The position numbers were made by a program, and so were the translations under genes. The notes under the pieces were generated by a model. It was not told where the DNA came from, did not search any database, and saw only the letters and a list, made by a program, of their open reading frames with translations. A DNA stretch of 64,000 bases from Spartobacteria bacterium (GTDB taxonomy: Bacteria; Verrucomicrobiota; Verrucomicrobiia; Chthoniobacterales; UBA10450), in assembly GCA_003134765.1 (NCBI GenBank), contig PLCM01000026.1, positions 37,283 through 101,282 on the forward strand. The letters run 5' to 3'. This document shows positions 1 through 64,000 of the stretch, piece after piece (positions within the stretch are counted from its first letter, which is position 1; each line of letters begins with the position of its first letter).

Positions 1-20
1 TTCGAATCCGTCTGCCGGCT
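1..20 (+). tRNA. Possible 3' end of a tRNA gene (cut by window edge)
   Basis: The first bases read as a T-loop (TTCGAAT), the 3' T-stem strand (CCGTC), a 3' acceptor strand (TGCCGGC) and a discriminator T followed by CC. A U at position 73 is typical of tRNA-Gly and tRNA-Cys. The 5' part lies outside the window, so neither the cloverleaf nor the anticodon can be checked, and CCA is not fully encoded. It could also be a tRNA remnant or attachment-site half. Confidence 0.42.
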
Positions 21-272
21 CCCTCGTAAAACTTGACCGGGAAGCTTCTCGTAAAATCTGCTTGGACACTTTTCGGACTCTTTTGTGTTCCGAGAGACCT
101 ATTCCAGTTTTTCCGGACCCAAAAAGAATTAACTGTATGTCGCCGAGCGAAGAACAAGACTCCAACTGAGCCGAAGTTAGTGTTCAGACGGACGCTGACC
201 GAATCGGACGCGCGCCAACTTATGAGCCGCCTTCGAGTGGGCCAAAGCGCCGGAGGTAAAGCGAAATTTGCA

Positions 273-312
273 TGTTCGGTAAAACCGAACAATCGTCTGG
301 TAATACCGAACA
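273..312 (+). promoter_or_regulatory. Operator and extended -10 promoter of the MNT/HEPN pair
   Basis: A perfect inverted repeat, TGTTCGGT-AAA-ACCGAACA, spans 273-291. A third half-site, ACCGAACA, lies at 305-312. The shared ACCGAACAAT copies start at 284 and 305, 21 bp apart, about two helical turns. An extended -10 (TG-n-TAATAC) lies at 298-306, which puts the likely transcription start at or next to the ATG at 313. No Shine-Dalgarno is visible, so the mRNA is probably leaderless. The palindrome covers the -35 zone and the third half-site covers the -10/start, as expected for autorepression by the winged-helix protein encoded just downstream (inference). Confidence 0.6.
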
Positions 313-900
313 ATGAATATCTTGGCAGATCTGCTCTCATCAAATGTTAAAGCTGAGGTTTTCCGCCTTCTCTTTGGTTTGCACGGCGAACCTCTTCACC
401 TGCGAGAGATGGAGCGCCGTTCGGGACTCGCAGTGGCTACTGTTCAGCAAGAGCTTGGGCGCTTGACCAGGATTGGCCTGGTCGAGGCGCGGCCAGATGG
501 CAATCGCACTTATTATGCGGCCCGAGAGGATCATCCGCTCTATGCCGAGATTCGGGGCTTGGTCTTGAAAACAACCGGTTTAGCCGAAGTTTTGCGCAGT
601 GCGCTCGAAAAGGAACCACGAATCACTATTGCCTTTGTTTTTGGTTCAGTCGCCCAGGCGCGCGAACGAGCGCACAGCGATGTCGACCTTCTCGTGATCG
701 GAGAGATTGGATTGCGGGACGTTGTCGGGCTTCTTGGTGACGCAGCCGAGAAGGTGGGCCGCGAAATCAACCCGAAAGTTTTGACCCCATCAGAATTCCG
801 GCGACGTAAGCGAACGGAAGACCCATTTTTGAGCCGCGTGTTAGCAGAGCCGCGCCTTTTTATCACAGGAGACGAGCATGAGCTTGGAGGATTGGGCTAA
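313..900 (+). CDS. Winged-helix / minimal nucleotidyltransferase (MNT) fusion, probable antitoxin-type protein
   Basis: 195 residues. Residues ~12-75 form an ArsR-like winged helix (REMERRSGLAVATVQQELGRL followed by a wing ending TYYAARE). Residues ~105-180 carry the minimal nucleotidyltransferase signature FGSVAQ (110-115) with D123 and D125 in SDVDLLV. MNT proteins of this type pair with HEPN proteins; in characterised pairs the MNT partner neutralises the HEPN toxin by adding AMP. The stop overlaps the HEPN start downstream by 23 nt, implying coupled translation. The fused DNA-binding domain suggests the protein also represses its own promoter through the repeats at 273-312 (inference). 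Substrate and toxin activity are not shown by sequence. Confidence 0.82.
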   Translation: MNILADLLSSNVKAEVFRLLFGLHGEPLHLREMERRSGLAVATVQQELGRLTRIGLVEARPDGNRTYYAAREDHPLYAEIRGLVLKTTGLAEVLRSALEKEPRITIAFVFGSVAQARERAHSDVDLLVIGEIGLRDVVGLLGDAAEKVGREINPKVLTPSEFRRRKRTEDPFLSRVLAEPRLFITGDEHELGGLG

Positions 901-1318
901 GAACGGCTGGCTGCGTCCGCATAAGGCGACACAACGCGAGATCGCCGATCTGCTTGGCATCGTCGATCGCGATGTCAAAGAAGCGGAGCGCGCAACCTCG
1001 GATGATTGGAAATTTGGCATTGCCTACAACGCTGCCTTGAAGCTCTGCACCATCTTGCTGAATGCTTCGGGTTATCGACCTGACCGACTTCAGGCTCACT
1101 TTCGCACCCTGCAATCGCTTCCACTTATCCTCGGTGCCGAACGTACGCGTGACGCCGGATATCTCGATAGGTGCCGCAAAACCCGCAATACAGTTGAGTA
1201 TGAATCGGCCGGCGTCGTTACCGAGGCTGAAGCAAAAGAGCTAATAGAATTCACGAAGAGTTTGCGAACAGATGTGCTCGCGTGGTTAAAGAAAAATCAT
1301 CCCGAGCTAGCTCGATGA
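878..1318 (+). CDS. HEPN-like partner protein, candidate toxin
   Basis: 146 residues, mostly helical. The segment near residues 98-110 (RCRKTRNTVEYE) matches the C-terminal core of HEPN proteins, where an R-N-x(3-4)-H/Y arrangement forms the RNase or dimer active site. Here R103 and N104 are present but a Tyr (Y109) stands where the classic RX4-6H motif has His, as in some MNT-linked HEPN subfamilies. The ATG lies inside the end of the MNT gene (23-nt overlap, different frame). Context supports a toxin-antitoxin or nucleotide-modifying pair. With no classical His it may be a non-RNase HEPN or use another residue. Confidence 0.72.
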   Translation: MSLEDWAKNGWLRPHKATQREIADLLGIVDRDVKEAERATSDDWKFGIAYNAALKLCTILLNASGYRPDRLQAHFRTLQSLPLILGAERTRDAGYLDRCRKTRNTVEYESAGVVTEAEAKELIEFTKSLRTDVLAWLKKNHPELAR

Positions 1319-1349
1319 CCAACGATTCGATCATTCGACGACAGCAAAT

Positions 1350-1371
1350 AACTTTCCGGCGTGGGAAAGTT
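1350..1371 (+). terminator. Hairpin downstream of the HEPN gene
   Basis: AACTTTCC and GGAAAGTT form an 8-bp stem with a 6-nt loop, 32 nt after the HEPN stop. No U-run follows, so intrinsic termination is uncertain. A second perfect hairpin, GCACGCG-CCC-CGCGTGC, lies at 1381-1397 and may be part of a dispersed repeat. Confidence 0.4.
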
Positions 1372-1539
1372 CTGGGGAGCGCACGCGCCCCGCGTGCTGG
1401 CGACAGCGACCGATCCAGCGTAAGCCCAGAAATAGTCTCGCAAGATTAATCCTGAAAAATATCTGATACCCCGCACCGTAATCGATTCACGACATGCTGA
1501 ATCGTGTCGAGGAGCAGTCTGGCCGCGCGTCTCTTTCTA

Positions 1540-2355
1540 ATGAACGCCGACGAATCGCGTCTCGATGCGCTCGAAAACCACAGCACCTTCATTTTGCGCG
1601 AGGCGAAACATGCCTTCCGCAACCTGGCCATGCCGTGGTCGATGGGCAAAGATTCCAACGTCCTGCTTTGGTTGGCGTTGAAGGCATTCCTCGGCAGGAT
1701 CCCGTTCCCGTTCTTGCATATCGATACAACTTACGAGTTTCCTGAGATGCTCGAGTTCCGCGAGTGGGCCACGAAGCGTTACGGCATCACGGTTATCGTG
1801 AAGGTCAACACCGAGGCGCGCGCCCGCGGGATTGGCTATGAGACGCACGACCCCGTCACGGTGACTCATGAATTGAAAACGGTCGCCTTGAAGCAGGCGA
1901 TCGCGGAGCACCAGTGGGACGCGCTCATTACCGGGATTCGTCGCGATGAAGATTCGACCCGGGCGAAGGAACGTTACTTTTCTCCGCGCGACGCCGATTC
2001 CGAATGGCATTACAAGCAACAGCCGCCGCAATTCTGGGGACAGTTCGCCATAAAAAATGCGCCGGGGGAACATGTGCGGGTCCAACCGTTGCTCGATTGG
2101 ACCGAGATCGATATCTGGCGCTATATCCAGCGCGAACAAATTCCCATTCCGTCCCTGTACTTTGCACGCAATGGCAGACGCTACCGCTCGTTAGGTTGCC
2201 GGCCCATCACCCATCCGATCGACAGTAGTGCGGCGACGATCGAGGAAATTATTGCCGAGCTCGAAAAGACGCGTTCGAGCGAACGGGCCGGCCGCGCCCA
2301 GGACCACTACGAGCCGCACGCGATGCAGAAACTCCGTGCTCGAGGGTTCATGTGA
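1540..2355 (+). CDS. cysD: Sulfate adenylyltransferase subunit 2 (CysD)
   Basis: CysD is the catalytic subunit of ATP sulfurylase and makes adenylylsulfate (APS) from ATP and sulfate together with the GTPase CysN. The adenylylation PP-loop SMGKDS lies at residues 34-39, then FPFLHIDTTYEFPEM, RRDEDSTRAKERYFS and the C-terminal SLGCRPIT and ERAGRAQDHYEPHAMQKL blocks match the family. The protein is ~271 residues, shorter than the ~300 of E. coli because the loop before SLGC is missing. ATG 1540 is chosen because it aligns with CysD N-termini; an in-frame GTG at 1504 would add 12 residues. cysNC follows after an inserted four-helix-bundle gene. Confidence 0.93.
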   Translation: MNADESRLDALENHSTFILREAKHAFRNLAMPWSMGKDSNVLLWLALKAFLGRIPFPFLHIDTTYEFPEMLEFREWATKRYGITVIVKVNTEARARGIGYETHDPVTVTHELKTVALKQAIAEHQWDALITGIRRDEDSTRAKERYFSPRDADSEWHYKQQPPQFWGQFAIKNAPGEHVRVQPLLDWTEIDIWRYIQREQIPIPSLYFARNGRRYRSLGCRPITHPIDSSAATIEEIIAELEKTRSSERAGRAQDHYEPHAMQKLRARGFM

Positions 2356-2360
2356 AAGCG

Positions 2361-2443
2361 GAAAGGGGAAACCGGAGAGCGAAAAGGGGAAACCGGAGAG
2401 CGAAAAGGGGAAACCGGAAAGCGGAAACCGGAAACCGGAGAGC
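2361..2443. repeat. Tandem ~21-bp GC-rich repeat, left array
   Basis: Four units of about 21 bp begin near 2361, 2381, 2402 and 2423, each built on GGGGAAACCGGAGAGCGAAA or a close variant. The array starts 6 nt after the cysD stop. The same words occur in reverse orientation at 2852-2935, so the two arrays form an inverted pair around the four-helix-bundle gene. Confidence 0.85.
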
Positions 2444-2467
2444 GAAGAAAGCAGAGGATAGACATCA

Positions 2468-2827
2468 GTGAGCGATAGTGAATTTCGAAAGCGCACATTT
2501 GACTTCGGAATCCGATGCGTCCGACTCGTTGGAATACTTCCGAGGTCGATGCCGGCGCAGACAATAGGAAAGCAGTTGGTACGCGCGGCCACCAGTGTCG
2601 GTGCGAATTATCGCGCGGCCATCCGCGGCCGATCTAGAGCCGACTTCCTTTCCCGAATGGGGATTGTCGAAGAAGAATGTGATGAAGCCCTCTATTGGAT
2701 CGACGTTCTCGTTGAGCTGGGTCTCGTTCCGGAAAAACGCGTCGAGCCATTGCGCATTGAAGCCAACGAAATCATCGCGATTACCGTTTCTTCGATTAAG
2801 ACTGCGCGCCGAAACTCCCAAAAGTAA
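2468..2827 (+). CDS. Four-helix-bundle protein (S23/intervening-sequence family)
   Basis: 119 residues matching the 'four helix bundle' (23S intervening-sequence, S23) family: PxxIGKQLVRAATSVGANYRAAIRGRSRADFLSRMGIVEEECDEALYWI, then a C-terminal helix ending AITVSSIKTARR. The fold is also shared with the Avd accessory protein of diversity-generating retroelements, but no reverse transcriptase or template repeat is nearby. The start is GTG. Biochemical function is unknown in the family. It interrupts cysD-cysNC, which are normally adjacent, and is flanked by inverted tandem arrays (2361-2443 and 2852-2935), suggesting that it arrived as a unit. Confidence 0.88.
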   Translation: MSDSEFRKRTFDFGIRCVRLVGILPRSMPAQTIGKQLVRAATSVGANYRAAIRGRSRADFLSRMGIVEEECDEALYWIDVLVELGLVPEKRVEPLRIEANEIIAITVSSIKTARRNSQK

Positions 2828-2830
2828 TCT

Positions 2831-4783
2831 ATGGCCACGGATCCCGCCTCTTCCTTTCCGGTTTCCGGTCTCCGCTCTCCGGTCTCGAGCGCTTCCTTTC
2901 CGGTTTCCGGTCTCCGCTATCCGGTCTCGCTCAGGGTCGTTTTCGTCGGTCACGTCGACCATGGGAAATCGACCTTGATCGGCCGGATTCTGGAGGAGAC
3001 CGGTTCGCTGCCCGAGGGGAAGATCGACGCCCTGCGCGCCACCTGTAAGGCGGAGGGACGGCGCTTCGAGTACGCCTTTTTGCTCGATGCCCTCGCAGAG
3101 GAACAGCAGCAGAACGTCACCATTGATACAACGCAGATTCAGTTTCGGAGCGCACGCCGCAGCTACGTTATCGTCGATGCGCCGGGGCATGAAGAATTCC
3201 TGAAGAACATGATCACGGGCGCCGCCAGCGCGGAAGCCGCTGTCGTTGTGATCGCCGCGGATGAGGGCGCCCGTGAGCAAAGCCGCCGCCATGGACAGTT
3301 GCTCAGTTTGCTTGGGATCCGTCAAATAGTTGTGGCCGTGAACAAGATGGATCTCGCGAACTATTCGGAATCCGCCTTTCGGGAAATCGAGCAAACGTAT
3401 GGGGAGTTCCTGCAAACGCGCGGTTTGAAAGCGGCCGCGTTCGTGCCGATCTCTGCCAGCACCGGGACGAATGTTGTCAGCAATGGCGATCCCGCCCTTG
3501 CCTGGTTCAAGGGGCCGAGCCTGCTTCAGGCGATCGACAAGCTGGAAGCAGCTGAGTCCGCTGCCCAACAACCGTTGCGTTTTCCGGTTCAGGATATTTA
3601 CCGAATGGAGAATCGACGCACTCTGGTGGGTCGCATCGAATCCGGGACCCTGCGGGTGGGTGATCAACTTCTTTTTTCGCCTCACCACAAGACGGCGCGC
3701 GTCGCGACGATCGAACGGTGGCCCTCTTCGTCCGCGGATTTCGCTTCCGCCGGAGAGTCTGTCGGCATCACTTTGCGCGATCACATCTTTGTCGAACGCG
3801 GCCACATCGCTTCGCATGAAGTGGACGCGCCCATCGAGTCGAATCGCGTCTACGCCAGGGTATTCTGGATTGGAGCGGAACCGTTGCGAGTTGGCGCGCG
3901 TTATCGCTTGAAGCTCGTCACCCAGAACGTTGAGTGCCAGGTCGTGTCCCTTGGGAATGTGATCGATGCGGCAACACTCGGTGCCGCGGCTGCTGATCGC
4001 ACCGAACTTCGAATGAATGAAGTTGGCGAAGTAACTCTCCAGACTCGTGCTCCTCTGGTCCTGGATAATCACGAGAGAGTTCCGACCATGGGCCGATTTA
4101 TTCTTGCGGATGAGAACGCCCTTCTCGGAGGGGGCATTATTTCCGGCGCCCTCTATACCAGCCCGAAAGCGGTCAAGAGCGAAAACATCTTTTGGAGTGA
4201 AAGCGAGATCACGGCGGAGCGTCGTGCCCTTCGCAACCAGCATCGCGGCGCCGTCGTGTGGCTAACCGGCCTTTCGGGGGCAGGGAAATCCACCATCGCC
4301 CGGGCTCTCGAGAAGGAGCTATTCCGGCTCTCGATGCACACCTACGTCCTCGACGGCGATAACCTGCGGCATGGATTGAATGCGAATCTTGGCTTTGCCC
4401 CGGAAGATCGCGCTGAAAACATTCGCCGGGTCAGCGAAGTGGCGAAACTGATGGCCGATGCGGGCACGGTGGTGATCACGTCGTTCATCTCGCCTTATCG
4501 CGCCGACCGGGCCCGGGCCCGCGCCATTGCCCTGCAAGCCGGCGCAGAGTTTGTCGAGATCTTTGTCGATGCCCCCCTGGCGATCTGCGAGCAACGTGAC
4601 CCGAAAGGCTTGTATCAAAAAGCGCGTTCGGGAAAGCTCAAAGGATTCACCGGAATCGATGCCCCTTACGAGTCACCCGAAGATCCCGAAATAGTGGTAT
4701 GCACGGACGAACAAACATCCGCGGAATCGGTTGATCAAATTCTCACTGAGCTGCTTCCCCGGCTGCGTTTGGGTAACGGTTGA
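2831..4783 (+). CDS. cysNC: Bifunctional sulfate adenylyltransferase subunit 1 / APS kinase (CysN-CysC)
   Basis: 650 residues. The N-terminal GTPase (CysN) has G1 GHVDHGKS (40-47), DAPGHEE (116-122) and NKMD (171-174), then EF-Tu-like beta-barrels. The C-terminal APS kinase (CysC) begins near residue 475 with GLSGAGKS (~480-487) and [10 protein letters not shown] (~508), and ends with [11 protein letters not shown] and PEDPEIVV. Together with CysD it makes PAPS for cysteine synthesis or sulfation. The first ~33 residues ([12 protein letters not shown] twice) are translated repeat DNA; native CysN normally begins just before the G1 strand. A decayed copy of the CysC 3' end lies at 7387-7590. 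Confidence 0.95.
2852..2935. repeat. Tandem 42-bp repeat, right array, translated into the CysN N-terminus
   Basis: Two 42-bp units (2852-2893 and 2894-2935) differ by only a few bases. They carry TTTCCGGTTTCCGGTCTCCG words that are the reverse complement of the array at 2361-2443. The period is a multiple of three, so the reading frame of cysNC is kept and each unit adds 14 residues. Confidence 0.85.
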
Positions 4784-4843
4784 GTTAGTTCCTGTTCTCC
4801 GACGTCTACCATGCTGAATCTGCCACGTTTGAAGAGGATTTTG

Positions 4844-4867
4844 GTAGGGCGAGACTCTGTCGAGCCG
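4844..4867. repeat. Copy of a dispersed 24-bp element
   Basis: The 24 bases at 4844-4867 are the exact reverse complement of the core found twice near 55932-55955 and 56190-56213. It lies in the 124-bp gap between the convergent cysNC and methyltransferase genes. REP-like, function unknown. Confidence 0.7.
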
Positions 4868-4907
4868 GGTGGTTTCAGACGCGTTCGTTTCGGCTCCTGT
4901 GAAAACA

Positions 4908-5675
4908 CTAAGGGCAATGCGCGGTAGCGAATCTCTCCGCCTGGTGTATCGCCATCAAACTAACGCCTGCCGGCATCGGAACCCGGCCGATAAGGTGTCG
5001 TTCGAAGCCAAAGATGCGGGACAACGTGCTATTCAATACTCCCGGATGACTTCCCTCGAAATCACTTTTCGAGCGGTTTGCATGCCCACTTAGTCGGCGG
5101 GCCGTTCGAATAACGGCCGCGACCGGGAAGAGTAGCGTGTTAAAGTAGGTCACTTCAAAGCTCTGGAGTCCGCCGCGCTCTAAAAGGCCGATGAAGGTTT
5201 GTTTCGTGTAACGTCGGCGATGCTGGCTCACCACATCCTGGCCACCCCACAGGAGAGGGAAAGCCGGCACGGTGATCATGAGGAACCCGCCGGGCTTGAG
5301 TAGCCCCACAGCCTGCTGTAATCCCGAGATATCATCGTCCAGGTGTTCGAGGACATCCAAAGCCAGGACCACGTCAAACCGGCGATTCTCCAGCGGCGGG
5401 TCTTCCATTCGCCCCACGATAAAGCGGATTTCTTCCGGGCACGGGATCGCATGCCCTGGCTCGACATCGAGGCCGGTCACACTTCCTTGAGTCCCCGCAA
5501 AGGGCAACAACCAGGTCAGGCCCTTCGCCGGGCCGCAGCCGACGGAGAGAATATCCCTCGAAGACAACGGCTTGAGCCGACGTCGCAAGACAGACTCAAC
5601 GATCTTTGTCCGACCTCGGAACCACCAATGCCACTGCTCGAAATCCCCGTAGCGTTGTGCGAATCCCTGTTCCAT
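4908..5675 (-). CDS. Class I SAM-dependent methyltransferase
   Basis: 255 residues. The N-terminal WHWWFRGR motif (16-22) is typical of methyltransferases in glycan clusters. The SAM-binding glycine loop is LSVGCGPAKG (~43-52) and the motif LDVLEHLDDD follows near residue 110. The C-terminal stretch with FHSHR-like basic and hydrophobic segments is probably membrane-associated. It lies 16 nt downstream of the epimerase gene on the same strand, so the two are probably co-transcribed. The methyl acceptor cannot be deduced; a sugar or lipid-linked glycan is likely from context. Confidence 0.85.
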   Translation of the reverse strand: MEQGFAQRYGDFEQWHWWFRGRTKIVESVLRRRLKPLSSRDILSVGCGPAKGLTWLLPFAGTQGSVTGLDVEPGHAIPCPEEIRFIVGRMEDPPLENRRFDVVLALDVLEHLDDDISGLQQAVGLLKPGGFLMITVPAFPLLWGGQDVVSQHRRRYTKQTFIGLLERGGLQSFEVTYFNTLLFPVAAVIRTARRLSGHANRSKSDFEGSHPGVLNSTLSRIFGFERHLIGRVPMPAGVSLMAIHQAERFATAHCP

Positions 5676-5691
5676 GGACGATGAGATGGAC

Positions 5692-6549
5692 TCAGCTTCG
5701 TAGAAATCGCGATGTCATCCGGTTCAGAATCACATTCGGCGTCGAATGGCGCGCCGTCTTTCGTCCGATCAGACGTGTGAGCTGGTCGGGGACAATGATG
5801 CGCGACCCAAGGCAAAGAAGAACTCGCAGGCAAGGCCACCAAATTGGAACCGGCAACGCCCGGTATTTTTTGGCTATGCGCATTGCGAGGGAACTCGCTT
5901 TGAGTTCCTCCGGACCGCACATGTCCAGAACCTCCGTGCCATTTTGGTTCATCTGAATCAACGCCGTGGCCGCGGTGACAAAGTCATTCGCTGCCAGGGG
6001 GGCAAAGCGCAATTCTTTATGCCCCCACAGCAATGGAACGAAGCGAAACCTCTCAGCAAGTGAGAGAAACTTGTCCACCCCTTCTTTCCCTCCGGCTCCA
6101 TAGATTTCTGCTGGCCGTAGGATCAGGAGGCGATCCCATTCCATGGCTCGCAATCCTCGTTCCGCCGCAAGCTTTGATTCTCCATAGGAGCCGCTTCCTT
6201 CTGTTGCACACCGCGTGCTCACATAAACAAATCGCCGGCACCCCAGGGCTCGCGCAGCGTCCGCGAGGCGCATCGTTCCGCGGAAGTTTACATTCCAATA
6301 TGTCTCCGGATCCGCAGTATGAGTGACTCCGGCAAAGTGGATCACAAGGTCAAGCGGTGGAGTTATTTCCTTCAGATCAAGCTTTTCGTCTTCGAGCCGT
6401 ACTTGAATCGATCTGAGTTTCGGATTTGCGACCGTTGGGACGCGGTGATGGATTCCAGACCAAATCTGGGTGTATTCTGTCTTTGGCAACAAGGCCCGCA
6501 AAACCCGTTCTCCCAGGGGAGAGGAGGCTCCCGTGAAAAGCAATGTCAT
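5692..6549 (-). CDS. NAD(P)-dependent epimerase/dehydratase (extended SDR)
   Basis: 285 residues. The Rossmann motif TGASSPLG is at 6-13, the catalytic Ser/Thr region YVSTR near 109-113, and the active-site Y122-x3-K126 in SYGESK. HFAGVTHTAD and the later RPAEIYG are typical of sugar-nucleotide epimerases and reductases. The exact sugar is unknown. It is first in a two-gene minus-strand unit with the methyltransferase at 4908-5675 and is divergent from the glycosyltransferase at 6613, sharing a 63-bp promoter gap. Confidence 0.85.
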   Translation of the reverse strand: MTLLFTGASSPLGERVLRALLPKTEYTQIWSGIHHRVPTVANPKLRSIQVRLEDEKLDLKEITPPLDLVIHFAGVTHTADPETYWNVNFRGTMRLADAARALGCRRFVYVSTRCATEGSGSYGESKLAAERGLRAMEWDRLLILRPAEIYGAGGKEGVDKFLSLAERFRFVPLLWGHKELRFAPLAANDFVTAATALIQMNQNGTEVLDMCGPEELKASSLAMRIAKKYRALPVPIWWPCLRVLLCLGSRIIVPDQLTRLIGRKTARHSTPNVILNRMTSRFLRS

Positions 6550-6612
6550 GGCTCGGGAAAGACCATCATCGGAGCGTTGCTAAGATAAAAGCTCATAACT
6601 ACACTGACCGGC

Positions 6613-7326
6613 GTGGCAGATCCCGATTTCTCCCTGGTCGTCCTCTGTTACCGGAGCGGCAAATCGATCATCCCTTTCGTGGAAAGATTGTGTCAGGCAC
6701 TCTCTTTTTGCAACCTGACCTGGGAACTGGTGCTCGTCGGCAATTATGTTGAGGGAACCGACGATGAAACCCCGGAAGTGGTCAATGAGCTGGCGCGATC
6801 CCGGCCGAATATTCGGACCGTTGTGCGTCCGAAGGTTGGAATGATGGGTTGGGATATGCGGATGGGGCTCGATGCGGCGCGAGGCGAACATATTGGCGTG
6901 ATTGATGGGGACGGGCAATTCCCTCCCGAGTCCGTCATTGCCTGTCTGCTGAAGGCGAAGCTGCAGAACCTTGACCTGGTCAAGACCTATCGAGTTCGCC
7001 GCGATGACGGCATTTATCGTCGGATCGTCTCGATCGGCTACAATCTCCTCTTTCGCCTCCTTTTCGGACTTCGCATTCACGACGTAAATTCGAAACCGAA
7101 GATCATTCGCCGCTCGAAATACGAGCTACTCAAACTCGAATCAAACGATTGGTTCGCGGACGCCGAGATCATGATTCGGGCTCAGCAGAACGGACTGACC
7201 ATAGGGGAGGTGCCGGTCCATTTTGTGTCGAACGACACACGCGCCTCCTTTGTCCGGCCGGCGTCTATCATCGAGTTCACATCGAACCTCTTCAAATACC
7301 GATTCGGGCGATCAGCTCGCCCGTAA
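6613..7326 (+). CDS. Family 2 glycosyltransferase (dolichol-phosphate-mannose-synthase-like)
   Basis: 237 residues, GT-A fold. FSLVVLCYRSGKS begins the nucleotide-binding strand. The metal/nucleotide-binding DGDGQFPPE lies at 98-106, followed by KTYRVRRDDG and a terminal acceptor region (NSKPKIIRR, DWFADAEIMIRA) found in DPM1-type enzymes. There is no C-terminal membrane domain, so it is probably soluble or peripheral. The start is GTG. It probably transfers a sugar to polyprenyl phosphate or a lipid-linked acceptor. Decayed gene fragments follow. Confidence 0.88.
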   Translation: MADPDFSLVVLCYRSGKSIIPFVERLCQALSFCNLTWELVLVGNYVEGTDDETPEVVNELARSRPNIRTVVRPKVGMMGWDMRMGLDAARGEHIGVIDGDGQFPPESVIACLLKAKLQNLDLVKTYRVRRDDGIYRRIVSIGYNLLFRLLFGLRIHDVNSKPKIIRRSKYELLKLESNDWFADAEIMIRAQQNGLTIGEVPVHFVSNDTRASFVRPASIIEFTSNLFKYRFGRSARP

Positions 7327-7386
7327 TTATCTCGCCGTTATCGGACCGGAACCGTAGCCATTCAGCCGGCGTCTTTTGGAGACTCC

Positions 7387-7590
7387 GTCGATACCCCGCT
7401 AGCCGTTTGCGAGCAACACGCGACCCCAAGGCATCTACCAGAAAGCCCGCGGCGGAAAACTAAAGGCTTCACCGGCATCGACGCGCCTTACGAGCCGCCT
7501 GAAGATCCTGAAATTGTCGTGCGCACCCATGAAAAGACCGCGGCGGAATCCGTGGACCAGATTCTTGCAGAGTTGCTACGCGAACCAGCC
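7387..7590 (+). pseudogene. Decayed 3' fragment of an APS kinase (cysC) gene
   Basis: The translated pieces VDTPLAVCEQ, RDPK, IYQKARGGKLK and [18 protein letters not shown] match in order the last ~65 residues of the CysC domain of the intact gene at 2831-4783. They lie in different frames, with at least two indels between 7415 and 7470. No start or P-loop is present. This is the relic of a second cysC or cysNC copy whose 5' part was lost. Downstream it runs directly, in frame, into an unrelated glycosyltransferase fragment. Confidence 0.85.
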
Positions 7591-7716
7591 CCTTCTCTGG
7601 AATGTATATTCGATTCCATCACGCACCGAGTAGTTAAGCAGCCCGGTTTTGCCGTCAGTTATTGGAATCTGGATGCTCGCGAACCGCTCTCGATCGATGT
7701 CCGCTCGCGCATGTAG
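7591..7716 (+). pseudogene. Fragment of a large glycosyltransferase fused to the cysC relic
   Basis: The last ~38 residues of the open frame read IFDSITHRVVKQPGFAVSYW then NLD. They align with MFDDVPHRVIRSPGLAIGYW then NLD in the 802-residue glycosyltransferase encoded at 13420-15828. The frame stops soon after (TAG 7714-7716). The segment is too short to be functional and marks an old rearrangement joining two glycan-locus genes. I see no gene in 7717-7908. Confidence 0.75.
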
Positions 7717-7908
7717 TTATTGTCGGAATTGTTTTCGGCTTTACTATCAGAAACAAGCGCGTGATGCGCGGTTCATCAGAGTTGAGTCGAAGCTTCAACG
7801 TCATCCCTCGATCCAACTGGATACCAGGGCGCCTCTAAAAGAGCGCGCATTGCGGTAACGCCTGCGGAAGGCAAAGAGCAAGGGAGCGAATTAAAGGTTA
7901 CGTAGATC

Positions 7909-8868
7909 CTATGAATTGTGCTTTCTATTGTTCATTGCATGAAAATCGGACCAGAAAGAATACCCTTTCTCATTCCAGAAAGGTGTTACTTCGTCGTTCC
8001 GCTGTAGCATCTGAAAATGGGCATATGTCTGTTTCATTTCGTCGAAGGTCAGCCACTTTCCAGGGAGATCCTCGCCGAATGGGCCAGAGCTACCCCAAGA
8101 AAATTCCCAGCCGTTCCAGGCCCGAAACTCGTTCAAAGACTTATTCTCTCGCACGTATTGTTCGTATCTTATCTGCGCGGATGAGGGAGGCACCTCCAAC
8201 GGGAGGAAATGAAACTGGCTAATACATTTGAAGTGGTCATAACCCAAGCCATAGAGGAGATCCAAGAGTTCGATCTGACTTGCTTCTACGGAAATGTATT
8301 CTGGAGCGGTTTCAGCTGTTAAGTCCTTGAGGCAAAGAATATCGTGTCCTTCGATGTCAATCTTCAGATAATGAGGGGCGCCATGTTCCTGAAGGACTGA
8401 GCGAAAGCGGATACACGGCACCGTAATCTGGTAGTGAGGACTCTCATCCCGCGAAGCAATGCGTCGGTGAAAGGAAGACCATTCGGAATGAGTCTCACAA
8501 ACCCAGAAAGGCAGATCACCCTCTGTTTCTGCAATGCCAACATTCTTGATGATCAAGCGGCCAGCGGCGATCTCTGATCGAAAACGCTCCTTTGCGACCT
8601 CGACCAATTTCGGATTGGCCTCGACAGCGATCACCCGATAGCCGCGATGGAGATAGTAGGCGGCGTCATCGCCGTTGTTCATTCCGACATCATAGATCAG
8701 CTTATTAGCCACGGAATATCGGGAATACCAGAAATAGAGGATGAAGCCGGAGCAAATTTTCGGCGAACTCAGTTCGATCGGGCCGGGCGGAAGGCGGTTC
8801 CATTTCGCGAACGAACACTTTGTTTGGTTGAATAGCGAACGATTCCACGCTAGGAAGATTCCGTGCAA
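7909..8868 (-). CDS. FkbM-family methyltransferase
   Basis: 319 residues. The SAM-binding segment NKLIYDVGMNNGDDAAYYL (~55-73) with AVEANP (~81) and the family-diagnostic LKIDIEGHD (168-176) identify FkbM-type methyltransferases, which usually O-methylate sugars. The annotated start is TTG at 8868; the first 50 residues are not clearly conserved, and a GTG inside YSVANKL may be the true start. Its start region overlaps by 6 nt with the divergent glycosyltransferase, so one of the two starts is probably too far upstream. Confidence 0.85.
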   Translation of the reverse strand: MHGIFLAWNRSLFNQTKCSFAKWNRLPPGPIELSSPKICSGFILYFWYSRYSVANKLIYDVGMNNGDDAAYYLHRGYRVIAVEANPKLVEVAKERFRSEIAAGRLIIKNVGIAETEGDLPFWVCETHSEWSSFHRRIASRDESPHYQITVPCIRFRSVLQEHGAPHYLKIDIEGHDILCLKDLTAETAPEYISVEASQIELLDLLYGLGYDHFKCISQFHFLPLEVPPSSAQIRYEQYVRENKSLNEFRAWNGWEFSWGSSGPFGEDLPGKWLTFDEMKQTYAHFQMLQRNDEVTPFWNEKGYSFWSDFHAMNNRKHNS

Positions 8869-9678
8869 GCGGGACGAACTGGGATTTCTGCGTTAGCTCC
8901 CGGTCTAACTATCGCTATCCCCACAATCAATTCCAATCGGTACATCGACATCATCCTCGAATTCTACCGCGATCACGGTATTCCGGTGACGGTCTTTGTC
9001 GATGATCGATCGGATGATGACACATTTGCAACCGCGCAAAAGCTCGCTACGGGCACCACCTCGCTGTCAAATCGCGGGACTTTCGTCGTTGAAGGTCTTA
9101 TTGAGCATATGTCGCAAGTCTGTCGTACAAAATGGGTGCTTCGAATTGATGATGACGAGCTGCCATCCCTGGCCATGCTGAAATTCGTGCAGGAGGCAAT
9201 CACTAACGAGGAAATAGATGTCTATGGTTTCTCACGATACCAATGTGCGGTGTCGCGGAATGGAGAAGGATTGGTCCATCGTGACGTTTCGCCTTCGGTT
9301 CACCGTCAATGGCGTCTTTATCAGCCAGCAAAGGTCCGATTTATTCATGGGCTGCATACACCTGGCTTTGTCTGGGAGGACGAGAAGGCCGTAGCCGCTC
9401 CTACCGAAGCTAGCCTGATCCATCTCGATTGGGCCGTTCATACCTACGATGAGCGTCGGAAGAAAATCGAACGCTATGATGCCCACACTCCGAACGAAGG
9501 AACCAAATGGCGTGCCTTTTATCTCTACGAAGAGCATCCCTTGTCGCGGGCAAACTTCTCAGAGTTCCCGTTTCCGGAATTCGCCAAGGCGTTCCTCAAG
9601 ATCAGCCGTAGGTTCGAAGACCTTTGTGTCGCATTTGACCCACCGCACCGCCTTCATGCCAGAGTGCGATCACTATGA
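8863..9678 (+). CDS. Family 2 (GT-A) glycosyltransferase
   Basis: 271 residues. LTIAIPTINSNRYIDI opens the GT-A fold; VFVDDRSDDDT (45-54) is the nucleotide-binding segment and LRIDDDE (93-99) the DxD metal site. The later HRQWRLYQPAKVRFIHGLH resembles family-2 transferases that act on glycans. No membrane segment is seen. The start codon is GTG and overlaps the divergent FkbM gene. The donor sugar is unknown. It is followed by an O-methyltransferase relic. Confidence 0.82.
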   Translation: MQAGRTGISALAPGLTIAIPTINSNRYIDIILEFYRDHGIPVTVFVDDRSDDDTFATAQKLATGTTSLSNRGTFVVEGLIEHMSQVCRTKWVLRIDDDELPSLAMLKFVQEAITNEEIDVYGFSRYQCAVSRNGEGLVHRDVSPSVHRQWRLYQPAKVRFIHGLHTPGFVWEDEKAVAAPTEASLIHLDWAVHTYDERRKKIERYDAHTPNEGTKWRAFYLYEEHPLSRANFSEFPFPEFAKAFLKISRRFEDLCVAFDPPHRLHARVRSL

Positions 9679-9729
9679 TGGCCACAAGATTTTCCAACAC
9701 GATTCAAACCGGAATCCGGACCGTTTCCT

Positions 9730-10095
9730 ATGGATGCGAGTGACGTTCATTATACCTGTCCCGAGCTGGCGGTCTCATTGGACGAAGTCCAGAACAACTT
9801 GCGGAAGTACGAGTTGCTTAACAAACAATCGGTCTTTGAAAGAATGATTCAAGATGCATTGTTCGCGTCGGTAGAACAATTGGCGACCCTTCACTTGGAC
9901 CGCGATGTGTCCGAATCGACCGGCCACGCACACACCTGCTCATATCCCAAACTCTGCCGGAGAGGATTTTGTCTCGTGGACGATAGGAACGTTCGAGGAT
10001 GTCAGGCGGCGATACAGGATTTCCACGAACGGTCGGCGGTCTGCGAGGAGGTCATCGAAGTCGGTGACTGGGGGTTGTATTGGCAGCAGCAATAG
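9730..10095 (+). pseudogene. C-terminal remnant of a TylF/MycF-type O-methyltransferase
   Basis: The 121-residue frame aligns with the C-terminal half of TylF-family sugar O-methyltransferases: CPELAVSLDEVQNNLRKYEL, LATLHLDRDVSEST, YPKLCRRGFCLVDD, GCQAAIQDFHE and a final DWGLYW. The usual first ~130 residues with the SAM glycine loop are missing and the LxLDxD-YEST core is altered, so it is probably inactive. It overlaps the start of the DUF707 gene by 16 nt. No intact gene lies between 9679 and 10080. Confidence 0.68.
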
Positions 10096-10877
10096 CACTA
10101 CCTTTGGAAACGCTTCGTTGGTCGCGTCGGCAGCGTGAGTTTCTCGTATGCGTGCGAGCCGGCGGACCACCCGCCACCCTTACTTGGATTGACTACGCGA
10201 AACAAAGGAGCTGGGATTTATTGGTGGGTTACTACGAGTCTCCCGCGCAACTCGACCAGGGCGCTGAAATTGTGACCTTAGGCGGCGTCGCAAAGTTTCC
10301 TTCGCTGTGGGAAACAAATCAAGCGCACGAGGACTTTCTATTACACTACCGGGCCATACTATTCTTGGATGATGATATCGAAATCCGGTTTGAAGATGTG
10401 GATCGATTATTTGAGGTTTTTTGCCATTTTGATCTGGCCCTCGCGCAGCCATCGTTATCGCACCAATCCTATTGCTCGTGGCCCATCACGTTGTGCTGCC
10501 CCTCCTTTCGACTGCGCTTCACCAATTTCGTCGAAATCATGACGCCGCTCTTTTCAGCATTCGCGCTCGCGCGATGTCTGGACACGTTTAACCGATCTGC
10601 GAGCGGCTGGGGCCTTGATTTGACCTGGCCGGCACTTTTGGGGCATCCTCAAGATCGGATAGCGATCATTGACGAGGTCGTCGTCACGCACACCAAACCC
10701 ATCGATCCGCAGAATGGCCGGTTCTACCAATATCTTCGCTCGCTCGGGGTTGATCCCTATCAAGAGTTGCAAGTCCTTTCCGAGCAACATGGACTAGGGC
10801 CCGATCATGTGCTTCGACAATATGGAGGCGTGCTATCGCCCCAAGTCGGGCCGGAGAGGAGAGTCCGCTTCGTATAG
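10080..10877 (+). CDS. DUF707-like putative glycosyltransferase
   Basis: 265 residues. REFLVCVRAGG, WDLLVGYYES, FPSLWE, the acidic LFLDDDIEI (95-102) and SASGWGLDLTWPAL match DUF707 proteins, a GT-A-like family found in plants and some bacteria. The LDDDIE segment resembles a DxD metal-binding site. The start used is TTG at 10080, overlapping the TylF relic; the first ~15 residues may not be native. No methionine alternative precedes the conserved domain. A role in glycan assembly is inferred from family and context. Confidence 0.75.
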   Translation: MAAAIALPLETLRWSRRQREFLVCVRAGGPPATLTWIDYAKQRSWDLLVGYYESPAQLDQGAEIVTLGGVAKFPSLWETNQAHEDFLLHYRAILFLDDDIEIRFEDVDRLFEVFCHFDLALAQPSLSHQSYCSWPITLCCPSFRLRFTNFVEIMTPLFSAFALARCLDTFNRSASGWGLDLTWPALLGHPQDRIAIIDEVVVTHTKPIDPQNGRFYQYLRSLGVDPYQELQVLSEQHGLGPDHVLRQYGGVLSPQVGPERRVRFV

Positions 10878-10986
10878 TTTCTTGACCGCCTGATATAGTG
10901 ACTCTAATGGCCTGAAAAGGCTTTCACCGAAACGAGGAAATAAAAGAACGCCGATAGGCCAGAGCCGCACGGAGATTTTGCACCGC

Positions 10987-11850
10987 ATGAGCATTGATGT
11001 GATCGGAGGGGTGTCATACGAACGCACCGAGTTATCAGGATGTTTACTGTGCGGAAAGATCCACCCGTCACGGACGATTCCAGTCAAGTTCGGGATGACG
11101 GCAATGATTGCTGAATGCCCGGAATGCCGGATCGCCTACCAGACACCACGACCGGCTTTGGAGGCTTCGTTAGCATATATGGAAATGCGCTGGCGCTCGC
11201 ACGATGACTACGTCGCCAATAGCTCGCAGCAACGCGCTCGCGCGCAGAAGCAGCTTGCGCTGGTCAATGGAATTGTCGCTCGAGGTTCTCGCCTTCTCGA
11301 CTTTGGGGCGGGCACTGGGGCATTCGTGAGGGTGGCGTGCGAGAGCGGCTGGGAGACCGTGGGAGTGGAGAGAAGCCAGGTGGCCGTGGAGCGCGCCCGG
11401 CAAGAGAACGGCGTCGAGCTGCACTCGGAGCTGCCAACGTCTGAGGCCACGTTGGACGTCATTACGTTGTGGGATGTGATCGAACATCTCCGCGATCCCA
11501 TTCGCGTGGTCGAGTCGCTTCGTGCGCACCTTCGGCCGGGCGGGTGGATGATCTTTGAAACGGGAAATTGGGAGTCGTGGAATCGTCTCGCAGCCGCCGA
11601 CGCATGGGCGCTCTACCTTTTCGATCATCAGTACTATTTCTCGCCTGATAGCTTGGAAAAGGTGCTCGACTTGGCGGGTCTCACGAATTTCAAGCTCCTA
11701 CCTGCCGGGCAATGTCCCAGCCCCTCTCCTCCTCAGCTGGGGGGCGATTTGAACCTAACCAAGCACTGGCTTGCTTATCAGCGTGGCCTTATGCTTTGGC
11801 CACACCACAGCGCAATCGACATCATGGTCGCCGCGGCGCGAAACCCATGA
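10987..11850 (+). CDS. SAM-dependent methyltransferase with N-terminal zinc ribbon
   Basis: 287 residues. Four cysteines in CLLCGK and CPECRIAY (~16-45) form a zinc-ribbon-like head. The Methyltransf_23-type domain has LLDFGAGTGAFVRVAC (~95-110) and ITLWDVIEHLRDP. This zinc-ribbon architecture is common among methyltransferases of surface-glycan clusters that modify nucleotide-linked sugars. ATG 10987 is preferred to an upstream TTG at 10978. The stop overlaps the start of the pyruvyl transferase (ATGA at 11847-11850), so translation is coupled. Confidence 0.85.
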   Translation: MSIDVIGGVSYERTELSGCLLCGKIHPSRTIPVKFGMTAMIAECPECRIAYQTPRPALEASLAYMEMRWRSHDDYVANSSQQRARAQKQLALVNGIVARGSRLLDFGAGTGAFVRVACESGWETVGVERSQVAVERARQENGVELHSELPTSEATLDVITLWDVIEHLRDPIRVVESLRAHLRPGGWMIFETGNWESWNRLAAADAWALYLFDHQYYFSPDSLEKVLDLAGLTNFKLLPAGQCPSPSPPQLGGDLNLTKHWLAYQRGLMLWPHHSAIDIMVAAARNP

Positions 11851-12614
11851 GCGTTTACCTGAAACAGTTCTCCGAAGTTCCGAACGTCGGCGATGCAATC
11901 GGGGCACGGCTCGTAGAGGCAATTACAGGGCGAGCCGTTCGAGTGGTGGGCGAAGGGCCTTTATTGGTACCGAACCTGATCGCAATCGGCTCGATCGCGC
12001 ATTGGTCGGACGAACATTCAGTGCTTTGGGGCTGCGGGCTCATCGGCAGGGGGGTCAGCTTCTGTCCGCCGGCAATGGTCCTCGCCCTGCGCGGGAATCT
12101 CACCCGTGACCACTTTGTCGCCCAAGGAATCAACTGCGGCGACCTGCTCGGTGATGCAGGTCTCTTGTTGCCTGAATTAATCGCTCCCGCAGAGCCTTTC
12201 CATCGGGTTGGCCTGGTGCCCCATTACGTCGACCGGGACAGCGCATTTGTCGATGTTTGCCGACGAGAAGGAGTTCCGATCATCGACGTGCAAGGCTCTC
12301 CCGAGACGTACGTCGAGCAACTTACTTCTTGCCATCGGATAATCTCGTCGTCTTTGCATGGCATCATTCTCGCGCATGCCTACGCCATCGCGGCGGCTTG
12401 GGTAGTGATTTCAGACCGCGTGCACGGCGATGGTTTCAAGTTTTTTGACTACTACTCATCCCTCGGCGTAAAGGCGCGCGACGTGCCAATGCTTTCGCCT
12501 GCAGACGGCACGATCGATCAGATGATGGACAAATGCTGGCGCCCAGACGCCCTGCCGGATCGCGCAGCGCTTCGCACGGCGCTCATAGAGAAAGTTGGGC
12601 TACTCGACATTTGA
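11847..12614 (+). CDS. Polysaccharide pyruvyl transferase family protein
   Basis: 255 residues. FSEVPNVGDAIGARLVEAIT at the N-terminus, SIAHWSDEHSVLWGCG, and IISSSLHGIILAHAYAI in the C-terminal half match the polysaccharide pyruvyl transferase family (CsaB/WcaK-like), which adds ketal pyruvate to sugars from phosphoenolpyruvate. The ATG at 11847 overlaps the preceding methyltransferase stop; a longer upstream frame exists but overlaps that gene and is not conserved-looking. The predicted product is soluble. Pyruvylation would add negative charge to the glycan. Confidence 0.87.
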   Translation: MSVYLKQFSEVPNVGDAIGARLVEAITGRAVRVVGEGPLLVPNLIAIGSIAHWSDEHSVLWGCGLIGRGVSFCPPAMVLALRGNLTRDHFVAQGINCGDLLGDAGLLLPELIAPAEPFHRVGLVPHYVDRDSAFVDVCRREGVPIIDVQGSPETYVEQLTSCHRIISSSLHGIILAHAYAIAAAWVVISDRVHGDGFKFFDYYSSLGVKARDVPMLSPADGTIDQMMDKCWRPDALPDRAALRTALIEKVGLLDI

Positions 12615-12637
12615 GCGGAAGCGGCTGAGGTATCTGA

Positions 12638-13507
12638 ATGCGAGCGGTTGCCATCATGTGCGCGCGAAATGAAGAGGTCCACATGCCATATGCACTTGCG
12701 GACCTGATCGGCGAAGGTCTGGACATTGTTTTGATCGATCACGATTCGACCGACCGCACCGTGCCGATCGCTCGCCAGTTTACCGGTCACGGTCTGCTTG
12801 CGATCGAACGCCTGCCGTGGACCGGGTACTTTTCGCTCACTGAGCAGCTCGAGGCGAAACGGCGGATTATCGAGCGACTCGACCATGACTGGATCGTGCA
12901 TGTTGACGCAGACGAATGGCTCAGCGCCCCGGAAGCGAGGCAGACTCTACTTGGCGGTCTCGAGGCCGCAGACGCCGCCGGATATAATTGCGTTCACTTC
13001 AATGAATTCGTTTTCGTGCCCCGGCCGGGTGAAGATTTCACCGGCACGGATTACCGACGACGCTTGACGAGATACTACTTCTATCGGCCCCACTACCCGT
13101 TCTTATTGCGCGCCTGGAAGCGCAAGGCTGGCTTGGACAATCGCGACAAAGCGGGGCATCTGCTCTGCCCCGGCGCTCGGTGGTTTCCGCAGGACTTTCC
13201 GCTGCGTCATTACATTTTCCTGAGTGAGGCGCAAGCCCAAAGCAAATACTTGACGCGAAAGTTTGAGGAGGGAGAAGTTGCGCGTGGCTGGCATTTCGAT
13301 AGGCTGCGAGCCACGAAACAGAATTTGCGCTTTCCAGACGACCATCGCATGGCGACTCTGTCGGCCTGGGACTCAAAGGAATTCGACACAAGCAAACCGG
13401 TCAAGGAGCATTACTGGGAATGGACGCCCCTCGATTCGCAACCCCCGGGTTCAGCCACCAGCTCCGAAGTTTTACGGAAAGCGAGCGTTGGGCGCTTAGC
13501 TCATTAA
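12638..13507 (+). CDS. Family 2 glycosyltransferase
   Basis: 289 residues. VAIMCARNEEVHMPYAL begins the GT-A domain; LIDHDSTDRT (32-41) and the metal-binding HVDADEW (88-94) are the core motifs. FLLRAWKRK and the FPLRHYIFLSEAQAQSKYLTRK segment resemble WaaE-like and other polysaccharide glycosyltransferases. It lies 23 nt after the pyruvyl transferase. The last 88 nt overlap the reading frame of the next large glycosyltransferase, so the two are probably translated in tandem. Confidence 0.87.
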   Translation: MRAVAIMCARNEEVHMPYALADLIGEGLDIVLIDHDSTDRTVPIARQFTGHGLLAIERLPWTGYFSLTEQLEAKRRIIERLDHDWIVHVDADEWLSAPEARQTLLGGLEAADAAGYNCVHFNEFVFVPRPGEDFTGTDYRRRLTRYYFYRPHYPFLLRAWKRKAGLDNRDKAGHLLCPGARWFPQDFPLRHYIFLSEAQAQSKYLTRKFEEGEVARGWHFDRLRATKQNLRFPDDHRMATLSAWDSKEFDTSKPVKEHYWEWTPLDSQPPGSATSSEVLRKASVGRLAH

Positions 13508-15828
13508 ATATACAGTCGCTGATTGGTTGTACCATCGCGACCGCTTCCGAAGTGCCGCAGGTTATCGTCCTGGCAACTTCGTTTCTAGAGTTTCATCCGG
13601 AAGCGAGATTCGTCATCCTGGCGATCGGCGGAGGTACCGACCCGGCAACTGTTCCGAATACAACGGTGTTCAGCCTCCGCGATCTCGGCTTGGACGCGGG
13701 CGAAGAATGGCGATTACCCATGCTCTACACGCAGCAGGAGTTGAGTTGCATCCTGAAGCCGGCCTTGCTTCAGGCTTTGCTTGGAAGGGGTGAGACCGTA
13801 GTTATCTGGTTTGGGGCATCCACCCAGATCTTTCTCCCATTGTCTGAAGTCACCGCGGTGGCTTCCGCCGGAAATGGCATCGTCACCAACGAATCCATTC
13901 GGAATGAGTTTGGCGATTTCGGTAGAAGCTTTGTTGCTGTCGGTTCAGGGGCGGAACCAGCTTTGCGCTCCTGGTATGATCAATTGCGACATCATCAGCG
14001 CAGCGACGACCTTGCCATGGACGACCAATCGCAGGCGCTTGAGAAAATGTTCGATGATGTGCCTCACAGGGTCATAAGGAGCCCCGGCCTTGCCATTGGC
14101 TATTGGAATCTTGATCCGGAAACGTTCACCGCGAGAGAGGAAGGTTATGATGTGGATGGCCGGCCACTTCTTTCATTTGATTTCCGCGGTTACGATCCGG
14201 GCAAGCCTCATCTGTTGAGTACGTATCAAGGCTTCGAACCGCGGATTCTTCTGAGTGAGTATCCCGCCATCGCCAAACTCTGCGATGAATATCGCGACCG
14301 ATTGCTGCGAGCGGGTTATGACACACAGGAATCCCGAGCTCCCGGCCCTCGAATTCTTCCCAGCGGCCTGCGTCTCGATCATCGCATGCTCGGTCTTTAT
14401 CGAGAAGCGCTCGGCAAATGTAAAATGGGCGAGGCTAAGGAACCGCCGAGCCCGTTCGGCCCGCACGGAGAGGAAGGCTTCTTGAATTGGCTTAACGAAC
14501 CGCTCGGCCAGACGGAGAAGATCGTTACTCGCTATATGCTCGCGGTTCGGGACGAGCGAGAAGATCTAAGGAAAGCCTTCCCCGATCCCACGGGAACTGA
14601 TGCCGCCGGGTTCCATGATTGGTATCGCATCTTTGGACAAAGAGAACTAGCTCTGCCACCGGCTTTGCTGCCGGATGATGCTCGTGCCCAAAACGCGATT
14701 GATGCCGCGGCTTTAGCTCTAGCGAGACCTTCCATAAATATCGCCGGCTATTTTCGCGCGGAGCTGGGCATCGGCGCGGCGGCGCGATCGCTCGTCGCTG
14801 CCTTGGCAGCCGCGGAAATTCCATTCAATACGATTTCGTTCGAAGACACGGCGAATCGCCAAAACCATCCCTTTGGGGATCGTCGGTCAGAAGCCGGGCA
14901 AGCCGATATCAACATCATATGCGTGAACGCCGATCAGATCGCGGCCTTCGCGGAAAAGACTGGCCCGGAATTGCGGCATGGACGCTACACGATCGGCGTC
15001 TGGTTCTGGGAAGTGGAAGATTTCCCGCCGTTGTTTCACGGCGCGTTCAACTATGTGGACGAAATCTGGGTCGCGAGCGAGTTCATGCGCGAAACTTTTC
15101 TCAAAGTATCGCCGAAGCCGGTCTTCAAATTCAAACTGCCGGTCTTACAACCGGAAATCGATCCATCCCTTTCTCGGGCGGATTTCGATCTCCCGAATCG
15201 ATTCCTTTTTCTCTTCAGCTTCGATTTTCTTAGTGTGCTGGAAAGGAAAAATCCGGTCGGATTAATTGAGGCATTCAAGCGGGCATTCCAGCCGGACGAG
15301 GACCCGGTATTATTGATCAAGACCATCAATGGCGACAAGCGCGTTCTCGAAATGGAAAAACTGAGATATGCGATCCGCGGCCGGCCCGATATCATTTTAA
15401 GGGATGGTTATCTTTCGGTGGTCCAGAATGACACGCTCACGACGCTAATCGATTGCTACGTATCGCTTCATCGCTCGGAGGGCTTTGGTCTAACGATCGC
15501 GGAAGCAATGGCGCTAGGTAAGCCGGCCATCGCCACAGCCTATTCCGGCAATCTTGAATTTATGATAGAGGAAAACAGTTTCCTTTGCCCATGCCAACGG
15601 GCGCAGGTCGGATCGGGAAGAGAACCGTATCCGGCCAGCTCGCACTGGTCCGAGCCGGACGTCGAACAGGCGGCACAGCTGCTCCGGCACGTTTATACGC
15701 ATCAGGAGGAAGCAACCAAAAGGGGTTTACGCGGTGCGGAGGATATCCGCGCTCTCCATTCCCCTGCGGTCGCCGGGCCCATCATCCGCGATCGGCTGGA
15801 GGAAATCCGCCGCCGCCGGAGGAGGTGA
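13420..15828 (+). CDS. Large multidomain glycosyltransferase with C-terminal GT4 domain
   Basis: 802 residues. An N-terminal GT-A-like module (IGCTIATASEVPQVIVLATS, FVILAIGG, near 35-200) is followed by a linker region with GLAIGYWNLD (~226), and a GT-B domain from ~445 (INIAGYFRAELGIGAAARS, IGVWFWEVEDFP, CYVSLHRSEGFGLTIAEAMA, ATAYSGN). The C-terminal half is closely related to the protein at 46810-48498. It ends in an Arg-rich tail. The ATG at 13420 overlaps the previous gene by 88 nt; there is no later ATG before the first conserved block. A fragment of a relative lies at 7591-7716. Confidence 0.87.
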   Translation: MDAPRFATPGFSHQLRSFTESERWALSSLNIQSLIGCTIATASEVPQVIVLATSFLEFHPEARFVILAIGGGTDPATVPNTTVFSLRDLGLDAGEEWRLPMLYTQQELSCILKPALLQALLGRGETVVIWFGASTQIFLPLSEVTAVASAGNGIVTNESIRNEFGDFGRSFVAVGSGAEPALRSWYDQLRHHQRSDDLAMDDQSQALEKMFDDVPHRVIRSPGLAIGYWNLDPETFTAREEGYDVDGRPLLSFDFRGYDPGKPHLLSTYQGFEPRILLSEYPAIAKLCDEYRDRLLRAGYDTQESRAPGPRILPSGLRLDHRMLGLYREALGKCKMGEAKEPPSPFGPHGEEGFLNWLNEPLGQTEKIVTRYMLAVRDEREDLRKAFPDPTGTDAAGFHDWYRIFGQRELALPPALLPDDARAQNAIDAAALALARPSINIAGYFRAELGIGAAARSLVAALAAAEIPFNTISFEDTANRQNHPFGDRRSEAGQADINIICVNADQIAAFAEKTGPELRHGRYTIGVWFWEVEDFPPLFHGAFNYVDEIWVASEFMRETFLKVSPKPVFKFKLPVLQPEIDPSLSRADFDLPNRFLFLFSFDFLSVLERKNPVGLIEAFKRAFQPDEDPVLLIKTINGDKRVLEMEKLRYAIRGRPDIILRDGYLSVVQNDTLTTLIDCYVSLHRSEGFGLTIAEAMALGKPAIATAYSGNLEFMIEENSFLCPCQRAQVGSGREPYPASSHWSEPDVEQAAQLLRHVYTHQEEATKRGLRGAEDIRALHSPAVAGPIIRDRLEEIRRRRRR

Positions 15829-15837
15829 CTCGATCTC

Positions 15838-15854
15838 GGCCGGCGGGCCCTTTT
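15838..15854 (+). terminator. Weak GC hairpin followed by TTTT
   Basis: GGCC-GGCG-GGCC followed by C and TTTT lies 9 nt after the stop of the large glycosyltransferase. The stem is only 4 bp but GC-only; a plausible weak intrinsic terminator. Confidence 0.3.
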
Positions 15855-15937
15855 GAGGTCCTCGAACAGCGCCCCTCCCTGGCGGAAACATAAAAAAACG
15901 AAACTCTGGGGGCCAAACAGCGGAATTTTTTTTGTAT

Positions 15938-15967
15938 TGACGCTGCGTGGCCTGGTCGCCCACAATG
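15938..15967 (+). promoter_or_regulatory. Putative promoter of the beta-helix gene
   Basis: TTGACG (15938-15943), an 18-bp spacer, and CACAAT (15962-15967), preceded by a T-run at 15928-15934. The predicted start is about 53 nt before the ATG at 16028. It suggests that the exported protein is transcribed independently of the glycosyltransferases upstream. Confidence 0.5.
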
Positions 15968-16027
15968 TTGGTTAGGAAATCCTTCCGGGGCTCCTGATAT
16001 TGAACCTCACTAAACAGTAACCTAAAT

Positions 16028-16783
16028 ATGAAAACTCGACTCTATCTCACGATCCCGATTATCTGCGCCTCTCTGGTTCTCGGTGCGGCCACGTTGCATG
16101 CGCAAGCGACTCGAACCTGGGTTTCCGGCGTCGGCGATGACGCAAATCCGTGCAGCCGGACTGCGCCTTGTAAAACATTTGCGGGCGCGATCTCAAAAAC
16201 GGCGATAGCGGGCGAGATTAACGTGCTTGATCCCGGCGGCTTTGGCGCCGTGACCATCACGAAGTCGATTACCATCCGCGCCGATCACGTCGAAGCCGGT
16301 GTGCTGGTGTCCGGAACGAACGGCATCGTCGTCGCCGGTAACACGACCGACAGGGTCGTGCTGGAAGGCCTCGACTTCGAAGGCTCCGGGAGCGGCATCA
16401 ATGGCGTGAGCGTGACCTCCGGCAAAGAGGTCTATGTCATCCGCTGCCAGATCCGGCATTTCACAGGGAACGGCGTCAATATGGCGAGCAGCACGAGCGG
16501 TGGGCACGCCTTTATCAACGACTCGTTCATCCTGTTTAATGCGGGAGGTGTGAACGCGGCGGGAACGGCCAATATCGCCTCGATCACGAACACCAATATT
16601 CTTTCCAATACAAGCTTTGCGGTGCAGGCGAATGGAGGCTGTATCGTTGGTGTCCAGACCAGTGTCCTCAACAACAGCCCGACGGGGATCAGCAAGTTGG
16701 CGGGTGGGCAAGCTATCTCGGTTGGCCCCAGCAACCTCGTAACGGGCACTGGTACCTTCGATTCGACGATTAATTTCCAGTAA
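16028..16783 (+). CDS. Exported right-handed parallel beta-helix protein
   Basis: 251 residues. A signal peptide covers about 1-25 (Lys/Arg, then a hydrophobic stretch, then LHAQA). RTWVSGVGDDANPCSRTAPCKTFAGAIS follows, then GEINVLDPGGFGAVTITKSITIRAD and repeated beta-strand coils rich in G, N, S and V, typical of pectate-lyase-like beta-helix repeats. Members of this widespread exported family have no established activity. It stands alone, with its own putative promoter at 15938 and a convergent neighbour at 16957. It might bind or cleave polysaccharide (inference from fold only). Confidence 0.85.
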   Translation: MKTRLYLTIPIICASLVLGAATLHAQATRTWVSGVGDDANPCSRTAPCKTFAGAISKTAIAGEINVLDPGGFGAVTITKSITIRADHVEAGVLVSGTNGIVVAGNTTDRVVLEGLDFEGSGSGINGVSVTSGKEVYVIRCQIRHFTGNGVNMASSTSGGHAFINDSFILFNAGGVNAAGTANIASITNTNILSNTSFAVQANGGCIVGVQTSVLNNSPTGISKLAGGQAISVGPSNLVTGTGTFDSTINFQ

Positions 16784-16836
16784 CTCGCGTGCGCGGGCAG
16801 GTTCCTGAAAGGAGCGTGCGCGCAATCCGGTCCGGG

Positions 16837-16860
16837 AGGACGCGACCCAGCGCGTCCTTT
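16837..16860. terminator. Hairpin between convergent genes
   Basis: AGGACGCG and CGCGTCCT form a perfect 8-bp stem with an ACCCAG loop, followed by TT on the plus strand. It lies between the beta-helix gene and the convergent acetyltransferase and could terminate the former. Confidence 0.42.
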
Positions 16861-16956
16861 CGGGAGAGGGTGTAGTAGCGGCCCGCGTTTTTGCTTCCCA
16901 GCGAATTGTCTCGGGAGCGGGCTGAGTTCTTGGGTCGAGAAGCTGGGCCGCGAGAC

Positions 16957-17556
16957 TCAGCGCGTAGTTTGCTGGTCGAATTTGTCCGACTTCAAGAGTT
17001 CCTCACCTTTTCGGATAGCATCGCGTCGCCGCTTTCTTATCGGCTTGGCCGGGACGCCCCCGTAAATCGTCCATGGTTCCGTCGATGTGCTAAGCAGACT
17101 GAGCGCCCCCAGCACTGATCCTTCAGCGAGCGTCACTCCAGGCAGGACGATAGCCCCGGCACCCACGTTTGCATGCTCTTCCATTAGGACAGCCCCGGAA
17201 TTGAGGCCAAGCAACTCTGCTGGGATGGTGGGGCCCATCAGGTGCTCACCGGAATAATCGTCGTTTATTGTGTAAATGCGCGCTCCGTGCGCGATGTTGG
17301 CAAAGTTCTTCATTTCGAAACCCGCCTTGGCTGCAATAAAGACGCCGGCGGCAATATGGGTGTAACATCCGATACTTAAGAAGCCGGTCGCAAGGAGGAT
17401 GACATCCGGATCAATTCGGGCATGTGAACCAATCGAGATGTTTTCGATCCCCACGAGCGTCACGCGTTCATGGATCATCACGTCATGCCCGACTGATTTG
17501 AAAGGCATTCCAGACACAGCGTCAGGCGTGAGATAATTGGCGCGGTAGTTGGTCAT
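16957..17556 (-). CDS. Hexapeptide-repeat O-acetyltransferase
   Basis: 199 residues. It shows imperfect left-handed beta-helix hexapeptide repeats (VTLVGIENISIGSHARIDPD, IGCYTHIAAGVFIAAKAGFE, ANVGAGAIVLPGVTLAEGSV) and the usual end IYGGVPAKPIRKR. Such enzymes acetylate sugars from acetyl-CoA as trimers. It is longer than NodL-type enzymes only through its basic C-terminal tail. An inverted repeat TTGCGT-TGGTC-ACGCAA (17565-17581) sits 8 nt upstream of the ATG and may be an operator. The substrate is unknown; glycan O-acetylation is inferred. Confidence 0.86.
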   Translation of the reverse strand: MTNYRANYLTPDAVSGMPFKSVGHDVMIHERVTLVGIENISIGSHARIDPDVILLATGFLSIGCYTHIAAGVFIAAKAGFEMKNFANIAHGARIYTINDDYSGEHLMGPTIPAELLGLNSGAVLMEEHANVGAGAIVLPGVTLAEGSVLGALSLLSTSTEPWTIYGGVPAKPIRKRRRDAIRKGEELLKSDKFDQQTTR

Positions 17557-17970
17557 CTAGCTTCTTGCGTTGGTCACGCAAACGTACCACTTATATGCGC
17601 CTCCTGTGGAGATCGCATGAAGATCAAAGAATGCCTTGTGTTAAGAGGGACCGCAACGGAAATAATTGAAAGCCATGATTCCTCGTCCGCCGCGAGTTCC
17701 ACAAACATGATCGAGACATCTTTCGATGTGCGCCGGGACTTTGAATCTGAAGACTCCAAACGCCGAGAGATAGCCTTTGAGAAGAGAGAATTAAGGGGCT
17801 ATTAATCGCAAGTGGCGATATGAGCAGGAACAGACTTAAAGGTCTCGCGGTTAACGGCGGACCGCGTTCGAACCATTGCACCTCTCGGAACTGCGCGCGC
17901 AAAATGTGCACAAGCGTTAACTTAAGAGCGGGAATTTGCCGCACGGCGCAGCCAGTAGATCCTTGAAACA
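17557..17970. other. Intergenic region without a supported gene
   Basis: 414 bp between divergent genes. It holds the inverted repeat at 17565-17581 next to the acetyltransferase start. Short open frames of 60-115 codons exist on both strands, but none resembles a known family and they overlap each other, so none is annotated. The last 60 bp must contain the start signals of the acyltransferase gene, but no convincing promoter is visible. Confidence 0.5.
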
Positions 17971-19068
17971 ATGGGTGCCTTTCGACTTTTCCTCGCTGCG
18001 GTCGTCGCTCTAGGCCATTGGGAGCTAATGGTCCTTAAACCGAGAAGTATTGCCATTTCGCGCTCGACCTTGTTTGGTTTTAACGCCGCCTACGCAGTCC
18101 TATTCTTCTATTTAATTAGCGGATACTTGATCACGTATACTTTGTCGCGAAATTACGAGCCATCCAAACTGGGGGTAGCCCACTTTTATACGAATCGCGC
18201 TGTTCGCATATTTTCACTCTATTGGCCATTAGTCGTTGTAGTTTTGTTGCTCATGCCGGAGGCGCGACATCAGTTCTTCAGCGTCAATTTGCTCGACAAA
18301 TTTACCGCGCTTTTTCTCATCGGAATCGATTGGCGCGTCAGTTTCGGCCGGCCTGGCGGTCAATATTTTCTTGCAACCATACCTTCGCTGCAACAAGCCT
18401 GGTCGCTCGGAGCAGAATTGACCTTTTACCTGATGGCTCCACTCTTAATGCGAAGCTGGAAGATTGCGACCACATTGCTCCTGGGTTCGCTTGCCGTGAG
18501 GATGGCATTTGTGTCGACGCTCCCGGGAGGACAGCACGATGTCTGGACATACACGTTTTTTCCGTCAACGCTCGTCTTCTTTCTCCTGGGACACTTTGCC
18601 ATGAAAAGCGGCCAACACTGGCCGGCCTTAGGCACGGCTCGCGTCGGCCTGCCCCTCGTGGGGTTAAGTCTCATCTGGATGACGCTGAACCACACCGGTC
18701 GGTTCGACAGCGTTTGGTTTTGGGCTGCGATTCTTTTATTCTCCGCCGGTTTGCCCGGACTATTCAACTCGACGAAAAGCGGCCGGTTCTTAAACCGGAT
18801 CGGTGATCTTTCCTATCCGCTCTACCTTGTCCATCTTCTCACTATCATGCTGTTCGGCAATTACATTGCCAGTTTCACAACACGCCTGGTAAGTGGAAAG
18901 GCGCTCTTTGGCTTCGTTTCCAGTTCGATATTTTTGTCAGCCGCTATCGCGCTCTCGGTCGCCGCACATTACTTGCTGGAATACCCTATGGCGCGCGCGA
19001 TGCACGCGACAGCATCAAAACTGCTCAAACCGCAGCGACGCGATCGCCTTGCATTTCAATCGAGTTGA
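17971..19068 (+). CDS. Membrane acyltransferase (acyltransferase 3 / OafA-like)
   Basis: 365 residues with about ten hydrophobic segments. The N-terminal GAFRLFLAAVVALGHW, YLISGYLITYTL and FYTNRAVRIFSLYWPL match the acyltransferase-3 family (LxxxxvhH-like and R-x-x-R signatures), although the usual His-His pair is reduced to GHW. LEYPMARAM is the conserved end. Enzymes of this family O-acetylate or O-succinylate glycans across the inner membrane. The C-terminal ~20 residues are basic. It lies in the lower-GC part of the locus. Confidence 0.85.
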   Translation: MGAFRLFLAAVVALGHWELMVLKPRSIAISRSTLFGFNAAYAVLFFYLISGYLITYTLSRNYEPSKLGVAHFYTNRAVRIFSLYWPLVVVVLLLMPEARHQFFSVNLLDKFTALFLIGIDWRVSFGRPGGQYFLATIPSLQQAWSLGAELTFYLMAPLLMRSWKIATTLLLGSLAVRMAFVSTLPGGQHDVWTYTFFPSTLVFFLLGHFAMKSGQHWPALGTARVGLPLVGLSLIWMTLNHTGRFDSVWFWAAILLFSAGLPGLFNSTKSGRFLNRIGDLSYPLYLVHLLTIMLFGNYIASFTTRLVSGKALFGFVSSSIFLSAAIALSVAAHYLLEYPMARAMHATASKLLKPQRRDRLAFQSS

Positions 19069-19144
19069 GCGAGTACCGCTCGTTCGGCGGCCCACCAGCG
19101 CGTTCATTTAACGTTTCGATCGACCAGAAATAAGCACGGCTGAT

Positions 19145-20374
19145 ATGGGAGACAAATATGATCCGAAAACAAGACTCGAGGATCTTGCGATTTATGGAGC
19201 GCGTCCGGCCTTTGACGAGGACCTTCATGTAGGGCGTCCCAACATCGGGAACCGGGCCACGCTCTTGGAGCGCATGAACGAAATCCTGGACAACCGCTGG
19301 CTAACGAATAACGGCCGATACGTTCAAGAGTTTGAACGTCATATAGCTAACCTTGTTGGCGTAAGACACTGCGTTGCGATGTGCAACGCGACTTCCGCGC
19401 TGGAAATGACTATTAGCGCGCTCCAGTTGAGCGGCGAAGTAGTTGTCCCGTCCTTCACCTTCGTTGCGACAGCCCACGCCCTGCAATGGCAGGGCATCAC
19501 GCCGGCGTTCGCCGATATCGATCCAACCTCTCATAACCTTGATCCAACGCGGGTCGAACAAATGATCACGGCACGAACAAGCGCCATCATCGGCGTCCAC
19601 CTCTGGGGGCGAGCCTGTAACGTTGAAGCGCTGGAGGAAATCGCCTCGCGCCGCGGCCTGAGGTTACTATTCGACGCCGCCCACGCTTTTGGCTGCTCTC
19701 ATAAGGGGAGAATGATAGGAGGGTTTGGCGACGCCGAGGTTTTCAGTTTTCACGCGACAAAAATCCTCAATAGTTTTGAGGGCGGAGCTGTAGTGACTAA
19801 CAATGACGTATTAGCGGATAAAACCCGCTTGATGCGCAATTTTGGTTTCGCGGGCTATGATCACGTCACTCGATTAGGGCTCAACGGGAAAATGACCGAA
19901 GTTTGTGCGGCCATGGGCCTGACCTCCCTTGAGGCAATGCCGGAAATCGTGGCGATAAACCGCCGCAATTGGGAAATCTATCACGGCGAATTGACAGGAT
20001 TGCCAGGGGTCTCAATTATTGAATACGATTCGCACGAACGTAATAACTACCATTATATTGTGACCGAGGTCGACTCGGAGAAAGCACCGCTCACCAGAGA
20101 TCAATTATTGGCAGTCCTGAAGAAGGAGAACGTGCTTGCGCGAAAATATTTCTGGCCAGGCTGTCATCGCATGGCCCCTTATGATTCCCTCTATCCAAAC
20201 GCATCCGCCGCTTTATCTCAAACGGAGCAGGTGGCGTCACGGGTTATGATACTGCCGACCGGTCAAACCGTTACTCCGAAAATCATCCGAACCATCTGCA
20301 GCCTTATTCGTTGCGCATTCGATAACGCCAGCAAAATACGCAAACTCTTGGAAACACAACCGACTGATGTTTGA
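19145..20374 (+). CDS. DegT/DnrJ/EryC1 aminotransferase
   Basis: 409 residues. PLP fold type I sugar aminotransferase: NATSALEMTISAL binds phosphate, FDAAHAFG (176-183, D177) stacks on PLP, and SFHATKILNSFEGG carries the Schiff-base Lys (K206). GKMTEVCAAMGLTSLE and NNYHYIV complete the family pattern. It converts a keto-sugar nucleotide to an amino-sugar or, less often, acts as a dehydratase; the Lys argues for transamination. It is 12 nt upstream of the next methyltransferase gene, so co-transcription is likely. Confidence 0.88.
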   Translation: MGDKYDPKTRLEDLAIYGARPAFDEDLHVGRPNIGNRATLLERMNEILDNRWLTNNGRYVQEFERHIANLVGVRHCVAMCNATSALEMTISALQLSGEVVVPSFTFVATAHALQWQGITPAFADIDPTSHNLDPTRVEQMITARTSAIIGVHLWGRACNVEALEEIASRRGLRLLFDAAHAFGCSHKGRMIGGFGDAEVFSFHATKILNSFEGGAVVTNNDVLADKTRLMRNFGFAGYDHVTRLGLNGKMTEVCAAMGLTSLEAMPEIVAINRRNWEIYHGELTGLPGVSIIEYDSHERNNYHYIVTEVDSEKAPLTRDQLLAVLKKENVLARKYFWPGCHRMAPYDSLYPNASAALSQTEQVASRVMILPTGQTVTPKIIRTICSLIRCAFDNASKIRKLLETQPTDV

Positions 20375-20386
20375 CATTGCCGAACT

Positions 20387-21553
20387 ATGGAAACGCCTTT
20401 GGCCAAAGTTAGTGCGCAGGGACAACTTTTCACCCCCTCCCTCTTGCCGCTTCATGATCTACGTCTTCTCGACGACCGCAACAAATGGCAATCTACTGGC
20501 ATAGATCCACAGTTCGATGTCATCGGCCCATGGCCGCAATGTCCCACAAAAATATCCTTGGAGATTGAGACGGAGGAGGGAATCGCAGGGAGTTCAAAAC
20601 TGTACGTCGACAGCGGAAAGGGCTACAGCGAGGAAGAGGGCTACGACTTGGGTGCAGTTAATCGAGAGCAAGTTAGTTATATCCCGCTAAGCTCAGCAGT
20701 GGTTAGCCTGAGATTGGATCCTTTTTCTGCGACGGGAGAATTCAAAATCAAAAAACTTATTTTTGAGAGCGCTTCCAACACTAACGATGCGCGGGAAGAC
20801 AGAAACAAAGCCGCTCTGGATCGAGAGGCATTGGCAAGCATCTATCTGACCGGAAATGGCATAGAAGTCGGCGCTCTTCATAATCCACTCAGGGTGCCTG
20901 CTTACGTTAACGTCCAGTATGTCGACCTGAAGCAGCCCGAGGAACTGCAAAAATTTTACGTCGGCGTGACGAACATCAAGGCACCCGATATTTTGACGGA
21001 TGGCGAGACGTTAGCGGGCGTAGGCGATGAGTCGCAGGACTTCGTTATCGCGAATCACTTCATCGAACACTGCCAGGACCCTATTGGCACGATTGAGAAC
21101 TTTCTCAGGGTGCTTAAGCCCAAAGGAATACTGTTCCTCACAATTCCTGATAAACGATTTACGTTTGATGTCCGTCGTCCTCCGACAACGTTTGAGCACC
21201 TCTTAAAAGACTACCGGGAGGGCGGTGAGTGGTCGCGGTTTCTCCACCATGAAGAGGCGCACCGGCTGATATTGGGCGTTACGGATGAAAAGCAGATCAG
21301 GCGACATATGGAGGGAATGGCCGATACACATTATCACGTATGGACGCAAACAGAGATGCTGGAGATGATCGTCAGATTGCGGAAGGAGCTTGCCTTCGAT
21401 TTCGATTTGGAGGCTTTTGTCAATGTTCCGCCACTGGAAGCAGTTCTAATTATCCGTAAGAGTGCTGGAAAGATGAGCGAGCAGGATGAACTATCCTGGT
21501 TCAACAACGAGCGAGAGGCTTATCGGCAAAGATATCCCGATTTTGAGTTTTAG
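20387..21553 (+). CDS. SAM-dependent methyltransferase with N-terminal beta-rich domain
   Basis: 388 residues. Residues ~20-130 are beta-rich (KISLEIETEEGIAGSSKLYV, VSLRLDPFSATGEFKIKKL), as in accessory domains of glycan-locus proteins. The methyltransferase half has GNGIEVGALHNPL, FVIANHFIEHCQDP and LKPKGILFLTIPDKRFTFD, the pattern of the GT-associated Methyltransf_11/DUF268-type group. It follows the aminotransferase closely. The acceptor is unknown. Confidence 0.8.
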   Translation: METPLAKVSAQGQLFTPSLLPLHDLRLLDDRNKWQSTGIDPQFDVIGPWPQCPTKISLEIETEEGIAGSSKLYVDSGKGYSEEEGYDLGAVNREQVSYIPLSSAVVSLRLDPFSATGEFKIKKLIFESASNTNDAREDRNKAALDREALASIYLTGNGIEVGALHNPLRVPAYVNVQYVDLKQPEELQKFYVGVTNIKAPDILTDGETLAGVGDESQDFVIANHFIEHCQDPIGTIENFLRVLKPKGILFLTIPDKRFTFDVRRPPTTFEHLLKDYREGGEWSRFLHHEEAHRLILGVTDEKQIRRHMEGMADTHYHVWTQTEMLEMIVRLRKELAFDFDLEAFVNVPPLEAVLIIRKSAGKMSEQDELSWFNNEREAYRQRYPDFEF

Positions 21554-21669
21554 CTGTCGCGGGACGTGGAACGATATGAGAATTGGCGATTGCCAAACAA
21601 GGGCAGCCCTCCGCTTCCTGGACGGACTCACTTCCCGCTATCGGAAAACTCTTAGAAGCGAACCGGCGA

Positions 21670-22746
21670 ATGCCGAATAGTGCCAATCGCCCAATAAAGA
21701 TGGCTCCGATCGCAGATCGCTTCAGGCGCGCCCTCTTGACTCGTGTTGCGACCTTCAGGACCAAACGCCTGATTGTTTTTCTTACACCTGGTTACGAACA
21801 CCGAACGGGAGGCGTGCTCTCGATTGCTGCCACGTACCGGGAGTCACTGGCGCTGCGACACCTGCATCGAGCCAAGGTAGTGATGTGCGGCGTCCCGGGT
21901 GACGATCCGCTATTTTACAAATACACCTGGTTTAGAAACCGTAATTACCTGTTGGACTTAAATTCCGTCTTAAAGAACTGCGCGCACCTTGATTTTCTGC
22001 TACTGCACATCCCCGAATACGCGGTGAATCAGGTACTGGAGTGGCTAAATTCAGCGTCGGCGACGCTTCTTTCAAACGTCAAGGAGGTTCACCTTAACAT
22101 CCTGCTGCAAAATCTCGATTGTCTCCAAGGCCAGAACGTCTCGGACCTGAAGCGTTTCGGAAAAGTGACCTGCACAACGGCACACGACGCATACACTAAC
22201 TCTGCAACTCGGGACGCGTTGGGCGTCTCAGTGCACAAGCTTGGGGTTCGCACTGGACCAGAATTATTTTCTAGATCGACCTACTGGGAAAAGGAGCCTC
22301 TTTTAGTTGTGTCTAACGACCCCCATCCGTTGAGGGACGAAGTACTCGGGCGGATCACCGAAAGATGTCCTCACTTAGAGCTACGAGTGATTCAAAATCT
22401 CTCTTACGAAGCCTACAAGAAACTGATTCGCCATGCGAAATGGTCGTTAACTTTTGGCGAAGGACTGGATGGCTACTTTGCGGAGGAGGTTTGGAGCGGT
22501 GGTGTCGCTTTCGCGGTATTTAACGATCGCTACTTCACCCCGGCGTTTGCTACATTGGAGACTGTTTACCCCACTTGGGAGGTTCTTCTGGGTAGGATGC
22601 CTGCGGATCTTCAACGCCTCGACGACCCCGTCGCCTACAATCGGTGCTGGCGCGAAGCTTATGATTTGCTGAACGACCTGTACAGTACCGACCGATTCCG
22701 CGAAAACCTTCGACTGTTTTACCGGGGCGAATATACCTTTCCCTGA
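21670..22746 (+). CDS. Putative GT-B-like glycosyltransferase, family not recognised
   Basis: About 358 residues from ATG 21670; an in-frame TTG at 21583 would add 29 residues. LIVFLTPGYEHRTGGVLSIA resembles the N-terminal Rossmann half of GT-B enzymes, and WSLTFGEGLDGYFAEEVWSGGVAFAVF resembles the donor-binding region (E-x7-E-like) of the C-terminal half. SNDPHPLRDEVLGRI opens the second domain. Identity beyond a GT-B fold is uncertain. It is upstream of, and in line with, a family-2-like transferase. Confidence 0.62.
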   Translation: MPNSANRPIKMAPIADRFRRALLTRVATFRTKRLIVFLTPGYEHRTGGVLSIAATYRESLALRHLHRAKVVMCGVPGDDPLFYKYTWFRNRNYLLDLNSVLKNCAHLDFLLLHIPEYAVNQVLEWLNSASATLLSNVKEVHLNILLQNLDCLQGQNVSDLKRFGKVTCTTAHDAYTNSATRDALGVSVHKLGVRTGPELFSRSTYWEKEPLLVVSNDPHPLRDEVLGRITERCPHLELRVIQNLSYEAYKKLIRHAKWSLTFGEGLDGYFAEEVWSGGVAFAVFNDRYFTPAFATLETVYPTWEVLLGRMPADLQRLDDPVAYNRCWREAYDLLNDLYSTDRFRENLRLFYRGEYTFP

Positions 22747-22773
22747 ATCCATTAGCGAAACGCAAAGAAGATT

Positions 22774-23856
22774 ATGCGCATCAAGGCAATGCTCGTGACC
22801 CACCATCTTCCAGAGGAGTCGATGCCCTGGATGGCGGAAGCGCGAAGCGTGTTCGACGAGCTGGTCATATTTATTGATGAGAACCGAGTCAAAACCGGCA
22901 CGGTGGACCGAGCAAAGGAAGTGGGCAGTCGTGTCCATCTCTATAAGGCAGACACCTGGTATGAATGGGATTTGGAGGCAAAGGCGCGGGCCTGCGACAG
23001 CGAGTGGGTATTCCAAATCGAATACGACGAACAGCTTAGCCCGGAGTGGCAACAAGGCGGGTGGCGTCAGCTCTTGGAAACAACGGAGTTCACCCATTTT
23101 TGGATTGCGCGCCGATGGACTGTGCCTGGCGGCGGATACATCTGTGATCCTCCCTGGTGGCCTGATTTCCAGCTTAGGTTGTTTCGAAATCACCTGGAGG
23201 GGGCGACCTTTCCAACAAAGCTTCATGAGCGGATTCGCGTGCCCGGACCCGGCGCGAGTTTTCGGAGTCTGATGATCTATCACCACGTCCTGGCGCTGTG
23301 CTCGCGCGCCGAGCGCGAAGATCGAGTGCGACGTTACGAAGAAATGCGCCCTGGTGAAGGCGGGGGCCATTATTATTCATATGAAAAATATCACCCGTCC
23401 GAAGCGCCGCTCCCGGGGCCAACCAGCCCGGACTGCGAGAGCGAGGTGATCCGGATGGACTCATTACCACGGGAGAAAATCCTGGACATATCGATAAATG
23501 TGAAAAGCGCACCCAGTGACGTAGCCGTCTCCGAAATGTTTTGGCTCGATGTGGAGCTAACCAATGCAACGAGAGATCCAATTTACTCCTGTCCGCCATT
23601 TCCGGTCCGCCTGACGTACCATTGGCTTGATGAAGCTACGCGCCTCATGGTCGTATTTGAAGGGGAACGCAGTGGGATATTTCCCTGTGCGCCGGCCACT
23701 TCCATTACCCCTTGGAGGATGGCAGTGATCGCTCCTAACGAACCGGGTGGATACGCTCTGCAGGTGACTTTAGTCCAGGACGGCGTCCGTTGGTTCGAGG
23801 ACGTCAATCCAGATATCCTGCAAGAATTTTCCGTGCGCGTGAAGCCCGTGAGTTGA
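22774..23856 (+). CDS. Glycosyltransferase-like protein with C-terminal beta-sandwich domain
   Basis: 360 residues. The N-terminal ~215 residues resemble family-2 transferases (FDELVIFIDENRVKTGT, EWVFQIEYDEQLSPEW as the acidic metal site, FQLRLFRNHLEGATFP). Residues ~230-358 form an immunoglobulin-like domain (VSEMFWLDVELTNATRDPIY, RLTYHWLDE, APNEPGGYALQVTLVQDG) that is often appended to glycosyltransferases or methyltransferases in such loci and probably binds the glycan. It is 27 nt from the preceding gene. The end converges on the methyltransferase at 23920. Confidence 0.78.
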   Translation: MRIKAMLVTHHLPEESMPWMAEARSVFDELVIFIDENRVKTGTVDRAKEVGSRVHLYKADTWYEWDLEAKARACDSEWVFQIEYDEQLSPEWQQGGWRQLLETTEFTHFWIARRWTVPGGGYICDPPWWPDFQLRLFRNHLEGATFPTKLHERIRVPGPGASFRSLMIYHHVLALCSRAEREDRVRRYEEMRPGEGGGHYYSYEKYHPSEAPLPGPTSPDCESEVIRMDSLPREKILDISINVKSAPSDVAVSEMFWLDVELTNATRDPIYSCPPFPVRLTYHWLDEATRLMVVFEGERSGIFPCAPATSITPWRMAVIAPNEPGGYALQVTLVQDGVRWFEDVNPDILQEFSVRVKPVS

Positions 23857-23919
23857 ATTTGTGTTATCAGCAGCGCGAGGAGAGATACCGGAAGCTTGGC
23901 TCTGTCCACTTCTCAGTTG

Positions 23920-24615
23920 TCACTTACGGTTGGTTATTTCAAAGCATGCGACCCCCGCGGCCGCAGGAGCCCCATGATCCCCATAGGCTGTGTTAGCAAG
24001 CTGGTCGGCCGCGCAGGGCACCCAGCCCGCGGTAGTGTAGCGGAAGTAATCGGCTTGAGCGACCGAAATTCCGGGAACAGAAAGCAATCTTTCTATCGCG
24101 GACGAATCATAGTTAATAAACCACCCGTAGTCTACAAACCGGCCATAGGGCACTGTCAGGATAAGATTGGCGCCCGGCTTAAGTATTCGCAGCATTTCCT
24201 CCATCGCCAGGACATCCGGAGGGGACTCGTCGCCTTCCCGCAAAGGGAGTTCAGCAATTGGTTTGTAGTGTCTGGCATTGTCTCTGCCGACATGTTCAAT
24301 CGTGGAAACGCACAGAATCATATCGAAGAAGTTGGCGGCGTACCCGCTCTCACGTATGTCAGCGGTCCTCTTAATGAAAAAAGGAGCCTCGACCGAGGAT
24401 ATGTCAATTCCGTGAAGCTCGGGAATGGCGAGCGCCCGCAAGCCTTCGATATATTGCGGATTCTCCGTCGCGAATGAGCACCCAACCTCCAAAACTCGCT
24501 GCTGACCGGCGTATCGAGAAAGGGCCCATGGAATTTCGATCATTCTTTCCGACGCACCAGAACCGTAGGGAAATTTCAGGTCAAAAACGATGGGATTAAT
24601 GCCGGCAGGTTTCAC
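23920..24615 (-). CDS. SAM-dependent methyltransferase
   Basis: 231 residues. RVLEVGCSFATEN (~40-52) is the SAM loop, LHGIDISS the acidic strand, FFDMILCVSTIEHVGRDN the motif-IV region and LRILKPGANLILTVPYGR the post-IV strand. It belongs to the group found beside glycosyltransferases (DUF268-like). It is a single gene on the minus strand between a plus-strand glycosyltransferase and a decayed oxidoreductase. The acceptor is unknown. Confidence 0.82.
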   Translation of the reverse strand: MKPAGINPIVFDLKFPYGSGASERMIEIPWALSRYAGQQRVLEVGCSFATENPQYIEGLRALAIPELHGIDISSVEAPFFIKRTADIRESGYAANFFDMILCVSTIEHVGRDNARHYKPIAELPLREGDESPPDVLAMEEMLRILKPGANLILTVPYGRFVDYGWFINYDSSAIERLLSVPGISVAQADYFRYTTAGWVPCAADQLANTAYGDHGAPAAAGVACFEITNRK

Positions 24616-24827
24616 TGGCGGTTAGCATGCTGCGTAAATTGACAGCGTCTTGATCGGCATACGGAGCAGATGACACGATGCGAAATCTCTGTCAAACTGG
24701 TTGATACCCGAATCTCTCGATCCAGAATAGCCCGCGATTCTTCACCGATCAAGTCGACGAGATGTAAGGAAAAGCTTTTTATGGAATTGGCATTAGGAGA
24801 CTCTATCCTGGAAACATCGCGCCGAGA

Positions 24828-25163
24828 TTGAACTCGACTGATTTTTTGATCATCGGCGGCGGGATTATCGGGCTCAGCATAGCCCGGGAGCTGAAACGTC
24901 GTTTTCCTGGCGCTCGCGTGACCTTGTTAGAAAAAGAAGCTGCGTATGGGCTGCATGCCAGCGGCCGGAACGGCGGCGTAATCCCTCGAAGATCGAGTGA
25001 AAGAACTGGAAGCGGCAAGAAACGCGTCACTTTGACAAAAGGGTGTATTAAATTATTAATCTTCGAAAGGGCGGCTGCGCAGATTCCGTTTATCGGCTCA
25101 CCATCTAAAGCTCTCTGGCATAGCAAGTCCAATGGCCTCGTGTTCGAAGGCTGTTCGTATTAG
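24828..25163 (+). pseudogene. N-terminal relic of an LhgO-like FAD-dependent oxidoreductase
   Basis: The first ~55 residues (DFLIIGGGIIGLSIAREL, RVTLLEKEAAYGLHASGRNGGV) are the FAD-binding start of L-2-hydroxyglutarate oxidase-type enzymes. After SGRNGGVI the frame loses all similarity; short matching words occur in another frame (RVKELEAARNASL near 24993-25031) and the frame ends at 25163, about 300 residues short of a full enzyme. No catalytic domain remains. It overlaps the 3' end of the next minus-strand gene by 4 nt. Confidence 0.78.
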
Positions 25164-26029
25164 ATTCGCCGGCCAACGAGAAGGAGTGAACCCCCGGCTG
25201 GGAAGGAAGAGCCGATTTTGATGAAGAGTCGTTCGACATCCATAACACGGCGTAAGATAAAATTTGTGGCCGCACCGATCTTGAATTCAGCCGCAGGATC
25301 ATATCGTTGTTTCGAAGAGGCGCCGGTTAAGCGCGAAACGAACATGAGTGGCAAGAGAAACGACACAAAAGACGTCACTCTTACGACCTCGAATCCGCTC
25401 CGCTCGACCTTATTTCTCAACTCATGTGCGCTATACCGACGCACGTGTCTGGCATAATCGTCGGCCTGACTCCAAAGAAAGGCATGTTGTGGAACCGTGA
25501 TTATGATACCGCCTCCTTTTCGCGTAGCCTGATGCATCTGCGAAAGCACCAGCTCGTCCTCTCGGATGTGCTCTAGGACGTCGAAGGCGCCAATGACATC
25601 GAAATTCTCCGCAAACGGAATGCGCCGCGCATCCATTTGGAACAGCTCGACTCCGGGGAGGCGCCGGGCGGCAATCGACAGCCCCGCGGTGAATACCTCG
25701 CTGCCAGACAAGGTTAGCTCAGGTAATGCGTCTTTGATGCCTGATAATACAAAGCCGGTCCCGCATCCAATCTCCAGAAAATTAGCGGCTTGAGGGAAGT
25801 ATTGTTTTAAGGCCCAAATAATCAGCCGATTTCGTGAGGTGAACCAAAAATTGCCTACTTCAAGTTTGGAAAGAGTGTCGAAATAGCTGGCTTCAAACCC
25901 TTCGCTCTCTTCCGCCAGTTCTGGGGCGAAAGCAAAATGGCCCTCCAGTATTTCCGGTTCATAGTGGCAAAATGGGCATTCGTACCCAAAACGCTCAAAA
26001 CGTCCGTTGCACTTCATGCAAACTAGCAT
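25160..26029 (-). CDS. SAM-dependent methyltransferase with N-terminal zinc ribbon
   Basis: 289 residues. CMKCNGRFERFGYECPFC (~4-21) is a zinc ribbon. The SAM domain has NFLEIGCGTGFVLSGIK (~83-99), FDVIGAFDVLEHIREDE and GGGIIITVPQHAFLWS; DYARHVRRYSAHELRNKVERSGFEV and a hydrophobic C-terminal part follow, as in the methyltransferase at 4908. A single minus-strand gene, 153 bp downstream of the propeller gene. It probably modifies a sugar or polyprenyl-linked glycan (context). Confidence 0.85.
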   Translation of the reverse strand: MLVCMKCNGRFERFGYECPFCHYEPEILEGHFAFAPELAEESEGFEASYFDTLSKLEVGNFWFTSRNRLIIWALKQYFPQAANFLEIGCGTGFVLSGIKDALPELTLSGSEVFTAGLSIAARRLPGVELFQMDARRIPFAENFDVIGAFDVLEHIREDELVLSQMHQATRKGGGIIITVPQHAFLWSQADDYARHVRRYSAHELRNKVERSGFEVVRVTSFVSFLLPLMFVSRLTGASSKQRYDPAAEFKIGAATNFILRRVMDVERLFIKIGSSFPAGGSLLLVGRRI

Positions 26030-26182
26030 TGTTGAAATTCGTGTTGGACCAAGTGACGCTTGCCTAGCTACAACGACATATTGTCCGGCGAGACCTTTTT
26101 AACTCCATCCGACTAGCTCGCGCGTCGGACATCGTCACCTTCACGGGATCATAATCGTCAAGTGCGTCGCATAACAACCACA

Positions 26183-27082
26183 TCATTCTAGAACAGCCAA
26201 ACCGACCCCAGTTCGCCCGAATTGATTACCGTTGTAAGTCATGAACTGTCTGCCGTGGACCTCGAAGACATGCGCATACTCCACCATTTCACTATCCCAA
26301 CCGGATTCTGACACCGTAATACCACTGGCCTCGTCCCTTCGTGTCCAGTTGACTCCATCTTCGGAAGTTGCAAATCCGATTCGATAAGACAGCCCGCGGT
26401 GGGAGTACCACATCTCATACAACCCGTTTCGTTTGACCACGCAGGGTTTGCCGATCGCATGTTCCGTTTCATCGCGATACGTAATGCATCGAACACCGGA
26501 CCGATCCCAGTGGAGGCCATCCGTCGATGTAGCAAACTTAATACAGTAAAAATGTCGCCACGCGGTGCCGACACGCTCCCATCGGTCGAACGATGTGTAC
26601 CACATTTTCCAGCCGTCGACCTCCCGCAACACGCACACCGAACCTGTCCCGATCGGCTCCGTCGCCGTCCTTTCCAACAAAGGAGCGCGGGTGATGCGCC
26701 TAAATTCGCCGCCTTTTGGTGCCTCGGCAATTCCAGTGGTGTTGATGAACCCAGCCAGTCCGCCCGCGATCCAGCCCACGTAGTAAAGCATAGTTCGCGG
26801 CCCGTCATCTACGAGCCACGGATAGGAAACTCCCCGTTCGTCGAAACATCCTGGCTCTCCGACGTCGAAGACGGGCTTTTCAGAGACGTGAAGGATCGTT
26901 TTCATATCCCGCAGATCCAGATCTACCGATCCGATCCGCGAGATGTTCTGTTCGTCGCGCCCGGACATATAAACCCTCATCGCGTTGCCTTCCAGCCGCA
27001 CAAACGTGGGCCCGGCGCAAGCGCTCATCCACGGTATCTCCGGATGTGGTTCAATTATCTTCCCGAGCTTCCGCCATTTCAT
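26183..27082 (-). CDS. Five-bladed beta-propeller protein, glycoside-hydrolase-43/130-like
   Basis: 299 residues. It has a series of blade repeats with acidic and aromatic residues: PWMSACAGPTFVRLEG, MRVYMSGRDEQN, FDERGVSYPWLVDD, KMWYTSFDRWE, LYEMWYSHRG, IGFATSEDGVNWTR and QFMTYNGNQFGRTGVGLA. The 'W-Y-S' and 'ATSxDGxxW' words are typical of GH43/GH32/GH130-type propellers. Such stand-alone propellers recur in O-antigen clusters without known activity. No signal peptide is seen, so it is probably cytoplasmic. A role in glycan remodelling or phosphorolysis is only inferred. Confidence 0.7.
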   Translation of the reverse strand: MKWRKLGKIIEPHPEIPWMSACAGPTFVRLEGNAMRVYMSGRDEQNISRIGSVDLDLRDMKTILHVSEKPVFDVGEPGCFDERGVSYPWLVDDGPRTMLYYVGWIAGGLAGFINTTGIAEAPKGGEFRRITRAPLLERTATEPIGTGSVCVLREVDGWKMWYTSFDRWERVGTAWRHFYCIKFATSTDGLHWDRSGVRCITYRDETEHAIGKPCVVKRNGLYEMWYSHRGLSYRIGFATSEDGVNWTRRDEASGITVSESGWDSEMVEYAHVFEVHGRQFMTYNGNQFGRTGVGLAVLE

Positions 27083-27165
27083 GATATCTACTAGTCTAAA
27101 GGAAAGTCCTTTGAAAACGCTTTTGTAACCTCAACCGGGTTCGGTTGTGCCGCAACGTCCGGCGG

Positions 27166-28305
27166 TTACGTGGCGAACGCGAAATCGGTGATCGCTGTTA
27201 CCACCCGCGCCTGATCTTCCTCGGTCAGATCATTATAAAACGGCAGGCGGAGGAGCCGATCGCTTATATTTTCGGTAACCGGGCACGCTGACACCTTATC
27301 GCCTTGGAGACGGCGGCCCATGGTCGAAAGATGAAGCGGTTGATAATGAAATACACTATTAATGTCGCGGGCCTTCAGCTCCTTAATCAAGCGCTGCCGC
27401 TCTTCCAATGAACTCAAAAGCAAGTAAAACATATGATAGGGCTGCTCGCAATCCGGCGGCACCATTGGAAGCTGCACTCCACGCTCCTCGGCCCAGCCTC
27501 TTAGATGCCCATGGTAGTATTCCCAAATTCGCTTCCGCTTCAATTGAATCGTTTCTCGCGCTTCAAGTTGAGCGTAGAGGAAGGCCGCGAGGACATCAGA
27601 AGGTAGATAACTGGAACCGACATCCACCCAGGTATACTTATCGACCTGGCCGCGGAAGAAACGGCTGCGGTTCGTGCCTTTCTCGCGGATAATCTCCGCG
27701 CGCTCAATGTATTGCGGATCGTTAATCAACAGCGCCCCGCCCTCGCCGCAGGTAAAGTTCTTGGTTTCATGAAAGCTCTGCGTCGCCATGCAACCGAAAG
27801 TTCCAAGATTTTTGCCTTTATACCTCCCAAATAAACCGTGGGCGTTGTCCTCAACTATGGGGATTTGATGTCGGCCGGCGATGTCCATGATAGTATCCAT
27901 TTCGCACGCGACTCCGGCGTAATGGACTACGACAATCGCTTTGGTGCGCGGTGTAATGAGCGCTTCGAGTTGCGATTCATCAAGATTCAGTGTGTCGGCT
28001 CGGATATCCATAAAAACCGGAACCGCGCCCCGCAGGACAAAAGCGTTAGCCGAAGAAACAAAAGTGAACGAGGGAATGATTACCTCATCCCCAGGTCGAA
28101 TGTTCAGAAGCAGCGCGGCCATTTCGAGCGCGTGGGTACACGATGTAGTCAGGAGCGCCTTTGAAACGCCCAGCTCATTTTCGAGAAGCGCATGGCATTT
28201 CTTGGTAAATGTGCCGTCACCGGACAGCTGCCAGTTTGCGATAGCCTGTTGGATAAATTCAAACTCTCTTCCTGAGAAAAAGGGACGATTAAACGGAATT
28301 CTCAA
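27166..28305 (-). CDS. wecE: dTDP-4-amino-4,6-dideoxygalactose transaminase (WecE/RffA-like)
   Basis: 379 residues, a full-length match to WecE/RffA: start IPFNRPFFSGREFEFI, CTHALEMAALLLNI, VEDNAHGLFG (D153 stacking on PLP), and SFHETKNFTCGEGGALLIND with Schiff-base K182, which is nearly invariant in WecE. It converts dTDP-4-keto-6-deoxyglucose to dTDP-4-amino-4,6-dideoxygalactose (Fuc4N) with glutamate. The rmlA/rmlB precursor genes are not in the window. It lies 29 nt after the SMR-like membrane gene and is the last gene of the minus-strand unit reading from 33.5 kb. Confidence 0.92.
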   Translation of the reverse strand: MRIPFNRPFFSGREFEFIQQAIANWQLSGDGTFTKKCHALLENELGVSKALLTTSCTHALEMAALLLNIRPGDEVIIPSFTFVSSANAFVLRGAVPVFMDIRADTLNLDESQLEALITPRTKAIVVVHYAGVACEMDTIMDIAGRHQIPIVEDNAHGLFGRYKGKNLGTFGCMATQSFHETKNFTCGEGGALLINDPQYIERAEIIREKGTNRSRFFRGQVDKYTWVDVGSSYLPSDVLAAFLYAQLEARETIQLKRKRIWEYYHGHLRGWAEERGVQLPMVPPDCEQPYHMFYLLLSSLEERQRLIKELKARDINSVFHYQPLHLSTMGRRLQGDKVSACPVTENISDRLLRLPFYNDLTEEDQARVVTAITDFAFAT

Positions 28306-28334
28306 GGTGGACCTTTCAGGGACCGACGAACACT

Positions 28335-28733
28335 CTATCCGCGGCTCGCCACTACGATGCCCGCCACTACTAGCAAAACGCCAAGGATCTTCGACGTCGT
28401 GATCGCTTCATGAAAAAACACGGCGCTAAGTATCAGGACGAAGATAAAAGCTAAACTCATAAAAGGATAGGCATAAGACAACTCGAACTTAGTCATGGCC
28501 GCCAACCAACAGATGAGCGCCGCGAAGCCGGCTGCCATCGCGCTTATGACCCACGGGTTCAAGACCAAGGCTATCAAAAAATACACCTTGTCCGAGAGAA
28601 AGGCGGGCAAAGCACCAGCCTTACCGACCTGCCATTTCACTACGAGTTGTCCATAAACCGTGAAGAAAATGCTCCCGAAGACAAAAGCGAACCCGGTCGC
28701 ACTGTTCTGCCAAGATCCACTTAGACTGCTCAT
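28335..28733 (-). CDS. Small EamA/SMR-like membrane protein (ArnE/ArnF-like)
   Basis: 132 residues, four hydrophobic helices: FAFVFGSIFFTVYGQLVVKW, FLIALVLNPWVISAMAAGF, CWLAAMTKFELSYAYPFMSL, and FVLILSAVFFHE...LGVLLVVAGIVVAS. Sequence and size match SMR-superfamily lipid-sugar flippase subunits such as ArnE/ArnF rather than drug pumps. The neighbour at 28956 is an ArnC-like glycosyltransferase, so together they may make and flip a polyprenyl-phosphate-linked monosaccharide (inference). 222 bp without a gene separate them. Confidence 0.82.
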   Translation of the reverse strand: MSSLSGSWQNSATGFAFVFGSIFFTVYGQLVVKWQVGKAGALPAFLSDKVYFLIALVLNPWVISAMAAGFAALICWLAAMTKFELSYAYPFMSLAFIFVLILSAVFFHEAITTSKILGVLLVVAGIVVASRG

Positions 28734-28955
28734 TCGTTGAACACGGCCACTTTTTGCCGACCCGAGAGCGACGCTTGTCGACCTTGGCCGAATGACGCAG
28801 GGTCGGTCGACAGAATTGCCTCGGCCCTGTGCCGAGGGAAGCCGGACCGATTGCTATCGCGCTTTTTGTCCATGGAATATTCGCAATGCCCGCACCATTT
28901 ACCATCTCCCCGGGGCGGGAGCAAGGTAATCGGTGGAATTGCGGCGCATCTACAC

Positions 28956-29948
28956 TTAAATTTCGCTAGCGGCATATGCGCCAGAACCGGGGCCGGCGGC
29001 GCTACTGGACGCCGAAGACCGATCAGGTCCATGGATCGCCTTGATAATTGCGTAGGGCCTCTGCTTTACCTCGGCAAAAATCTTCGAAAGATAAATTCCA
29101 ATAACGCCCAGCCAAAAGATCGTGATTCCACCCAAAAGCCAGATGGAAACGATTAGCGATGCCCACCCCTCCAGCAAGACGCCGAAAAACAGCCGCCGGA
29201 TAATCAAATCAAGAGCAGCGAGTCCCGAGACTGTAACAAGGATACAGCCGGTATAGAAAATAAGAACGAGAGGCTTGGCACTAAAGGAGGTGACGGCATC
29301 TACTAGCAGAGCAATCTTCCGCCGCAGGCCGTAAGCGCTGGCACGCTTGTGGTGTTTGGTAACGGTCATCGGAATCTGGGTATATCCAGTCAAAGCCCAT
29401 AAGCCGGAGATCACGAATTCCCTCTCTTCATGCTGGCAAAGCGAAACAACATATCGGCGAGTCATTAACCGAGCAGTCAGGTGGTTGGCGGGAATTTGAT
29501 GGGTGGATAACAGATTGAATACCTTGAAAAACAACGCTCCGCTGAGCCGCTCGAAAAGATGGCCCTTCCGCCTTTGCTGCACACCGTAGACAACGTCGGC
29601 ACGCTTCGCCGTTAACTCTTCATAAAACGGACCGAGGAGTTCCGGCTCCTCCTCGAGATCGCTGTCGACCAGGAATACGAGATCGCCTCCTGCCTGGCGC
29701 AGGCCGCACATCATCGCCTTGTGGTGTCCAAAATTTCTCGAAAGGTCAACGACCCGGACCCTTTGGTCCCTCCGGTATATGTCAAGCGCGACCGCGAGGG
29801 AGTCATCGGGCGACCCGTCATTAACGAAGATAATTTCAAAGTTATGCGTTAACCGCTCCGCGATGGCACACGTCCGAGCATAAAACTCCTGCAAATAAGG
29901 AGCAGATCGATAAAGCGTAGTGACAATGGAAAGGGTCATTCCAGACAT
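28956..29948 (-). CDS. ArnC/DPM1-like polyprenyl-phosphate glycosyltransferase
   Basis: 330 residues. GT-A domain: TLSIVTTLYRSAPYL, FVNDGSPDDS (41-50), SRNFGHHKAMMCGL and LVDSDLEEEP (93-102). Two C-terminal transmembrane helices (KPLVLIFYTGCILVTVSGLA ~224-245 and LIVSIWLLGGITIFWLGVIGIYL ~265-287) are typical of ArnC/GtrB enzymes that load a sugar on undecaprenyl phosphate. The start overlaps the end of the amidohydrolase gene by 13 nt, so the gene is translationally coupled to the aldolase/amidohydrolase operon. Confidence 0.88.
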   Translation of the reverse strand: MSGMTLSIVTTLYRSAPYLQEFYARTCAIAERLTHNFEIIFVNDGSPDDSLAVALDIYRRDQRVRVVDLSRNFGHHKAMMCGLRQAGGDLVFLVDSDLEEEPELLGPFYEELTAKRADVVYGVQQRRKGHLFERLSGALFFKVFNLLSTHQIPANHLTARLMTRRYVVSLCQHEEREFVISGLWALTGYTQIPMTVTKHHKRASAYGLRRKIALLVDAVTSFSAKPLVLIFYTGCILVTVSGLAALDLIIRRLFFGVLLEGWASLIVSIWLLGGITIFWLGVIGIYLSKIFAEVKQRPYAIIKAIHGPDRSSASSSAAGPGSGAYAASEI

Positions 29949-30691
29949 TCTCCGGCCCGCGCATTCTCTCCAAAGAATAAGAGCTCGGCGTTATCAAAGA
30001 ATATTCTTTGAGCCTGATCTTGGGTGAACTCAAGTTCATTCAATAAATTCATCAATATCGCACATTGAAGCTGAGGAGACCCATATGGGTAATCGCTACC
30101 GAACATTACCCGGGAATCGTCCGTAAAACGGATGAGCTTTCGCATGTCCAAGAATGCGGACGAATCGTGCAGGTACTGGAGACTGAAAGAGAGATCGTAC
30201 CATACATTTTTCAGCTCCCTTAGGTGGAAAAAATATCTCAGTAACTCGTAACCGCCAGCGTGGGCGATAACGAATTTCAGATCCGGAAAAGTTCTAATCA
30301 CCTCTGCAGTTTTATCGAGGTTCGGCTGGTAATCCATCTCCGAGCCATAATAAAAGGAGTCAATAATCACCGGAAAGCCCGGCGGAACGAGCCTGAGCTT
30401 GTTATGGAAAAGTTGATAATCCTTTCGTCTAATCTTTTGCACCCGGCTATGAATCTTAAGAGCTTGGATTCTCTTTAAGCGGATTAGTTCGGCCGCAACG
30501 TCAAAACGTTCGAGATCCAGAATTAGACTGATGGCATCGCCCCGCGGAACATCGACACTGCGCTGTTCAAAGGAATCGATATCATTGAAAATGATATTCC
30601 TTTTTGAAATGGCGAGATCGTAGCCTGTCAGGCCATTTTCAATATGGGCGTGGCAGTCGAAGATTTTGATAACCGTTTTAGCGTGTAACAA
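29936..30691 (-). CDS. Amidohydrolase-family (TIM-barrel) protein
   Basis: 251 residues. FDCHAHIE (H14 and H16, metal ligands), FVIAHAGGYE (third His) and MFGSDYPYGSP (catalytic Asp) are the marks of amidohydrolase-2 (ACMSD/gamma-resorcylate decarboxylase-like) enzymes, which hydrolyse or decarboxylate small substrates. It is slightly shorter than typical members (~280). It overlaps the upstream methyltransferase by 14 nt and the downstream ArnC-like gene by 13 nt. Such an enzyme in a glycan cluster is unusual; lactone hydrolysis, deacylation or decarboxylation of a sugar or acyl precursor are possible. Confidence 0.83.
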   Translation of the reverse strand: MLHAKTVIKIFDCHAHIENGLTGYDLAISKRNIIFNDIDSFEQRSVDVPRGDAISLILDLERFDVAAELIRLKRIQALKIHSRVQKIRRKDYQLFHNKLRLVPPGFPVIIDSFYYGSEMDYQPNLDKTAEVIRTFPDLKFVIAHAGGYELLRYFFHLRELKNVWYDLSFSLQYLHDSSAFLDMRKLIRFTDDSRVMFGSDYPYGSPQLQCAILMNLLNELEFTQDQAQRIFFDNAELLFFGENARAGECLE

Positions 30692-31334
30692 AAGTCATGA
30701 AATCAGGGTAAACGGTGTAATTCTTGTCGAACGTCTCCCGTTTATCAATAAATACCGTGAATTCGAAAGGCATGTAGTCATTCCTCAATGTGACCCGGTT
30801 GGAATACCGGTAAGCTAACTCGAGGATGCTGACCGGATCAGCATGATAAGTGTCCGCCAGCTCAAATTCCACTCTATTCGAGAGAAAATTCACGGCAAAG
30901 CCTCTAGTCGCATACTTATCGAACAGGTCGAAGGTGTCAGTGATGAATTGCCAGTTGTCTTCGATTTTAAAGTTGTGGACGCCCGAGGAAAAAATGTAGT
31001 CGTATTGACGCGGCAGCCCATCTTCAAAGACGTCGGCTGAAAAGAGCTCGGCTTCTGGAAAGTGCCTCCGACCTTCCGCGATTAATTGTGGATTTATGTC
31101 GACACCGACATAGCGAACGGTGGGATCAAGTTCTTTGCAGTGGTCGTACATGTCCCCAAAGCCACAGCCAAAATCCAGAATGGTCGCATCCTGCAAGCTC
31201 CAATGCGACAAGAGGATGTGGAAGCGCAGCTTCTGCTTGCCTTTCGTCCATCCAAGTGTCCGCGGATCGCGGCCGAATTCAGCCAGGCGTCTATTGTATC
31301 GATCGATGACGATTTGATTTTCAGTCGGCTTCAT
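30678..31334 (-). CDS. SAM-dependent methyltransferase
   Basis: 218 residues from ATG 31334 (an upstream in-frame ATG at 31388 would add 18). QDATILDFGCGFGDMYDHC is the SAM loop, RYVGVDINPQLIAEGR the acidic strand, and YDYIFSSGVHNFKIEDNW the motif-IV region. The NWQFITDTFDLFDKYATRGFAVNFLS part resembles methyltransferases of secondary-metabolite and O-antigen loci. It is coupled by overlap to the amidohydrolase downstream, and lies 77 nt after the Rossmann-like gene. Confidence 0.83.
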   Translation of the reverse strand: MKPTENQIVIDRYNRRLAEFGRDPRTLGWTKGKQKLRFHILLSHWSLQDATILDFGCGFGDMYDHCKELDPTVRYVGVDINPQLIAEGRRHFPEAELFSADVFEDGLPRQYDYIFSSGVHNFKIEDNWQFITDTFDLFDKYATRGFAVNFLSNRVEFELADTYHADPVSILELAYRYSNRVTLRNDYMPFEFTVFIDKRETFDKNYTVYPDFMTFVTR

Positions 31335-31411
31335 TTGCCCCACTCGGTTATTTCGCGTTGTGTCAGTGACTTTCCGTGGAAGTTTCATGCCCGACAGGCA
31401 CCTCGCCGCTT

Positions 31412-32437
31412 TTAAATGGCAGCAATAAGTCGCTTAACGAATAGCAGATCCTCGCTTTCCTTGGCCGTCTCGGGAGTAAAGTTTACTCGACCCTTTCCGT
31501 CAGCGATCCCAATAACGTAGGTGGGCTTGTAGACGTTATCCACGATTACAGCCCCCTTGCAACCGAGGATACCACCCGAGACTAATTCCACGTCCTTGAT
31601 ACACACGGTGCCCATCATTTTTGTGATCAGATAATCAGTCTCGAAAAGCGACAAGACCATGCTAGAGATACCCGCCCGGTTATCGAGACGGTAAACCTGA
31701 TCTTCGCGGTCTCGTGCGGTGACAATGAAATCCGCCGAGAAATTACCAATGCCCATGTCATAAATATTAATGCCGCGGGGTAATCGTTGTGCGATGCGAT
31801 CGTCCACGCTGACCTGCTTGATTGAGGCGCCGATCAACAGATCTATCCCGCTGAGGTCGCAGGAGTCGTCGATCGTGCCGGCAATTTTCTCGAAACCGGT
31901 AGGGGACGCGCCTCGCAACTGCTGGTGCTGGGATGAACTCTGGCCAGGCAGGTAAAATAGATTCGTGCCGTAATCCGACAGGTTATTCAGCAGCTTCGTC
32001 ACGAGAATGCCGGTGCCGGCGATGAGGATATTCTTACCATTTAGTCCCTTCTCGACGTGCTGAATAAAGGTCAGGGCTGACTCAGCCCACACGTTGGTGT
32101 CGCTATAATAAAAGACTTTCGCTTTCGTAACGACGCCCCTTACATAATCAATCAAGGCACGCGACCGTTCGTGTTTCGCATCCGAGTCCATGGCGATCGC
32201 GTCGAAAGTTCCGTCCGCGTGCGCGAACACATACTTGAGGGTCTCAAGGTCGCCCAGCTCAACGAATGCGATGATGTTTGAAATGCTTTCTCGCACGGCA
32301 GGGAGCAAAATCTCCGTGTCTTCGGCGGTAGGAAATTGTTGAATCACCAGGATCGAACTTTTGTTTGTCTGTTCAACCAGGAACTGTGCGGCCGCTATTC
32401 TCTGAAGAAAGGTGGATTGAAAGGCAGCAAAGTCCAT
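31412..32437 (-). CDS. Unrecognised Rossmann-like protein, partner of the aldolase
   Basis: 341 residues; I do not recognise the family. A glycine-rich GKNILIAGTGILVTKLLNNL (~134-153) looks like a dinucleotide-binding turn, and a preceding domain (SSILVIQQFPTAEDTEILLP, FDAIAMDSD) has an alpha/beta pattern. LIGASIKQVSVDDRIAQRLP and NIYDMGIGNFSADFI fit a dehydrogenase-like second half, with LVSGGILGCKGAVIVDN near the C-terminus. It starts immediately after the aldolase stop (TAA then ATG, no gap), the arrangement in which 4-hydroxy-2-oxovalerate aldolases partner a dehydrogenase, but it is not a recognisable acylating aldehyde dehydrogenase. Confidence 0.7.
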   Translation of the reverse strand: MDFAAFQSTFLQRIAAAQFLVEQTNKSSILVIQQFPTAEDTEILLPAVRESISNIIAFVELGDLETLKYVFAHADGTFDAIAMDSDAKHERSRALIDYVRGVVTKAKVFYYSDTNVWAESALTFIQHVEKGLNGKNILIAGTGILVTKLLNNLSDYGTNLFYLPGQSSSQHQQLRGASPTGFEKIAGTIDDSCDLSGIDLLIGASIKQVSVDDRIAQRLPRGINIYDMGIGNFSADFIVTARDREDQVYRLDNRAGISSMVLSLFETDYLITKMMGTVCIKDVELVSGGILGCKGAVIVDNVYKPTYVIGIADGKGRVNFTPETAKESEDLLFVKRLIAAI

Positions 32438-33493
32438 TTAGCGAATGTCCTTATGGTAGAACTTCGGAAAAAAGATTCTTACTTTTTGCCTCTTGGCGAG
32501 CTGTTGAGCCACGGTGACAATCAAATTCTCAGATGGGTTTTCCTTATTAATCTTGCTAACCTCAACGATTAATTCCTGGTAATCGACCTTGTGCTTCTCA
32601 GCATACGTGTCGACGAGCTTTAGATACGAATCGTGGAAGAGAGCATAACCAAGCACCAGCTCGAGACCATCGGAGCCTTTCAGTTTGCCTGTCTTTGGTA
32701 GGATATACTTCTCACTTATCTTTGAGACCCTTAGGGCGTCGATCTCGATTGGAAAACCGGCCTTCCTCAAAATGACGAGCATCGTTTCGCTCTGAGCGTT
32801 TCCGGCTCCTCGGCCCATTCCCATAAGAGTAGTGTCCACTACGTCGGCTCCATTCTCCACTGCCGCCAGACTATTCGCGTTTGCCATGAGTAAATTATTG
32901 TGACCATGGAAACCTACTTTGGTCGCGAGGCACTCCTTCATTCTGGCGATATATTGGGCAACCTCTCTTGGGACCATTCCCCCGGCGCTATCGACTAGGG
33001 ATATACAGTCCGCACCAAACCGTTCAACGCGAGTGGCCCTCAGACACAGCTCGTAAGGCGAGACGGTATAAGATTTCATGAAGTTGTATCCCACTTCCAG
33101 TCCCAGCCCCTTGGCAAATTGAATATACTCTTCCGCGTCGTCGCTGTCGGAAACGTTGGTTCCGACGCGAATAAAGTCGCCGCCATTCGCGCGAAAGGTC
33201 TCAATATCCTGTAGATTGCCCGTGCCGGGGATGAAAAATACCCCGATCTTGGCCTTGCCCTTATTGGCAACGGCCGCCGAAACATATTCCGCGTCGGTGC
33301 ATATCGAGGAAACTTTTTTTCGGTGCGCGCCAAGCCCAATTCCGTTTCCGACTTCGATATAGCGGAACCCAGCGATGGATAGCTCGCGGACAATGTTTTT
33401 AACGTCGTCCTGTGTCCAGGCACCATCGATGACGTAGCTTCCGTCGCGTATCGTACAATCGAGAATCTCGACCGCGTGGGGACCAGCGCTCAT
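32438..33493 (-). CDS. DRE-TIM (HMGL-like) aldolase
   Basis: 351 residues from ATG 33493. ILDCTIRDGSYVIDG is the metal-binding/catalytic D-R-D turn (canonical D-x-T-x-R-D). FGADCISLVDSAGGM and VGFHGHNNLLMANANSLAAVENGADVVDTTLMGMGRGAGN (HxH metal site and G-rich loop) match 4-hydroxy-2-oxovalerate aldolase and HMG-CoA-lyase-like enzymes. The C-terminal ~90 residues differ from MhpE. It is first in a minus-strand operon (aldolase, Rossmann-like, methyltransferase, amidohydrolase, ArnC-like). An aldol cleavage or condensation of an oxo-acid is expected; the substrate is unknown. Confidence 0.85.
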   Translation of the reverse strand: MSAGPHAVEILDCTIRDGSYVIDGAWTQDDVKNIVRELSIAGFRYIEVGNGIGLGAHRKKVSSICTDAEYVSAAVANKGKAKIGVFFIPGTGNLQDIETFRANGGDFIRVGTNVSDSDDAEEYIQFAKGLGLEVGYNFMKSYTVSPYELCLRATRVERFGADCISLVDSAGGMVPREVAQYIARMKECLATKVGFHGHNNLLMANANSLAAVENGADVVDTTLMGMGRGAGNAQSETMLVILRKAGFPIEIDALRVSKISEKYILPKTGKLKGSDGLELVLGYALFHDSYLKLVDTYAEKHKVDYQELIVEVSKINKENPSENLIVTVAQQLAKRQKVRIFFPKFYHKDIR

Positions 33494-33546
33494 TCTGAAA
33501 ATGCTACCAGCATTTCGCAGATTCGTCGAGATTCTATCCCGCACGG

Positions 33547-33561
33547 CCCGGGGTCCCCGGG
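33547..33561. promoter_or_regulatory. 15-bp GC palindrome upstream of the aldolase operon
   Basis: CCCGGGG-T-CCCCGGG, a perfect 7-bp inverted repeat, lies 54 nt upstream of the aldolase ATG in the divergent intergenic region. It could be an operator or part of the mRNA leader of the minus-strand unit. Confidence 0.4.
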
Positions 33562-33627
33562 ATAACGGTGTCTGCCCTCACTGGGCCGAATTGCACTTGA
33601 CACGAAAAATCTGCGGCAAAAAAGCTT

Positions 33628-33656
33628 TTGAGCAACCTTAAACTTGCCCATATACT
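33628..33656 (+). promoter_or_regulatory. Sigma-70-type promoter of the oxygenase/ATP-grasp pair
   Basis: TTGAGC (33628-33633), a 17-bp spacer and TATACT (33651-33656) form one of the best promoter matches in the window. The predicted start near 33663 gives a leader of about 134 nt before ATG 33797. Confidence 0.62.
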
Positions 33657-33662
33657 GCGGCC

Positions 33663-33796
33663 AACAATCACGGGCTGACGCCCCAGAATTTTGGGGTCAT
33701 TAGTGGGGGATTCCAGCCTTCAGTAAGCGAACACACTGAGGCGTTGAATCGCCGGTTCTGGAGGCAGGCCGGTGGTAACCACGAGAGAATACACAC
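33663..33796 (+). promoter_or_regulatory. Structured 5' leader, possible cis-regulatory RNA
   Basis: Within the ~134-nt leader, CCCCA/TGGGG pair around GAATTT (33681-33696), GCC-TCAGT/ACTGAGGC pair with one bulge across 33717-33742, and a CGCCGG/CCGGTG helix lies just before the coding region. Three consecutive stems in a leader this long suggest regulation of the downstream genes. I do not recognise a known riboswitch class. Confidence 0.35.
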
Positions 33797-34582
33797 ATGT
33801 TTGCACGAAACGTAATCTATTTGGACAACCATTCACGCGCAATCGACGAGCCAGGTCAGATTGAGGAGATGAGGAAGAATATCCAGCAGGGGGATGTTTA
33901 TATCGCGAAGAACGTTTTCGAGAAAGACCTGATCCAAAGGATGCTGGAATATCTGACGAGAGTGGGCTGGGGATCGTTGCCGAACTACAAAAAGATTGAA
34001 AAAGGTTGCCCGAATTTTCATCGCATGAATCTCTGGGACCCTCGAGCCTTTGTGCAGGGCTGTTTTCATCAGTTTGTTTTTTTCCCGTGGAATCAGGACG
34101 TCTTCAACCTGTTCGAGGTCACCCGGTCGGTTTATTACATGAAGAACCTTTTGAGCGGAAATCCAAAGGACAAGTTTCTGGGAATGGAGCCGGAAGACGG
34201 GTGCACTTCGCGTCTCGCCTTTCAGTTTTACCCGAAGGGCACGGGAGGACTAAACAAGCACAGCGACCCGGTGGATCATCACCAGTTATCGGTGCCGACA
34301 CTAACGATGTCGAAGAAAGGGACTGATTTCAACGAGGGCGGGGCCTACGCGGAAAGCGCAAATGGAGAGAAAATCTATTTGGATGACGTCTCAGAACCAG
34401 GGGACGTCGTATATTTTAACGCGATCATCCCCCATGGCGTAGAAAAGATAGATCCTCGTTCAGCGGTCGACTGGCTTTCGTTTAAAGGGAGATGGATGCT
34501 TCTTTTCGCAACCAATAAACTCTCTGATAATTCTGCGATTCGAGATGCTGTTGACTTGGAAAAGGGCCCCAAAGCCGCCTAA
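33797..34582 (+). CDS. 2-oxoglutarate/Fe(II)-dependent oxygenase-like protein
   Basis: 261 residues. The jelly-roll iron triad appears as H155-x-D157 (NKHSDPVDHH) and H213 (IIPHGVEKID), and R232 (GRWMLLFATN) is well placed to bind 2-oxoglutarate. SRLAFQFYPKGTGGLNKHSD and PGDVVYFNA are characteristic strands. It probably hydroxylates a small molecule, an amino acid or an aminoacyl sugar. Its stop shares one base with the ATG of the ATP-grasp gene (TAATG), so the two are a coupled pair driven by the promoter at 33628. Confidence 0.82.
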   Translation: MFARNVIYLDNHSRAIDEPGQIEEMRKNIQQGDVYIAKNVFEKDLIQRMLEYLTRVGWGSLPNYKKIEKGCPNFHRMNLWDPRAFVQGCFHQFVFFPWNQDVFNLFEVTRSVYYMKNLLSGNPKDKFLGMEPEDGCTSRLAFQFYPKGTGGLNKHSDPVDHHQLSVPTLTMSKKGTDFNEGGAYAESANGEKIYLDDVSEPGDVVYFNAIIPHGVEKIDPRSAVDWLSFKGRWMLLFATNKLSDNSAIRDAVDLEKGPKAA

Positions 34583-35778
34583 TGACTCGTGAGCTCAGCG
34601 GGAAAAGAATATTAATTCTGGGGGCCGGCGCCTGGCAGGCCCCTTATATTCAGAAAGCAAAAAAGCTCGGGTTAAGAGTCTTCGCCACGGACTGGGAGGA
34701 TAGCGCCCCGGGCGCGCCTGTAGCAGATGTCTTCAGAAGGATTGATCTTCGAGACAAAGAACGATCCCTCGCCTTTGCGTCGGAAAGCCGAGTGGAAGCG
34801 ATATTTACCTCGGCCGACATCGGGGTTCCTACGGCCGCATTTGTAGCGGGCAAGTTGGGGCTCCGCTACCATAGTCAGGAAGTAGCTCTGGCCGCCACGA
34901 ACAAGCGGGTAATGCGAGATAAGGCCAAGGCATCCGGGCTTAGCGGCCCGCGATACTTCCCTTGCCGCAGTCTCGCAGACGCGCTGGCGGGATCTCGGGA
35001 AATTGGGTTCCCATTAATCATGAAGCCCGTGGACAACTGCTCCAGCCGCGGTGTCTCCGTAGTCGAGGATGCACGGCATCTGAAGAATTATTATCGGGAA
35101 TGCGAACGGGCGTCTTTTAGCGGTGAGATTATTATCGAAGAGCTCATGCAGGGAACGGAAGGATCGATTGAAGCCTTGGTAGAAGACGGCAAAGCCGTAC
35201 TGCTTGGTGTCTGCGACAAGCAGAAGTCACCCCTGCCTTACCGTTACGACCTGCAACTCAATTATCCGGGCAGTTATTCTAATCAGCAATTCGTGGCGAT
35301 CAACGAGTTTGCCCAAAGATTGGTGGACGGGTTTGAAATCAAAAACGGGATCATTCACGTGGAAATCATGATCACGGCCAACTCTGTGCGTTTAATTGAA
35401 CTTGCGGTCAGAGGCTGCGGAAGCAACGTTATTACTCACCTCATCCCTGCAATGACGGGGTTTGATGTGATGGAGTATCTGTTCCTCCGAGCATTTGGAA
35501 TGAGGAAAGACATCACCTTTACCGAAGATAGGCCAGGCCTGTTACGGTTTATAATGCTGAAACCGGGTAAGATAAAAGCGATCACAGGTGTCGCCGCGGC
35601 CTGGAAAACCAAGGGGGTTCTTGACTTGAAAATTGAACGGGAAGCCGGGGACATAATCGCGGAGGTGAAAGACGGTCGAAGTAGGCCCGGCTACATGCTC
35701 TTGGTTGCTAATTCCAAGGAACAATTGGAGGCGATCGCAAAATCGGTGGAAGAACGGCTGGCGGTTTCGTATTGTTAA
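34582..35778 (+). CDS. ATP-grasp ligase (carboxylate-amine ligase type)
   Basis: 398 residues. The pre-ATP-grasp Rossmann part RILILGAGAWQAPYIQKAKKLG is typical of the carbamoyl-phosphate-synthase/PurK-like superfamily. The ATP-grasp part has FPLIMKPVDNCSSRGVSVV, GEIIIEELMQGTEGSIEALV, IIHVEIMIT and RLIELAVRGCGSNVITHLIP, the last with the metal-binding E and N. Members form amide or peptide bonds from a carboxylate, ATP and an amine. Coupled to a 2OG oxygenase, it could attach an acid or amino acid to an amino sugar (inference). 193 bp without a gene follow. Confidence 0.87.
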   Translation: MTRELSGKRILILGAGAWQAPYIQKAKKLGLRVFATDWEDSAPGAPVADVFRRIDLRDKERSLAFASESRVEAIFTSADIGVPTAAFVAGKLGLRYHSQEVALAATNKRVMRDKAKASGLSGPRYFPCRSLADALAGSREIGFPLIMKPVDNCSSRGVSVVEDARHLKNYYRECERASFSGEIIIEELMQGTEGSIEALVEDGKAVLLGVCDKQKSPLPYRYDLQLNYPGSYSNQQFVAINEFAQRLVDGFEIKNGIIHVEIMITANSVRLIELAVRGCGSNVITHLIPAMTGFDVMEYLFLRAFGMRKDITFTEDRPGLLRFIMLKPGKIKAITGVAAAWKTKGVLDLKIEREAGDIIAEVKDGRSRPGYMLLVANSKEQLEAIAKSVEERLAVSYC

Positions 35779-35971
35779 CAAAATTTTATTTGGATCGGAG
35801 GCTCGCTTCGAAGAGTTCTCCCGGACGTTGCTTTTGGATAGTTCCCGAACGCCCTCGAAGGTCATCGGAGCAAGGTGAAATTCCATGCCTAAACGCAAGC
35901 GATCTCCCTATCGTCTCTGTTGCCGAAGGCTCGCCGCATCGGCCCCAAAATGGATTCAAGTGTGACAGTGA

Positions 35972-38431
35972 TTACTTATTTTCCGCGTCCAGAACTACGA
36001 GATTATGTATGCCGAAAGCAATGAGCCTCGGATCCCCGTTTCCTGGAGGGCTGGGGGGCTGATCGGTTGTAAAGCGCAGTTTGTTTGGACCCGGCAGTAA
36101 GGTAACTTTAGATAGTTGTACGGATTCGGTGCTGGGGTGGTCGAAGCGGATCGTTCGTTCAGTTTCTCCAATTTGGACAAAGACCGTGCGCGGCGTGAAC
36201 GTTGAGACACCGAATCGAATCTCTCGTGTCACTGGGGAATCGAAGTAGCTGAAAAAAGATACTTCCGAGTCGCCAAGAGACCAATCCCACGTCGACCCAC
36301 TGGCTCCGTCTTCCTCTAGCCCTTGGAACCCTTTTTCATATCTAACTTGTACGCCTTTCTCACTTGGCTCCATGTCAAAATAGGACACGACCAAGCTGGA
36401 GAGATCGATGGGACTTGTTGACCGGACGGTCGTTTTCGGAAAATCATCGAGGACCCCACTCCGATCAATCGGGCACGCGAACAGGCGGTCTTGGTTTTCT
36501 CCCACGAGCTGATTGTTTACCACAATTTTTGTTGGAGTTTCGCCAGGAGAGCATTGACCGATTAGCGTAAATTTCTTGTTCTTACTATAAGTGAATAGCG
36601 CGAAATCGGTGGCATAGAGGAAACGCGCGACTGGTGATACGCCCTCCAATTTAGCGAATACAATGTACTGGTCTGGTTCTTTCGATTCTTGTTTGTAGTC
36701 CAAAAAGTAAAGTTGACTGCCGAAAGTTTTACGGACGAGCTGGCTGATTTCGCGCGGCTCCCGGACTACCTGTACTACTTTCCCGGATTTCTGCGTGAAA
36801 TAGGCGGTCCAATAACCAGGGTCGTGGGCCAGAATCCCCCGAGTCCGCCAAAGGGATGGCGCGTAAATGACGGCGTTCGCAGGTAACGCCTTGAAATCCT
36901 CGGTTTGAATAAAGTGGTCCAAGACGGTCCACTTTAGATACGCGAGACGTTGATCATTGGTGATGTAGTAGTTATAGAAATCAGTAGCAAAGGACCCAGC
37001 TGCAACGACACTGGAAGCAAACACAACGTAAGATAATAATAAGATCCGCGATCGCCCGATCTTCTGATTTAGAAAAATCAAGATCGACGTTAACAGAAAC
37101 ACCATAGCAAAGTACGAGTAGTAACTAGGAGAATGCGCCAAGCTATGCGATTCCAGCACCCAACTCTGATACTTGGTAGTGAATCCGAGAGGCAACACCG
37201 GCGCGGCGATGCATGCGACACCAGCTATCACAGCCAACGAAAATGATTTGGCCGTAAAGATCCTGGGCCGCCCTAGAAGAATGCTCGCGCATAAAATTGA
37301 TACAATTAGCGCTTTGACGACCCATTCAATCCGACATCGGTCGACTAGCTCAGTGAAACCTATCGCGTGGTATCCGAAACCGTCGAACGTAGCCTGGACC
37401 GCCCCGGGATCGCGCAGGTAAAAATAGCCAGGAAGTGTTGATGTGGCGTATTGCCATACAACCGCCCCAATGCGCCCAGCATTGAATGGGGCAATCTGAT
37501 TTCCTTCGTAGTGTGAAGGATGGTAAACGCGGAAGATGCAATACGTGCCGAAGTAAAAAATCAAGGCCAAGAGAATAGGGGAAAAAGCCTTCGTTACACC
37601 GGCAATTCTATCTTTCAGAATCATCTTTCGATTTGACAACCCCTTGTAAATGCAGAAACCAAAAAACACCAAGCAATATGGCGCGAAACTTTCGTAGACT
37701 AACAAAGAGACAAAATAGGCAATTCCGCTAAGAACAGCAAAGCTAAGTTCCTCTCGCCGCTGCCAGTCGATAAAAAACAGGAAACTACAAAACAAGCTGC
37801 TCAGCCCAAAATGAGGGACAAAGGGGTAAGAGGTCAAAAAGCTATGGTACCAGTTATTCTCAAGGAATGTGAGGCCCAGAGCGGCAGCAAGAAGAGCAAA
37901 AGCCGACGAACAAAACATCTTCCTAAGCAAGAGGTAGAACAGCGCAACGTTCAATAGGATCGAACCTAGTTGAAACGTATAGTACCAGGCTGGGTGCCGA
38001 AAATAGTGTGGCAAGAACAAACCCATCATCGTGAGTACCGAGTAAAAGCGACCTTGGGCGGCCGCGAAATTCAGAGCTTGGTGTAACAGGCCACCGCGCT
38101 GCCCTGCCATGAGTGCGATCTCGGTATCGTCTTTCGTCGTAAACCCAATCTGTAGATACGGAAACAAAGCGATGAGGGCCAGAAGGGAGAGCGCCGTAAC
38201 AACTGCAATCTTCAGATAGCGCCTCAATAGAATGGGCTCTTGTGGTGAGCCATGCACCCTGCGCGACTCAATCGATGCGGCGGCGCTCGACGAGAGCGGA
38301 TCTGGATTCTCCGGTGAGATATGAAGCTTGTGCGTCCGTTGCATCGACAGAGCCAACTCTATTTTTGAAAGTGGTACGAGTCGAGATGGTAAAACGGATT
38401 GCTCAGTCCCGCAAGGGGATTTGACATTCAA
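35972..38431 (-). CDS. Large polytopic membrane protein, candidate GT-C glycosyltransferase or polymerase
   Basis: 819 residues. Residues ~70-470 contain about eleven hydrophobic helices (VVTALSLLALIALFPYLQIGF, GSILLNVALFYLLLRKMF, AFALLAAALGLTFLENNWYHSF, and so on). Acidic and His residues in the loops (GFTTKDDTEIALM near ~95, PFVPHFG) are as in GT-C enzymes. A soluble C-terminal part (~500-819) is beta-rich and ends in a jelly-roll-like domain (TPRTVFVQIGETERTIRFDHPST). The first ~60 residues are polar and may follow a later true start (MQRTHKL). No close family is recognised; Wzy-like polymerase or lipid-linked glycosyltransferase are the alternatives. Confidence 0.68.
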   Translation of the reverse strand: MNVKSPCGTEQSVLPSRLVPLSKIELALSMQRTHKLHISPENPDPLSSSAAASIESRRVHGSPQEPILLRRYLKIAVVTALSLLALIALFPYLQIGFTTKDDTEIALMAGQRGGLLHQALNFAAAQGRFYSVLTMMGLFLPHYFRHPAWYYTFQLGSILLNVALFYLLLRKMFCSSAFALLAAALGLTFLENNWYHSFLTSYPFVPHFGLSSLFCSFLFFIDWQRREELSFAVLSGIAYFVSLLVYESFAPYCLVFFGFCIYKGLSNRKMILKDRIAGVTKAFSPILLALIFYFGTYCIFRVYHPSHYEGNQIAPFNAGRIGAVVWQYATSTLPGYFYLRDPGAVQATFDGFGYHAIGFTELVDRCRIEWVVKALIVSILCASILLGRPRIFTAKSFSLAVIAGVACIAAPVLPLGFTTKYQSWVLESHSLAHSPSYYSYFAMVFLLTSILIFLNQKIGRSRILLLSYVVFASSVVAAGSFATDFYNYYITNDQRLAYLKWTVLDHFIQTEDFKALPANAVIYAPSLWRTRGILAHDPGYWTAYFTQKSGKVVQVVREPREISQLVRKTFGSQLYFLDYKQESKEPDQYIVFAKLEGVSPVARFLYATDFALFTYSKNKKFTLIGQCSPGETPTKIVVNNQLVGENQDRLFACPIDRSGVLDDFPKTTVRSTSPIDLSSLVVSYFDMEPSEKGVQVRYEKGFQGLEEDGASGSTWDWSLGDSEVSFFSYFDSPVTREIRFGVSTFTPRTVFVQIGETERTIRFDHPSTESVQLSKVTLLPGPNKLRFTTDQPPSPPGNGDPRLIAFGIHNLVVLDAENK

Positions 38432-38551
38432 ACAGAATAATTAGTGCAATGACCGCGATGTCGTTTAGACGCCCCTGTCCGGTGAACGGACGCATAAATT
38501 CTGTTTAGATCGCGAAGCGATGCAGCTGTCAGGGAAAAAAAGGCACCGAAC

Positions 38552-39150
38552 TAGGCCAGTACGTCGAGATACTTTCGTTCGACTCGACCCCAAGAATAAC
38601 GTTTTCGCACGTAGTTTTTTTCCTTGTCGTCCTAAAATCGCCTTTGTGCTTTCATCAATCATTTCAAGGGCCGCAGACCATTCTGCGAAGTTGTCGTACC
38701 AGATACCCCCATCTGCTTCCTGGCAATGAGCTTTCAGGACGTCGCAACGACCGCTGACAATGGCGGGGCGTGAGAAGCTGCAAGCTCCAGCGAGACCATG
38801 GAAAGACTCTCGTATTCAGGGGGATCACAAGCCAACCACAAATACCCAGCGCTTCAAATTTTTCTCTTTCGCTGACGAAGCCGAGGTGAATGATGTCATC
38901 ATGAAACGGGATCGACGTTGGCGGATGGTAGGTGCCACAATTTCCTCAGGGCCTGCCTGGTAAAAGTTATCCCAACTCATGTAATCCAAGGCGCACGTGG
39001 TAAGAACCTCGGTCTTCCAATACTTGGCCATTCGCTGATCGCTTTGGAGGCGATGAAACTCAGCTCCGCCCTTCACTTCTCGACCGGAGCGGCCTTGGGT
39101 CTTGCGATCACATCTGAGCTTTAACAGCAGCGACAGCTTTAGGTCTCTTC
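38552..39150 (-). pseudogene. Decayed tandem copy of the neighbouring GT4 glycosyltransferase
   Basis: Reading leftwards, translated pieces match the intact gene at 39166-40350 in order: GREVKGGAEFHRLQ and KYWKTEVLTTCALDYMSW (N-terminus), DDVIHLGFVSEREKFEALG, RPAIVSGRCDVLKAHCQEAD, GGIWYDNFAEW and YSWGRVERKYLDVLA with a TAG at 38552-38554. At least three frameshifts separate them, and about 200 residues of the middle are deleted (join near 38900). The order and the closeness to the intact copy point to a tandem duplication followed by decay. Confidence 0.85.
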
Positions 39151-39165
39151 GCGCGATCGTCTGAA

Positions 39166-40350
39166 CTAACCGTTTAGCGCAGCCAGATAACGAGCCTCGG
39201 CATCTGCCCATGAATAATTGGCCGCTACGTAGCGTTTTCCCTGTTGCCCCAGAATATTCTTCTCCGTTTCGCTTGTGGTAGAAAGGATAGTGCACCACTC
39301 GTCGAAATCCTGGTACCAGAGCCCTCCGTTAGACTGCCGACAATGGCGTACGAGCACGTCACATTTCCCATTAACCAATGTCGGCCGACCCACCAGCCAA
39401 GTTTCCAGCAGGACGAGCGAGAGGCTCTCGTGTAACGAAGGCATAATAAGCCAGTCGCAGCTCTCCATCGCCGAACATTTGTCAGCCTCACTAACCACTC
39501 CGAGGTAAATGATGTCATCAAAGAAAGGCAGAGACATTACCTCCTGTCCGATCAGAACCAGTTTATGCGGAGCGCGCGACTCTTCTTTCCACCTTCTGAA
39601 ATTATCTAACATAATCGCGCAGCCCTTGGACTCGTCGATTCGTCCTACATACAGGAGGAATGGGCGGGTGAGGTTGTAGGTTGTTTGCAGGGGCTTCGCT
39701 GCGCCGTCGGAAACACCATCGACTCCTGCCCCAGTCAGACGCCCGGGCGGAAGGTTGTCTCGGAACCGCCGCTCTAAAAAATCCTTCTCGGTCTCGGTCT
39801 CGAAGAACAAGCCAACCGGCAGTCGGAAAAAGGTGTCCCACATACTAAAGTAGATGGTCCATTCATCATGGGCCAGCGGGGCGAGCCATGCTTTGTCGCG
39901 GACCAGTGGGAGGCCGAAGTAGGTCGTGGCATATAAATAACCAAAGAAAATGACAGCATCATAAGTCTTGCCAGCCGTTCGAAGGTGCTCGAGTAAGCCG
40001 GTCGACAGTGGCCCTTGCGCGCGCATCCACGCTTCCTGCTCGGCAAGGCCGGTGTCGTTTTGCCTTGAATGCAGGTCGGCCGAGAGACGATTGAACGCGT
40101 CGACATCCCGCAGTTGGTCCACGAGAAAACGCCGAACAATAGTAGCGCCGACTTGTTCTTTCCCCTCCGGATAGAAGTTTGCCCATTCCATGTAGTCACG
40201 GGCGCAAGTCGTCAAGACTTCAGTATCCCAGTATTTGTTCATGCGCTGGGCCACCTGAAGGCAGAGCAGTTCGGCTCCGCCACTCACCTCGCGTCCGCAA
40301 CGCTGCACAACGAAGGCGACTTTTAGCCGACGAGTCGACACAATTCGCAA
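39166..40350 (-). CDS. GT4-type glycosyltransferase
   Basis: 394 residues, GT-B fold. The N-terminal half opens with KVAFVVQRCGREVSGGAELLC, and ARDYMEWANFYPEG is shared with the paralogues at 40468 and 41645. The C-terminal half has FLLYVGRIDESKGCAIML, YLGVVSEADK, MPSLHESLSLVLLETWLVGRP with the E-x7-E signature, and GGLWYQDFDEW. It is probably a retaining transferase using a nucleotide sugar. It is divergent from the paralogue at 40468 across 117 bp. A decayed copy lies just downstream. Confidence 0.87.
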   Translation of the reverse strand: MRIVSTRRLKVAFVVQRCGREVSGGAELLCLQVAQRMNKYWDTEVLTTCARDYMEWANFYPEGKEQVGATIVRRFLVDQLRDVDAFNRLSADLHSRQNDTGLAEQEAWMRAQGPLSTGLLEHLRTAGKTYDAVIFFGYLYATTYFGLPLVRDKAWLAPLAHDEWTIYFSMWDTFFRLPVGLFFETETEKDFLERRFRDNLPPGRLTGAGVDGVSDGAAKPLQTTYNLTRPFLLYVGRIDESKGCAIMLDNFRRWKEESRAPHKLVLIGQEVMSLPFFDDIIYLGVVSEADKCSAMESCDWLIMPSLHESLSLVLLETWLVGRPTLVNGKCDVLVRHCRQSNGGLWYQDFDEWCTILSTTSETEKNILGQQGKRYVAANYSWADAEARYLAALNG

Positions 40351-40467
40351 CCTTTGAATTTGTTAGTGACCATGCGACGAAAGCGGTAATTTAGGACGGT
40401 TTGTGGCGGAAGGGAAGATGTTCTGCTACGATATTTTCTTCAGGAGTACAGTCTTCTGGACAAAAGT

Positions 40468-41721
40468 ATGTCTAACGAATACGCTATTGCGGCCGACTCG
40501 AGCAGCGCCGTGACAAGGAACTCAGGCCACGGCCGGCCGCGGGTTGCGTTTGTCGTACAGCGTTACGGCGAAGAGGTAAATGGAGGCGCCGAAACGCAAT
40601 GCCGTGTTGTGGCGGAGCGCATGTCGGCTGATTGGGACATCGAGGTTCTGACGAGCCGAGCGTGCGATTACATTTCGCGGTTCGAGAACCAGTATCCCGA
40701 AGGATGTGCACAAGTGAACGGCATTGCTGTTCGTCGCTTTAACATTGACCGCTTGCGGAGTGATGACTTTACCTTTCGCGCATTGAATCGAAAGGTTTTG
40801 GAGCGAGCCTCCAGCAGAGACGAAGAGAAGCAATGGTTGCTGGAAATAGGGCCGGATTGCAACGGATTGTATGAATATCTTCTCCGAGCAGACTTGGATC
40901 TGGTCGTTTTTTTTACCTATCTGTATGCCACTACCACGCAAGCGCTTCCGCTTGTTCGGCACAAAGCGCTTCTTGTCCCCGAGGCGCATGACGAACCACC
41001 TATTTATGCACGGCCGTTCGACACATTCTTCGAGCTGCCACGGGCGCTATTGTGTAACACGCCCGAGGAGGAATCGTTTTTACTACGACGGAGCGCGGGG
41101 GCGATCTCGGCTTCCGTGGTAGCAGGAGTTGGAGTCGACCCACCCATGACGATAGTCGATACCGAACTTTTTCGGGTCCGATATAATATTGGCCGCAATT
41201 ACATTCTTTGTGTAGGTCGTATCCAGAAGGAGAAGGGTTCAAATGCGCTGTTCGAATACTATTTGGCGCTTCCGTCGGTCCTGCGTGAACGTTGCCCGCT
41301 TGTATTGGTGGGAAAGGCCGCGATGAAGATCCCGGCCTCGCGTTACATTCGTCACGTTGGTTTCGTGAGCGACGCAGAAAAGCAAAGCGCCCTGGCTGGG
41401 GCAACACTGGTAGTAGCTCCCTCCCCTTTCGAAAGTCTGTCCCTCGTGCTTCTCGAAGCCTGGGCGCTCGGAGTCCCGGTCCTTGTCAATGGCCAGTGCG
41501 AAGTGCTAATGCAGCAGGTGCGCCGCGCGAACGGCGGTTTGTGGTATGGCGATGCCGAGGAATTCCGCGAAGCGGTTACCTTACTCACTGATCCCGGCCA
41601 GTTCGGCCTGCGACGTGCGCTTGGCGAGAATGGCAGAGCATATGTCACGGAACGCGGTGATTGGAGCGTCGTCCTGACGCGGTACCGCGAGGCGCTTCGC
41701 GCGGTTCAACAGGGCCGATGA
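40468..41721 (+). CDS. GT4-type glycosyltransferase (paralogue)
   Basis: 417 residues, a paralogue of the divergent gene at 39166: RVAFVVQRYGEEVNGGAETQ, RACDYISRFENQYPEG, YILCVGRIQKEKGSNALFEY, HVGFVSDAEKQSALAG, VAPSPFESLSLVLLEAWALG (E-x7-E) and NGGLWYGDAEEF. The first ~25 residues are a polar extension. The last 77 nt overlap the 3' end of the convergent double glycosyltransferase, which is unusual for real gene pairs and constrains both C-termini. Confidence 0.87.
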   Translation: MSNEYAIAADSSSAVTRNSGHGRPRVAFVVQRYGEEVNGGAETQCRVVAERMSADWDIEVLTSRACDYISRFENQYPEGCAQVNGIAVRRFNIDRLRSDDFTFRALNRKVLERASSRDEEKQWLLEIGPDCNGLYEYLLRADLDLVVFFTYLYATTTQALPLVRHKALLVPEAHDEPPIYARPFDTFFELPRALLCNTPEEESFLLRRSAGAISASVVAGVGVDPPMTIVDTELFRVRYNIGRNYILCVGRIQKEKGSNALFEYYLALPSVLRERCPLVLVGKAAMKIPASRYIRHVGFVSDAEKQSALAGATLVVAPSPFESLSLVLLEAWALGVPVLVNGQCEVLMQQVRRANGGLWYGDAEEFREAVTLLTDPGQFGLRRALGENGRAYVTERGDWSVVLTRYREALRAVQQGR

Positions 41722-44107
41722 AACGGGAATCAGCCACGTTCCCGGACGGCGCGACTGCTTGCACGGGTTGCCCGTGGCCCGAAGGACTTTCGCTGTTCAG
41801 CAAACGCTCAACAAGACGCATCAACAGCGGAGTTATGCGGTTGGGCAAATAGCAATTGCGTTGGCGACGTTGGGCAGTGATTAATTGCTCACGCAGGGTT
41901 GGGTTCGTCACCAGGAGGTGTCCAGCCGCGGCCAGCGCATCTGGATCAGATTTGTCATTGAATGTGAGCGCAGCCGCGCCCAGCGTGTCGGGGACTGCCG
42001 TGCTATGGTATGCGAGCACCGGAATGTCAAACCACATGGCTTCAATAACTGGCACAAGGAAACCTTCGTGTTCAGACATCGACCAGAACAAATGAGCGGT
42101 GCGGTAGTAGGCTGCGAGTTGCGCATCTGAAATGCTGTCGGCCACGTGAACAGAGCTCTCTAAGCCAAGCCTTTTTATCTCGTGGAACAAGTGGTCCGCG
42201 TACGGATCGTGATGTTCTACCGCGCCCACGAGCGAGAGACGAGCACTCGGGTCCAAGGTGCGGTAACGAGCAAATATTTGGACGAGCTCTTCCTGCTTCT
42301 TATTTGGGGCGATCCGGCCAACAAAAAGAATATTAGTCCTGCCGTCGGATAAGGAGCGCATCACCTCTGGGTCGGGCCGAAACGACCACTTTTGAGGGTT
42401 GACGCAGATCGGCAGGACTCCAGGAGCGGTAAAACCGCAGGCAGCTAACTCTTTGGCATTGTACGCCGAGTCACCGTAGGAAAACCTGAAGGCAGCGGCC
42501 AGATCAGGAAGGTCGCGACGACCTCCTCGTAGAAGCTCAGCAAACTTTGGGCGATATGGTTCCACGAACTCGGCAGGCGTAATATTGTGATAAATAAGGC
42601 ATTTTGGCCTTGGGCACTTGGCGACGTGCGGCGTGATTTCAGAGCCGATGCTATGGTGGTAAATAATTGCATCCGACGTTTGCAGGGCTGCAGGTGAAAA
42701 TTCGTAGCATTCATCGGGTGGCAGGCGCGGATGAATCGAACGCACGTAAATCTCCGATTTGAATCCAGCTTCGCGCAGCTGGTCCCGAATGAAGATTGCT
42801 TCGTTAGATATTGCATCGCCTGGAGAAAGGTTTGGGAGGAATTGGTTAATGCATGCACGATGAATCTCGCCGGAGAACGTAAACGCCGGGGGCTGTCGGA
42901 TCATTTGCTGGAGGGCGCCTTCGTAGCGATCGATCACCGCGTCCCAATCGCTGCGGACGTCAGCATGCCGTCGGCCGTTCTTACCCAGTAGGTCAAGGTC
43001 CTCCGGTCGTGCTCGATCCACCTCCACGAACCACGCGGCCCATTCATCTTCGGAGGAGGCCAACCACCCACCAGCGCATCGCGTCACTTCGAGGGCAGTT
43101 GCCAGGCACGCGCGGTTTGCGGCAACCGGTTTTCCATACCGCCATGCTTCCATTATCGTCCGAGAGAAGCTCTCATTCTTGCTCGGTTGCGCGAGTGCCA
43201 GGCAGTCCCGAAGAAGCCGTGCTTTCTCGGCATCTGACACGAGGCCGCGATCACTAACCCATTCGGCAGCTCCATCGAGTTCTACATTGCCGTAGCCAGC
43301 GAAGACCAATCGCAATTGCGAGTTCGGCCTAACGCGTCGAAATCGCGCAAATGCGCGTACCAGCATGTCTGTATTCTTACCCGGTTCCTTACGTCCCAGG
43401 TAGAGGATAAACCGCCCGCCATACGAACCGCCGCCGACCGTCGGGGCATGGGCCCGGGCCGGCACTTCAACCCCCGCGCCAACGATCACCGATTTCGCAG
43501 CGACGGCAGGACCGTACAAGCGAGCCGCCAGTTCGGCTTCGCCTTCGCTGATGAAAAGCAACTTCCGGGCATTGAAGAACGCATCCGCAACCTGTGGGAG
43601 ATAAGCATAAGATTCGTCGTGAAGGCAGGGCTGTAAACACGCCCGATCAGCCACGACTGCGAGTCCGTGAATTACCGGACCGTAAAGATAAGGCAGAAGA
43701 ATAAACGCCTCGAAGTCGGTCCTATGATGTTCGAGAAAGCGCGTAAGCGCCTTGGACCGGATGAGCTCGTCGACAAAGACTTGCGCATCCTCATCGCTGA
43801 CGGGCGATATCCCAGGAATGAGTGATTCGTGAGGGAAAGCCAGTAGTCGGCCACAAACTTGATTAAAGCGGTCGCGCTCCCGTTTATCGACTGGGAAGCG
43901 ACGGACGGTGAAACCTTCCGGTTCTTTTGTTGGGCCCTCCGGTAGGTGGTTAGTGGACCAATCATCCTGATGCGCGCGACAACAGGTAGTGAGAACTTCA
44001 ACGACATGTCGGCGCGCGGCCAGCCGTGAAGCGATTTGCCACGCGTGTTGTTCGGCTCCCCCTTTTAGGTCGCGCCCAAACCAGGGGATTACAATCCCCA
44101 GCTTCAT
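41645..44107 (-). CDS. Double GT4 glycosyltransferase (two GT-B domains in one chain)
   Basis: 820 residues with two complete GT-B units. Domain 1 (~1-400): KLGIVIPWFGRDLKGGAEQH, GRFILYLGRKEPGKNTDML (~232-250) and PSKNESFSRTIMEAWRYGKPVAA. Domain 2 (~415-785): CINQFLPNLSPGDAISNEA, TNILFVGRIAPNKKQEELV (~593-611) and WSMSEHEGFLVPVIEAMWFD. Each has its own E-x7-E donor site, so one protein can add two linkages, as WbdA/WbdB-type polymannose enzymes do. The start overlaps the stop of the coiled-coil methyltransferase by 4 nt, and the 3' end overlaps a convergent gene by 77 nt. The C-terminal ~35 residues are low complexity. Confidence 0.88.
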   Translation of the reverse strand: MKLGIVIPWFGRDLKGGAEQHAWQIASRLAARRHVVEVLTTCCRAHQDDWSTNHLPEGPTKEPEGFTVRRFPVDKRERDRFNQVCGRLLAFPHESLIPGISPVSDEDAQVFVDELIRSKALTRFLEHHRTDFEAFILLPYLYGPVIHGLAVVADRACLQPCLHDESYAYLPQVADAFFNARKLLFISEGEAELAARLYGPAVAAKSVIVGAGVEVPARAHAPTVGGGSYGGRFILYLGRKEPGKNTDMLVRAFARFRRVRPNSQLRLVFAGYGNVELDGAAEWVSDRGLVSDAEKARLLRDCLALAQPSKNESFSRTIMEAWRYGKPVAANRACLATALEVTRCAGGWLASSEDEWAAWFVEVDRARPEDLDLLGKNGRRHADVRSDWDAVIDRYEGALQQMIRQPPAFTFSGEIHRACINQFLPNLSPGDAISNEAIFIRDQLREAGFKSEIYVRSIHPRLPPDECYEFSPAALQTSDAIIYHHSIGSEITPHVAKCPRPKCLIYHNITPAEFVEPYRPKFAELLRGGRRDLPDLAAAFRFSYGDSAYNAKELAACGFTAPGVLPICVNPQKWSFRPDPEVMRSLSDGRTNILFVGRIAPNKKQEELVQIFARYRTLDPSARLSLVGAVEHHDPYADHLFHEIKRLGLESSVHVADSISDAQLAAYYRTAHLFWSMSEHEGFLVPVIEAMWFDIPVLAYHSTAVPDTLGAAALTFNDKSDPDALAAAGHLLVTNPTLREQLITAQRRQRNCYLPNRITPLLMRLVERLLNSESPSGHGQPVQAVAPSGNVADSRFIGPVEPREAPRGTASGRRSNHRVP

Positions 44108-46044
44108 CTCACCTTCGGCTTGTAAGCGATAATTCCGAAGTCCTGGGGCCCGTAGAGAAGATCCCTGATCTTGGCGAGTTCGGGAGTTGCGGCGTCAAAG
44201 GCAACGTTGGGGACTGGCGAAAGGTATTCAATCCGGATTTTCTCGAACCCTTGTAAGGCCAGCATCAGTTCGGCTGTTTCGGGAAAGACGGGATTTCGAT
44301 GGGTGGGATCGATATAAAAACTGCAAGCTCCCACGACCAGGTTCTTGCAATTGGGCGACTCAAAGATCGCTACGCCAGCAGGTGTTAGCACGCGACGAGT
44401 TTGGCTAACCAACTCAAGCAGGGAATCGAGGGGTAAATGTTCGATAAGGTGAAATCCTGTGACGGCGCCGAAACTGGCGTCTGGCAAATCGCGCAGGTAG
44501 TCCAGCACGTCGGCCTGAACGACCTCCAAGCCACGTTCCACGCATTGCGCGCGCATAACTGCATTTGCGTCCACGCCCCGGCAAAGAAGGGTGTGTTCCT
44601 TGAGCAATTCGAGCCACTCGCCTCGCCCGCAACCAAGGTCGAGCACGGGGCGCTTGGTAGATCCGGCACGACTGTTCTTAATCGAAGGGAGATACGCTTC
44701 GAGCCGCCGCTTGATCTCAGCCCGGGATCCGCGAAATCGATCTTCAAGACTGACGTAAAAGGAGTCGAGAATTCCGGCTGCCGCTGGCCGCGGCTGCGTG
44801 GTACGAGGGCGCCCTGATTTTGGCGCGCTTGTGGTCATAAATTGGGTAAGAAGCAGCCGGTGGTTCGAAAGTTCGCCCTTAAGATAAGTGCCGTCGTCCG
44901 TCAAACGTTGTTCCAACCGCGCCACGGCTTCTCGCAAGCCGCTCTGCGCCTGCAGCGGGACTGTTTTGGCATCGAGGCGATCGACTTGGCTCTGCAGGTT
45001 GCGCAGGTGTTCGCCCGCGCGCTCAAAGATGCTCCGGAGTTCCCTGGCCTCAGCGAGCACTTCATCCAGTTGGACACGGGCAACTACGTATGTCTCGCGC
45101 AAGGCGTTTCTTTCATTCTGCAGATTCGTCAGATGTTCCCCGGCACGCTCTATGTCGCTGCGACAGGCTTCCGTGACCGCAGCCGTCGCATCCGCTTGCA
45201 CCTGTAGGTTCCTGAGATGTTCGCTTATGTGCGCGAGATCCGTACGCTGGCTGACAGAAAGCTCTCTGATTGTTGAGAGCTCATGGTTGGCATGATCTTC
45301 GGCGCGTTTCAGGTCCGCCCTCAACGCAGCACTGGAAGCGGCCATCTCAGAGCTCTGTTCCTCCACGACCTGGAACCGCTCGGCCAATCTGCCCCGGCCA
45401 TTGTCGCGAAGTTCGGCTTCGATCCCGCTTAGCCGACGAAGCGCGGTTGCAAGAGCGTTGTTCTGCTGCTGTGTCCTGACATCGATTTCTGTCCGAATCT
45501 CGGAGCGAGTATCGATGAAACTATCAGTAGTTCTAACCATGGCTACGGCCAGATCCTGCAGCCAATCGCCATCAGTACGTCGCAACTGCGCCAGCTGATG
45601 AATGGAGTGATCCTGCACTTTGACGCAGGCACTCAGATGGCGGAGTCGATCGGCAAGTTGGGCATTGGTCTGCGCGAGAGATTCTATTGTGCGCAAAATC
45701 TCGAGGTTAAAGCGGTTCTGCCGCCGGAATAAACCGCGCAGGGGCTTCGGAATCCAGCGGCTCACCATCGTCGCGGCGCGCGCGGCATTTGTAGCCTGTG
45801 TGATTGCGCCGGTCTTGGGCGTAACCGGGTTGGGTAGTATGGCGGTCGCAAGCTCTGGCACCGTGCCGAGGGCTGGCAGTTGCGGCCGCGCCTGCCCGCG
45901 ACGCATTTCCTGAGCCTTCGCGCGCACCTGCTCCATCAGGTCGGAAACGTTGATTTCCGGAATTTTAGTCTCGATCATCTGGTCGCCCTCGGGATCCTGA
46001 CGCTTTGGGATTGCCATTATCGCGTGTTTGGATGATTTCGCCAC
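44104..46044 (-). CDS. Coiled-coil methyltransferase (WbdD-like architecture)
   Basis: 646 residues. The N-terminal ~110 residues are Pro/Ala-rich; residues ~115-400 form a long coiled coil with repeated EHLRNLQ and GEHLTNLQ words. The C-terminal methyltransferase has FYVSLEDRFRGSRAEIKRRLEAYLP, PVLDLGCGRGEWLELLKE (~462-479), FGAVTGFHLIEHLP and SFYIDPTHRNPV. In WbdD a methyltransferase attached to a coiled coil caps the polymer and acts as a molecular ruler. The same combination beside a double GT4 suggests chain termination or length control here (inference); no kinase domain is seen. The native start may be the Met of MIETKIPEINVSDLMEQ, ~21 codons in. Confidence 0.85.
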   Translation of the reverse strand: MAKSSKHAIMAIPKRQDPEGDQMIETKIPEINVSDLMEQVRAKAQEMRRGQARPQLPALGTVPELATAILPNPVTPKTGAITQATNAARAATMVSRWIPKPLRGLFRRQNRFNLEILRTIESLAQTNAQLADRLRHLSACVKVQDHSIHQLAQLRRTDGDWLQDLAVAMVRTTDSFIDTRSEIRTEIDVRTQQQNNALATALRRLSGIEAELRDNGRGRLAERFQVVEEQSSEMAASSAALRADLKRAEDHANHELSTIRELSVSQRTDLAHISEHLRNLQVQADATAAVTEACRSDIERAGEHLTNLQNERNALRETYVVARVQLDEVLAEARELRSIFERAGEHLRNLQSQVDRLDAKTVPLQAQSGLREAVARLEQRLTDDGTYLKGELSNHRLLLTQFMTTSAPKSGRPRTTQPRPAAAGILDSFYVSLEDRFRGSRAEIKRRLEAYLPSIKNSRAGSTKRPVLDLGCGRGEWLELLKEHTLLCRGVDANAVMRAQCVERGLEVVQADVLDYLRDLPDASFGAVTGFHLIEHLPLDSLLELVSQTRRVLTPAGVAIFESPNCKNLVVGACSFYIDPTHRNPVFPETAELMLALQGFEKIRIEYLSPVPNVAFDAATPELAKIRDLLYGPQDFGIIAYKPKVR

Positions 46045-46094
46045 GGCAAAGTTGAAGGTTGACAGCTTTTTCTAATCGATGTCACGTCAGTGCG

Positions 46095-46661
46095 ATGAAG
46101 AGAGAAACAATATCACGGTGGGTCTTTCCGGGTCATCCTGCGGTGGTATCTATCGTTGGCCTTGCGATGCTGCTGTGCGCCTGCAATAAGGCCCCGGAAC
46201 CTACTGTTAACGCGAACAATTCGACGAACAGCGAATCCGTCGGACAGAAGATCCAGTTCAATCAGGGCGGGAACTCGGAACGTTACCGGATTTCCGGCTG
46301 GAGCCAAACGGAAACTGACTTCACATGGACGGAAGGCACGACCGCAAAACTCGATCTGCCGATCGCGTCAGACGCGGGCCCTTGGACAATAAAAGTGTTG
46401 GTATCGGGGTTGATCCGACCGCCTGATCTGCCCTTTCAACTGGTCGAGGTGTATGCGAACGGCAAGAAAATTGCGGAATGGCAGGTGGGAAGCGTATCGG
46501 AATTCAGCGCGCCAATTCCGGGTGGAGTATTAAAGACTGGCGGGTCACTGACGCTTGAGTTCAGAACGCCGAAGGCCACGTCACCCAAGGCGCTCGGAAT
46601 GAGTGCAGACACTCGTATCTTAGGAATCTGCGTGCGCAGTCTTGAATTGACAAGAGGATAG
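46095..46661 (+). CDS. Putative lipoprotein with beta-sandwich glycan-binding-like domain
   Basis: 188 residues from ATG 46095. A basic start (MKRETISR) and a hydrophobic stretch lead to the lipobox-like LAMLLCAC, predicting lipidation at Cys. The mature part, GNSERYRISGWSQTETDFTWTEGTTAKLDLP, LVEVYANGKKIAEWQVG, LEFRTPKATSPKALGMSADTRILGICVRSLEL, matches the beta-sandwich (DUF7024-like) found at the ends of surface-glycan membrane enzymes. It is divergent from the coiled-coil methyltransferase gene. A periplasmic or outer-membrane glycan-handling role is inferred. Confidence 0.72.
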   Translation: MKRETISRWVFPGHPAVVSIVGLAMLLCACNKAPEPTVNANNSTNSESVGQKIQFNQGGNSERYRISGWSQTETDFTWTEGTTAKLDLPIASDAGPWTIKVLVSGLIRPPDLPFQLVEVYANGKKIAEWQVGSVSEFSAPIPGGVLKTGGSLTLEFRTPKATSPKALGMSADTRILGICVRSLELTRG

Positions 46662-46766
46662 ATCTTGCAACGGCAGTGGCCGAAGCGCGGGCACTGCTCG
46701 GGCATCCCAAGTCCTTCAATAGGGAAGGCGACCAGAGGCGACCGAAACGCCTTTTAGACGATGCTC

Positions 46767-46783
46767 CGGGCGCTTGTCGCCCG
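46767..46783 (+). other. Small hairpin before the GT4 gene
   Basis: CGGGCG-CTTGT-CGCCCG, a perfect 6-bp stem. It covers an in-frame TTG (46774) that could be read as a start, which favours ATG 46810 for the downstream gene. Confidence 0.3.
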
Positions 46784-46809
46784 ATGTGGCGCCGAGTAGC
46801 GTGACGAGT

Positions 46810-48498
46810 ATGCGGCCCTTTCGATCGCGCGACGAGCGTGCGCCTGCCCCACCGATTTTCGAGGCGGCCCCCCTGAATGTTTACGACGCCTCGTTTGCCG
46901 CTGTCGCCGCCGCGAACCAGCTAGAACTCCGGCTTCCTGTTCTTAAGGACCCACAAAGACGTGTCGACCGGATCGAAATCGATGGCGGGTCGGATCGTCC
47001 CGGGCAACGAGTCCGCGACGTCTATCTCAACGATCCCGCACTGCAACAAATCTATCCTTTGGGCCTGGTACCCTTTGGCCAAAGGCACTTCCTGGGTTGG
47101 CTGACTACCCATGGTCGAAAGGACCAGCAATTGACGGACGAGGAGATTCTTTCATTCCTCTGCGAATCCGCTGAAAATGAATTGAGCGGGTTGGGCCTCA
47201 CCTATCTGCTCCAGCCAAGCTGGCAGGAATATTTTCCAACTGCCCTGACGCCACACGGTTGGGGGGAATTTCGACAATGGATTGATTCCACCTACGGAAG
47301 ATTCCTACAAGAGCCGTTACCGCACCGCCTTCCGCCATTTCTTTCGACATGCGATCAGTCCTCGCTTGAGCGCCCCGGACAGAAAAGGTCCATCGGCAAT
47401 TCAACGGCGGATGGCGTTAACATGTTAAGCCATTTTTGTAATCCTTCCGGCATCCAGCAGGCGGCGTTCTGGGCCAAAACAGCCCTCGAAAGGGCAGGCT
47501 TGCGCACGTCCTGCCGCGACGTCCCGGTTCCGCGCCGCGCTCTTCCGAACGATCGCGAGAAATGGCTCGGACTTGAGATTTTCCCAGTGACAATCCTAAA
47601 CCACGCTGCTACGCCGTATTTCGAATCGGGATACCAGCGAAGCGGTCTGTTGCCGAAAGAAAATATTTATCGCATCGCCTATTGGAACTGGGAACTCGAG
47701 GCGGTTCCGGATGAATGGGTCGAGGCCGCGGAACTCGTGGACGAGATCTGGTCGCCCACAAAGTTCGTTGCGCAAGCCATGCGTTCACGGATGCCGCGGC
47801 CGGTTTATCACATGCTGCCGGGGGTGGAAGTCGGACCGATCGAAACGGTCCCGCGGGCGTCGCTTAACATTCCGGAGAACCATTTGGTGTTCCTCTTCAT
47901 GTTCGATTTGCATAGCCAGATTCACCGCAAAAATCCGATCGCAGTGTTCCGTGCCTTTCGCGATGCCTTTCGGGGCGACGATCGCGCTACCCTCCTCATC
48001 AAGACCAGCGGCGGCGACATCCATTCGACCGATCTTGCGTTGCTCCGCGAGATAATTCGCGGCAACAACGTGCTCCTGCTCGACGAACTAATGACCCGCG
48101 AGCGAGCCTACGGTTTGATCGCGATGTCGGATTGCTTTGTCTCGCTCCATCGCTCGGAAGGATTCGGCCTGGGTTTGGCCGAAGCGATGCTTTTGGGCAA
48201 GCCGGTGATCGCGACCGGTTATTCCGGAAATCTCGACTTCATGAATCGAGAGAACAGTCTCCTGGTCGATTATGAAATGGTCGCGATAGAGGAAGATCGT
48301 CCGATCTACACGCGCGGAAACCTTTGGGCCGAGCCTTCGATCGAGCACGCGGCTGCGTACATGCGCGACGTTTACGAGCGTCCGGACGAGGCGCGCGCAC
48401 GCGCCCGCCGCGCCCAACCTGAGATTCAACGCTTGCTTTCCCTCGAAGCAGCCGGCAAACGCATGCGGGCCCGATTGCAGGAAATCATGGCGGCCTAG
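46810..48498 (+). CDS. GT4-type glycosyltransferase, relative of the 802-residue enzyme
   Basis: 562 residues from ATG 46810 (TTG 46774 would add 12). The first ~200 residues (LNDPALQQIYPLGLVPFGQRHFLGWL...) are a region often found before such GT-B domains in long bacterial glycosyltransferases. The GT-B part has NMLSHFCNPSGIQQAA, YRIAYWNWELEAVPDEW, LVFLFMFDLHSQIHRKNP, CFVSLHRSEGFGLGLAEAMLL (E-x7-E) and ATGYSGN. The last 300 residues align with 13420-15828. It is the first gene of a plus-strand run that continues to 55.8 kb. Confidence 0.88.
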   Translation: MRPFRSRDERAPAPPIFEAAPLNVYDASFAAVAAANQLELRLPVLKDPQRRVDRIEIDGGSDRPGQRVRDVYLNDPALQQIYPLGLVPFGQRHFLGWLTTHGRKDQQLTDEEILSFLCESAENELSGLGLTYLLQPSWQEYFPTALTPHGWGEFRQWIDSTYGRFLQEPLPHRLPPFLSTCDQSSLERPGQKRSIGNSTADGVNMLSHFCNPSGIQQAAFWAKTALERAGLRTSCRDVPVPRRALPNDREKWLGLEIFPVTILNHAATPYFESGYQRSGLLPKENIYRIAYWNWELEAVPDEWVEAAELVDEIWSPTKFVAQAMRSRMPRPVYHMLPGVEVGPIETVPRASLNIPENHLVFLFMFDLHSQIHRKNPIAVFRAFRDAFRGDDRATLLIKTSGGDIHSTDLALLREIIRGNNVLLLDELMTRERAYGLIAMSDCFVSLHRSEGFGLGLAEAMLLGKPVIATGYSGNLDFMNRENSLLVDYEMVAIEEDRPIYTRGNLWAEPSIEHAAAYMRDVYERPDEARARARRAQPEIQRLLSLEAAGKRMRARLQEIMAA

Positions 48499-48602
48499 AC
48501 TTTTTCGATGCCGGAACATGGCTCTGGCAGTCTGGTTGATATCCGCGTTTCGGGGCCGCGCGCCCTGGCAAATCTCCCTGTAAACGAGCTGCCCGCCTGA
48601 AG

Positions 48603-49631
48603 TTGACACTGCCCACAGTGCCAGCATTGTCGCTCGTGCCGCCCAAGTTTTCTCAGGAACGGAAACAAGTGTTTGTTTCCGGCGGCGCCGGCTTTATCGG
48701 CAGCCACCTTCTCGCCTCCTTGTTAAAAACCAGCGGAGTCGAGCGCGTCGTTATCTTCGACAATTTTAGCTCCGGCCAATTATCGTATCTCAAGGAAAGC
48801 GCCGGCGACCCGCGCGTTGAAGTCGTAAAGGCGGACCTGAAGGAACTCAGTGCCGTTACCTCCGCCATGGCTGGTTGCGACACGGTCTTTCATCTCGCGG
48901 CGAATCCCGACATAGCGAAAGCTGTCACCCAGCCGGACATCGATTTTTGGGAAGGAACTTATCTCACCCAAAACGTCCTCGAAGCGATGCGCGTCAACAG
49001 CGTGCCCAGGATTTTTTATACTTCCGGAAGCGGGGTGTATGGCGAGAATCCCAGCGTCGCTTTTGCCGAGGATTACGGTCCCTGCATTCCCATCTCCACC
49101 TATGGGGCGAGCAAACTGGCCTGTGAAGGCCTTATCGCGGCCTACTGTCATATGTTCGAACTGGTCGGACGCGCCTTTCGTTTCGCGAATGTGGTGGGGC
49201 CCCGGCAAACCCACGGGGTTGGTTACGATTTTGTTCGCCGGTTGAAGGCCGACCCGACGCGTTTAAGGATCCTGGGCGACGGCACTCAAAAGAAGAGCTA
49301 CATCCACGTCGAAGATGTCCTGGCGGCGATCGACCTGGCCGCCGAACGTGCGAACGGCAACTATGCCATGTTTAACGTGGCGACCGACGATTACATTACC
49401 GTAGCCGAGATTGCCGACCTCGCCGTGAAGGTCAGCGGCCTAACTCCCAGTGAAACCAAATACGAATTCACCGGCGGCGACCGCGGCTGGAAGGGTGACG
49501 TTCCGGTGGTTCGCTTCGATTGCTCGAAGATCAGGGCCCTGGGGTGGAAAGCAAAACGGTCGTCAGCCGAAGCCGTCACCGATGCGATGAAGGCAATGAT
49601 CGAGGAAATAGATAATGCCGGAAGGGAATGA
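48603..49631 (+). CDS. UDP-glucose-4-epimerase-like extended SDR
   Basis: 342 residues. VFVSGGAGFIGSHLLASLLK (nucleotide binding), FHLAANPDIAKAV, FYTSGSGVYGEN, STYGASKLACE (Tyr-x3-Lys) and FRFANVVGPRQTHGVGYDFVRRL match UDP-hexose/UDP-uronate 4-epimerases. The annotated start is TTG at 48603; a GTG at 48636 or 48669 is an alternative, and the first ~22 residues are not conserved. The end overlaps the next glycosyltransferase by 17 nt. Confidence 0.87.
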   Translation: MTLPTVPALSLVPPKFSQERKQVFVSGGAGFIGSHLLASLLKTSGVERVVIFDNFSSGQLSYLKESAGDPRVEVVKADLKELSAVTSAMAGCDTVFHLAANPDIAKAVTQPDIDFWEGTYLTQNVLEAMRVNSVPRIFYTSGSGVYGENPSVAFAEDYGPCIPISTYGASKLACEGLIAAYCHMFELVGRAFRFANVVGPRQTHGVGYDFVRRLKADPTRLRILGDGTQKKSYIHVEDVLAAIDLAAERANGNYAMFNVATDDYITVAEIADLAVKVSGLTPSETKYEFTGGDRGWKGDVPVVRFDCSKIRALGWKAKRSSAEAVTDAMKAMIEEIDNAGRE

Positions 49632-50820
49632 CTCGATTGAACATCTGATGCCGCCCGGCAGCCAGCCCGGGACAGTGGACGTAAGCATCGTGGTTCCGGC
49701 TTTGAATGAGGAGATTACAGTCGGCGAGTTTGTCGATTGGTGCACGGAGGGACTGGAACGTGCCGGGGTGCGCGGCCAAATCCTGATCGTTGATAGCTCG
49801 AGCGACAAGACTCCCGAGATCGTGCTTGCCCACGGCGGCGAGGTCCTGCGCACACCGAAACGCGGCCTTGGCCGCGCTTATATCGATGCGGCGGCTTTCA
49901 TTCGGGGCCAATGGATCATCATGGGCGATGCGGATCTGACTTATGATTTTCGCGAGCTAAAGCCGTTTGTGGAAGCCTTTCGGAACGGCGCCGACTTCGT
50001 CATGGGGAGCAGGTTCCGGGGCAGCATCGAGAAAGGCGCCATGCCCGGATTACACCGCTATTTCGGGACGCCGCTGACCACCTGGATTTTGAATCGGATC
50101 TACGGAAGCCATTACTCCGATATCCATTGCGGGATGCGGGGCCTGACTCGTTCCGCACTGGAACGAATCGATCTAAAGTCGCAGTCGTGGGAATACGCCA
50201 GTGAGATGGTGCTGAAGGCCGCCCGCTTGAGGCTGGTCACCGCCGAAGTGCCGGTAAAATTCTACAAGGATCGGCAAGGCCGCTTCAGTCACCATCGCCG
50301 CATGGGATGGCTTTCGCCGTGGATTGCGGGATGGCTCAACCTGAAGGTAATGCTGGTCTATACGCCGGACTCCTTTCTGCTGAAACCGGGGATCTTACTC
50401 ACAGCGGTCGGAGTCCTGATCGCATGCGCTTTGGCGAAGGGGCCTGTCACGATTGGCGGTGTCGGCTTCAGCCTTTACTGGCTGCTCTTTGGGGTAACGT
50501 GCGTAACTCTCGGTTACAGTTCGATTCAGATTGGTGTACTCGCGCGGGTCATGCACGGGTTGCGCCCGCAATCATTGAGGCGGCTTCGACAGGTCTTGAG
50601 CTATGATCGCGGAATGTTCTTATCCGCGAGTTGTGTGCTTGTTGGCATCGTCCTTCTCAGCACGCTGGTTTATCATTACCTCAACTCGGAGTTCCGACTA
50701 TTTGAGATTTCGCACCCAGCCATCTTCGGTCTCTTGCTTATCATCGTAGGGTTCCAGACCTTCTGCTTTACCCTTTTACTGGAAATGGCCCAGCGGGTCG
50801 CGCCGGAGCACAGACTTTGA
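49615..50820 (+). CDS. Polyprenyl-phosphate-type family 2 glycosyltransferase with membrane domain
   Basis: 401 residues. VDVSIVVPALNEEITVGEFV, LIVDSSSDKTPEI, GRAYIDAAAFIRGQWIIMGDADLTYDFRE (DxD) and HCGMRGLTRSALERIDLKSQSWEYASEMV form a DPM1/GtrB-like catalytic domain (~20-250). About four hydrophobic helices follow (~265-395: LKPGILLTAVGVLIACAL, GFSLYWLLFGVTCVTL, LSASCVLVGIVLLSTLVYHY, FGLLLIIVGFQTFCFTLLL). It probably makes a polyprenyl-phosphate sugar at the inner membrane. It overlaps both neighbours (17 nt upstream, 4 nt downstream). Confidence 0.88.
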   Translation: MPEGNDSIEHLMPPGSQPGTVDVSIVVPALNEEITVGEFVDWCTEGLERAGVRGQILIVDSSSDKTPEIVLAHGGEVLRTPKRGLGRAYIDAAAFIRGQWIIMGDADLTYDFRELKPFVEAFRNGADFVMGSRFRGSIEKGAMPGLHRYFGTPLTTWILNRIYGSHYSDIHCGMRGLTRSALERIDLKSQSWEYASEMVLKAARLRLVTAEVPVKFYKDRQGRFSHHRRMGWLSPWIAGWLNLKVMLVYTPDSFLLKPGILLTAVGVLIACALAKGPVTIGGVGFSLYWLLFGVTCVTLGYSSIQIGVLARVMHGLRPQSLRRLRQVLSYDRGMFLSASCVLVGIVLLSTLVYHYLNSEFRLFEISHPAIFGLLLIIVGFQTFCFTLLLEMAQRVAPEHRL

Positions 50821-51434
50821 GTAACCGGACCCACGAGTCCTACGGCCAGAAGAAGCTGACCTTCGTCGATCGCCTCGGAGTCTGGCTGTCGCAGCGTGCC
50901 ATTAAACGTCACCTCCCGAACCGATCCGATCTGGAAGTGCTGGAACTGGGCTGTGGTTTTCGCGCCGCTCAGTTACTGGCGTTAGCTCCGCGGCTGAGAC
51001 GAGGGGTCGGCGTCGATTTCCAGCTTGCGCCGGATTTGGCGACGCTGGACAAATGCAGCTTTTACGAAGGAGCGATCGAAGAAACTCTTCCGAAACTGAC
51101 GTCGCAGAGCTTCGACGCTGTCTTATTGATTTCGGTTCTGGAGCATCTGCACGATCCGCTTCTCGTTATTAAGAGCGTTCGCGCGCTGCTCAAGCCTTCG
51201 GGCGCCCTACTCATCAATGTTCCGACCTGGCTTGGGAAAAGTTTCCTGGAGTTTTCCGCGTTTCGCCTTGGTCTAAGTCCGAAGGTCGAAATCGACGATC
51301 ACAAAATGTATTACGACAAGCGGGATCTGTGGCCGCTTTTGCTGCGGGCCGGTTTCAAGCCGAGCCTGATCAAGCTGCGCTACCACAAGTTCGGCCTTAA
51401 CCTTTTCGCGGTGGCCCGGCGCGAGAATGTCTAA
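50817..51434 (+). CDS. SAM-dependent methyltransferase
   Basis: 205 residues. LEVLELGCGFRAAQLLALA is the SAM loop, RGVGVDFQLAP the acidic strand, and FDAVLLISVLEHLHDP motif IV; KPSGALLINVPTWLGKSFLEF follows. The start is TTG, overlapping the stop of the preceding glycosyltransferase (TTGA). It overlaps the next methyltransferase by 8 nt. The acceptor is unknown. Confidence 0.84.
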   Translation: MSNRTHESYGQKKLTFVDRLGVWLSQRAIKRHLPNRSDLEVLELGCGFRAAQLLALAPRLRRGVGVDFQLAPDLATLDKCSFYEGAIEETLPKLTSQSFDAVLLISVLEHLHDPLLVIKSVRALLKPSGALLINVPTWLGKSFLEFSAFRLGLSPKVEIDDHKMYYDKRDLWPLLLRAGFKPSLIKLRYHKFGLNLFAVARRENV

Positions 51435-52206
51435 TCACACTCGTGGTTCGCAGGACGACTGGGACGCGCACTGGGACCATTACGCCGGGTCAGCCTCGCA
51501 GAATCCCGCCCAACGGATGCGCCACGATCTCATCGCGCGGCTGCTTTGCGAAGATGCGGGAAAAGGAGCAATGCATATTTTCGATCTCGGGAGCGGCCAG
51601 GGCGATCTCGTTCTAAAACTGGCGCCCTTGCTGCCTGACGCGCGCTTCGTTGGCGCCGAGCTCAGCGAAAGCGGCGTGGCCATCTCGCAGCGGAAAGTTC
51701 CGGGCGCGAAATTTCTGGTGGCCGACATTTTTCAACCACCGGCGGCCCTGAACGACTTTACCGGCTGGGCGACTCAGGCGGTCTGCTCCGAAGTGTTGGA
51801 GCACGTGGACGATCCGGTTTCTTTCCTGCGGCATGCCGGCAGGTACCTGGCACCCGGAGCGCGTTTGATCGTGACCGTTCCCGGCGGACCGATGTCGGCT
51901 TTTGATCGCCACATTGGACACCGGCAACATTTCGATCGCCGTAAAATTTGGACGATGCTCGAGCAGGCCGGCTACTCGGTCGAACGAACCTATCTCATCG
52001 GGTTTCCATTTTTTAATTTGTACCGATTGCTTGTCATCGCCCGGGGGAAGCGTTTGGCCTGCGACGTGGAGACGAAATCCGCGGGAACGTCAGCCGGCCT
52101 GGCCGACTTCGTTATGAAAGTGTTCCGGGTTCTTTTTCATGCTAATCTTCTCGATTCTCCTTTCGGTTGGCAGGTAGTAGCTACGGCTCGCAAGAATCCG
52201 GCATGA
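51427..52206 (+). CDS. SAM-dependent methyltransferase
   Basis: 259 residues. MHIFDLGSGQGDLVLKLAPLL (SAM loop), ARFVGAELSESGVAISQRKVPGA, and QAVCSEVLEHVDDPVSFLRHAGRYLAPGARLIVTVPGGP match Methyltransf_23-type enzymes; the RIGHRQHFDRRKIW-like part (DRHIGHRQHFDRRKI) and a hydrophobic segment near FFNLYRLLVIARGKR suggest membrane association. The stop overlaps hddA (ATGA at 52203-52206), coupling methyl transfer to the heptose genes. Confidence 0.85.
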   Translation: MSNHTRGSQDDWDAHWDHYAGSASQNPAQRMRHDLIARLLCEDAGKGAMHIFDLGSGQGDLVLKLAPLLPDARFVGAELSESGVAISQRKVPGAKFLVADIFQPPAALNDFTGWATQAVCSEVLEHVDDPVSFLRHAGRYLAPGARLIVTVPGGPMSAFDRHIGHRQHFDRRKIWTMLEQAGYSVERTYLIGFPFFNLYRLLVIARGKRLACDVETKSAGTSAGLADFVMKVFRVLFHANLLDSPFGWQVVATARKNPA

Positions 52207-53183
52207 TTATCACCCGATCGCCACTTCGCATTTCTTTGGGAGGCGGAGGCACCGACCTGCCCTCCTACTACCGGGAACACTCCGGTTTTCTCATCGCCGC
52301 GGCGATCGACAAATATGTCTATATTAATGTCCACCGGCGATTCGTAGACGGTTTTCTTCTCAAGTATTCGAGCCTCGAAGAAGCGGCCACGATCGACGAC
52401 ATCAAACATCCAATCATCCGCGAAGCGCTCAAGCTCGTCGACATCCAGGAACGAAACCTGGAGATCACGAGCATGGCCGATATTCCGGCGGGCACGGGGC
52501 TCGGATCTTCCGGTAGTTTTACCACGGCGCTGCTGAAGGCTTTTCATGCCTTGAAGAAGAACCTGGTTCATCCCGCCGAACTGGCAGAGCAGGCGTGTTG
52601 TATCGAGTTGGAGAAGCTGGGCGAGCCTATAGGGAAACAGGACCAGTATATCTCGGCCTACGGCGGCATTACCGCTTTTCGTTTTATGCCGGACGGTCGG
52701 GTGGAAGCAGCGCCTCTAAAAATCTCCGAGGAAACGTTGTTTAACCTGGAGGACAACCTGCTGCTCTTCTTTACCGGCTACGCGCGCAACGCCTCCGCGA
52801 TTCTCAAGGAACAGGACGACAGGAGCAAACAGGCAGACATCGCGATGATGGAGAACCTTCATCTCATCAAGGACCTCGGCAAACAGAGCCAGAAGGCGCT
52901 CGAGCTCGGTAACTTGGAGGAATTCGCCCGGCTCATGGATGTGCACTGGCAGCGGAAGAAGGAGCGCTCCACCGGGATGAGCAACAACGACATTAACGCC
53001 TGGTACGATTGCGCGATGGCCAACGGCGCGCTGGGCGGCAAAGTCATCGGCGCCGGCGGTGGCGGGTTCCTGATGTTTTACGCCGGCGACAAGGTGAAGC
53101 TCCGCCATGCGATGCGCGAGAAAAAACTCACGGAAGTCCGGTTCCGTTTCGATTTCGAAGGAACCAGAGTGCTCAATCAATGA
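52203..53183 (+). CDS. hddA: D-glycero-alpha-D-manno-heptose 7-phosphate kinase
   Basis: 326 residues, GHMP kinase. MIITRSPLRISLGGGGTDLPSYY at the N-terminus, ITSMADIPAGTGLGSSGSFTTALL (ATP-binding GLGSSG), and KVIGAGGGGFLMFYAG (C-terminal GHMP motif) match HddA/LmbP. It phosphorylates heptose 7-phosphate at C1 to the alpha-1,7-bisphosphate. ATG 52203 overlaps the previous stop, giving the canonical N-terminus. It is the first of four adjacent GDP-heptose genes and overlaps hddC by 4 nt. Confidence 0.92.
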   Translation: MIITRSPLRISLGGGGTDLPSYYREHSGFLIAAAIDKYVYINVHRRFVDGFLLKYSSLEEAATIDDIKHPIIREALKLVDIQERNLEITSMADIPAGTGLGSSGSFTTALLKAFHALKKNLVHPAELAEQACCIELEKLGEPIGKQDQYISAYGGITAFRFMPDGRVEAAPLKISEETLFNLEDNLLLFFTGYARNASAILKEQDDRSKQADIAMMENLHLIKDLGKQSQKALELGNLEEFARLMDVHWQRKKERSTGMSNNDINAWYDCAMANGALGGKVIGAGGGGFLMFYAGDKVKLRHAMREKKLTEVRFRFDFEGTRVLNQ

Positions 53184-53920
53184 GCCAGGAAGGTTTCCGA
53201 ATTGATGAGTGGCCCGTGGCGATCCTCGCCGGTGGCCTCGCGACGCGCCTCCTGCCTGTCACCGAGAAAATTCCCAAAGCCCTTATCAAGATCGCGGACG
53301 AGCCCTTTCTCGCCCACCAGTTACGGCTCTTGAAAAGCGCCGGCCTGCGCAAGGCGGTGTTATGCGTCGGTTATCGCGGCGAAATGATCGAAAGTGAATT
53401 GGGCGATGGAAGCAGCTGCGGCATGGAACTGACTTACTCCTTTGATGGTGCGGAGTTATTGGGAACAGGAGGTTCTCTCAGAAAGGCGCTCCCGTTACTG
53501 GGCGAACGTTTTCTAGTCCTATACGGCGACTCCTATCTTCCGATCGACTATGCCGCTCCGGCGCGATTTTTCGTTGCCAGTGGGAAGCCCGGACTGATGA
53601 CAGTATTTAGAAATGAAGGTCGCTGGGACAGAAGTAACGTGTCGTTCGAGGATGGCGCCATCAAGGCCTACAGCAAGAAAGAACAGACCCCGGACATGCA
53701 CTACATCGATTACGGACTGGGCGTGCTCGCGGCCAGTGCGTTATCGCGATGGCCGGCAGGCCAGGCTTTCGATCTGGCCGACGTTTATCAGGACTTGATC
53801 GGTCGACAGGCGTTGGCCGGATACGAGGTGCGGGAACGTTTCTACGAAATCGGTTCGCCCGAAGGATTGGCCGAGCTTGACGCGCTGCTTCGCAAGCGGC
53901 AACTCTCCCCAACAACATGA
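53180..53920 (+). CDS. hddC: Heptose 1-phosphate guanylyltransferase-type nucleotidyltransferase
   Basis: 246 residues. PVAILAGGLATRLLPVTEKIPKAL (12-35) is the nucleotidyltransferase signature, and LLGTGGSLRKALPLLGERFLVLYGDSYLPIDY carries the metal-binding Asp. The end FYEIGSPEGLAELDALL is typical of the HddC/RmlA-like family. By family and position it forms GDP-D-glycero-alpha-D-manno-heptose from GTP and heptose-1-phosphate. ATG 53180 overlaps the hddA stop by 4 nt. The guanosine preference is inferred from the gene set. Confidence 0.88.
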   Translation: MSQEGFRIDEWPVAILAGGLATRLLPVTEKIPKALIKIADEPFLAHQLRLLKSAGLRKAVLCVGYRGEMIESELGDGSSCGMELTYSFDGAELLGTGGSLRKALPLLGERFLVLYGDSYLPIDYAAPARFFVASGKPGLMTVFRNEGRWDRSNVSFEDGAIKAYSKKEQTPDMHYIDYGLGVLAASALSRWPAGQAFDLADVYQDLIGRQALAGYEVRERFYEIGSPEGLAELDALLRKRQLSPTT

Positions 53921-54513
53921 CCTATTCAGAACAACATCTCCGCGAGACCGCGGACGTTGTCACTAAACTCGACCCAGGCCTCTGCGAAAAAGCCGTGGCG
54001 CTTCTCGCGGAGGTGCGATCGCGCGGCGGCCGGCTTTTCATTCTCGGCGTCGGGGGCAGCGCCGCGAACGCTTCCCATGCCGTGAACGATTTCCGCAAGA
54101 TCGCGGGGATGGAATGCTATGCGCCGACCGACAACGTCTCCGAGCTCACCGCGCGGACGAACGACGAAGGATGGACGACCGTTTTCGTCGAGTGGCTGAA
54201 GGGAAGCCGGTTGAATGCGAAGGATGCCCTTCTTGTTTTCTCGGTGGGTGGCGGGAATGCGGAAAAGAATGTCAGCCCGAACTTGGTTACGGCCTTGCAG
54301 CTGGCAAAGGAACGTGGGAGCACCATTCTCGGCATCGTTGGGCGCGATGGCGGTTACACCGCGCAAGTGGCCGACGTTTGCATCATCATTCCCACGGTGA
54401 ACCCGATGAATACAACGCCGCACGCGGAAGCGTTTCAGGCGGTGGTTTGGCATTTGCTGGTCTCTCATCCCGCGCTGAAAACGGCGCAGACGAAATGGGA
54501 GAGCACAAAGTAG
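53917..54513 (+). CDS. gmhA: SIS-domain sedoheptulose-7-phosphate isomerase (GmhA-like)
   Basis: 198 residues. LFILGVGGSAANASHAVNDF is the SIS/phosphate-binding loop; VFSVGGGNAEKN and NTTPHAEAFQAVVWHLL complete the fold. GmhA enzymes convert sedoheptulose 7-phosphate to D-glycero-D-manno-heptose 7-phosphate. Relative to E. coli GmhA (H61, E65, Q172, H180), both His are kept (H54, H179) but the Glu is Asp (D58) and the Gln is Glu (E171), so the metal or acid-base site is altered. It overlaps hddC by 4 nt and gmhB by 19 nt. A second, more canonical copy lies at 60557. Confidence 0.85.
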   Translation: MTYSEQHLRETADVVTKLDPGLCEKAVALLAEVRSRGGRLFILGVGGSAANASHAVNDFRKIAGMECYAPTDNVSELTARTNDEGWTTVFVEWLKGSRLNAKDALLVFSVGGGNAEKNVSPNLVTALQLAKERGSTILGIVGRDGGYTAQVADVCIIIPTVNPMNTTPHAEAFQAVVWHLLVSHPALKTAQTKWESTK

Positions 54514-55088
54514 TTAAGGCCGCCGTCTTTCTCGATCGCGACGGCGTCCTCAATCGGCCTGTGATCCGGGACGGGCTCCCCTTTCCTCCGGCAAACGCCG
54601 ACGAGTTTGTCCTGTATCCGGATGTGGTCGAAGGATGCGCGCGACTAAGGGAAGCCGGGTTTATTCTGGTTGTGGTTACAAATCAGCCGGACGTTGGCCG
54701 TGGAACGCAGACCCGCGAAGCAGTCGATGCCGTAAATGCGGCGTTGCAGGAGGCGTTGCCCGTTCTCGATGGGATCGAAGTTTGTTTTCACGGTGGCGAT
54801 CGCTGTGGCGAATCTTGCGATTGCCGAAAACCAAAACCCGGAATGGTGTTACGCGCGGCTGCCAGGCTTAACATCGATTTGGACAGGAGTTTTTTAATCG
54901 GCGATCGCTGGCGCGATGTCGATTGCGCGCATGCCGCCGGCTGCCGTGCTGTTTTCATCGATCATGGTTACCGAGAGGCATTGCGCGAAAAGCCGGACTA
55001 TGTTGTTGCCACATTTCACGAAGCCGTGAACGCGATCCTGGAAGCAATTGGGCAAAACCACTTGTCCGACTCACCCGATCGGCACTAG
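54495..55088 (+). CDS. gmhB: D,D-heptose 1,7-bisphosphate 7-phosphatase
   Basis: 197 residues, HAD family. VFLDRDGVLN near residue 12 is the catalytic DxD loop, VVVTNQPDVGRG the second motif, CFHGGDRCGESCDCRKPKPGM the zinc-binding C-x-H-x4-C-x3-C-x-C loop characteristic of GmhB, and IGDRWRDVDCAHAAGC the last acidic motif. It removes the C7 phosphate so that HddC can use the 1-phosphate. ATG 54495 lies inside the end of the isomerase gene; longer upstream frames overlap gmhA and are spurious. The transaldolase follows 11 nt later. Confidence 0.9.
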   Translation: MGEHKVVKAAVFLDRDGVLNRPVIRDGLPFPPANADEFVLYPDVVEGCARLREAGFILVVVTNQPDVGRGTQTREAVDAVNAALQEALPVLDGIEVCFHGGDRCGESCDCRKPKPGMVLRAAARLNIDLDRSFLIGDRWRDVDCAHAAGCRAVFIDHGYREALREKPDYVVATFHEAVNAILEAIGQNHLSDSPDRH

Positions 55089-55099
55089 CGTCGAGCCGA

Positions 55100-55825
55100 A
55101 TGAGTTCACAGCTCCTGGTCGATTTGCCGATAAAAATTTTTGCAGACGGCGCGGATCCCCAGGGAATCGCGGCGCTTTATGCCAAGCCTTACATCAAGGG
55201 TTTGACGACGAATCCGACGCTCATGCGCAAGGTCGGAATCGCCGATTACGAGAAGTTCGCGCGCGAGGTTCTGGAGGTCGTGAAAGAGAAGCCGATCTCG
55301 TTCGAGGTCTTCTCCGATGAATTTCCCGAGATGCGGCGCCAGGCCTTGCAGATCGGGAAATGGCAGGAGAACGTTTACGTCAAGATTCCGATCACGAACA
55401 CCCGCGGCGATTCCGCCTTGCCCCTTATCAAGGAGCTGAGTGAAGAAGGAGTAAGGCTGAACCTGACCGCGATCCTCACGCGCGAGCAGGTTGAGGGCGT
55501 TGCCAAAGCGGTGAAACGTGATGTGCCGTGTGTTGTCTCCGTTTTCGCCGGCCGGGTTGCGGATACGGGCGTAGACCCCATGCCATTAATGAAGGATTCG
55601 CTGGCAATGCTGCGCAATTTGCCGGAGGCAGAGCTGCTCTGGGCGAGTGTACGTGAAGTATTGAACATCTTTCAGGCGGCAGAGTGCGGCTGTGACATCG
55701 TCACCGTGCCTCACGACATTCTCGACAAGGTCGCCAAACTCGGCGGAATGGATCTGGCCGAGTTGTCGCTCGATACCGTGAAGATGTTTCACAAGGACGC
55801 CGTGACTGCGGGATTTAAGCTTTAG
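55100..55825 (+). CDS. Transaldolase (fructose-6-phosphate aldolase-like, TalC/MipB group)
   Basis: 241 residues. LVDLPIKIFADGADPQGIAAL, IKGLTTNPTLMRK, VKIPITNTRGDSALPLIKELSEEGVRLNLTAILTREQVE and VVSVFAGRVADTGVDPMPLM cover the transaldolase barrel; the Schiff-base Lys is the K in VYVKIP. The protein is close in size to TalC-group enzymes (~215-240). Placed after the heptose genes, it may raise sedoheptulose 7-phosphate, the precursor of GmhA (inference). It is the last gene of the plus-strand run; a hairpin GCTTCGC-TGG-GCGAAGC follows at 55863-55879. Confidence 0.9.
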   Translation: MSSQLLVDLPIKIFADGADPQGIAALYAKPYIKGLTTNPTLMRKVGIADYEKFAREVLEVVKEKPISFEVFSDEFPEMRRQALQIGKWQENVYVKIPITNTRGDSALPLIKELSEEGVRLNLTAILTREQVEGVAKAVKRDVPCVVSVFAGRVADTGVDPMPLMKDSLAMLRNLPEAELLWASVREVLNIFQAAECGCDIVTVPHDILDKVAKLGGMDLAELSLDTVKMFHKDAVTAGFKL

Positions 55826-55872
55826 ACCCATATCCTAGCGCGCGGCTTCATAACCTGGAGCCGCTTCGCTGG

Positions 55873-55985
55873 GCGAAGCGCCGAAGAGATTGCGTCGTTG
55901 TAGGGCGGGGGCGGCTACAGAAGAGAAGATGCGGCTCGACAGAGTCTCGCCCTACTAAACGCGGAAGAATGGATCAGCCACGTTC
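55873..55985. repeat. Direct repeat copy A (~113 bp)
   Basis: Matches copy B at 56116-56241 with few substitutions, except for a ~13-bp extra segment in B. It contains the 24-bp core that also occurs, reversed, at 4844-4867. It lies between the convergent transaldolase and dehydratase genes; no gene is seen in 55826-56244. Confidence 0.85.
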
Positions 55986-56115
55986 AAGCCTAAGCAAGAT
56001 GCATGTTGTCACTCTTTGTTGTTACGCGCCACAGGCTGATTATTAATGCCGCGCCTTTGGCGCTAAATTTTACCGAGGAGATGGCGGCGAGCTAACGGGG
56101 TGTTCGAACGGCTGC

Positions 56116-56241
56116 GCGAAGCGCCGAAGAGATTGCGTCGTTGCAGGGCCGCACCGCCCACAGGGCGGCGGCTACAGAAGAGAAGATGCGGCTCGACAGA
56201 GTCTCGCCCTACCAAACGCCGAAGAACGGATCAGTCACGTT
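56116..56241. repeat. Direct repeat copy B (~126 bp)
   Basis: Second copy of the element at 55873, ending 4 nt before the stop of the dehydratase-like gene. The region between copies (55986-56115) holds no recognisable gene. Such tandem REP-like elements suggest a site prone to rearrangement. Confidence 0.85.
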
Positions 56242-56244
56242 AAC

Positions 56245-57228
56245 CTACACATAGTGAGGCATGACTTTCCTGAAGTAATCCAGAGTAGCTCCGATCGTCT
56301 CGCGAAGTGTCCGGAGCGGCGTCCAACCCAGTTCAGCCCGGATCTTGGAAAAGTCGGCGTAGTAATCCCCGATATCGATGGCGCGCCGATCGGCGGGGAA
56401 GTCTCGGATTTCATATGCGCCGGAGCCATGCACTTCCACCATCAGCTTCGCGACCCTGATCAAATCGACTACCTCGCTTCCGCCCAGGTTATAGACCTGG
56501 CCGTTGGTGGAGGCATTGCCAGCGGCGAGAAGAAATGCATCAACGGCGTCCTCGACGTCGGTGAAATCGCGCCGCTGAGTTCCTCCCCACACCGAGATCG
56601 GCTTATTCTCGAGTAACTGTCGCACCCAGAGACCCACAAAGGTTTGGCGCGCATCCTTTATCCGCATCCGCGGACCGATCGTGTTTGTCAGACGGAGGAC
56701 GGTAGCCGGAATGCCGTAAACGTCGTTGTAAAGAAGGTGATACTGCTCCCCGGCCATCTTGTTGATGCCGTTGATGTCAACTGGATTAAGAGGGTGAGTT
56801 TCCGCGACGGGAAGATGATGCGGCCGTCCGTAGATCTGTCGCGTGCTCGCAAACACGATTTTGATTTTCGGGTTATAGGCGCGACAAGTCTCGAGGATGG
56901 AAAGTTGTGCCTGACAATTGATCTCCAGGTCAGGCATTGGATTGCGCATCGAATCGAGATGGCTGGTTTGCCCGGCCAGGTTAAAGAGAAAGTCCTTTCC
57001 TTGAACAAGGTGACGCAAGCTATGGGTATCGCGGACGTCCGAGACATTCACCTGAAGGCGCTCTCGAATCCCTTCGATGTTATAAAGGTTGCCGCCGTAA
57101 TCCGGAATAAGACTATCGACGATGGTGATGGCTGCGCCGAGGCCATCCAGGCGACGGGCGAGATTGGACCCGATAAAGCCCAGGCCACCCGTGATGAGCA
57201 CTTGTGCGCCGTCGAAGTTATTCATCAT
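56245..57228 (-). CDS. Sugar-nucleotide epimerase/dehydratase-like SDR with Asn in place of catalytic Tyr
   Basis: 327 residues. VLITGGLGFIGSNLAR (9-24), FLFNLAGQTSHLDSM, FASTRQIYGRP and RLTNTIGPRMRIKDARQTFVGLW match extended SDRs near the CDP-tyvelose/UDP-glucuronate epimerase and dehydratase group. In DINGINKMAGEQYHLLY the usual Y-x3-K is N153-x3-K157, so the catalytic base is missing, while Lys is kept. Either another Tyr serves, or the reaction does not need it (for example a decarboxylase or reductase variant). It lies 5 nt downstream of the DegT aminotransferase gene, an operon of two. Confidence 0.84.
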   Translation of the reverse strand: MMNNFDGAQVLITGGLGFIGSNLARRLDGLGAAITIVDSLIPDYGGNLYNIEGIRERLQVNVSDVRDTHSLRHLVQGKDFLFNLAGQTSHLDSMRNPMPDLEINCQAQLSILETCRAYNPKIKIVFASTRQIYGRPHHLPVAETHPLNPVDINGINKMAGEQYHLLYNDVYGIPATVLRLTNTIGPRMRIKDARQTFVGLWVRQLLENKPISVWGGTQRRDFTDVEDAVDAFLLAAGNASTNGQVYNLGGSEVVDLIRVAKLMVEVHGSGAYEIRDFPADRRAIDIGDYYADFSKIRAELGWTPLRTLRETIGATLDYFRKVMPHYV

Positions 57229-57233
57229 TGCTC

Positions 57234-58346
57234 TTAAGGATTCCAGGCGTTGCAGGCTTCAATGACGCTGTCCACCTCATCGTCCGTGAGAAAAGGATGA
57301 ACAGGTAATGAGAGTTCGCTGCTGGCAAACTTGCGGGCATTGACTGGTTCCCGCAGGGTTACCCAGGACGTGCTCTCCAGCGCCGTTTGATCGCAGACGA
57401 GCCGTGGGTAATGAACGGCGGTCATGATCCCGTGAGCCTCCAGGTGACGCCGGAGATGTTCGCGCGAATTCTCCCGGGCCATGACCGGAAACAAATGCCA
57501 GGCCGGGTTCATGGCCGCAAGAGGAGCAAGGACTTGGATCGCCGGGTTTCGGATTTGAGCCAGGTATTTGCCGGCCGTCCGGCGTCTCGCTTCTGTCCAG
57601 TTCGCGAGATTGGGAAGAAACGCATCCCGCATAATGGCGGCCTGAAGTTCGTCCAGGCGACTGTTCAAACCGAGCGCGGCATGAACGTAGTGATCCATCT
57701 GGCCGTAGTTCCGGAGAGCCCTCGCGGTTTTCGCTACAGTTGGATCGTTGGTCAAGAGAGCCCCCCCGTCGCCCATTGCACCGAGGTTCTTGGTGGGATA
57801 AAAGCTCGTCGCGGCGGCCTGGCCTACAGTTCCGGTCATGATCCCAGCGGAGGAAGCGCCGATACTTTGCGCGCAATCTTCAATTACACTTAATCCAAAA
57901 TCGGCTTTGAGGCGAGCCAGCTCCCGCATCGGAAGCGCGAAACCATAAAGGTGGACCGGCAGCAGAAAGCGAATGGAGCGGTCCTTTTCCAACGCCTCAC
58001 GGCATTGCTGAAGATTGATGCCGCCCAGGTCGTCGACGTCGACGAAGAGCGGGAGCCCTCCGGCGCGGACGATGGCAAGAGTCGTGGCGAAGGCGGACAG
58101 AGGAGTTGTCAGAACCTTGTCGCCTGGTTGGAGTCCAAGGCAGCGCAGGCCGATCTCCAGCGCGTCGAGGCCATTGCCAATTCCTACCGCATGGGACACG
58201 CCCCAGAATCTCGCCAGTGCCGTCTCAAACGCTTCGACTTCCCGGCCGAGAATGAACCAGCCGCTCGCTCCCACGCGGCGAACCGCGTCCAGGACCCGCT
58301 CTTCCACGTCCTCCCACTGCCTTTTGAAATCGTTCTGAAGAATCAT
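57234..58346 (-). CDS. DegT/DnrJ/EryC1 aminotransferase
   Basis: 370 residues from ATG 58346. Sugar aminotransferase: GNGLDALEIGLRCLGL (phosphate loop), VIEDCAQSIGA (Asp on PLP), SFYPTKNLGAMGDGGAL with Schiff-base Lys ~186, and GLNSRLDELQAAIM. The SFYPTKNLGA motif groups it with FdtB/QdtB-like 3-aminotransferases. An upstream in-frame start at 58385 adds 13 non-conserved residues. It is co-directional with the dehydratase-like gene, which may supply its keto-sugar. Confidence 0.87.
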   Translation of the reverse strand: MILQNDFKRQWEDVEERVLDAVRRVGASGWFILGREVEAFETALARFWGVSHAVGIGNGLDALEIGLRCLGLQPGDKVLTTPLSAFATTLAIVRAGGLPLFVDVDDLGGINLQQCREALEKDRSIRFLLPVHLYGFALPMRELARLKADFGLSVIEDCAQSIGASSAGIMTGTVGQAAATSFYPTKNLGAMGDGGALLTNDPTVAKTARALRNYGQMDHYVHAALGLNSRLDELQAAIMRDAFLPNLANWTEARRRTAGKYLAQIRNPAIQVLAPLAAMNPAWHLFPVMARENSREHLRRHLEAHGIMTAVHYPRLVCDQTALESTSWVTLREPVNARKFASSELSLPVHPFLTDDEVDSVIEACNAWNP

Positions 58347-58474
58347 TCCCGTTTCCCGGTCACGGAGATGTATCCGGTCGCGCACGACACGCTGTCAATT
58401 CATAACCCCGGGCAAGATCGAAAGCGTTTTGCGGTTGGCAATTCGCCGGGCCTCTGTTCAATGCACGGAGCGTC

Positions 58475-60451
58475 ATGAAGAACCTTTGGGATTCGGCAGA
58501 AGCAGCGAAATGCAAATCCGATCTGGACCTGCGCGTTTACAGCTCCCGCCTGCTCGGCCGCGACGACACCCTCGTGCTGCACGGCGGTGGGAATACTTCC
58601 GTGAAAGTGCGCGAGCGAAACGTTGTCGGCGAAGAAGAGGAAATTCTTTACGTCAAAGGGAGCGGTTGGGATTTGGAAACGATTGAGGCGCATGGGTTCG
58701 CGCCGGTTCGGATGGCGCACCTGTTGAAGCTCGCGCAGCTTGAGACGTTGTCGGATCCCCAGATGGTGAATGAGCTGGCAGTCAACGTGATCCGCGCGGG
58801 CGCACCGGCTCCCTCCGTCGAAACGATTTTGCACGCGGTGATCCCCCACAGATTCGTCGATCACACCCACGCCGATGCATTGCTTGCGATCACAAACACA
58901 GACGATGGCGAAACGCGCATCCGTGAGATCTACTACGACGACGTCATCACCGTCCCGTATGTCATGCCGGGATTCGAACTGGCCCGCGCCTGTGCAAAAA
59001 AGATTCAGGCGGAGTTGAAGCCGACGACGATCGGGATGGTTCTATTGAAGCACGGGATGTTTTCTTTCGGCGCGACCGCGGAGGAATCATACGGGCGGAT
59101 GATTTCGCTGGTCGAGCGCGCGGAGAATTATCTGAAGCAACGTGGCGCGTGGGAATTGCCGCCGATAGGTCCTATGGGTCCTATTGGTCCCATGCGGGTG
59201 CAACTGGCGGCGTTGCGACGCGATATCGCCGAGACCGCGGCCTTCCCAGTGATCGTCTCCACGGACTCAAACCCGAAATCGCTCGCGTTCGCCCGCGCCG
59301 GCAACGTCCGCGAGATTTCCCAACGCGGGCCGGCGACTCCCGACCACATCCTGCGCACCAAACGCCTGCCGATGCTCGGTCATGACGTGAACGGATACGC
59401 CACTGCCTATCGTGAATACTTCTCGCGGAACGTCCCGCGAGCGAAAGAAACGAAGACGATGCTCGACCCCGCCCCGCGGGTGATTCTCGATCCGGAGTTT
59501 GGTCTGGGCACCATCGGGCGGTCCGCCCGGGAAGCCGCGATTGCGCGCGATCTCTACTCGCACACGATGGATGTGATCACGCGGGCGGAAGCGCTCGGCG
59601 GTTACCGCGCACTTTCGGAAGAAGAACTGTTCGAGTTCGAATACTGGGATTTGGAGCAGGCGAAACTACGGCGCGCCGGCAAACCGCCGACGTTTGCCGG
59701 CGAAATAGCGTGCGTGACTGGCGCCGCCTCGGGAATCGGCAAGGCGTGCGTGGAAGCATTGCTGAAACGCGGCGCGGCCGTGGCCGGTCTCGATGTCGAT
59801 CCGCTGGTGACAACCGGCGCCGGACAACGCCCAGACTATCTGGGCGTGGAATGCGACGTGACCTCCGGGGAAGCGGTCGGGGCTGCCTTGGAACACGCGG
59901 TTAGAACATTCGGCGGCCTCGACATGCTGATCTTGAACGCCGGCATTTTTCCAGCCGGCGCTCCGATAGAGTCGCTGGACGACTCGGAATGGCGGCGCGT
60001 TTTCGCGGTGAATCTCGACGCGAACCTGACGTTGATGCGCGAATGCTATCCGCTTTTGAAGCTGGCTCCGCGCGGGGGCCGCGTCGTTGTGATCGGTTCA
60101 AAAAACGTGGCTGCTCCGGGGCCTGGCGCGGCCGCGTATTCGGCCTCGAAGGCGGCGCTCACCCAGCTCGCGCGGGTGGCGGCCTTGGAATGGGGTGCCG
60201 TCAGCATTCGCGTAAACACGCTTCATCCGAACGCGGTTTTCGACACCGGGATCTGGACCGATGACGTCTTGAAAACGCGCGCCGCCAGTTACGGAATGTC
60301 TGTCGAAGAATATAAACGGAATAACGTTCTTAAAACGGAGGTTCGAAGCAGTGACGTGGGTGAGCTGGCGGCTGAATTGTGCGGACCAGTCTTTGCGAAA
60401 ACGACCGGCGCGCAGATTCCAATCGACGGAGGGAACGAGCGCGTGATCTAG
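58475..60451 (+). CDS. Bifunctional class II aldolase / short-chain dehydrogenase (RhaD-type)
   Basis: 658 residues. The N-terminal class II aldolase has LVLHGGGNTSVKV (33-45), VKGSGWDLETIE and VDHTHADAL (zinc His, ~129-137). The C-terminal SDR has CVTGAASGIGKACVEALLKRGA (~411-432), LNAGIF (~487) and AAYSASKAALTQLARVAALEWG (Y555-x3-K559). This fusion is the rhamnulose-1-phosphate aldolase/lactaldehyde dehydrogenase family and may act in deoxyhexose catabolism. The linker near ~228-240 contains a repeat-derived PIGPMGPIGPM stretch. A stand-alone gene. Confidence 0.91.
   Translation: MKNLWDSAEAAKCKSDLDLRVYSSRLLGRDDTLVLHGGGNTSVKVRERNVVGEEEEILYVKGSGWDLETIEAHGFAPVRMAHLLKLAQLETLSDPQMVNELAVNVIRAGAPAPSVETILHAVIPHRFVDHTHADALLAITNTDDGETRIREIYYDDVITVPYVMPGFELARACAKKIQAELKPTTIGMVLLKHGMFSFGATAEESYGRMISLVERAENYLKQRGAWELPPIGPMGPIGPMRVQLAALRRDIAETAAFPVIVSTDSNPKSLAFARAGNVREISQRGPATPDHILRTKRLPMLGHDVNGYATAYREYFSRNVPRAKETKTMLDPAPRVILDPEFGLGTIGRSAREAAIARDLYSHTMDVITRAEALGGYRALSEEELFEFEYWDLEQAKLRRAGKPPTFAGEIACVTGAASGIGKACVEALLKRGAAVAGLDVDPLVTTGAGQRPDYLGVECDVTSGEAVGAALEHAVRTFGGLDMLILNAGIFPAGAPIESLDDSEWRRVFAVNLDANLTLMRECYPLLKLAPRGGRVVVIGSKNVAAPGPGAAAYSASKAALTQLARVAALEWGAVSIRVNTLHPNAVFDTGIWTDDVLKTRAASYGMSVEEYKRNNVLKTEVRSSDVGELAAELCGPVFAKTTGAQIPIDGGNERVI
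59160..59190. repeat. In-frame minisatellite in the aldolase/SDR gene
   Basis: Three to four copies of a GGTCCTAT-like unit (period about 9-12 bp) code for PIGPMGPIGPM in a region between the two enzyme domains. The reading frame is kept. It resembles other translated repeats in this window (2852-2935). Confidence 0.65.
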
Positions 60452-60517
60452 GGCCAATGTGGGAGGGACCTTTGCGTCCCGACAGTCGCGGCGCTAAGGC
60501 CGCTCTCACATTTGGAG

Positions 60518-60537
60518 CCGGCCTGCCCTCAGGCCGG
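60518..60537. terminator. Perfect 8-bp hairpin between convergent genes
   Basis: CCGGCCTG-CCCT-CAGGCCGG, between the aldolase/SDR gene and the convergent phosphoheptose-isomerase gene. No U-run. Two smaller stem pairs (GGGAC/GTCCC and GCGGC/GCCGC) lie at 60460-60505, so the gap is a cluster of palindromes, possibly REP elements. Confidence 0.42.
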
Positions 60538-60556
60538 GGTGATGGTGCGCACTACA

Positions 60557-61189
60557 CTATTCTGTGAAAAACGCCGCTTCCAACTCCGTCGAGAGCCAAT
60601 GATAAACTGGGAGATGCAGTTCCTGGATTTCAGCGACGTTGTCCGATGGCACTTTAATGGCCACGTCCGCAAGGAGCGCGAGATCACCGCCCGAATGTCC
60701 GGTCAGTGCGATTGATTTGAGGCCGAATGCTTTTGCGACGATGACCGCGTTGCAAACGTTCTTCGACCTGCCCGATGTGCTGATCGCCAGCAAAACATCA
60801 CCGGATTGGCCCAGTCCGTAGACCTGCTGCGCGAAAGTCAGATCATAATCGCCATCGTTCGCGGTTGCCGTGAGGAGTGACATCTGGGACGGCAGCGAAA
60901 TGGCGGCGAGTGTTCCCTGGAGCCGGCTGGCAATTTCCTTTCCGGCGGTGCCGCCCGCCGCTTCCAGCTTCGCCGCGTGTTCTGCGGAAATCGGCCTGCG
61001 TTTAAGGAACCCTTTCATCAGTTCGCCGACGATGTGTTCGCTGTCCGCTGCGCTCCCCCCATTTCCGCACACGAGCAGCTTGTTCCCGTTCTTGAAGGCC
61101 GCTCCCAATAGATCAAATGCCGCCCTCAGTTCCTTCTCGCAGGCCTCGAGAGTTCGATAGCGCTGGAATAATGCGGCGAGGAGTTTCAT
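60557..61189 (-). CDS. Phosphoheptose isomerase (GmhA/DiaA family)
   Basis: 210 residues. LLVCGNGGSAADSEHIVGELM has the SIS loop with H52 and E56; EIQELHLPVYHWLS carries Q189 and H197, the full GmhA active-site set (E. coli H61, E65, Q172, H180). SKNVCNAVIVAKAFGLKSIALTG is the second SIS strand. The ~25-residue insert after residue 60 (RPISAEHAAKLEAAGG...) is common in this subgroup. It may make D-glycero-D-manno-heptose 7-phosphate for LPS core or for the GDP-heptose pathway of this locus. A heptamer repeat lies 19 nt upstream of the start. Confidence 0.88.
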   Translation of the reverse strand: MKLLAALFQRYRTLEACEKELRAAFDLLGAAFKNGNKLLVCGNGGSAADSEHIVGELMKGFLKRRPISAEHAAKLEAAGGTAGKEIASRLQGTLAAISLPSQMSLLTATANDGDYDLTFAQQVYGLGQSGDVLLAISTSGRSKNVCNAVIVAKAFGLKSIALTGHSGGDLALLADVAIKVPSDNVAEIQELHLPVYHWLSTELEAAFFTE

Positions 61190-61207
61190 CGGGATCGTCC
61201 GGCATTC

Positions 61208-61242
61208 GACGTTGGACGTTGGACGTTGGACGTTGGACGTTC
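61208..61242. repeat. Heptamer tandem repeat (GACGTTG x5)
   Basis: Five head-to-tail copies of GACGTTG (last one GACGTTC) at 61208-61242, just upstream of the isomerase start on the minus strand. The 7-bp period is not a multiple of three, so copy changes alter spacing to the start codon, not a protein. Confidence 0.85.
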
Positions 61243-61313
61243 CACCGCAAGCGCCGCCTTTGTTGAGGCCCGGCCTAACGAATCTACGCAGCCTGAAATA
61301 GGCACCTCTATTT

Positions 61314-62213
61314 CTACTTTGCGTCGCCTCCTGGTCCTCTGGTCAGCCAGCGCAGGACAACGGAGAGCAAGCAAAGCGCAATGATTACTTCCGCCCAGAA
61401 GAATGCGAGGAAATCGCTCAGCGTGCCGATGGGCGGCGTGCCGGGCTGACTGTTGCGCAGCGCAGGAAACGCAAAGAGCAATGCGCCGAGGAACGAGAAC
61501 ATCGAGATCTCGATCTTGCGGTGGCCGGCAAAGACGCGAAACACCAGGAAGAGCACTGCGATGACCAGCAGCCACATCGCGGTCATGATGAAGGTGGAAA
61601 AGAAAATCGCGGTCATCGCCCGCGAAATATTGATGTCGATCACAGCGTGGTCCGGGGCGTTTTCTTTCGCGTAATCGGCGTCGATCCGCAGGCCGGCGAC
61701 GGAGCCGCGCAGTTCCACCGCCATCGGAATCGATTCGCCGCCGCCCCCCTCGCCTGTTTTCGCGGCCGGCGTTTCAAAGAAAAAAGTCAGCTCGGCGCTG
61801 TGGGCATCGAACGGATAATCCATCGGCTCGCCTTCGTAAATTTCGACGACGGCTTCGACCGGATTCATCCGTTTTCCCTTCTTGAATTCGTGGACGTTCT
61901 TGCCGGTCGCGCTGGCGACGTAGAGTTCGAGATCGCGCGCGAGGGTCGTCCCGTCGCTCGAAAGGAACGACCCGTGGGGCGTGAATTCGAGTCGCACCGT
62001 GACGTCGCCCTTCATGACGTCGGCGGTGACGATCCGACCGGTCACATCGATGCGATTCTCTCCTGCCTTTTGGGTGTCGGGCGCGAGCTCGGCGGCGCGG
62101 TTGGCCCCTTCGCTCTTGTAAGCGTTGAGGACAAAAATGTAAGCGCCCGCAAAAATGAGCAGCAGGACAAGGCCGACGAGTAATGGCTTTTTAGATTTGG
62201 TGGGTTCTTCCAT
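61314..62213 (-). CDS. DUF4436-family membrane protein
   Basis: 299 residues from ATG 62213; a longer upstream frame overlaps a repeat region and is rejected. An N-terminal membrane helix (PLLVGLVLLLIFAGAYIFVL, ~10-30) precedes a beta-rich extracytoplasmic domain (RIDVTGRIVTADVMKGDVTVRLEF, LARDLELYVASATG, EIYEGEPMDYPFDAHSAELTF), then three C-terminal helices (ITAIFFSTFIMTAMWLLVIAVLFLVF-like, SMFSFLGALLFAFPALR, WAEVIIALCLLSVVLRW). This layout is the uncharacterised DUF4436 family. A TTGTCA lies 39 nt before the ATG. Confidence 0.82.
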   Translation of the reverse strand: MEEPTKSKKPLLVGLVLLLIFAGAYIFVLNAYKSEGANRAAELAPDTQKAGENRIDVTGRIVTADVMKGDVTVRLEFTPHGSFLSSDGTTLARDLELYVASATGKNVHEFKKGKRMNPVEAVVEIYEGEPMDYPFDAHSAELTFFFETPAAKTGEGGGGESIPMAVELRGSVAGLRIDADYAKENAPDHAVIDINISRAMTAIFFSTFIMTAMWLLVIAVLFLVFRVFAGHRKIEISMFSFLGALLFAFPALRNSQPGTPPIGTLSDFLAFFWAEVIIALCLLSVVLRWLTRGPGGDAK

Positions 62214-62271
62214 GGCGAATCGGATGCTGGCGAGCAGCGCCAAATCTGACAAGCGTTTTTGACGTGCAGTT

Positions 62272-62385
62272 GGTAGGGACGCCGCGTTCGCCGCTGGACG
62301 AACTCGCCGTGGCGAGCTGCGGCGTCCGCCGAAAGGTCTGACGCTGGGCTGGCAGGCGCGGACGGCGCAGCGCGCCGTCCCTACC
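62272..62385. repeat. Palindromic dispersed element
   Basis: GTAGGGAC at 62273-62280 and GTCCCTAC at 62377-62384 face each other, with an internal perfect hairpin GACGGCGC-AGC-GCGCCGTC (62361-62379). It lies between the divergent DUF4436 and GYF-domain genes. REP-like, non-coding. Confidence 0.6.
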
Positions 62386-62395
62386 ATGTTTCGAC

Positions 62396-62431
62396 TTGAC
62401 GCTTTTTGCGCGGACTCAACAGACTCGCCCC
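62396..62431 (+). promoter_or_regulatory. Near-leaderless promoter of the GYF-domain gene
   Basis: TTGACG begins at 62396, 36 nt before ATG 62432; an 18-bp spacer places a weak -10 (CAGACT) at 62420-62425, giving a start at or just before the ATG. No Shine-Dalgarno is seen. Confidence 0.4.
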
Positions 62432-62947
62432 ATGCAAGTTCATATCGCGCGCGATGGAAAACAGCTCGGGCCTTTTTCACTGGAAGAAATTAACCGGCAG
62501 CTCGCGGCCGGCACTCTCAGTCTCACCGACAACGCCTGGTATGAAGGAGCCGCCGGCTGGGCGCCACTCTCCACTGTGCCGGGCGTAACCGCGACGGCGC
62601 CGGGCGGCGTGCCGCCAATTTCGCCCGCGGCCGTCACGACCGTCCCGGCGCCTTTGGTTCCGCAAAGGAAAACCGAACAGCTCGCTGTCTTGTCACTCAT
62701 TTTCAGCCTGCTTGGTCTCTTCGGATTTTGTTGCGGCTTTTTTCTTATGGCTGGAATCGCTGGAGTCGTTTGCGGTCATGTCGCGCTTTCGCGGATTAAG
62801 GCTAATTCGGAGCTGGAAGGGCACGGTCTTGCGCTTACCGGCGTGATTCTGGGCTATGCCGCGATCGGGGGTTGGTTGATCTGGACCCTGTTTTTCGGCG
62901 GTCTCGCGGTGCTGCAGGGAATCAGCGAGAGCATGACAAAACACTAA
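62432..62947 (+). CDS. GYF-domain / DUF4190-like membrane protein
   Basis: 171 residues from ATG 62432. The N-terminal GYF_2 domain is MQVHIARDGKQLGPFSLEEINRQLAAGTLSLTDNAWYEGAAGWAPL (~1-46). A Pro/Ala-rich linker leads to two helices (AVLSLIFSLLGLFGFCCGFFLMAGIAGVVCGHVALSRI and GLALTGVILGYAAIGGWLIWTLFF) of the DUF4190 type. It is probably an inner-membrane adaptor of unknown function. Two related small membrane proteins follow. Confidence 0.87.
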   Translation: MQVHIARDGKQLGPFSLEEINRQLAAGTLSLTDNAWYEGAAGWAPLSTVPGVTATAPGGVPPISPAAVTTVPAPLVPQRKTEQLAVLSLIFSLLGLFGFCCGFFLMAGIAGVVCGHVALSRIKANSELEGHGLALTGVILGYAAIGGWLIWTLFFGGLAVLQGISESMTKH

Positions 62948-63017
62948 GCTCCGAAGCTGGCGCGGGTCCTCGATTTCTCGCAGGGCGGCGCGGCCATAAA
63001 AAACTTGGGGAATTCCG

Positions 63018-63047
63018 TTGACATGCTTTGGCAAAAACCGGTAATCA
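63018..63047 (+). promoter_or_regulatory. Promoter of the first small membrane protein
   Basis: TTGACA (63018-63023), 18 bp, TAATCA (63042-63047). The ATG is at 63055, only 7 nt after the -10, so the transcript is probably leaderless. Confidence 0.5.
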
Positions 63048-63054
63048 ACGCCCC

Positions 63055-63369
63055 ATGAAGCGACTCTTATTTGGTTCATCCTTAACCTTCCTTACCGCGT
63101 CGGCGATGCTGGCTCAGACCGACAGCCCGACGCCAACCGAGCTGAGTGGCGCGGCTGCTGCCGGAGTCTTTGGCGGCATCTGCATCTTTCAGCTCATCAT
63201 GATCGCGATCTGGCTCTTCGTGGCCATCTGGATCATGCGCGATGCGAAAAAACGCAATTCACCTAACAAGACGCTCGTGACCGTGCTGGGCTGGCTCGTT
63301 TGGCCCGTCGGTCTGATCGTGCATTTGGTGACGCGTCCGAAGACCTATCCGGGCGGTCCGGCGGCTTAG
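63055..63369 (+). CDS. Small exported/membrane protein
   Basis: 104 residues. A signal-like N-terminus (KRLLFGSSLTFLTASAMLAQ) precedes a short polar segment, then two helices (GGICIFQLIMIAIWLFVAIWI, LVTVLGWLVWPVGLIVHLV) separated by MRDAKKRNSPN. The 'W-I-M-R/K-D-A-K-x-R-N-S' turn recurs in the next gene, so the two are paralogues. Function unknown. ATG 63055 is chosen from the signal peptide and the upstream promoter. Confidence 0.78.
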   Translation: MKRLLFGSSLTFLTASAMLAQTDSPTPTELSGAAAAGVFGGICIFQLIMIAIWLFVAIWIMRDAKKRNSPNKTLVTVLGWLVWPVGLIVHLVTRPKTYPGGPAA

Positions 63370-63391
63370 GGATCGCAGCGACGAAGTTTTC

Positions 63392-63425
63392 ATCGCCGCG
63401 GCTGTCGCGAAACAGCCGCGGCGAT
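63392..63425. terminator. Perfect 14-bp hairpin
   Basis: ATCGCCGCGGCTGT, loop CGCGAA, ACAGCCGCGGCGAT, starting 23 nt after the stop at 63369. The longest perfect stem in the window. No U-run follows; it may terminate transcription or be a REP element. Confidence 0.55.
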
Positions 63426-63473
63426 CTCGCGTACGCGACGGTCGATTTAGGGCGACAGCTCTGCTAATTGCGG

Positions 63474-63509
63474 TTGACAGGATCGCCTCGCATCCTGAGC
63501 ATCTCCATC
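63474..63509 (+). promoter_or_regulatory. -35-like element before the second small membrane protein
   Basis: TTGACA at 63474-63479 lies 36 nt before ATG 63510, the same offset as in the two preceding genes. No good -10 is seen. Confidence 0.35.
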
Positions 63510-63926
63510 ATGAAGCGATTGATTTCCGCGCTCCCTTTTGTCCTGGTCACGGCGAACGCCCTCGCGCAACGCACCACGCCGACGGTAAGCAATTCGCCCA
63601 GCGCGGAAGATGCGGCGGCGGCGGCCGCAGCCGCGACCGGCATGGCGGGGATGGGAATTGCCTGTTGCTTTGTCTATTTCCTCGTGATCGCGGTGTCGAT
63701 CGGAGCGTGGATTTTCTCCGCCATCTACATTATGAAAGACGCGAAGGCGCGTAACTCGGAGAACGCGCAGCTGGTCACGATCCTCGGGTGGATCCCTGCT
63801 ACGTGGGTCATCGGTTTGATTGTCCATCTCGTCACGCGCCCGAAAGGTAATCTCGTGCCATGTCCGCACTGCCAGAAGAAACGCCTGGAAGGCAGCGCGG
63901 TGTGTCCGCATTGCGGCCAGCCGTAA
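63510..63926 (+). CDS. Small exported/membrane protein with C-terminal zinc ribbon
   Basis: 138 residues. A signal peptide (KRLISALPFVLVTANALAQ) is followed by an Ala-rich linker, helices (GIACCFVYFLVIAVSIGAWIFSAIYI and LVTILGWIPATWVIGLIVHLV) and a cytoplasmic or periplasmic zinc ribbon CPHCQKKRLEGSAVCPHCG. It is a paralogue of 63055-63369 with the added ribbon. Function unknown. Confidence 0.8.
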   Translation: MKRLISALPFVLVTANALAQRTTPTVSNSPSAEDAAAAAAAATGMAGMGIACCFVYFLVIAVSIGAWIFSAIYIMKDAKARNSENAQLVTILGWIPATWVIGLIVHLVTRPKGNLVPCPHCQKKRLEGSAVCPHCGQP

Positions 63927-64000
63927 AACGGCGACGCCGGATCGTTCTCATCGCGTGGGCGGTTCTTGCAATCGCCGCGCTTTGTGATTGGACGCGCCCG
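63860..64000 (+). CDS. Start of a membrane protein (cut by window edge)
   Basis: An open frame from ATG 63860 (or GTG 63902) runs to the end: MSALPEETPGRQRG, then VSALRPAVKRRRR and a hydrophobic helix IVLIAWAVLAIAALCDW. A basic segment followed by a helix is a typical membrane-protein start. It overlaps the zinc-ribbon end of the previous gene in another frame. The family cannot be named from ~47 residues. Confidence 0.42.
   Translation, partial: MSALPEETPGRQRGVSALRPAVKRRRRIVLIAWAVLAIAALCDWTRP

Follow-up and report, generated by a model that had tools for sequence, protein, structure and literature searches.

The window, a stretch of 64,000 nucleotides from a Spartobacteria bacterium, carries between positions 28956 and 35778 seven open frames in two divergent units, and a frame check on its sequence placed these genes, with their overlaps, where the earlier note had put them. 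On the reverse strand lie a GT2 polyprenyl-phosphate glycosyltransferase of the ArnC/DPM1 type (28956-29948), an Amidohydro_2 hydrolase (29936-30691), a SAM methyltransferase (30678-31388), a Rossmann-like protein of 341 aa belonging to no named family (31412-32437) and a DRE-TIM metal aldolase (32438-33493); on the forward strand, a probable Fe(II)/2-oxoglutarate (2OG) oxygenase (33797-34582) is followed by an ATP-grasp protein (34582-35778). The frames overlap by 13 nt (29936-29948), 14 nt (30678-30691) and 1 nt (34582), the aldolase stop abuts the start of the 341-aa frame at 32438/32437, and 23 bases lie between the latter and the methyltransferase frame. The family names first given to these genes were confirmed for GT2, Amidohydro_2, SAM methyltransferase, HMGL-like aldolase and ATP-grasp, while the 2OG oxygenase had no family match. 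The borders were drawn too narrowly: a class I SAM methyltransferase (25160-26029), a GH130-like protein (26183-27082), the dTDP-4-amino-4,6-dideoxygalactose transaminase WecE (27166-28305) and an ArnF/EamA-like flippase subunit (28335-28733), all on the reverse strand, also belong to the set. An 819-aa membrane protein (35972-38431) was considered as a further member and set aside; it has no Pfam match and is unlike the membrane and hypothetical proteins compared in L101, a Pseudoroseomonas plasmid locus, and L126, a locus of the window's own family. Two signals reported earlier proved to be at chance level, namely a strong promoter at 33628 (9-of-12 match; shuffles average 0.6) and a structured leader (fold z = -1.04, with 32 of 200 shuffles folding equally well), and Rfam gave zero matches in 24000-39000.

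Across relatives the set divides into two layers, a sugar/lipid-carrier layer and an acid layer, the latter made of the aldolase, the 341-aa protein, the amidohydrolase, the probable 2OG oxygenase and the ATP-grasp protein. The sugar/lipid-carrier layer also occurs in rhizobia, in Azospirillum and in one genome of the same family, where it is accompanied by a hexapeptide acyltransferase and by no acid genes. WecE scored far above the cut-offs of two NCBIfam models, with 573 bits against 375 for NF008687 and 534.7 against 434.85 for TIGR02379, which agrees with its predicted role as an amino-sugar enzyme; RmlB is present in the genome. The flippase subunit matched the Pfam family EamA and reached 53 bits to the ArnF equivalog NF002816, below its cut-off of 99; its relatives are 46% (L104) and 58% (L126) identical. 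Similarly, the glycosyltransferase matched Pfam Glycos_transf_2, with relatives 54% (L104), 55% (L107) and 50% (L126) identical, and stayed below the cut-off of the ArnC equivalog NF007986 (120 bits against 529). The methyltransferase at 25160-26029 (Pfam Methyltransf_23) shares 48% identity with its homolog in the Rhizobium sp. Q54 cassette and 46% with the one in the Azospirillum cassette. The second methyltransferase, identified by Pfam, and the glycosyltransferase had been counted with the acid genes; we assigned both to the sugar/lipid layer because their homologs occur in acyltransferase-type loci without acid genes. A role of this methyltransferase in methylating the acid was rejected: although locus L005 has a homolog beside an aldolase fusion, others occur in acyltransferase cassettes free of aldolase and, for this reason, the enzyme probably acts on the sugar.

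A difference between the two types of cassette concerns the acyl group. The acyltransferase-type cassettes of Rhizobium sp. Q54, Peteryoungia, Azospirillum and the same-family genome G031 have relatives of WecE, of the GH130-like protein and of the glycosyltransferase in common with the window, and also carry methyltransferases and ArnF- or GtrA-like genes, WecE lying about 25 kb away in Peteryoungia; they contain a hexapeptide acyltransferase and, in the examined stretches, no relative of the aldolase, the Rossmann-like protein, the amidohydrolase, the 2OG oxygenase or the ATP-grasp protein. The GH130-like protein, just at the cut-off of Pfam Glyco_hydro_130 and 37% identical to the gene that follows the aldolase in Pseudoroseomonas, appears to be tied to amino-sugar N-acylation. 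Besides L101, we opened its loci in 5 of 32 plasmid records, in L111 and in 4 of the 6 relatives with a match: in all ten, none with an ATP-grasp relative, it adjoined an N-acyltransferase (hexapeptide in 8, GNAT in 2) or lay one gene from it. Among these acyltransferase-type loci is L126, whose WecE is 71% identical to that of the window. By contrast, the window contains no close member of the swapped hexapeptide family, and elsewhere in the genome, which is 94% complete, the best score to it was 23 bits, against 128-362 among family members. A 199-aa acetyltransferase of a different hexapeptide type, located 9 kb away at 16957-17556, matched two of nine acyltransferase queries, at 46 and 38 bits, and could N- or O-acylate something.

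The aldolase has the HMGL-like domain in common with the 4-hydroxy-2-oxovalerate aldolases DmpG/MhpE, and is related to them but distinct: it reached 249.3 bits to the DmpG equivalog TIGR03217, below the cut-off of 286, and 271.4 to the wider subfamily NF006049, above the cut-off of 229, and the tree placed it outside the DmpG clade. Its frame stays open up to a GTG at 33544; since with this start the DCTIRDG motif would sit 28 residues in, deeper than in most module-type aldolases (4-9 residues in 8 of the other 10; 21 and 30 in the remaining two), the ATG at 33491-33493 is probably the true start. In comparison with DmpG, Arg33, the metal-site Asp34, His213 and His215 are kept, whereas the DmpG pair His21 and Tyr291 is replaced by Tyr37 and His304. 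This exchange is not a mark of the module: all 11 module-type aldolases have it, but so do 8 of the 66 remaining rows; His occupies position 304 in 62 of these 66, and therefore DmpG is the odd one. One of the four DmpG-type controls has Ser rather than His at the first place.

The 341-aa protein gave zero Pfam or NCBIfam matches, and we regard it as an aldolase partner from its position and from fusions. Its homolog directly follows the aldolase in the nearest 6 of 80 aldolase loci and in 0 of the other 74, and in L005 and L006 the two form a single fusion. The predicted structure (model pLDDT 72) found only weak fold matches by Foldseek, and a profile match linked the protein to the Rossmann domain of glutamyl-tRNA reductase (E 0.0014). 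L007 has the GxGxxG glycine loop, whereas the Bacteroidales rows do not keep it and the fusions have lost it. An ordinary 2-hydroxyacid dehydrogenase, the type of fold that Foldseek ranks first, is a tentative reading only, given a TM of about 0.3 and the lack of conservation in the dinucleotide loop. A profile search of 240 genomes from the class to which G474 belongs recovered L005, L006 and three weaker matches (G575, G465 and G384); no homolog was found in plasmids and phages, L101 and L102 are without one, and L027 shows a weak trace only (E 0.003).

The protein at 33797-34582 matched nothing in Pfam or NCBIfam and nothing significantly in PDB, where a weak match was a 2OG protein (E 0.098), and its single-sequence structure model had a pLDDT of 33. 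It is a probable Fe(II)/2OG oxygenase on account of the pattern H155-x-D157 ... H213 ... R232, which does not vary among the three sequences compared. A screen of 72,556 plasmid records gave relatives (E <= 1e-3) in only 2, each lying about 3 kb or less from WecE, which itself (E <= 1e-60) was present in 45 records of the same set; none were found in phages and viral contigs. The ATP-grasp protein, with ATP-grasp_4 at 62.9 bits (cut-off 27) and the L-amino-acid-ligase C-terminal domain LAL_C2 at 59.5 (cut-off 29.4), is a predicted amide ligase with relatives in L005, L006, L022-L026 and L101. The amidohydrolase, assigned by Pfam, has homologs in L006, L022 and L101 and is perhaps a lactonase.

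The earlier note had proposed co-occurrence of the seven families in other genomes as its own test. Among the genomes searched, the window alone has the full seven, whereas the acid layer recurs as nested subsets in Bacteroidales, on the Pseudoroseomonas plasmid and in nonulosonic-acid loci. Bacteroidales L022 has in one run the amidohydrolase, ATP-grasp (377 bits), aldolase, Rossmann-like and WecE-like genes, and in L021, also from Bacteroidales, acid-layer genes again lie alongside WecE. The plasmid carries WecE together with aldolase, GH130-like, amidohydrolase, 2OG and ATP-grasp genes, while in the nonulosonic-acid loci L005 and L006 the aldolase-Rossmann fusion accompanies ATP-grasp, PseG-like and NeuB genes. 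No WecE homolog was found in the examined stretches of L023-L027, thus the acid is not always meant for a WecE sugar.

Taken together, gene linkage, homology, acid genes in the place of the acyltransferase and active-site patterns support, with a probability of about 0.6, a locus that makes an N-acylated 4-amino-4,6-dideoxyhexose attached to polyprenyl phosphate and uses an acid-building set and an ATP-dependent ligase instead of the usual N-acyltransferase; from this evidence we infer all reactions, their substrates and their order. WecE would supply dTDP-Fuc4N, as its homology suggests, and the aldolase would make a 4-hydroxy-2-oxo acid by adding pyruvate or a similar donor to an oxo acid or an aldehyde, in complex with the 341-aa protein as channelled partner or reductase. 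Since 4-hydroxy acids lactonise, the amidohydrolase would probably keep the acid open, or otherwise hydrolyse an intermediate. The oxygenase may hydroxylate either the acid itself or the completed acyl group, the ATP-grasp enzyme would activate the carboxylate to form an amide on the 4-amino group of the dTDP-Fuc4N-type sugar, and the glycosyltransferase would put the sugar onto polyprenyl phosphate for an ArnEF-like flippase to turn it outward. Other acyl candidates, such as pyroglutamate-type groups derived from a dimer of pyruvate, would fit the present data equally well. The comparative evidence favours the core of the original proposal, an unusual acid built, perhaps oxidised, joined to the WecE amino sugar and loaded on polyprenyl phosphate.

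The ATP-grasp protein could instead be a true L-amino-acid ligase, joining an unusual amino acid, derived from the aldolase product, to a second amino acid; the genes would then yield a small peptide-like metabolite and merely lie in a glycan locus. Its LAL_C2 domain and its best PDB relatives, which include dipeptide ligases, are consistent with this. In L027 a class I aminotransferase adjoins the aldolase, and others lie 2 kb from it in L005 and 5 kb in L021, so that in these loci the acid may be an amino acid; by eye, an AMP-ligase-like gene was also seen in L023 and L026, and a carrier-like gene in L026. However, inspection by eye of the window set revealed neither a class I aminotransferase nor a carrier protein or an exporter for peptides, and the repeated linkage to WecE or NeuB/PseG genes, together with the missing acyltransferase, favours a sugar acceptor; we consider a peptide product unlikely. 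The fused aldolase in L005 and L006, beside NeuB/PseG, would fit an acid destined for a nonulosonic acid or a later sugar rather than Fuc4N, WecE serving another residue of the glycan, but neither NeuB nor PseG was seen by eye in the window gene listing, found in L021 or L022, or annotated in L101, which makes this improbable.

Slightly less credible still is a reading in which two unrelated units lie next to each other, a glycan cassette and an acid-catabolism operon (aldolase, Rossmann-like protein and amidohydrolase, as in phenol meta-cleavage). The kinship of the aldolase with DmpG and the frequency of Amidohydro_2 enzymes in aromatic breakdown speak for it; against it, the acylating acetaldehyde dehydrogenase, which adjoins DmpG/MhpE in 4 of 4 controls, is absent beside the window aldolase, the latter falls outside the DmpG clade, and linkage to WecE or NeuB in several phyla makes two unrelated neighbours unlikely.

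For the N-acylated sugar cassette, the closest studied analogue is sfmABCDE of Shewanella oneidensis MR-1, described in the available part of the source as NeuB-type, TPP-binding, predicted reductase, SAM methyltransferase and ATP-grasp_4 genes (PMC3765264). The MR-1 flagellin bears a mono-acetylated nonulosonic acid (274 Da) and an O-methylated moiety of 236/250/264 Da, nitrogen-free in the authors' view, and loss of the ATP-grasp gene shifts the flagellin mass, slightly less than loss of the others, and spares motility (PMC3765264). The likeness, drawn from the gene descriptions, has its limits: a TPP enzyme stands where the window has a DRE-TIM aldolase, the sugar is a nonulosonic acid, and a Rossmann partner, amidohydrolase and 2OG oxygenase are not named in that part of the text. 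In Campylobacter jejuni, the available text states as shown that the ATP-grasp domain of Cj1438 forms an amide on a glycan, there on a sugar carboxylate (PMC11800379), while the window enzyme is proposed to act on a 4-amino group. Clostridioides difficile type B flagellin genes CDR20291_0244-0247 include an ATP-grasp gene beside an FdtB-like amino-sugar gene, assigned, in the part available, by similarity only (PMC5207246). A literature search covering few subscription papers found none on an aldolase with ATP-grasp in an O-antigen or nonulosonic-acid context, none on hexanoyl in Treponema denticola, and none on the methoxy-hexanoyl group.

The flagellin glycan of T. denticola was reportedly described in a 2017 paper as a mono-acetylated nonulosonic acid with a 2-methoxy-4,5,6-trihydroxyhexanoyl group at N7. 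We calculated that an aldol of pyruvate and glyceraldehyde, once reduced and O-methylated, would give an acyl residue with a mass of 176.068 Da and bring the total to 450.185. The available part of a further source gives the glycan as 450.2 Da (PMC9481697). This match, resting on the reported structure, may serve as a lead only. It would fit a so far undescribed, mobile acyl-building kit common to amino-sugar and nonulosonic-acid pathways, a speculative and rather doubtful idea in which a non-DmpG aldolase and its physically coupled Rossmann-like partner use pyruvate to make a polyhydroxy acid of the C6 type, which a dedicated ATP-grasp enzyme attaches in place of the N-acyltransferase or of PseH; if true, the kit would also account for glycans such as that of T. 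denticola.

Many odd N-acyl groups decorate bacterial surface sugars, and their biosynthesis is not understood. The recurrent gene set described here points to a modular answer, in which a dedicated aldolase-made acid and an ATP-grasp ligase would substitute for the N-acyltransferase; it brings out a protein family without a Pfam entry, paired with or fused to an aldolase, and offers concrete genes for testing the origin of acyl groups in amino sugars and nonulosonic acids.

The seven reading frames at 28956-35778, and their overlaps, were as the earlier note had stated them, and Pfam and NCBIfam bore out its family names for the GT2 glycosyltransferase (GT), the Amidohydro_2 protein, the SAM methyltransferase, the HMGL-like aldolase and the ATP-grasp ligase, which carries a LAL_C2 domain. 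The 341-aa Rossmann-like partner of the aldolase (31412-32437, minus strand) and the 2OG-like protein, a probable oxygenase (33797-34582, plus strand), matched no curated family in either collection. The promoter and structured leader also claimed there were both at chance level, and an Rfam search of 24000-39000 gave no match. The genome measures 4.05 Mb, and the window lies within a single one of its contigs. Adjoining the ATP-grasp gene is an 819-aa protein (35972-38431), membrane-type by eye and lacking a Pfam family, which could be an outer-side glycosyltransferase; beside the cassette, a short frame (24828-25163), by eye like the N-terminus of an FAD-dependent oxidoreductase, stops early and is likely a gene remnant.

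Comparison with relatives separates the genes into two layers, an acid set (aldolase, Rossmann-like protein, amidohydrolase, 2OG protein and ATP-grasp) and a sugar and lipid-carrier layer (WecE, ArnF-like, GT, GH130-like and the methyltransferases at 30678 and 25160). GH130-like relatives occur in 32 plasmid records. Ten GH130-like loci were inspected: H7-H11 (five of the 32 records), the Azospirillum locus L111, which was reached via its WecE match and carries a GH130-like gene, and four of six matching relatives, the plasmid locus L101 being treated apart. In all ten, an N-acyltransferase adjoins the GH130-like gene or lies one gene off; it is of the hexapeptide type in eight, all of one family, and GNAT by annotation in two. 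Relatives of the GT, the methyltransferase at 30678 and the GH130-like gene lie in the same run in Rhizobium sp. Q54, Peteryoungia and Azospirillum, joined by a relative of the methyltransferase at 25160 in Q54 and Azospirillum and by an ArnF-like gene in Peteryoungia and Azospirillum; the distance to WecE is short in Q54 and Azospirillum, about 25 kb in Peteryoungia. In L126, which comes from the same family as the window, identities to the window are 71% (WecE), 58% (ArnF-like), 50% (GT) and 41% (GH130-like), and the 14.5 kb compared contain a hexapeptide-family acyltransferase and no acid genes. No close member of this acyltransferase family is present in the window, the one resemblance of note among the matches listed being an acetyltransferase of 199 aa (16957-17556) that belongs to another hexapeptide type; outside the window, the genome (94% complete) gives at best 23 bits, against 128-362 between members. 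By gene content, the acid set thus occupies the place of the relatives' N-acyltransferase.

ATP-grasp and acetyltransferase genes can share one locus, because both are present in L112 (Jannaschia), which has WecE, an ATP-grasp relative (100 bits) and an annotated CatB-type acetyltransferase. The transaminases of L105, L106, L110, L124, L125 and L127 are, by score, not of the WecE type, which means that the GH130-like gene does not belong with a single sugar. The methyltransferase or the GH130-like gene is repeatedly accompanied by WbqC-family genes (L104, L105, L107, L109, L110, L111, L126 and L005).

For the acid genes, a genome scan with an aldolase alignment gave at least 493 related loci, of which the best 80 were used. 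The six closest among these 80 (L021-L026, Bacteroidales) have a homolog of the 341-aa protein (157-198 bits) directly after the aldolase; the other 74 show none in the stretches compared (tblastn, six queries, E <= 1e-3), and the family profile finds a trace (E 0.003) within the 614-aa aldolase of L027. L022 holds amidohydrolase, ATP-grasp, aldolase, Rossmann protein and WecE-like transaminase in a single run; L021, whose contig starts at the aldolase, continues with the Rossmann protein and a WecE-like transaminase, and L023-L026 combine aldolase, Rossmann protein and ATP-grasp. In L005 and L006, from the window's phylum, aldolase and C-terminal part of the Rossmann protein are fused (655 and 643 aa) and accompanied by ATP-grasp, PseG-like, DegT and NeuB genes, with two relatives of the methyltransferase in L005 and an amidohydrolase in L006; Pfam found no acyltransferase among ten proteins scanned there, one of which had no match at all. 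In L007, the 341-aa homolog adjoins a GT relative and the 16 kb contig has no aldolase. On a Pseudoroseomonas cervicalis plasmid (L101), WecE is divergent from aldolase, annotated 'hypothetical', GH130-like, amidohydrolase, 2OG and ATP-grasp genes. The aldolase has a class I aminotransferase in its vicinity in L005, L021 and L027, so that the product of some versions may be an amino acid. Large aldolase fusions (572-638 aa; L030, L037, L064, L069, L073, L078, L083, L088, L090 and L100) form a further branch, distinct from the module-type enzyme, and most of them, L078 and L083 aside, have a NeuB, CMP-sugar synthase or DegT gene nearby.

Counts were made over 11 module-type aldolase loci (the window, L005, L006, L021-L027 and L101). 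The Rossmann partner is adjoining or fused in 9/11, and an ATP-grasp relative is present in nine, being absent in L027 and in L021, which is cut by the contig end; a WecE-matching transaminase is found in six, with lower scores in L005 (177 bits) and L006 (55 bits), amidohydrolase in four, NeuB in three (L005, L006, L027), and 2OG and a methyltransferase relative in two each. The recurrence of all seven families elsewhere, to which the earlier note had looked, did not emerge, the full seven being present in one of the 11, the window itself. Chance linkage of the 2OG gene to WecE is difficult to sustain, because both of its homologs among 72,556 plasmid records (E <= 1e-3) lie within about 3 kb of WecE, itself found in 45 of these records at E <= 1e-60. 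One is on the Indioceanicola plasmid L102, where 3936-6530 and 10355-14515 contain WecE, the 2OG relative and, by eye, a different ATP-grasp-like gene near flgK/flgL-like genes, a neighbourhood hinting at flagellin glycosylation.

At positions which we take to be catalytic, the window aldolase retains Arg33, Asp34, His213 and His215, but has Tyr37 at DmpG His21 and His304 where DmpG has Tyr. All 11 module-type aldolases carry this Tyr/His pair; so do 8/66 other rows, all large fusions, which rules the pair out as the module's own mark (7 of the 80 best loci, with no aldolase among the gene calls, were left out). His at 304 is found in 62/66 of these rows, so that DmpG is the exception, and at the His21 position the alignment of the four DmpG-type controls shows Ser in one of them. 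A tree built from 32 selected rows joins the window to the six Bacteroidales (support 99/98) and DmpG to MhpE (100/99); together with L101, a long branch, L027, L005 and L006 they form a 15-row group (100/100) whose internal branching order lacks resolution. The model of the 341-aa protein, made from 8 rows (pLDDT 72), is similar to NAD-linked dehydrogenases of two domains, at a TM of about 0.3 only, and a profile matches a glutamyl-tRNA reductase Rossmann domain (E 0.0014). Dehydrogenase action is plausible and no more, since L007 has a canonical glycine loop, which is altered or lost elsewhere.

Homology supports a route in which WecE would make dTDP-Fuc4N, the GT would load the sugar and the ArnF-like subunit would flip it; RmlB in the genome scores over its cut-off. 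The aldolase may form a 4-hydroxy-2-oxo acid by aldol addition, whose handling or reduction the 341-aa partner would aid; the amidohydrolase could be a lactonase or hydrolase, the oxygenase may hydroxylate, and the ATP-grasp enzyme would form an amide at the 4-amino group. The acyl group that a Treponema denticola glycan reportedly carries would fit a reduced, methylated aldol of pyruvate and glyceraldehyde, the glycan mass computed with such a group being 450.185 Da. A mass of 450.2 Da is given for that glycan (PMC9481697). The nearest studied system is sfmABCDE of Shewanella oneidensis, comprising NeuB, a TPP enzyme, a reductase, a methyltransferase and an ATP-grasp_4 protein, whose nonulosonic acid bears a 236-264 Da O-methylated moiety (PMC3765264). 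An ATP-grasp amide on a glycan is known in C. jejuni (PMC11800379) and suggested in C. difficile (PMC5207246).

The 341-aa protein was found in one of 98 relatives searched, the source genome itself; among 387 genomes of the phylum four have it, the source genome counted, and the 72,556 plasmid records gave no homolog at E <= 1e-5. Three further genomes (G575, G465, G384) have weak Rossmann-profile matches. The 2OG protein occurs in 1/387 phylum genomes, again the source. With its parts so few and scattered, the set is therefore rare and patchy, a spread that would fit a horizontally moved cassette.
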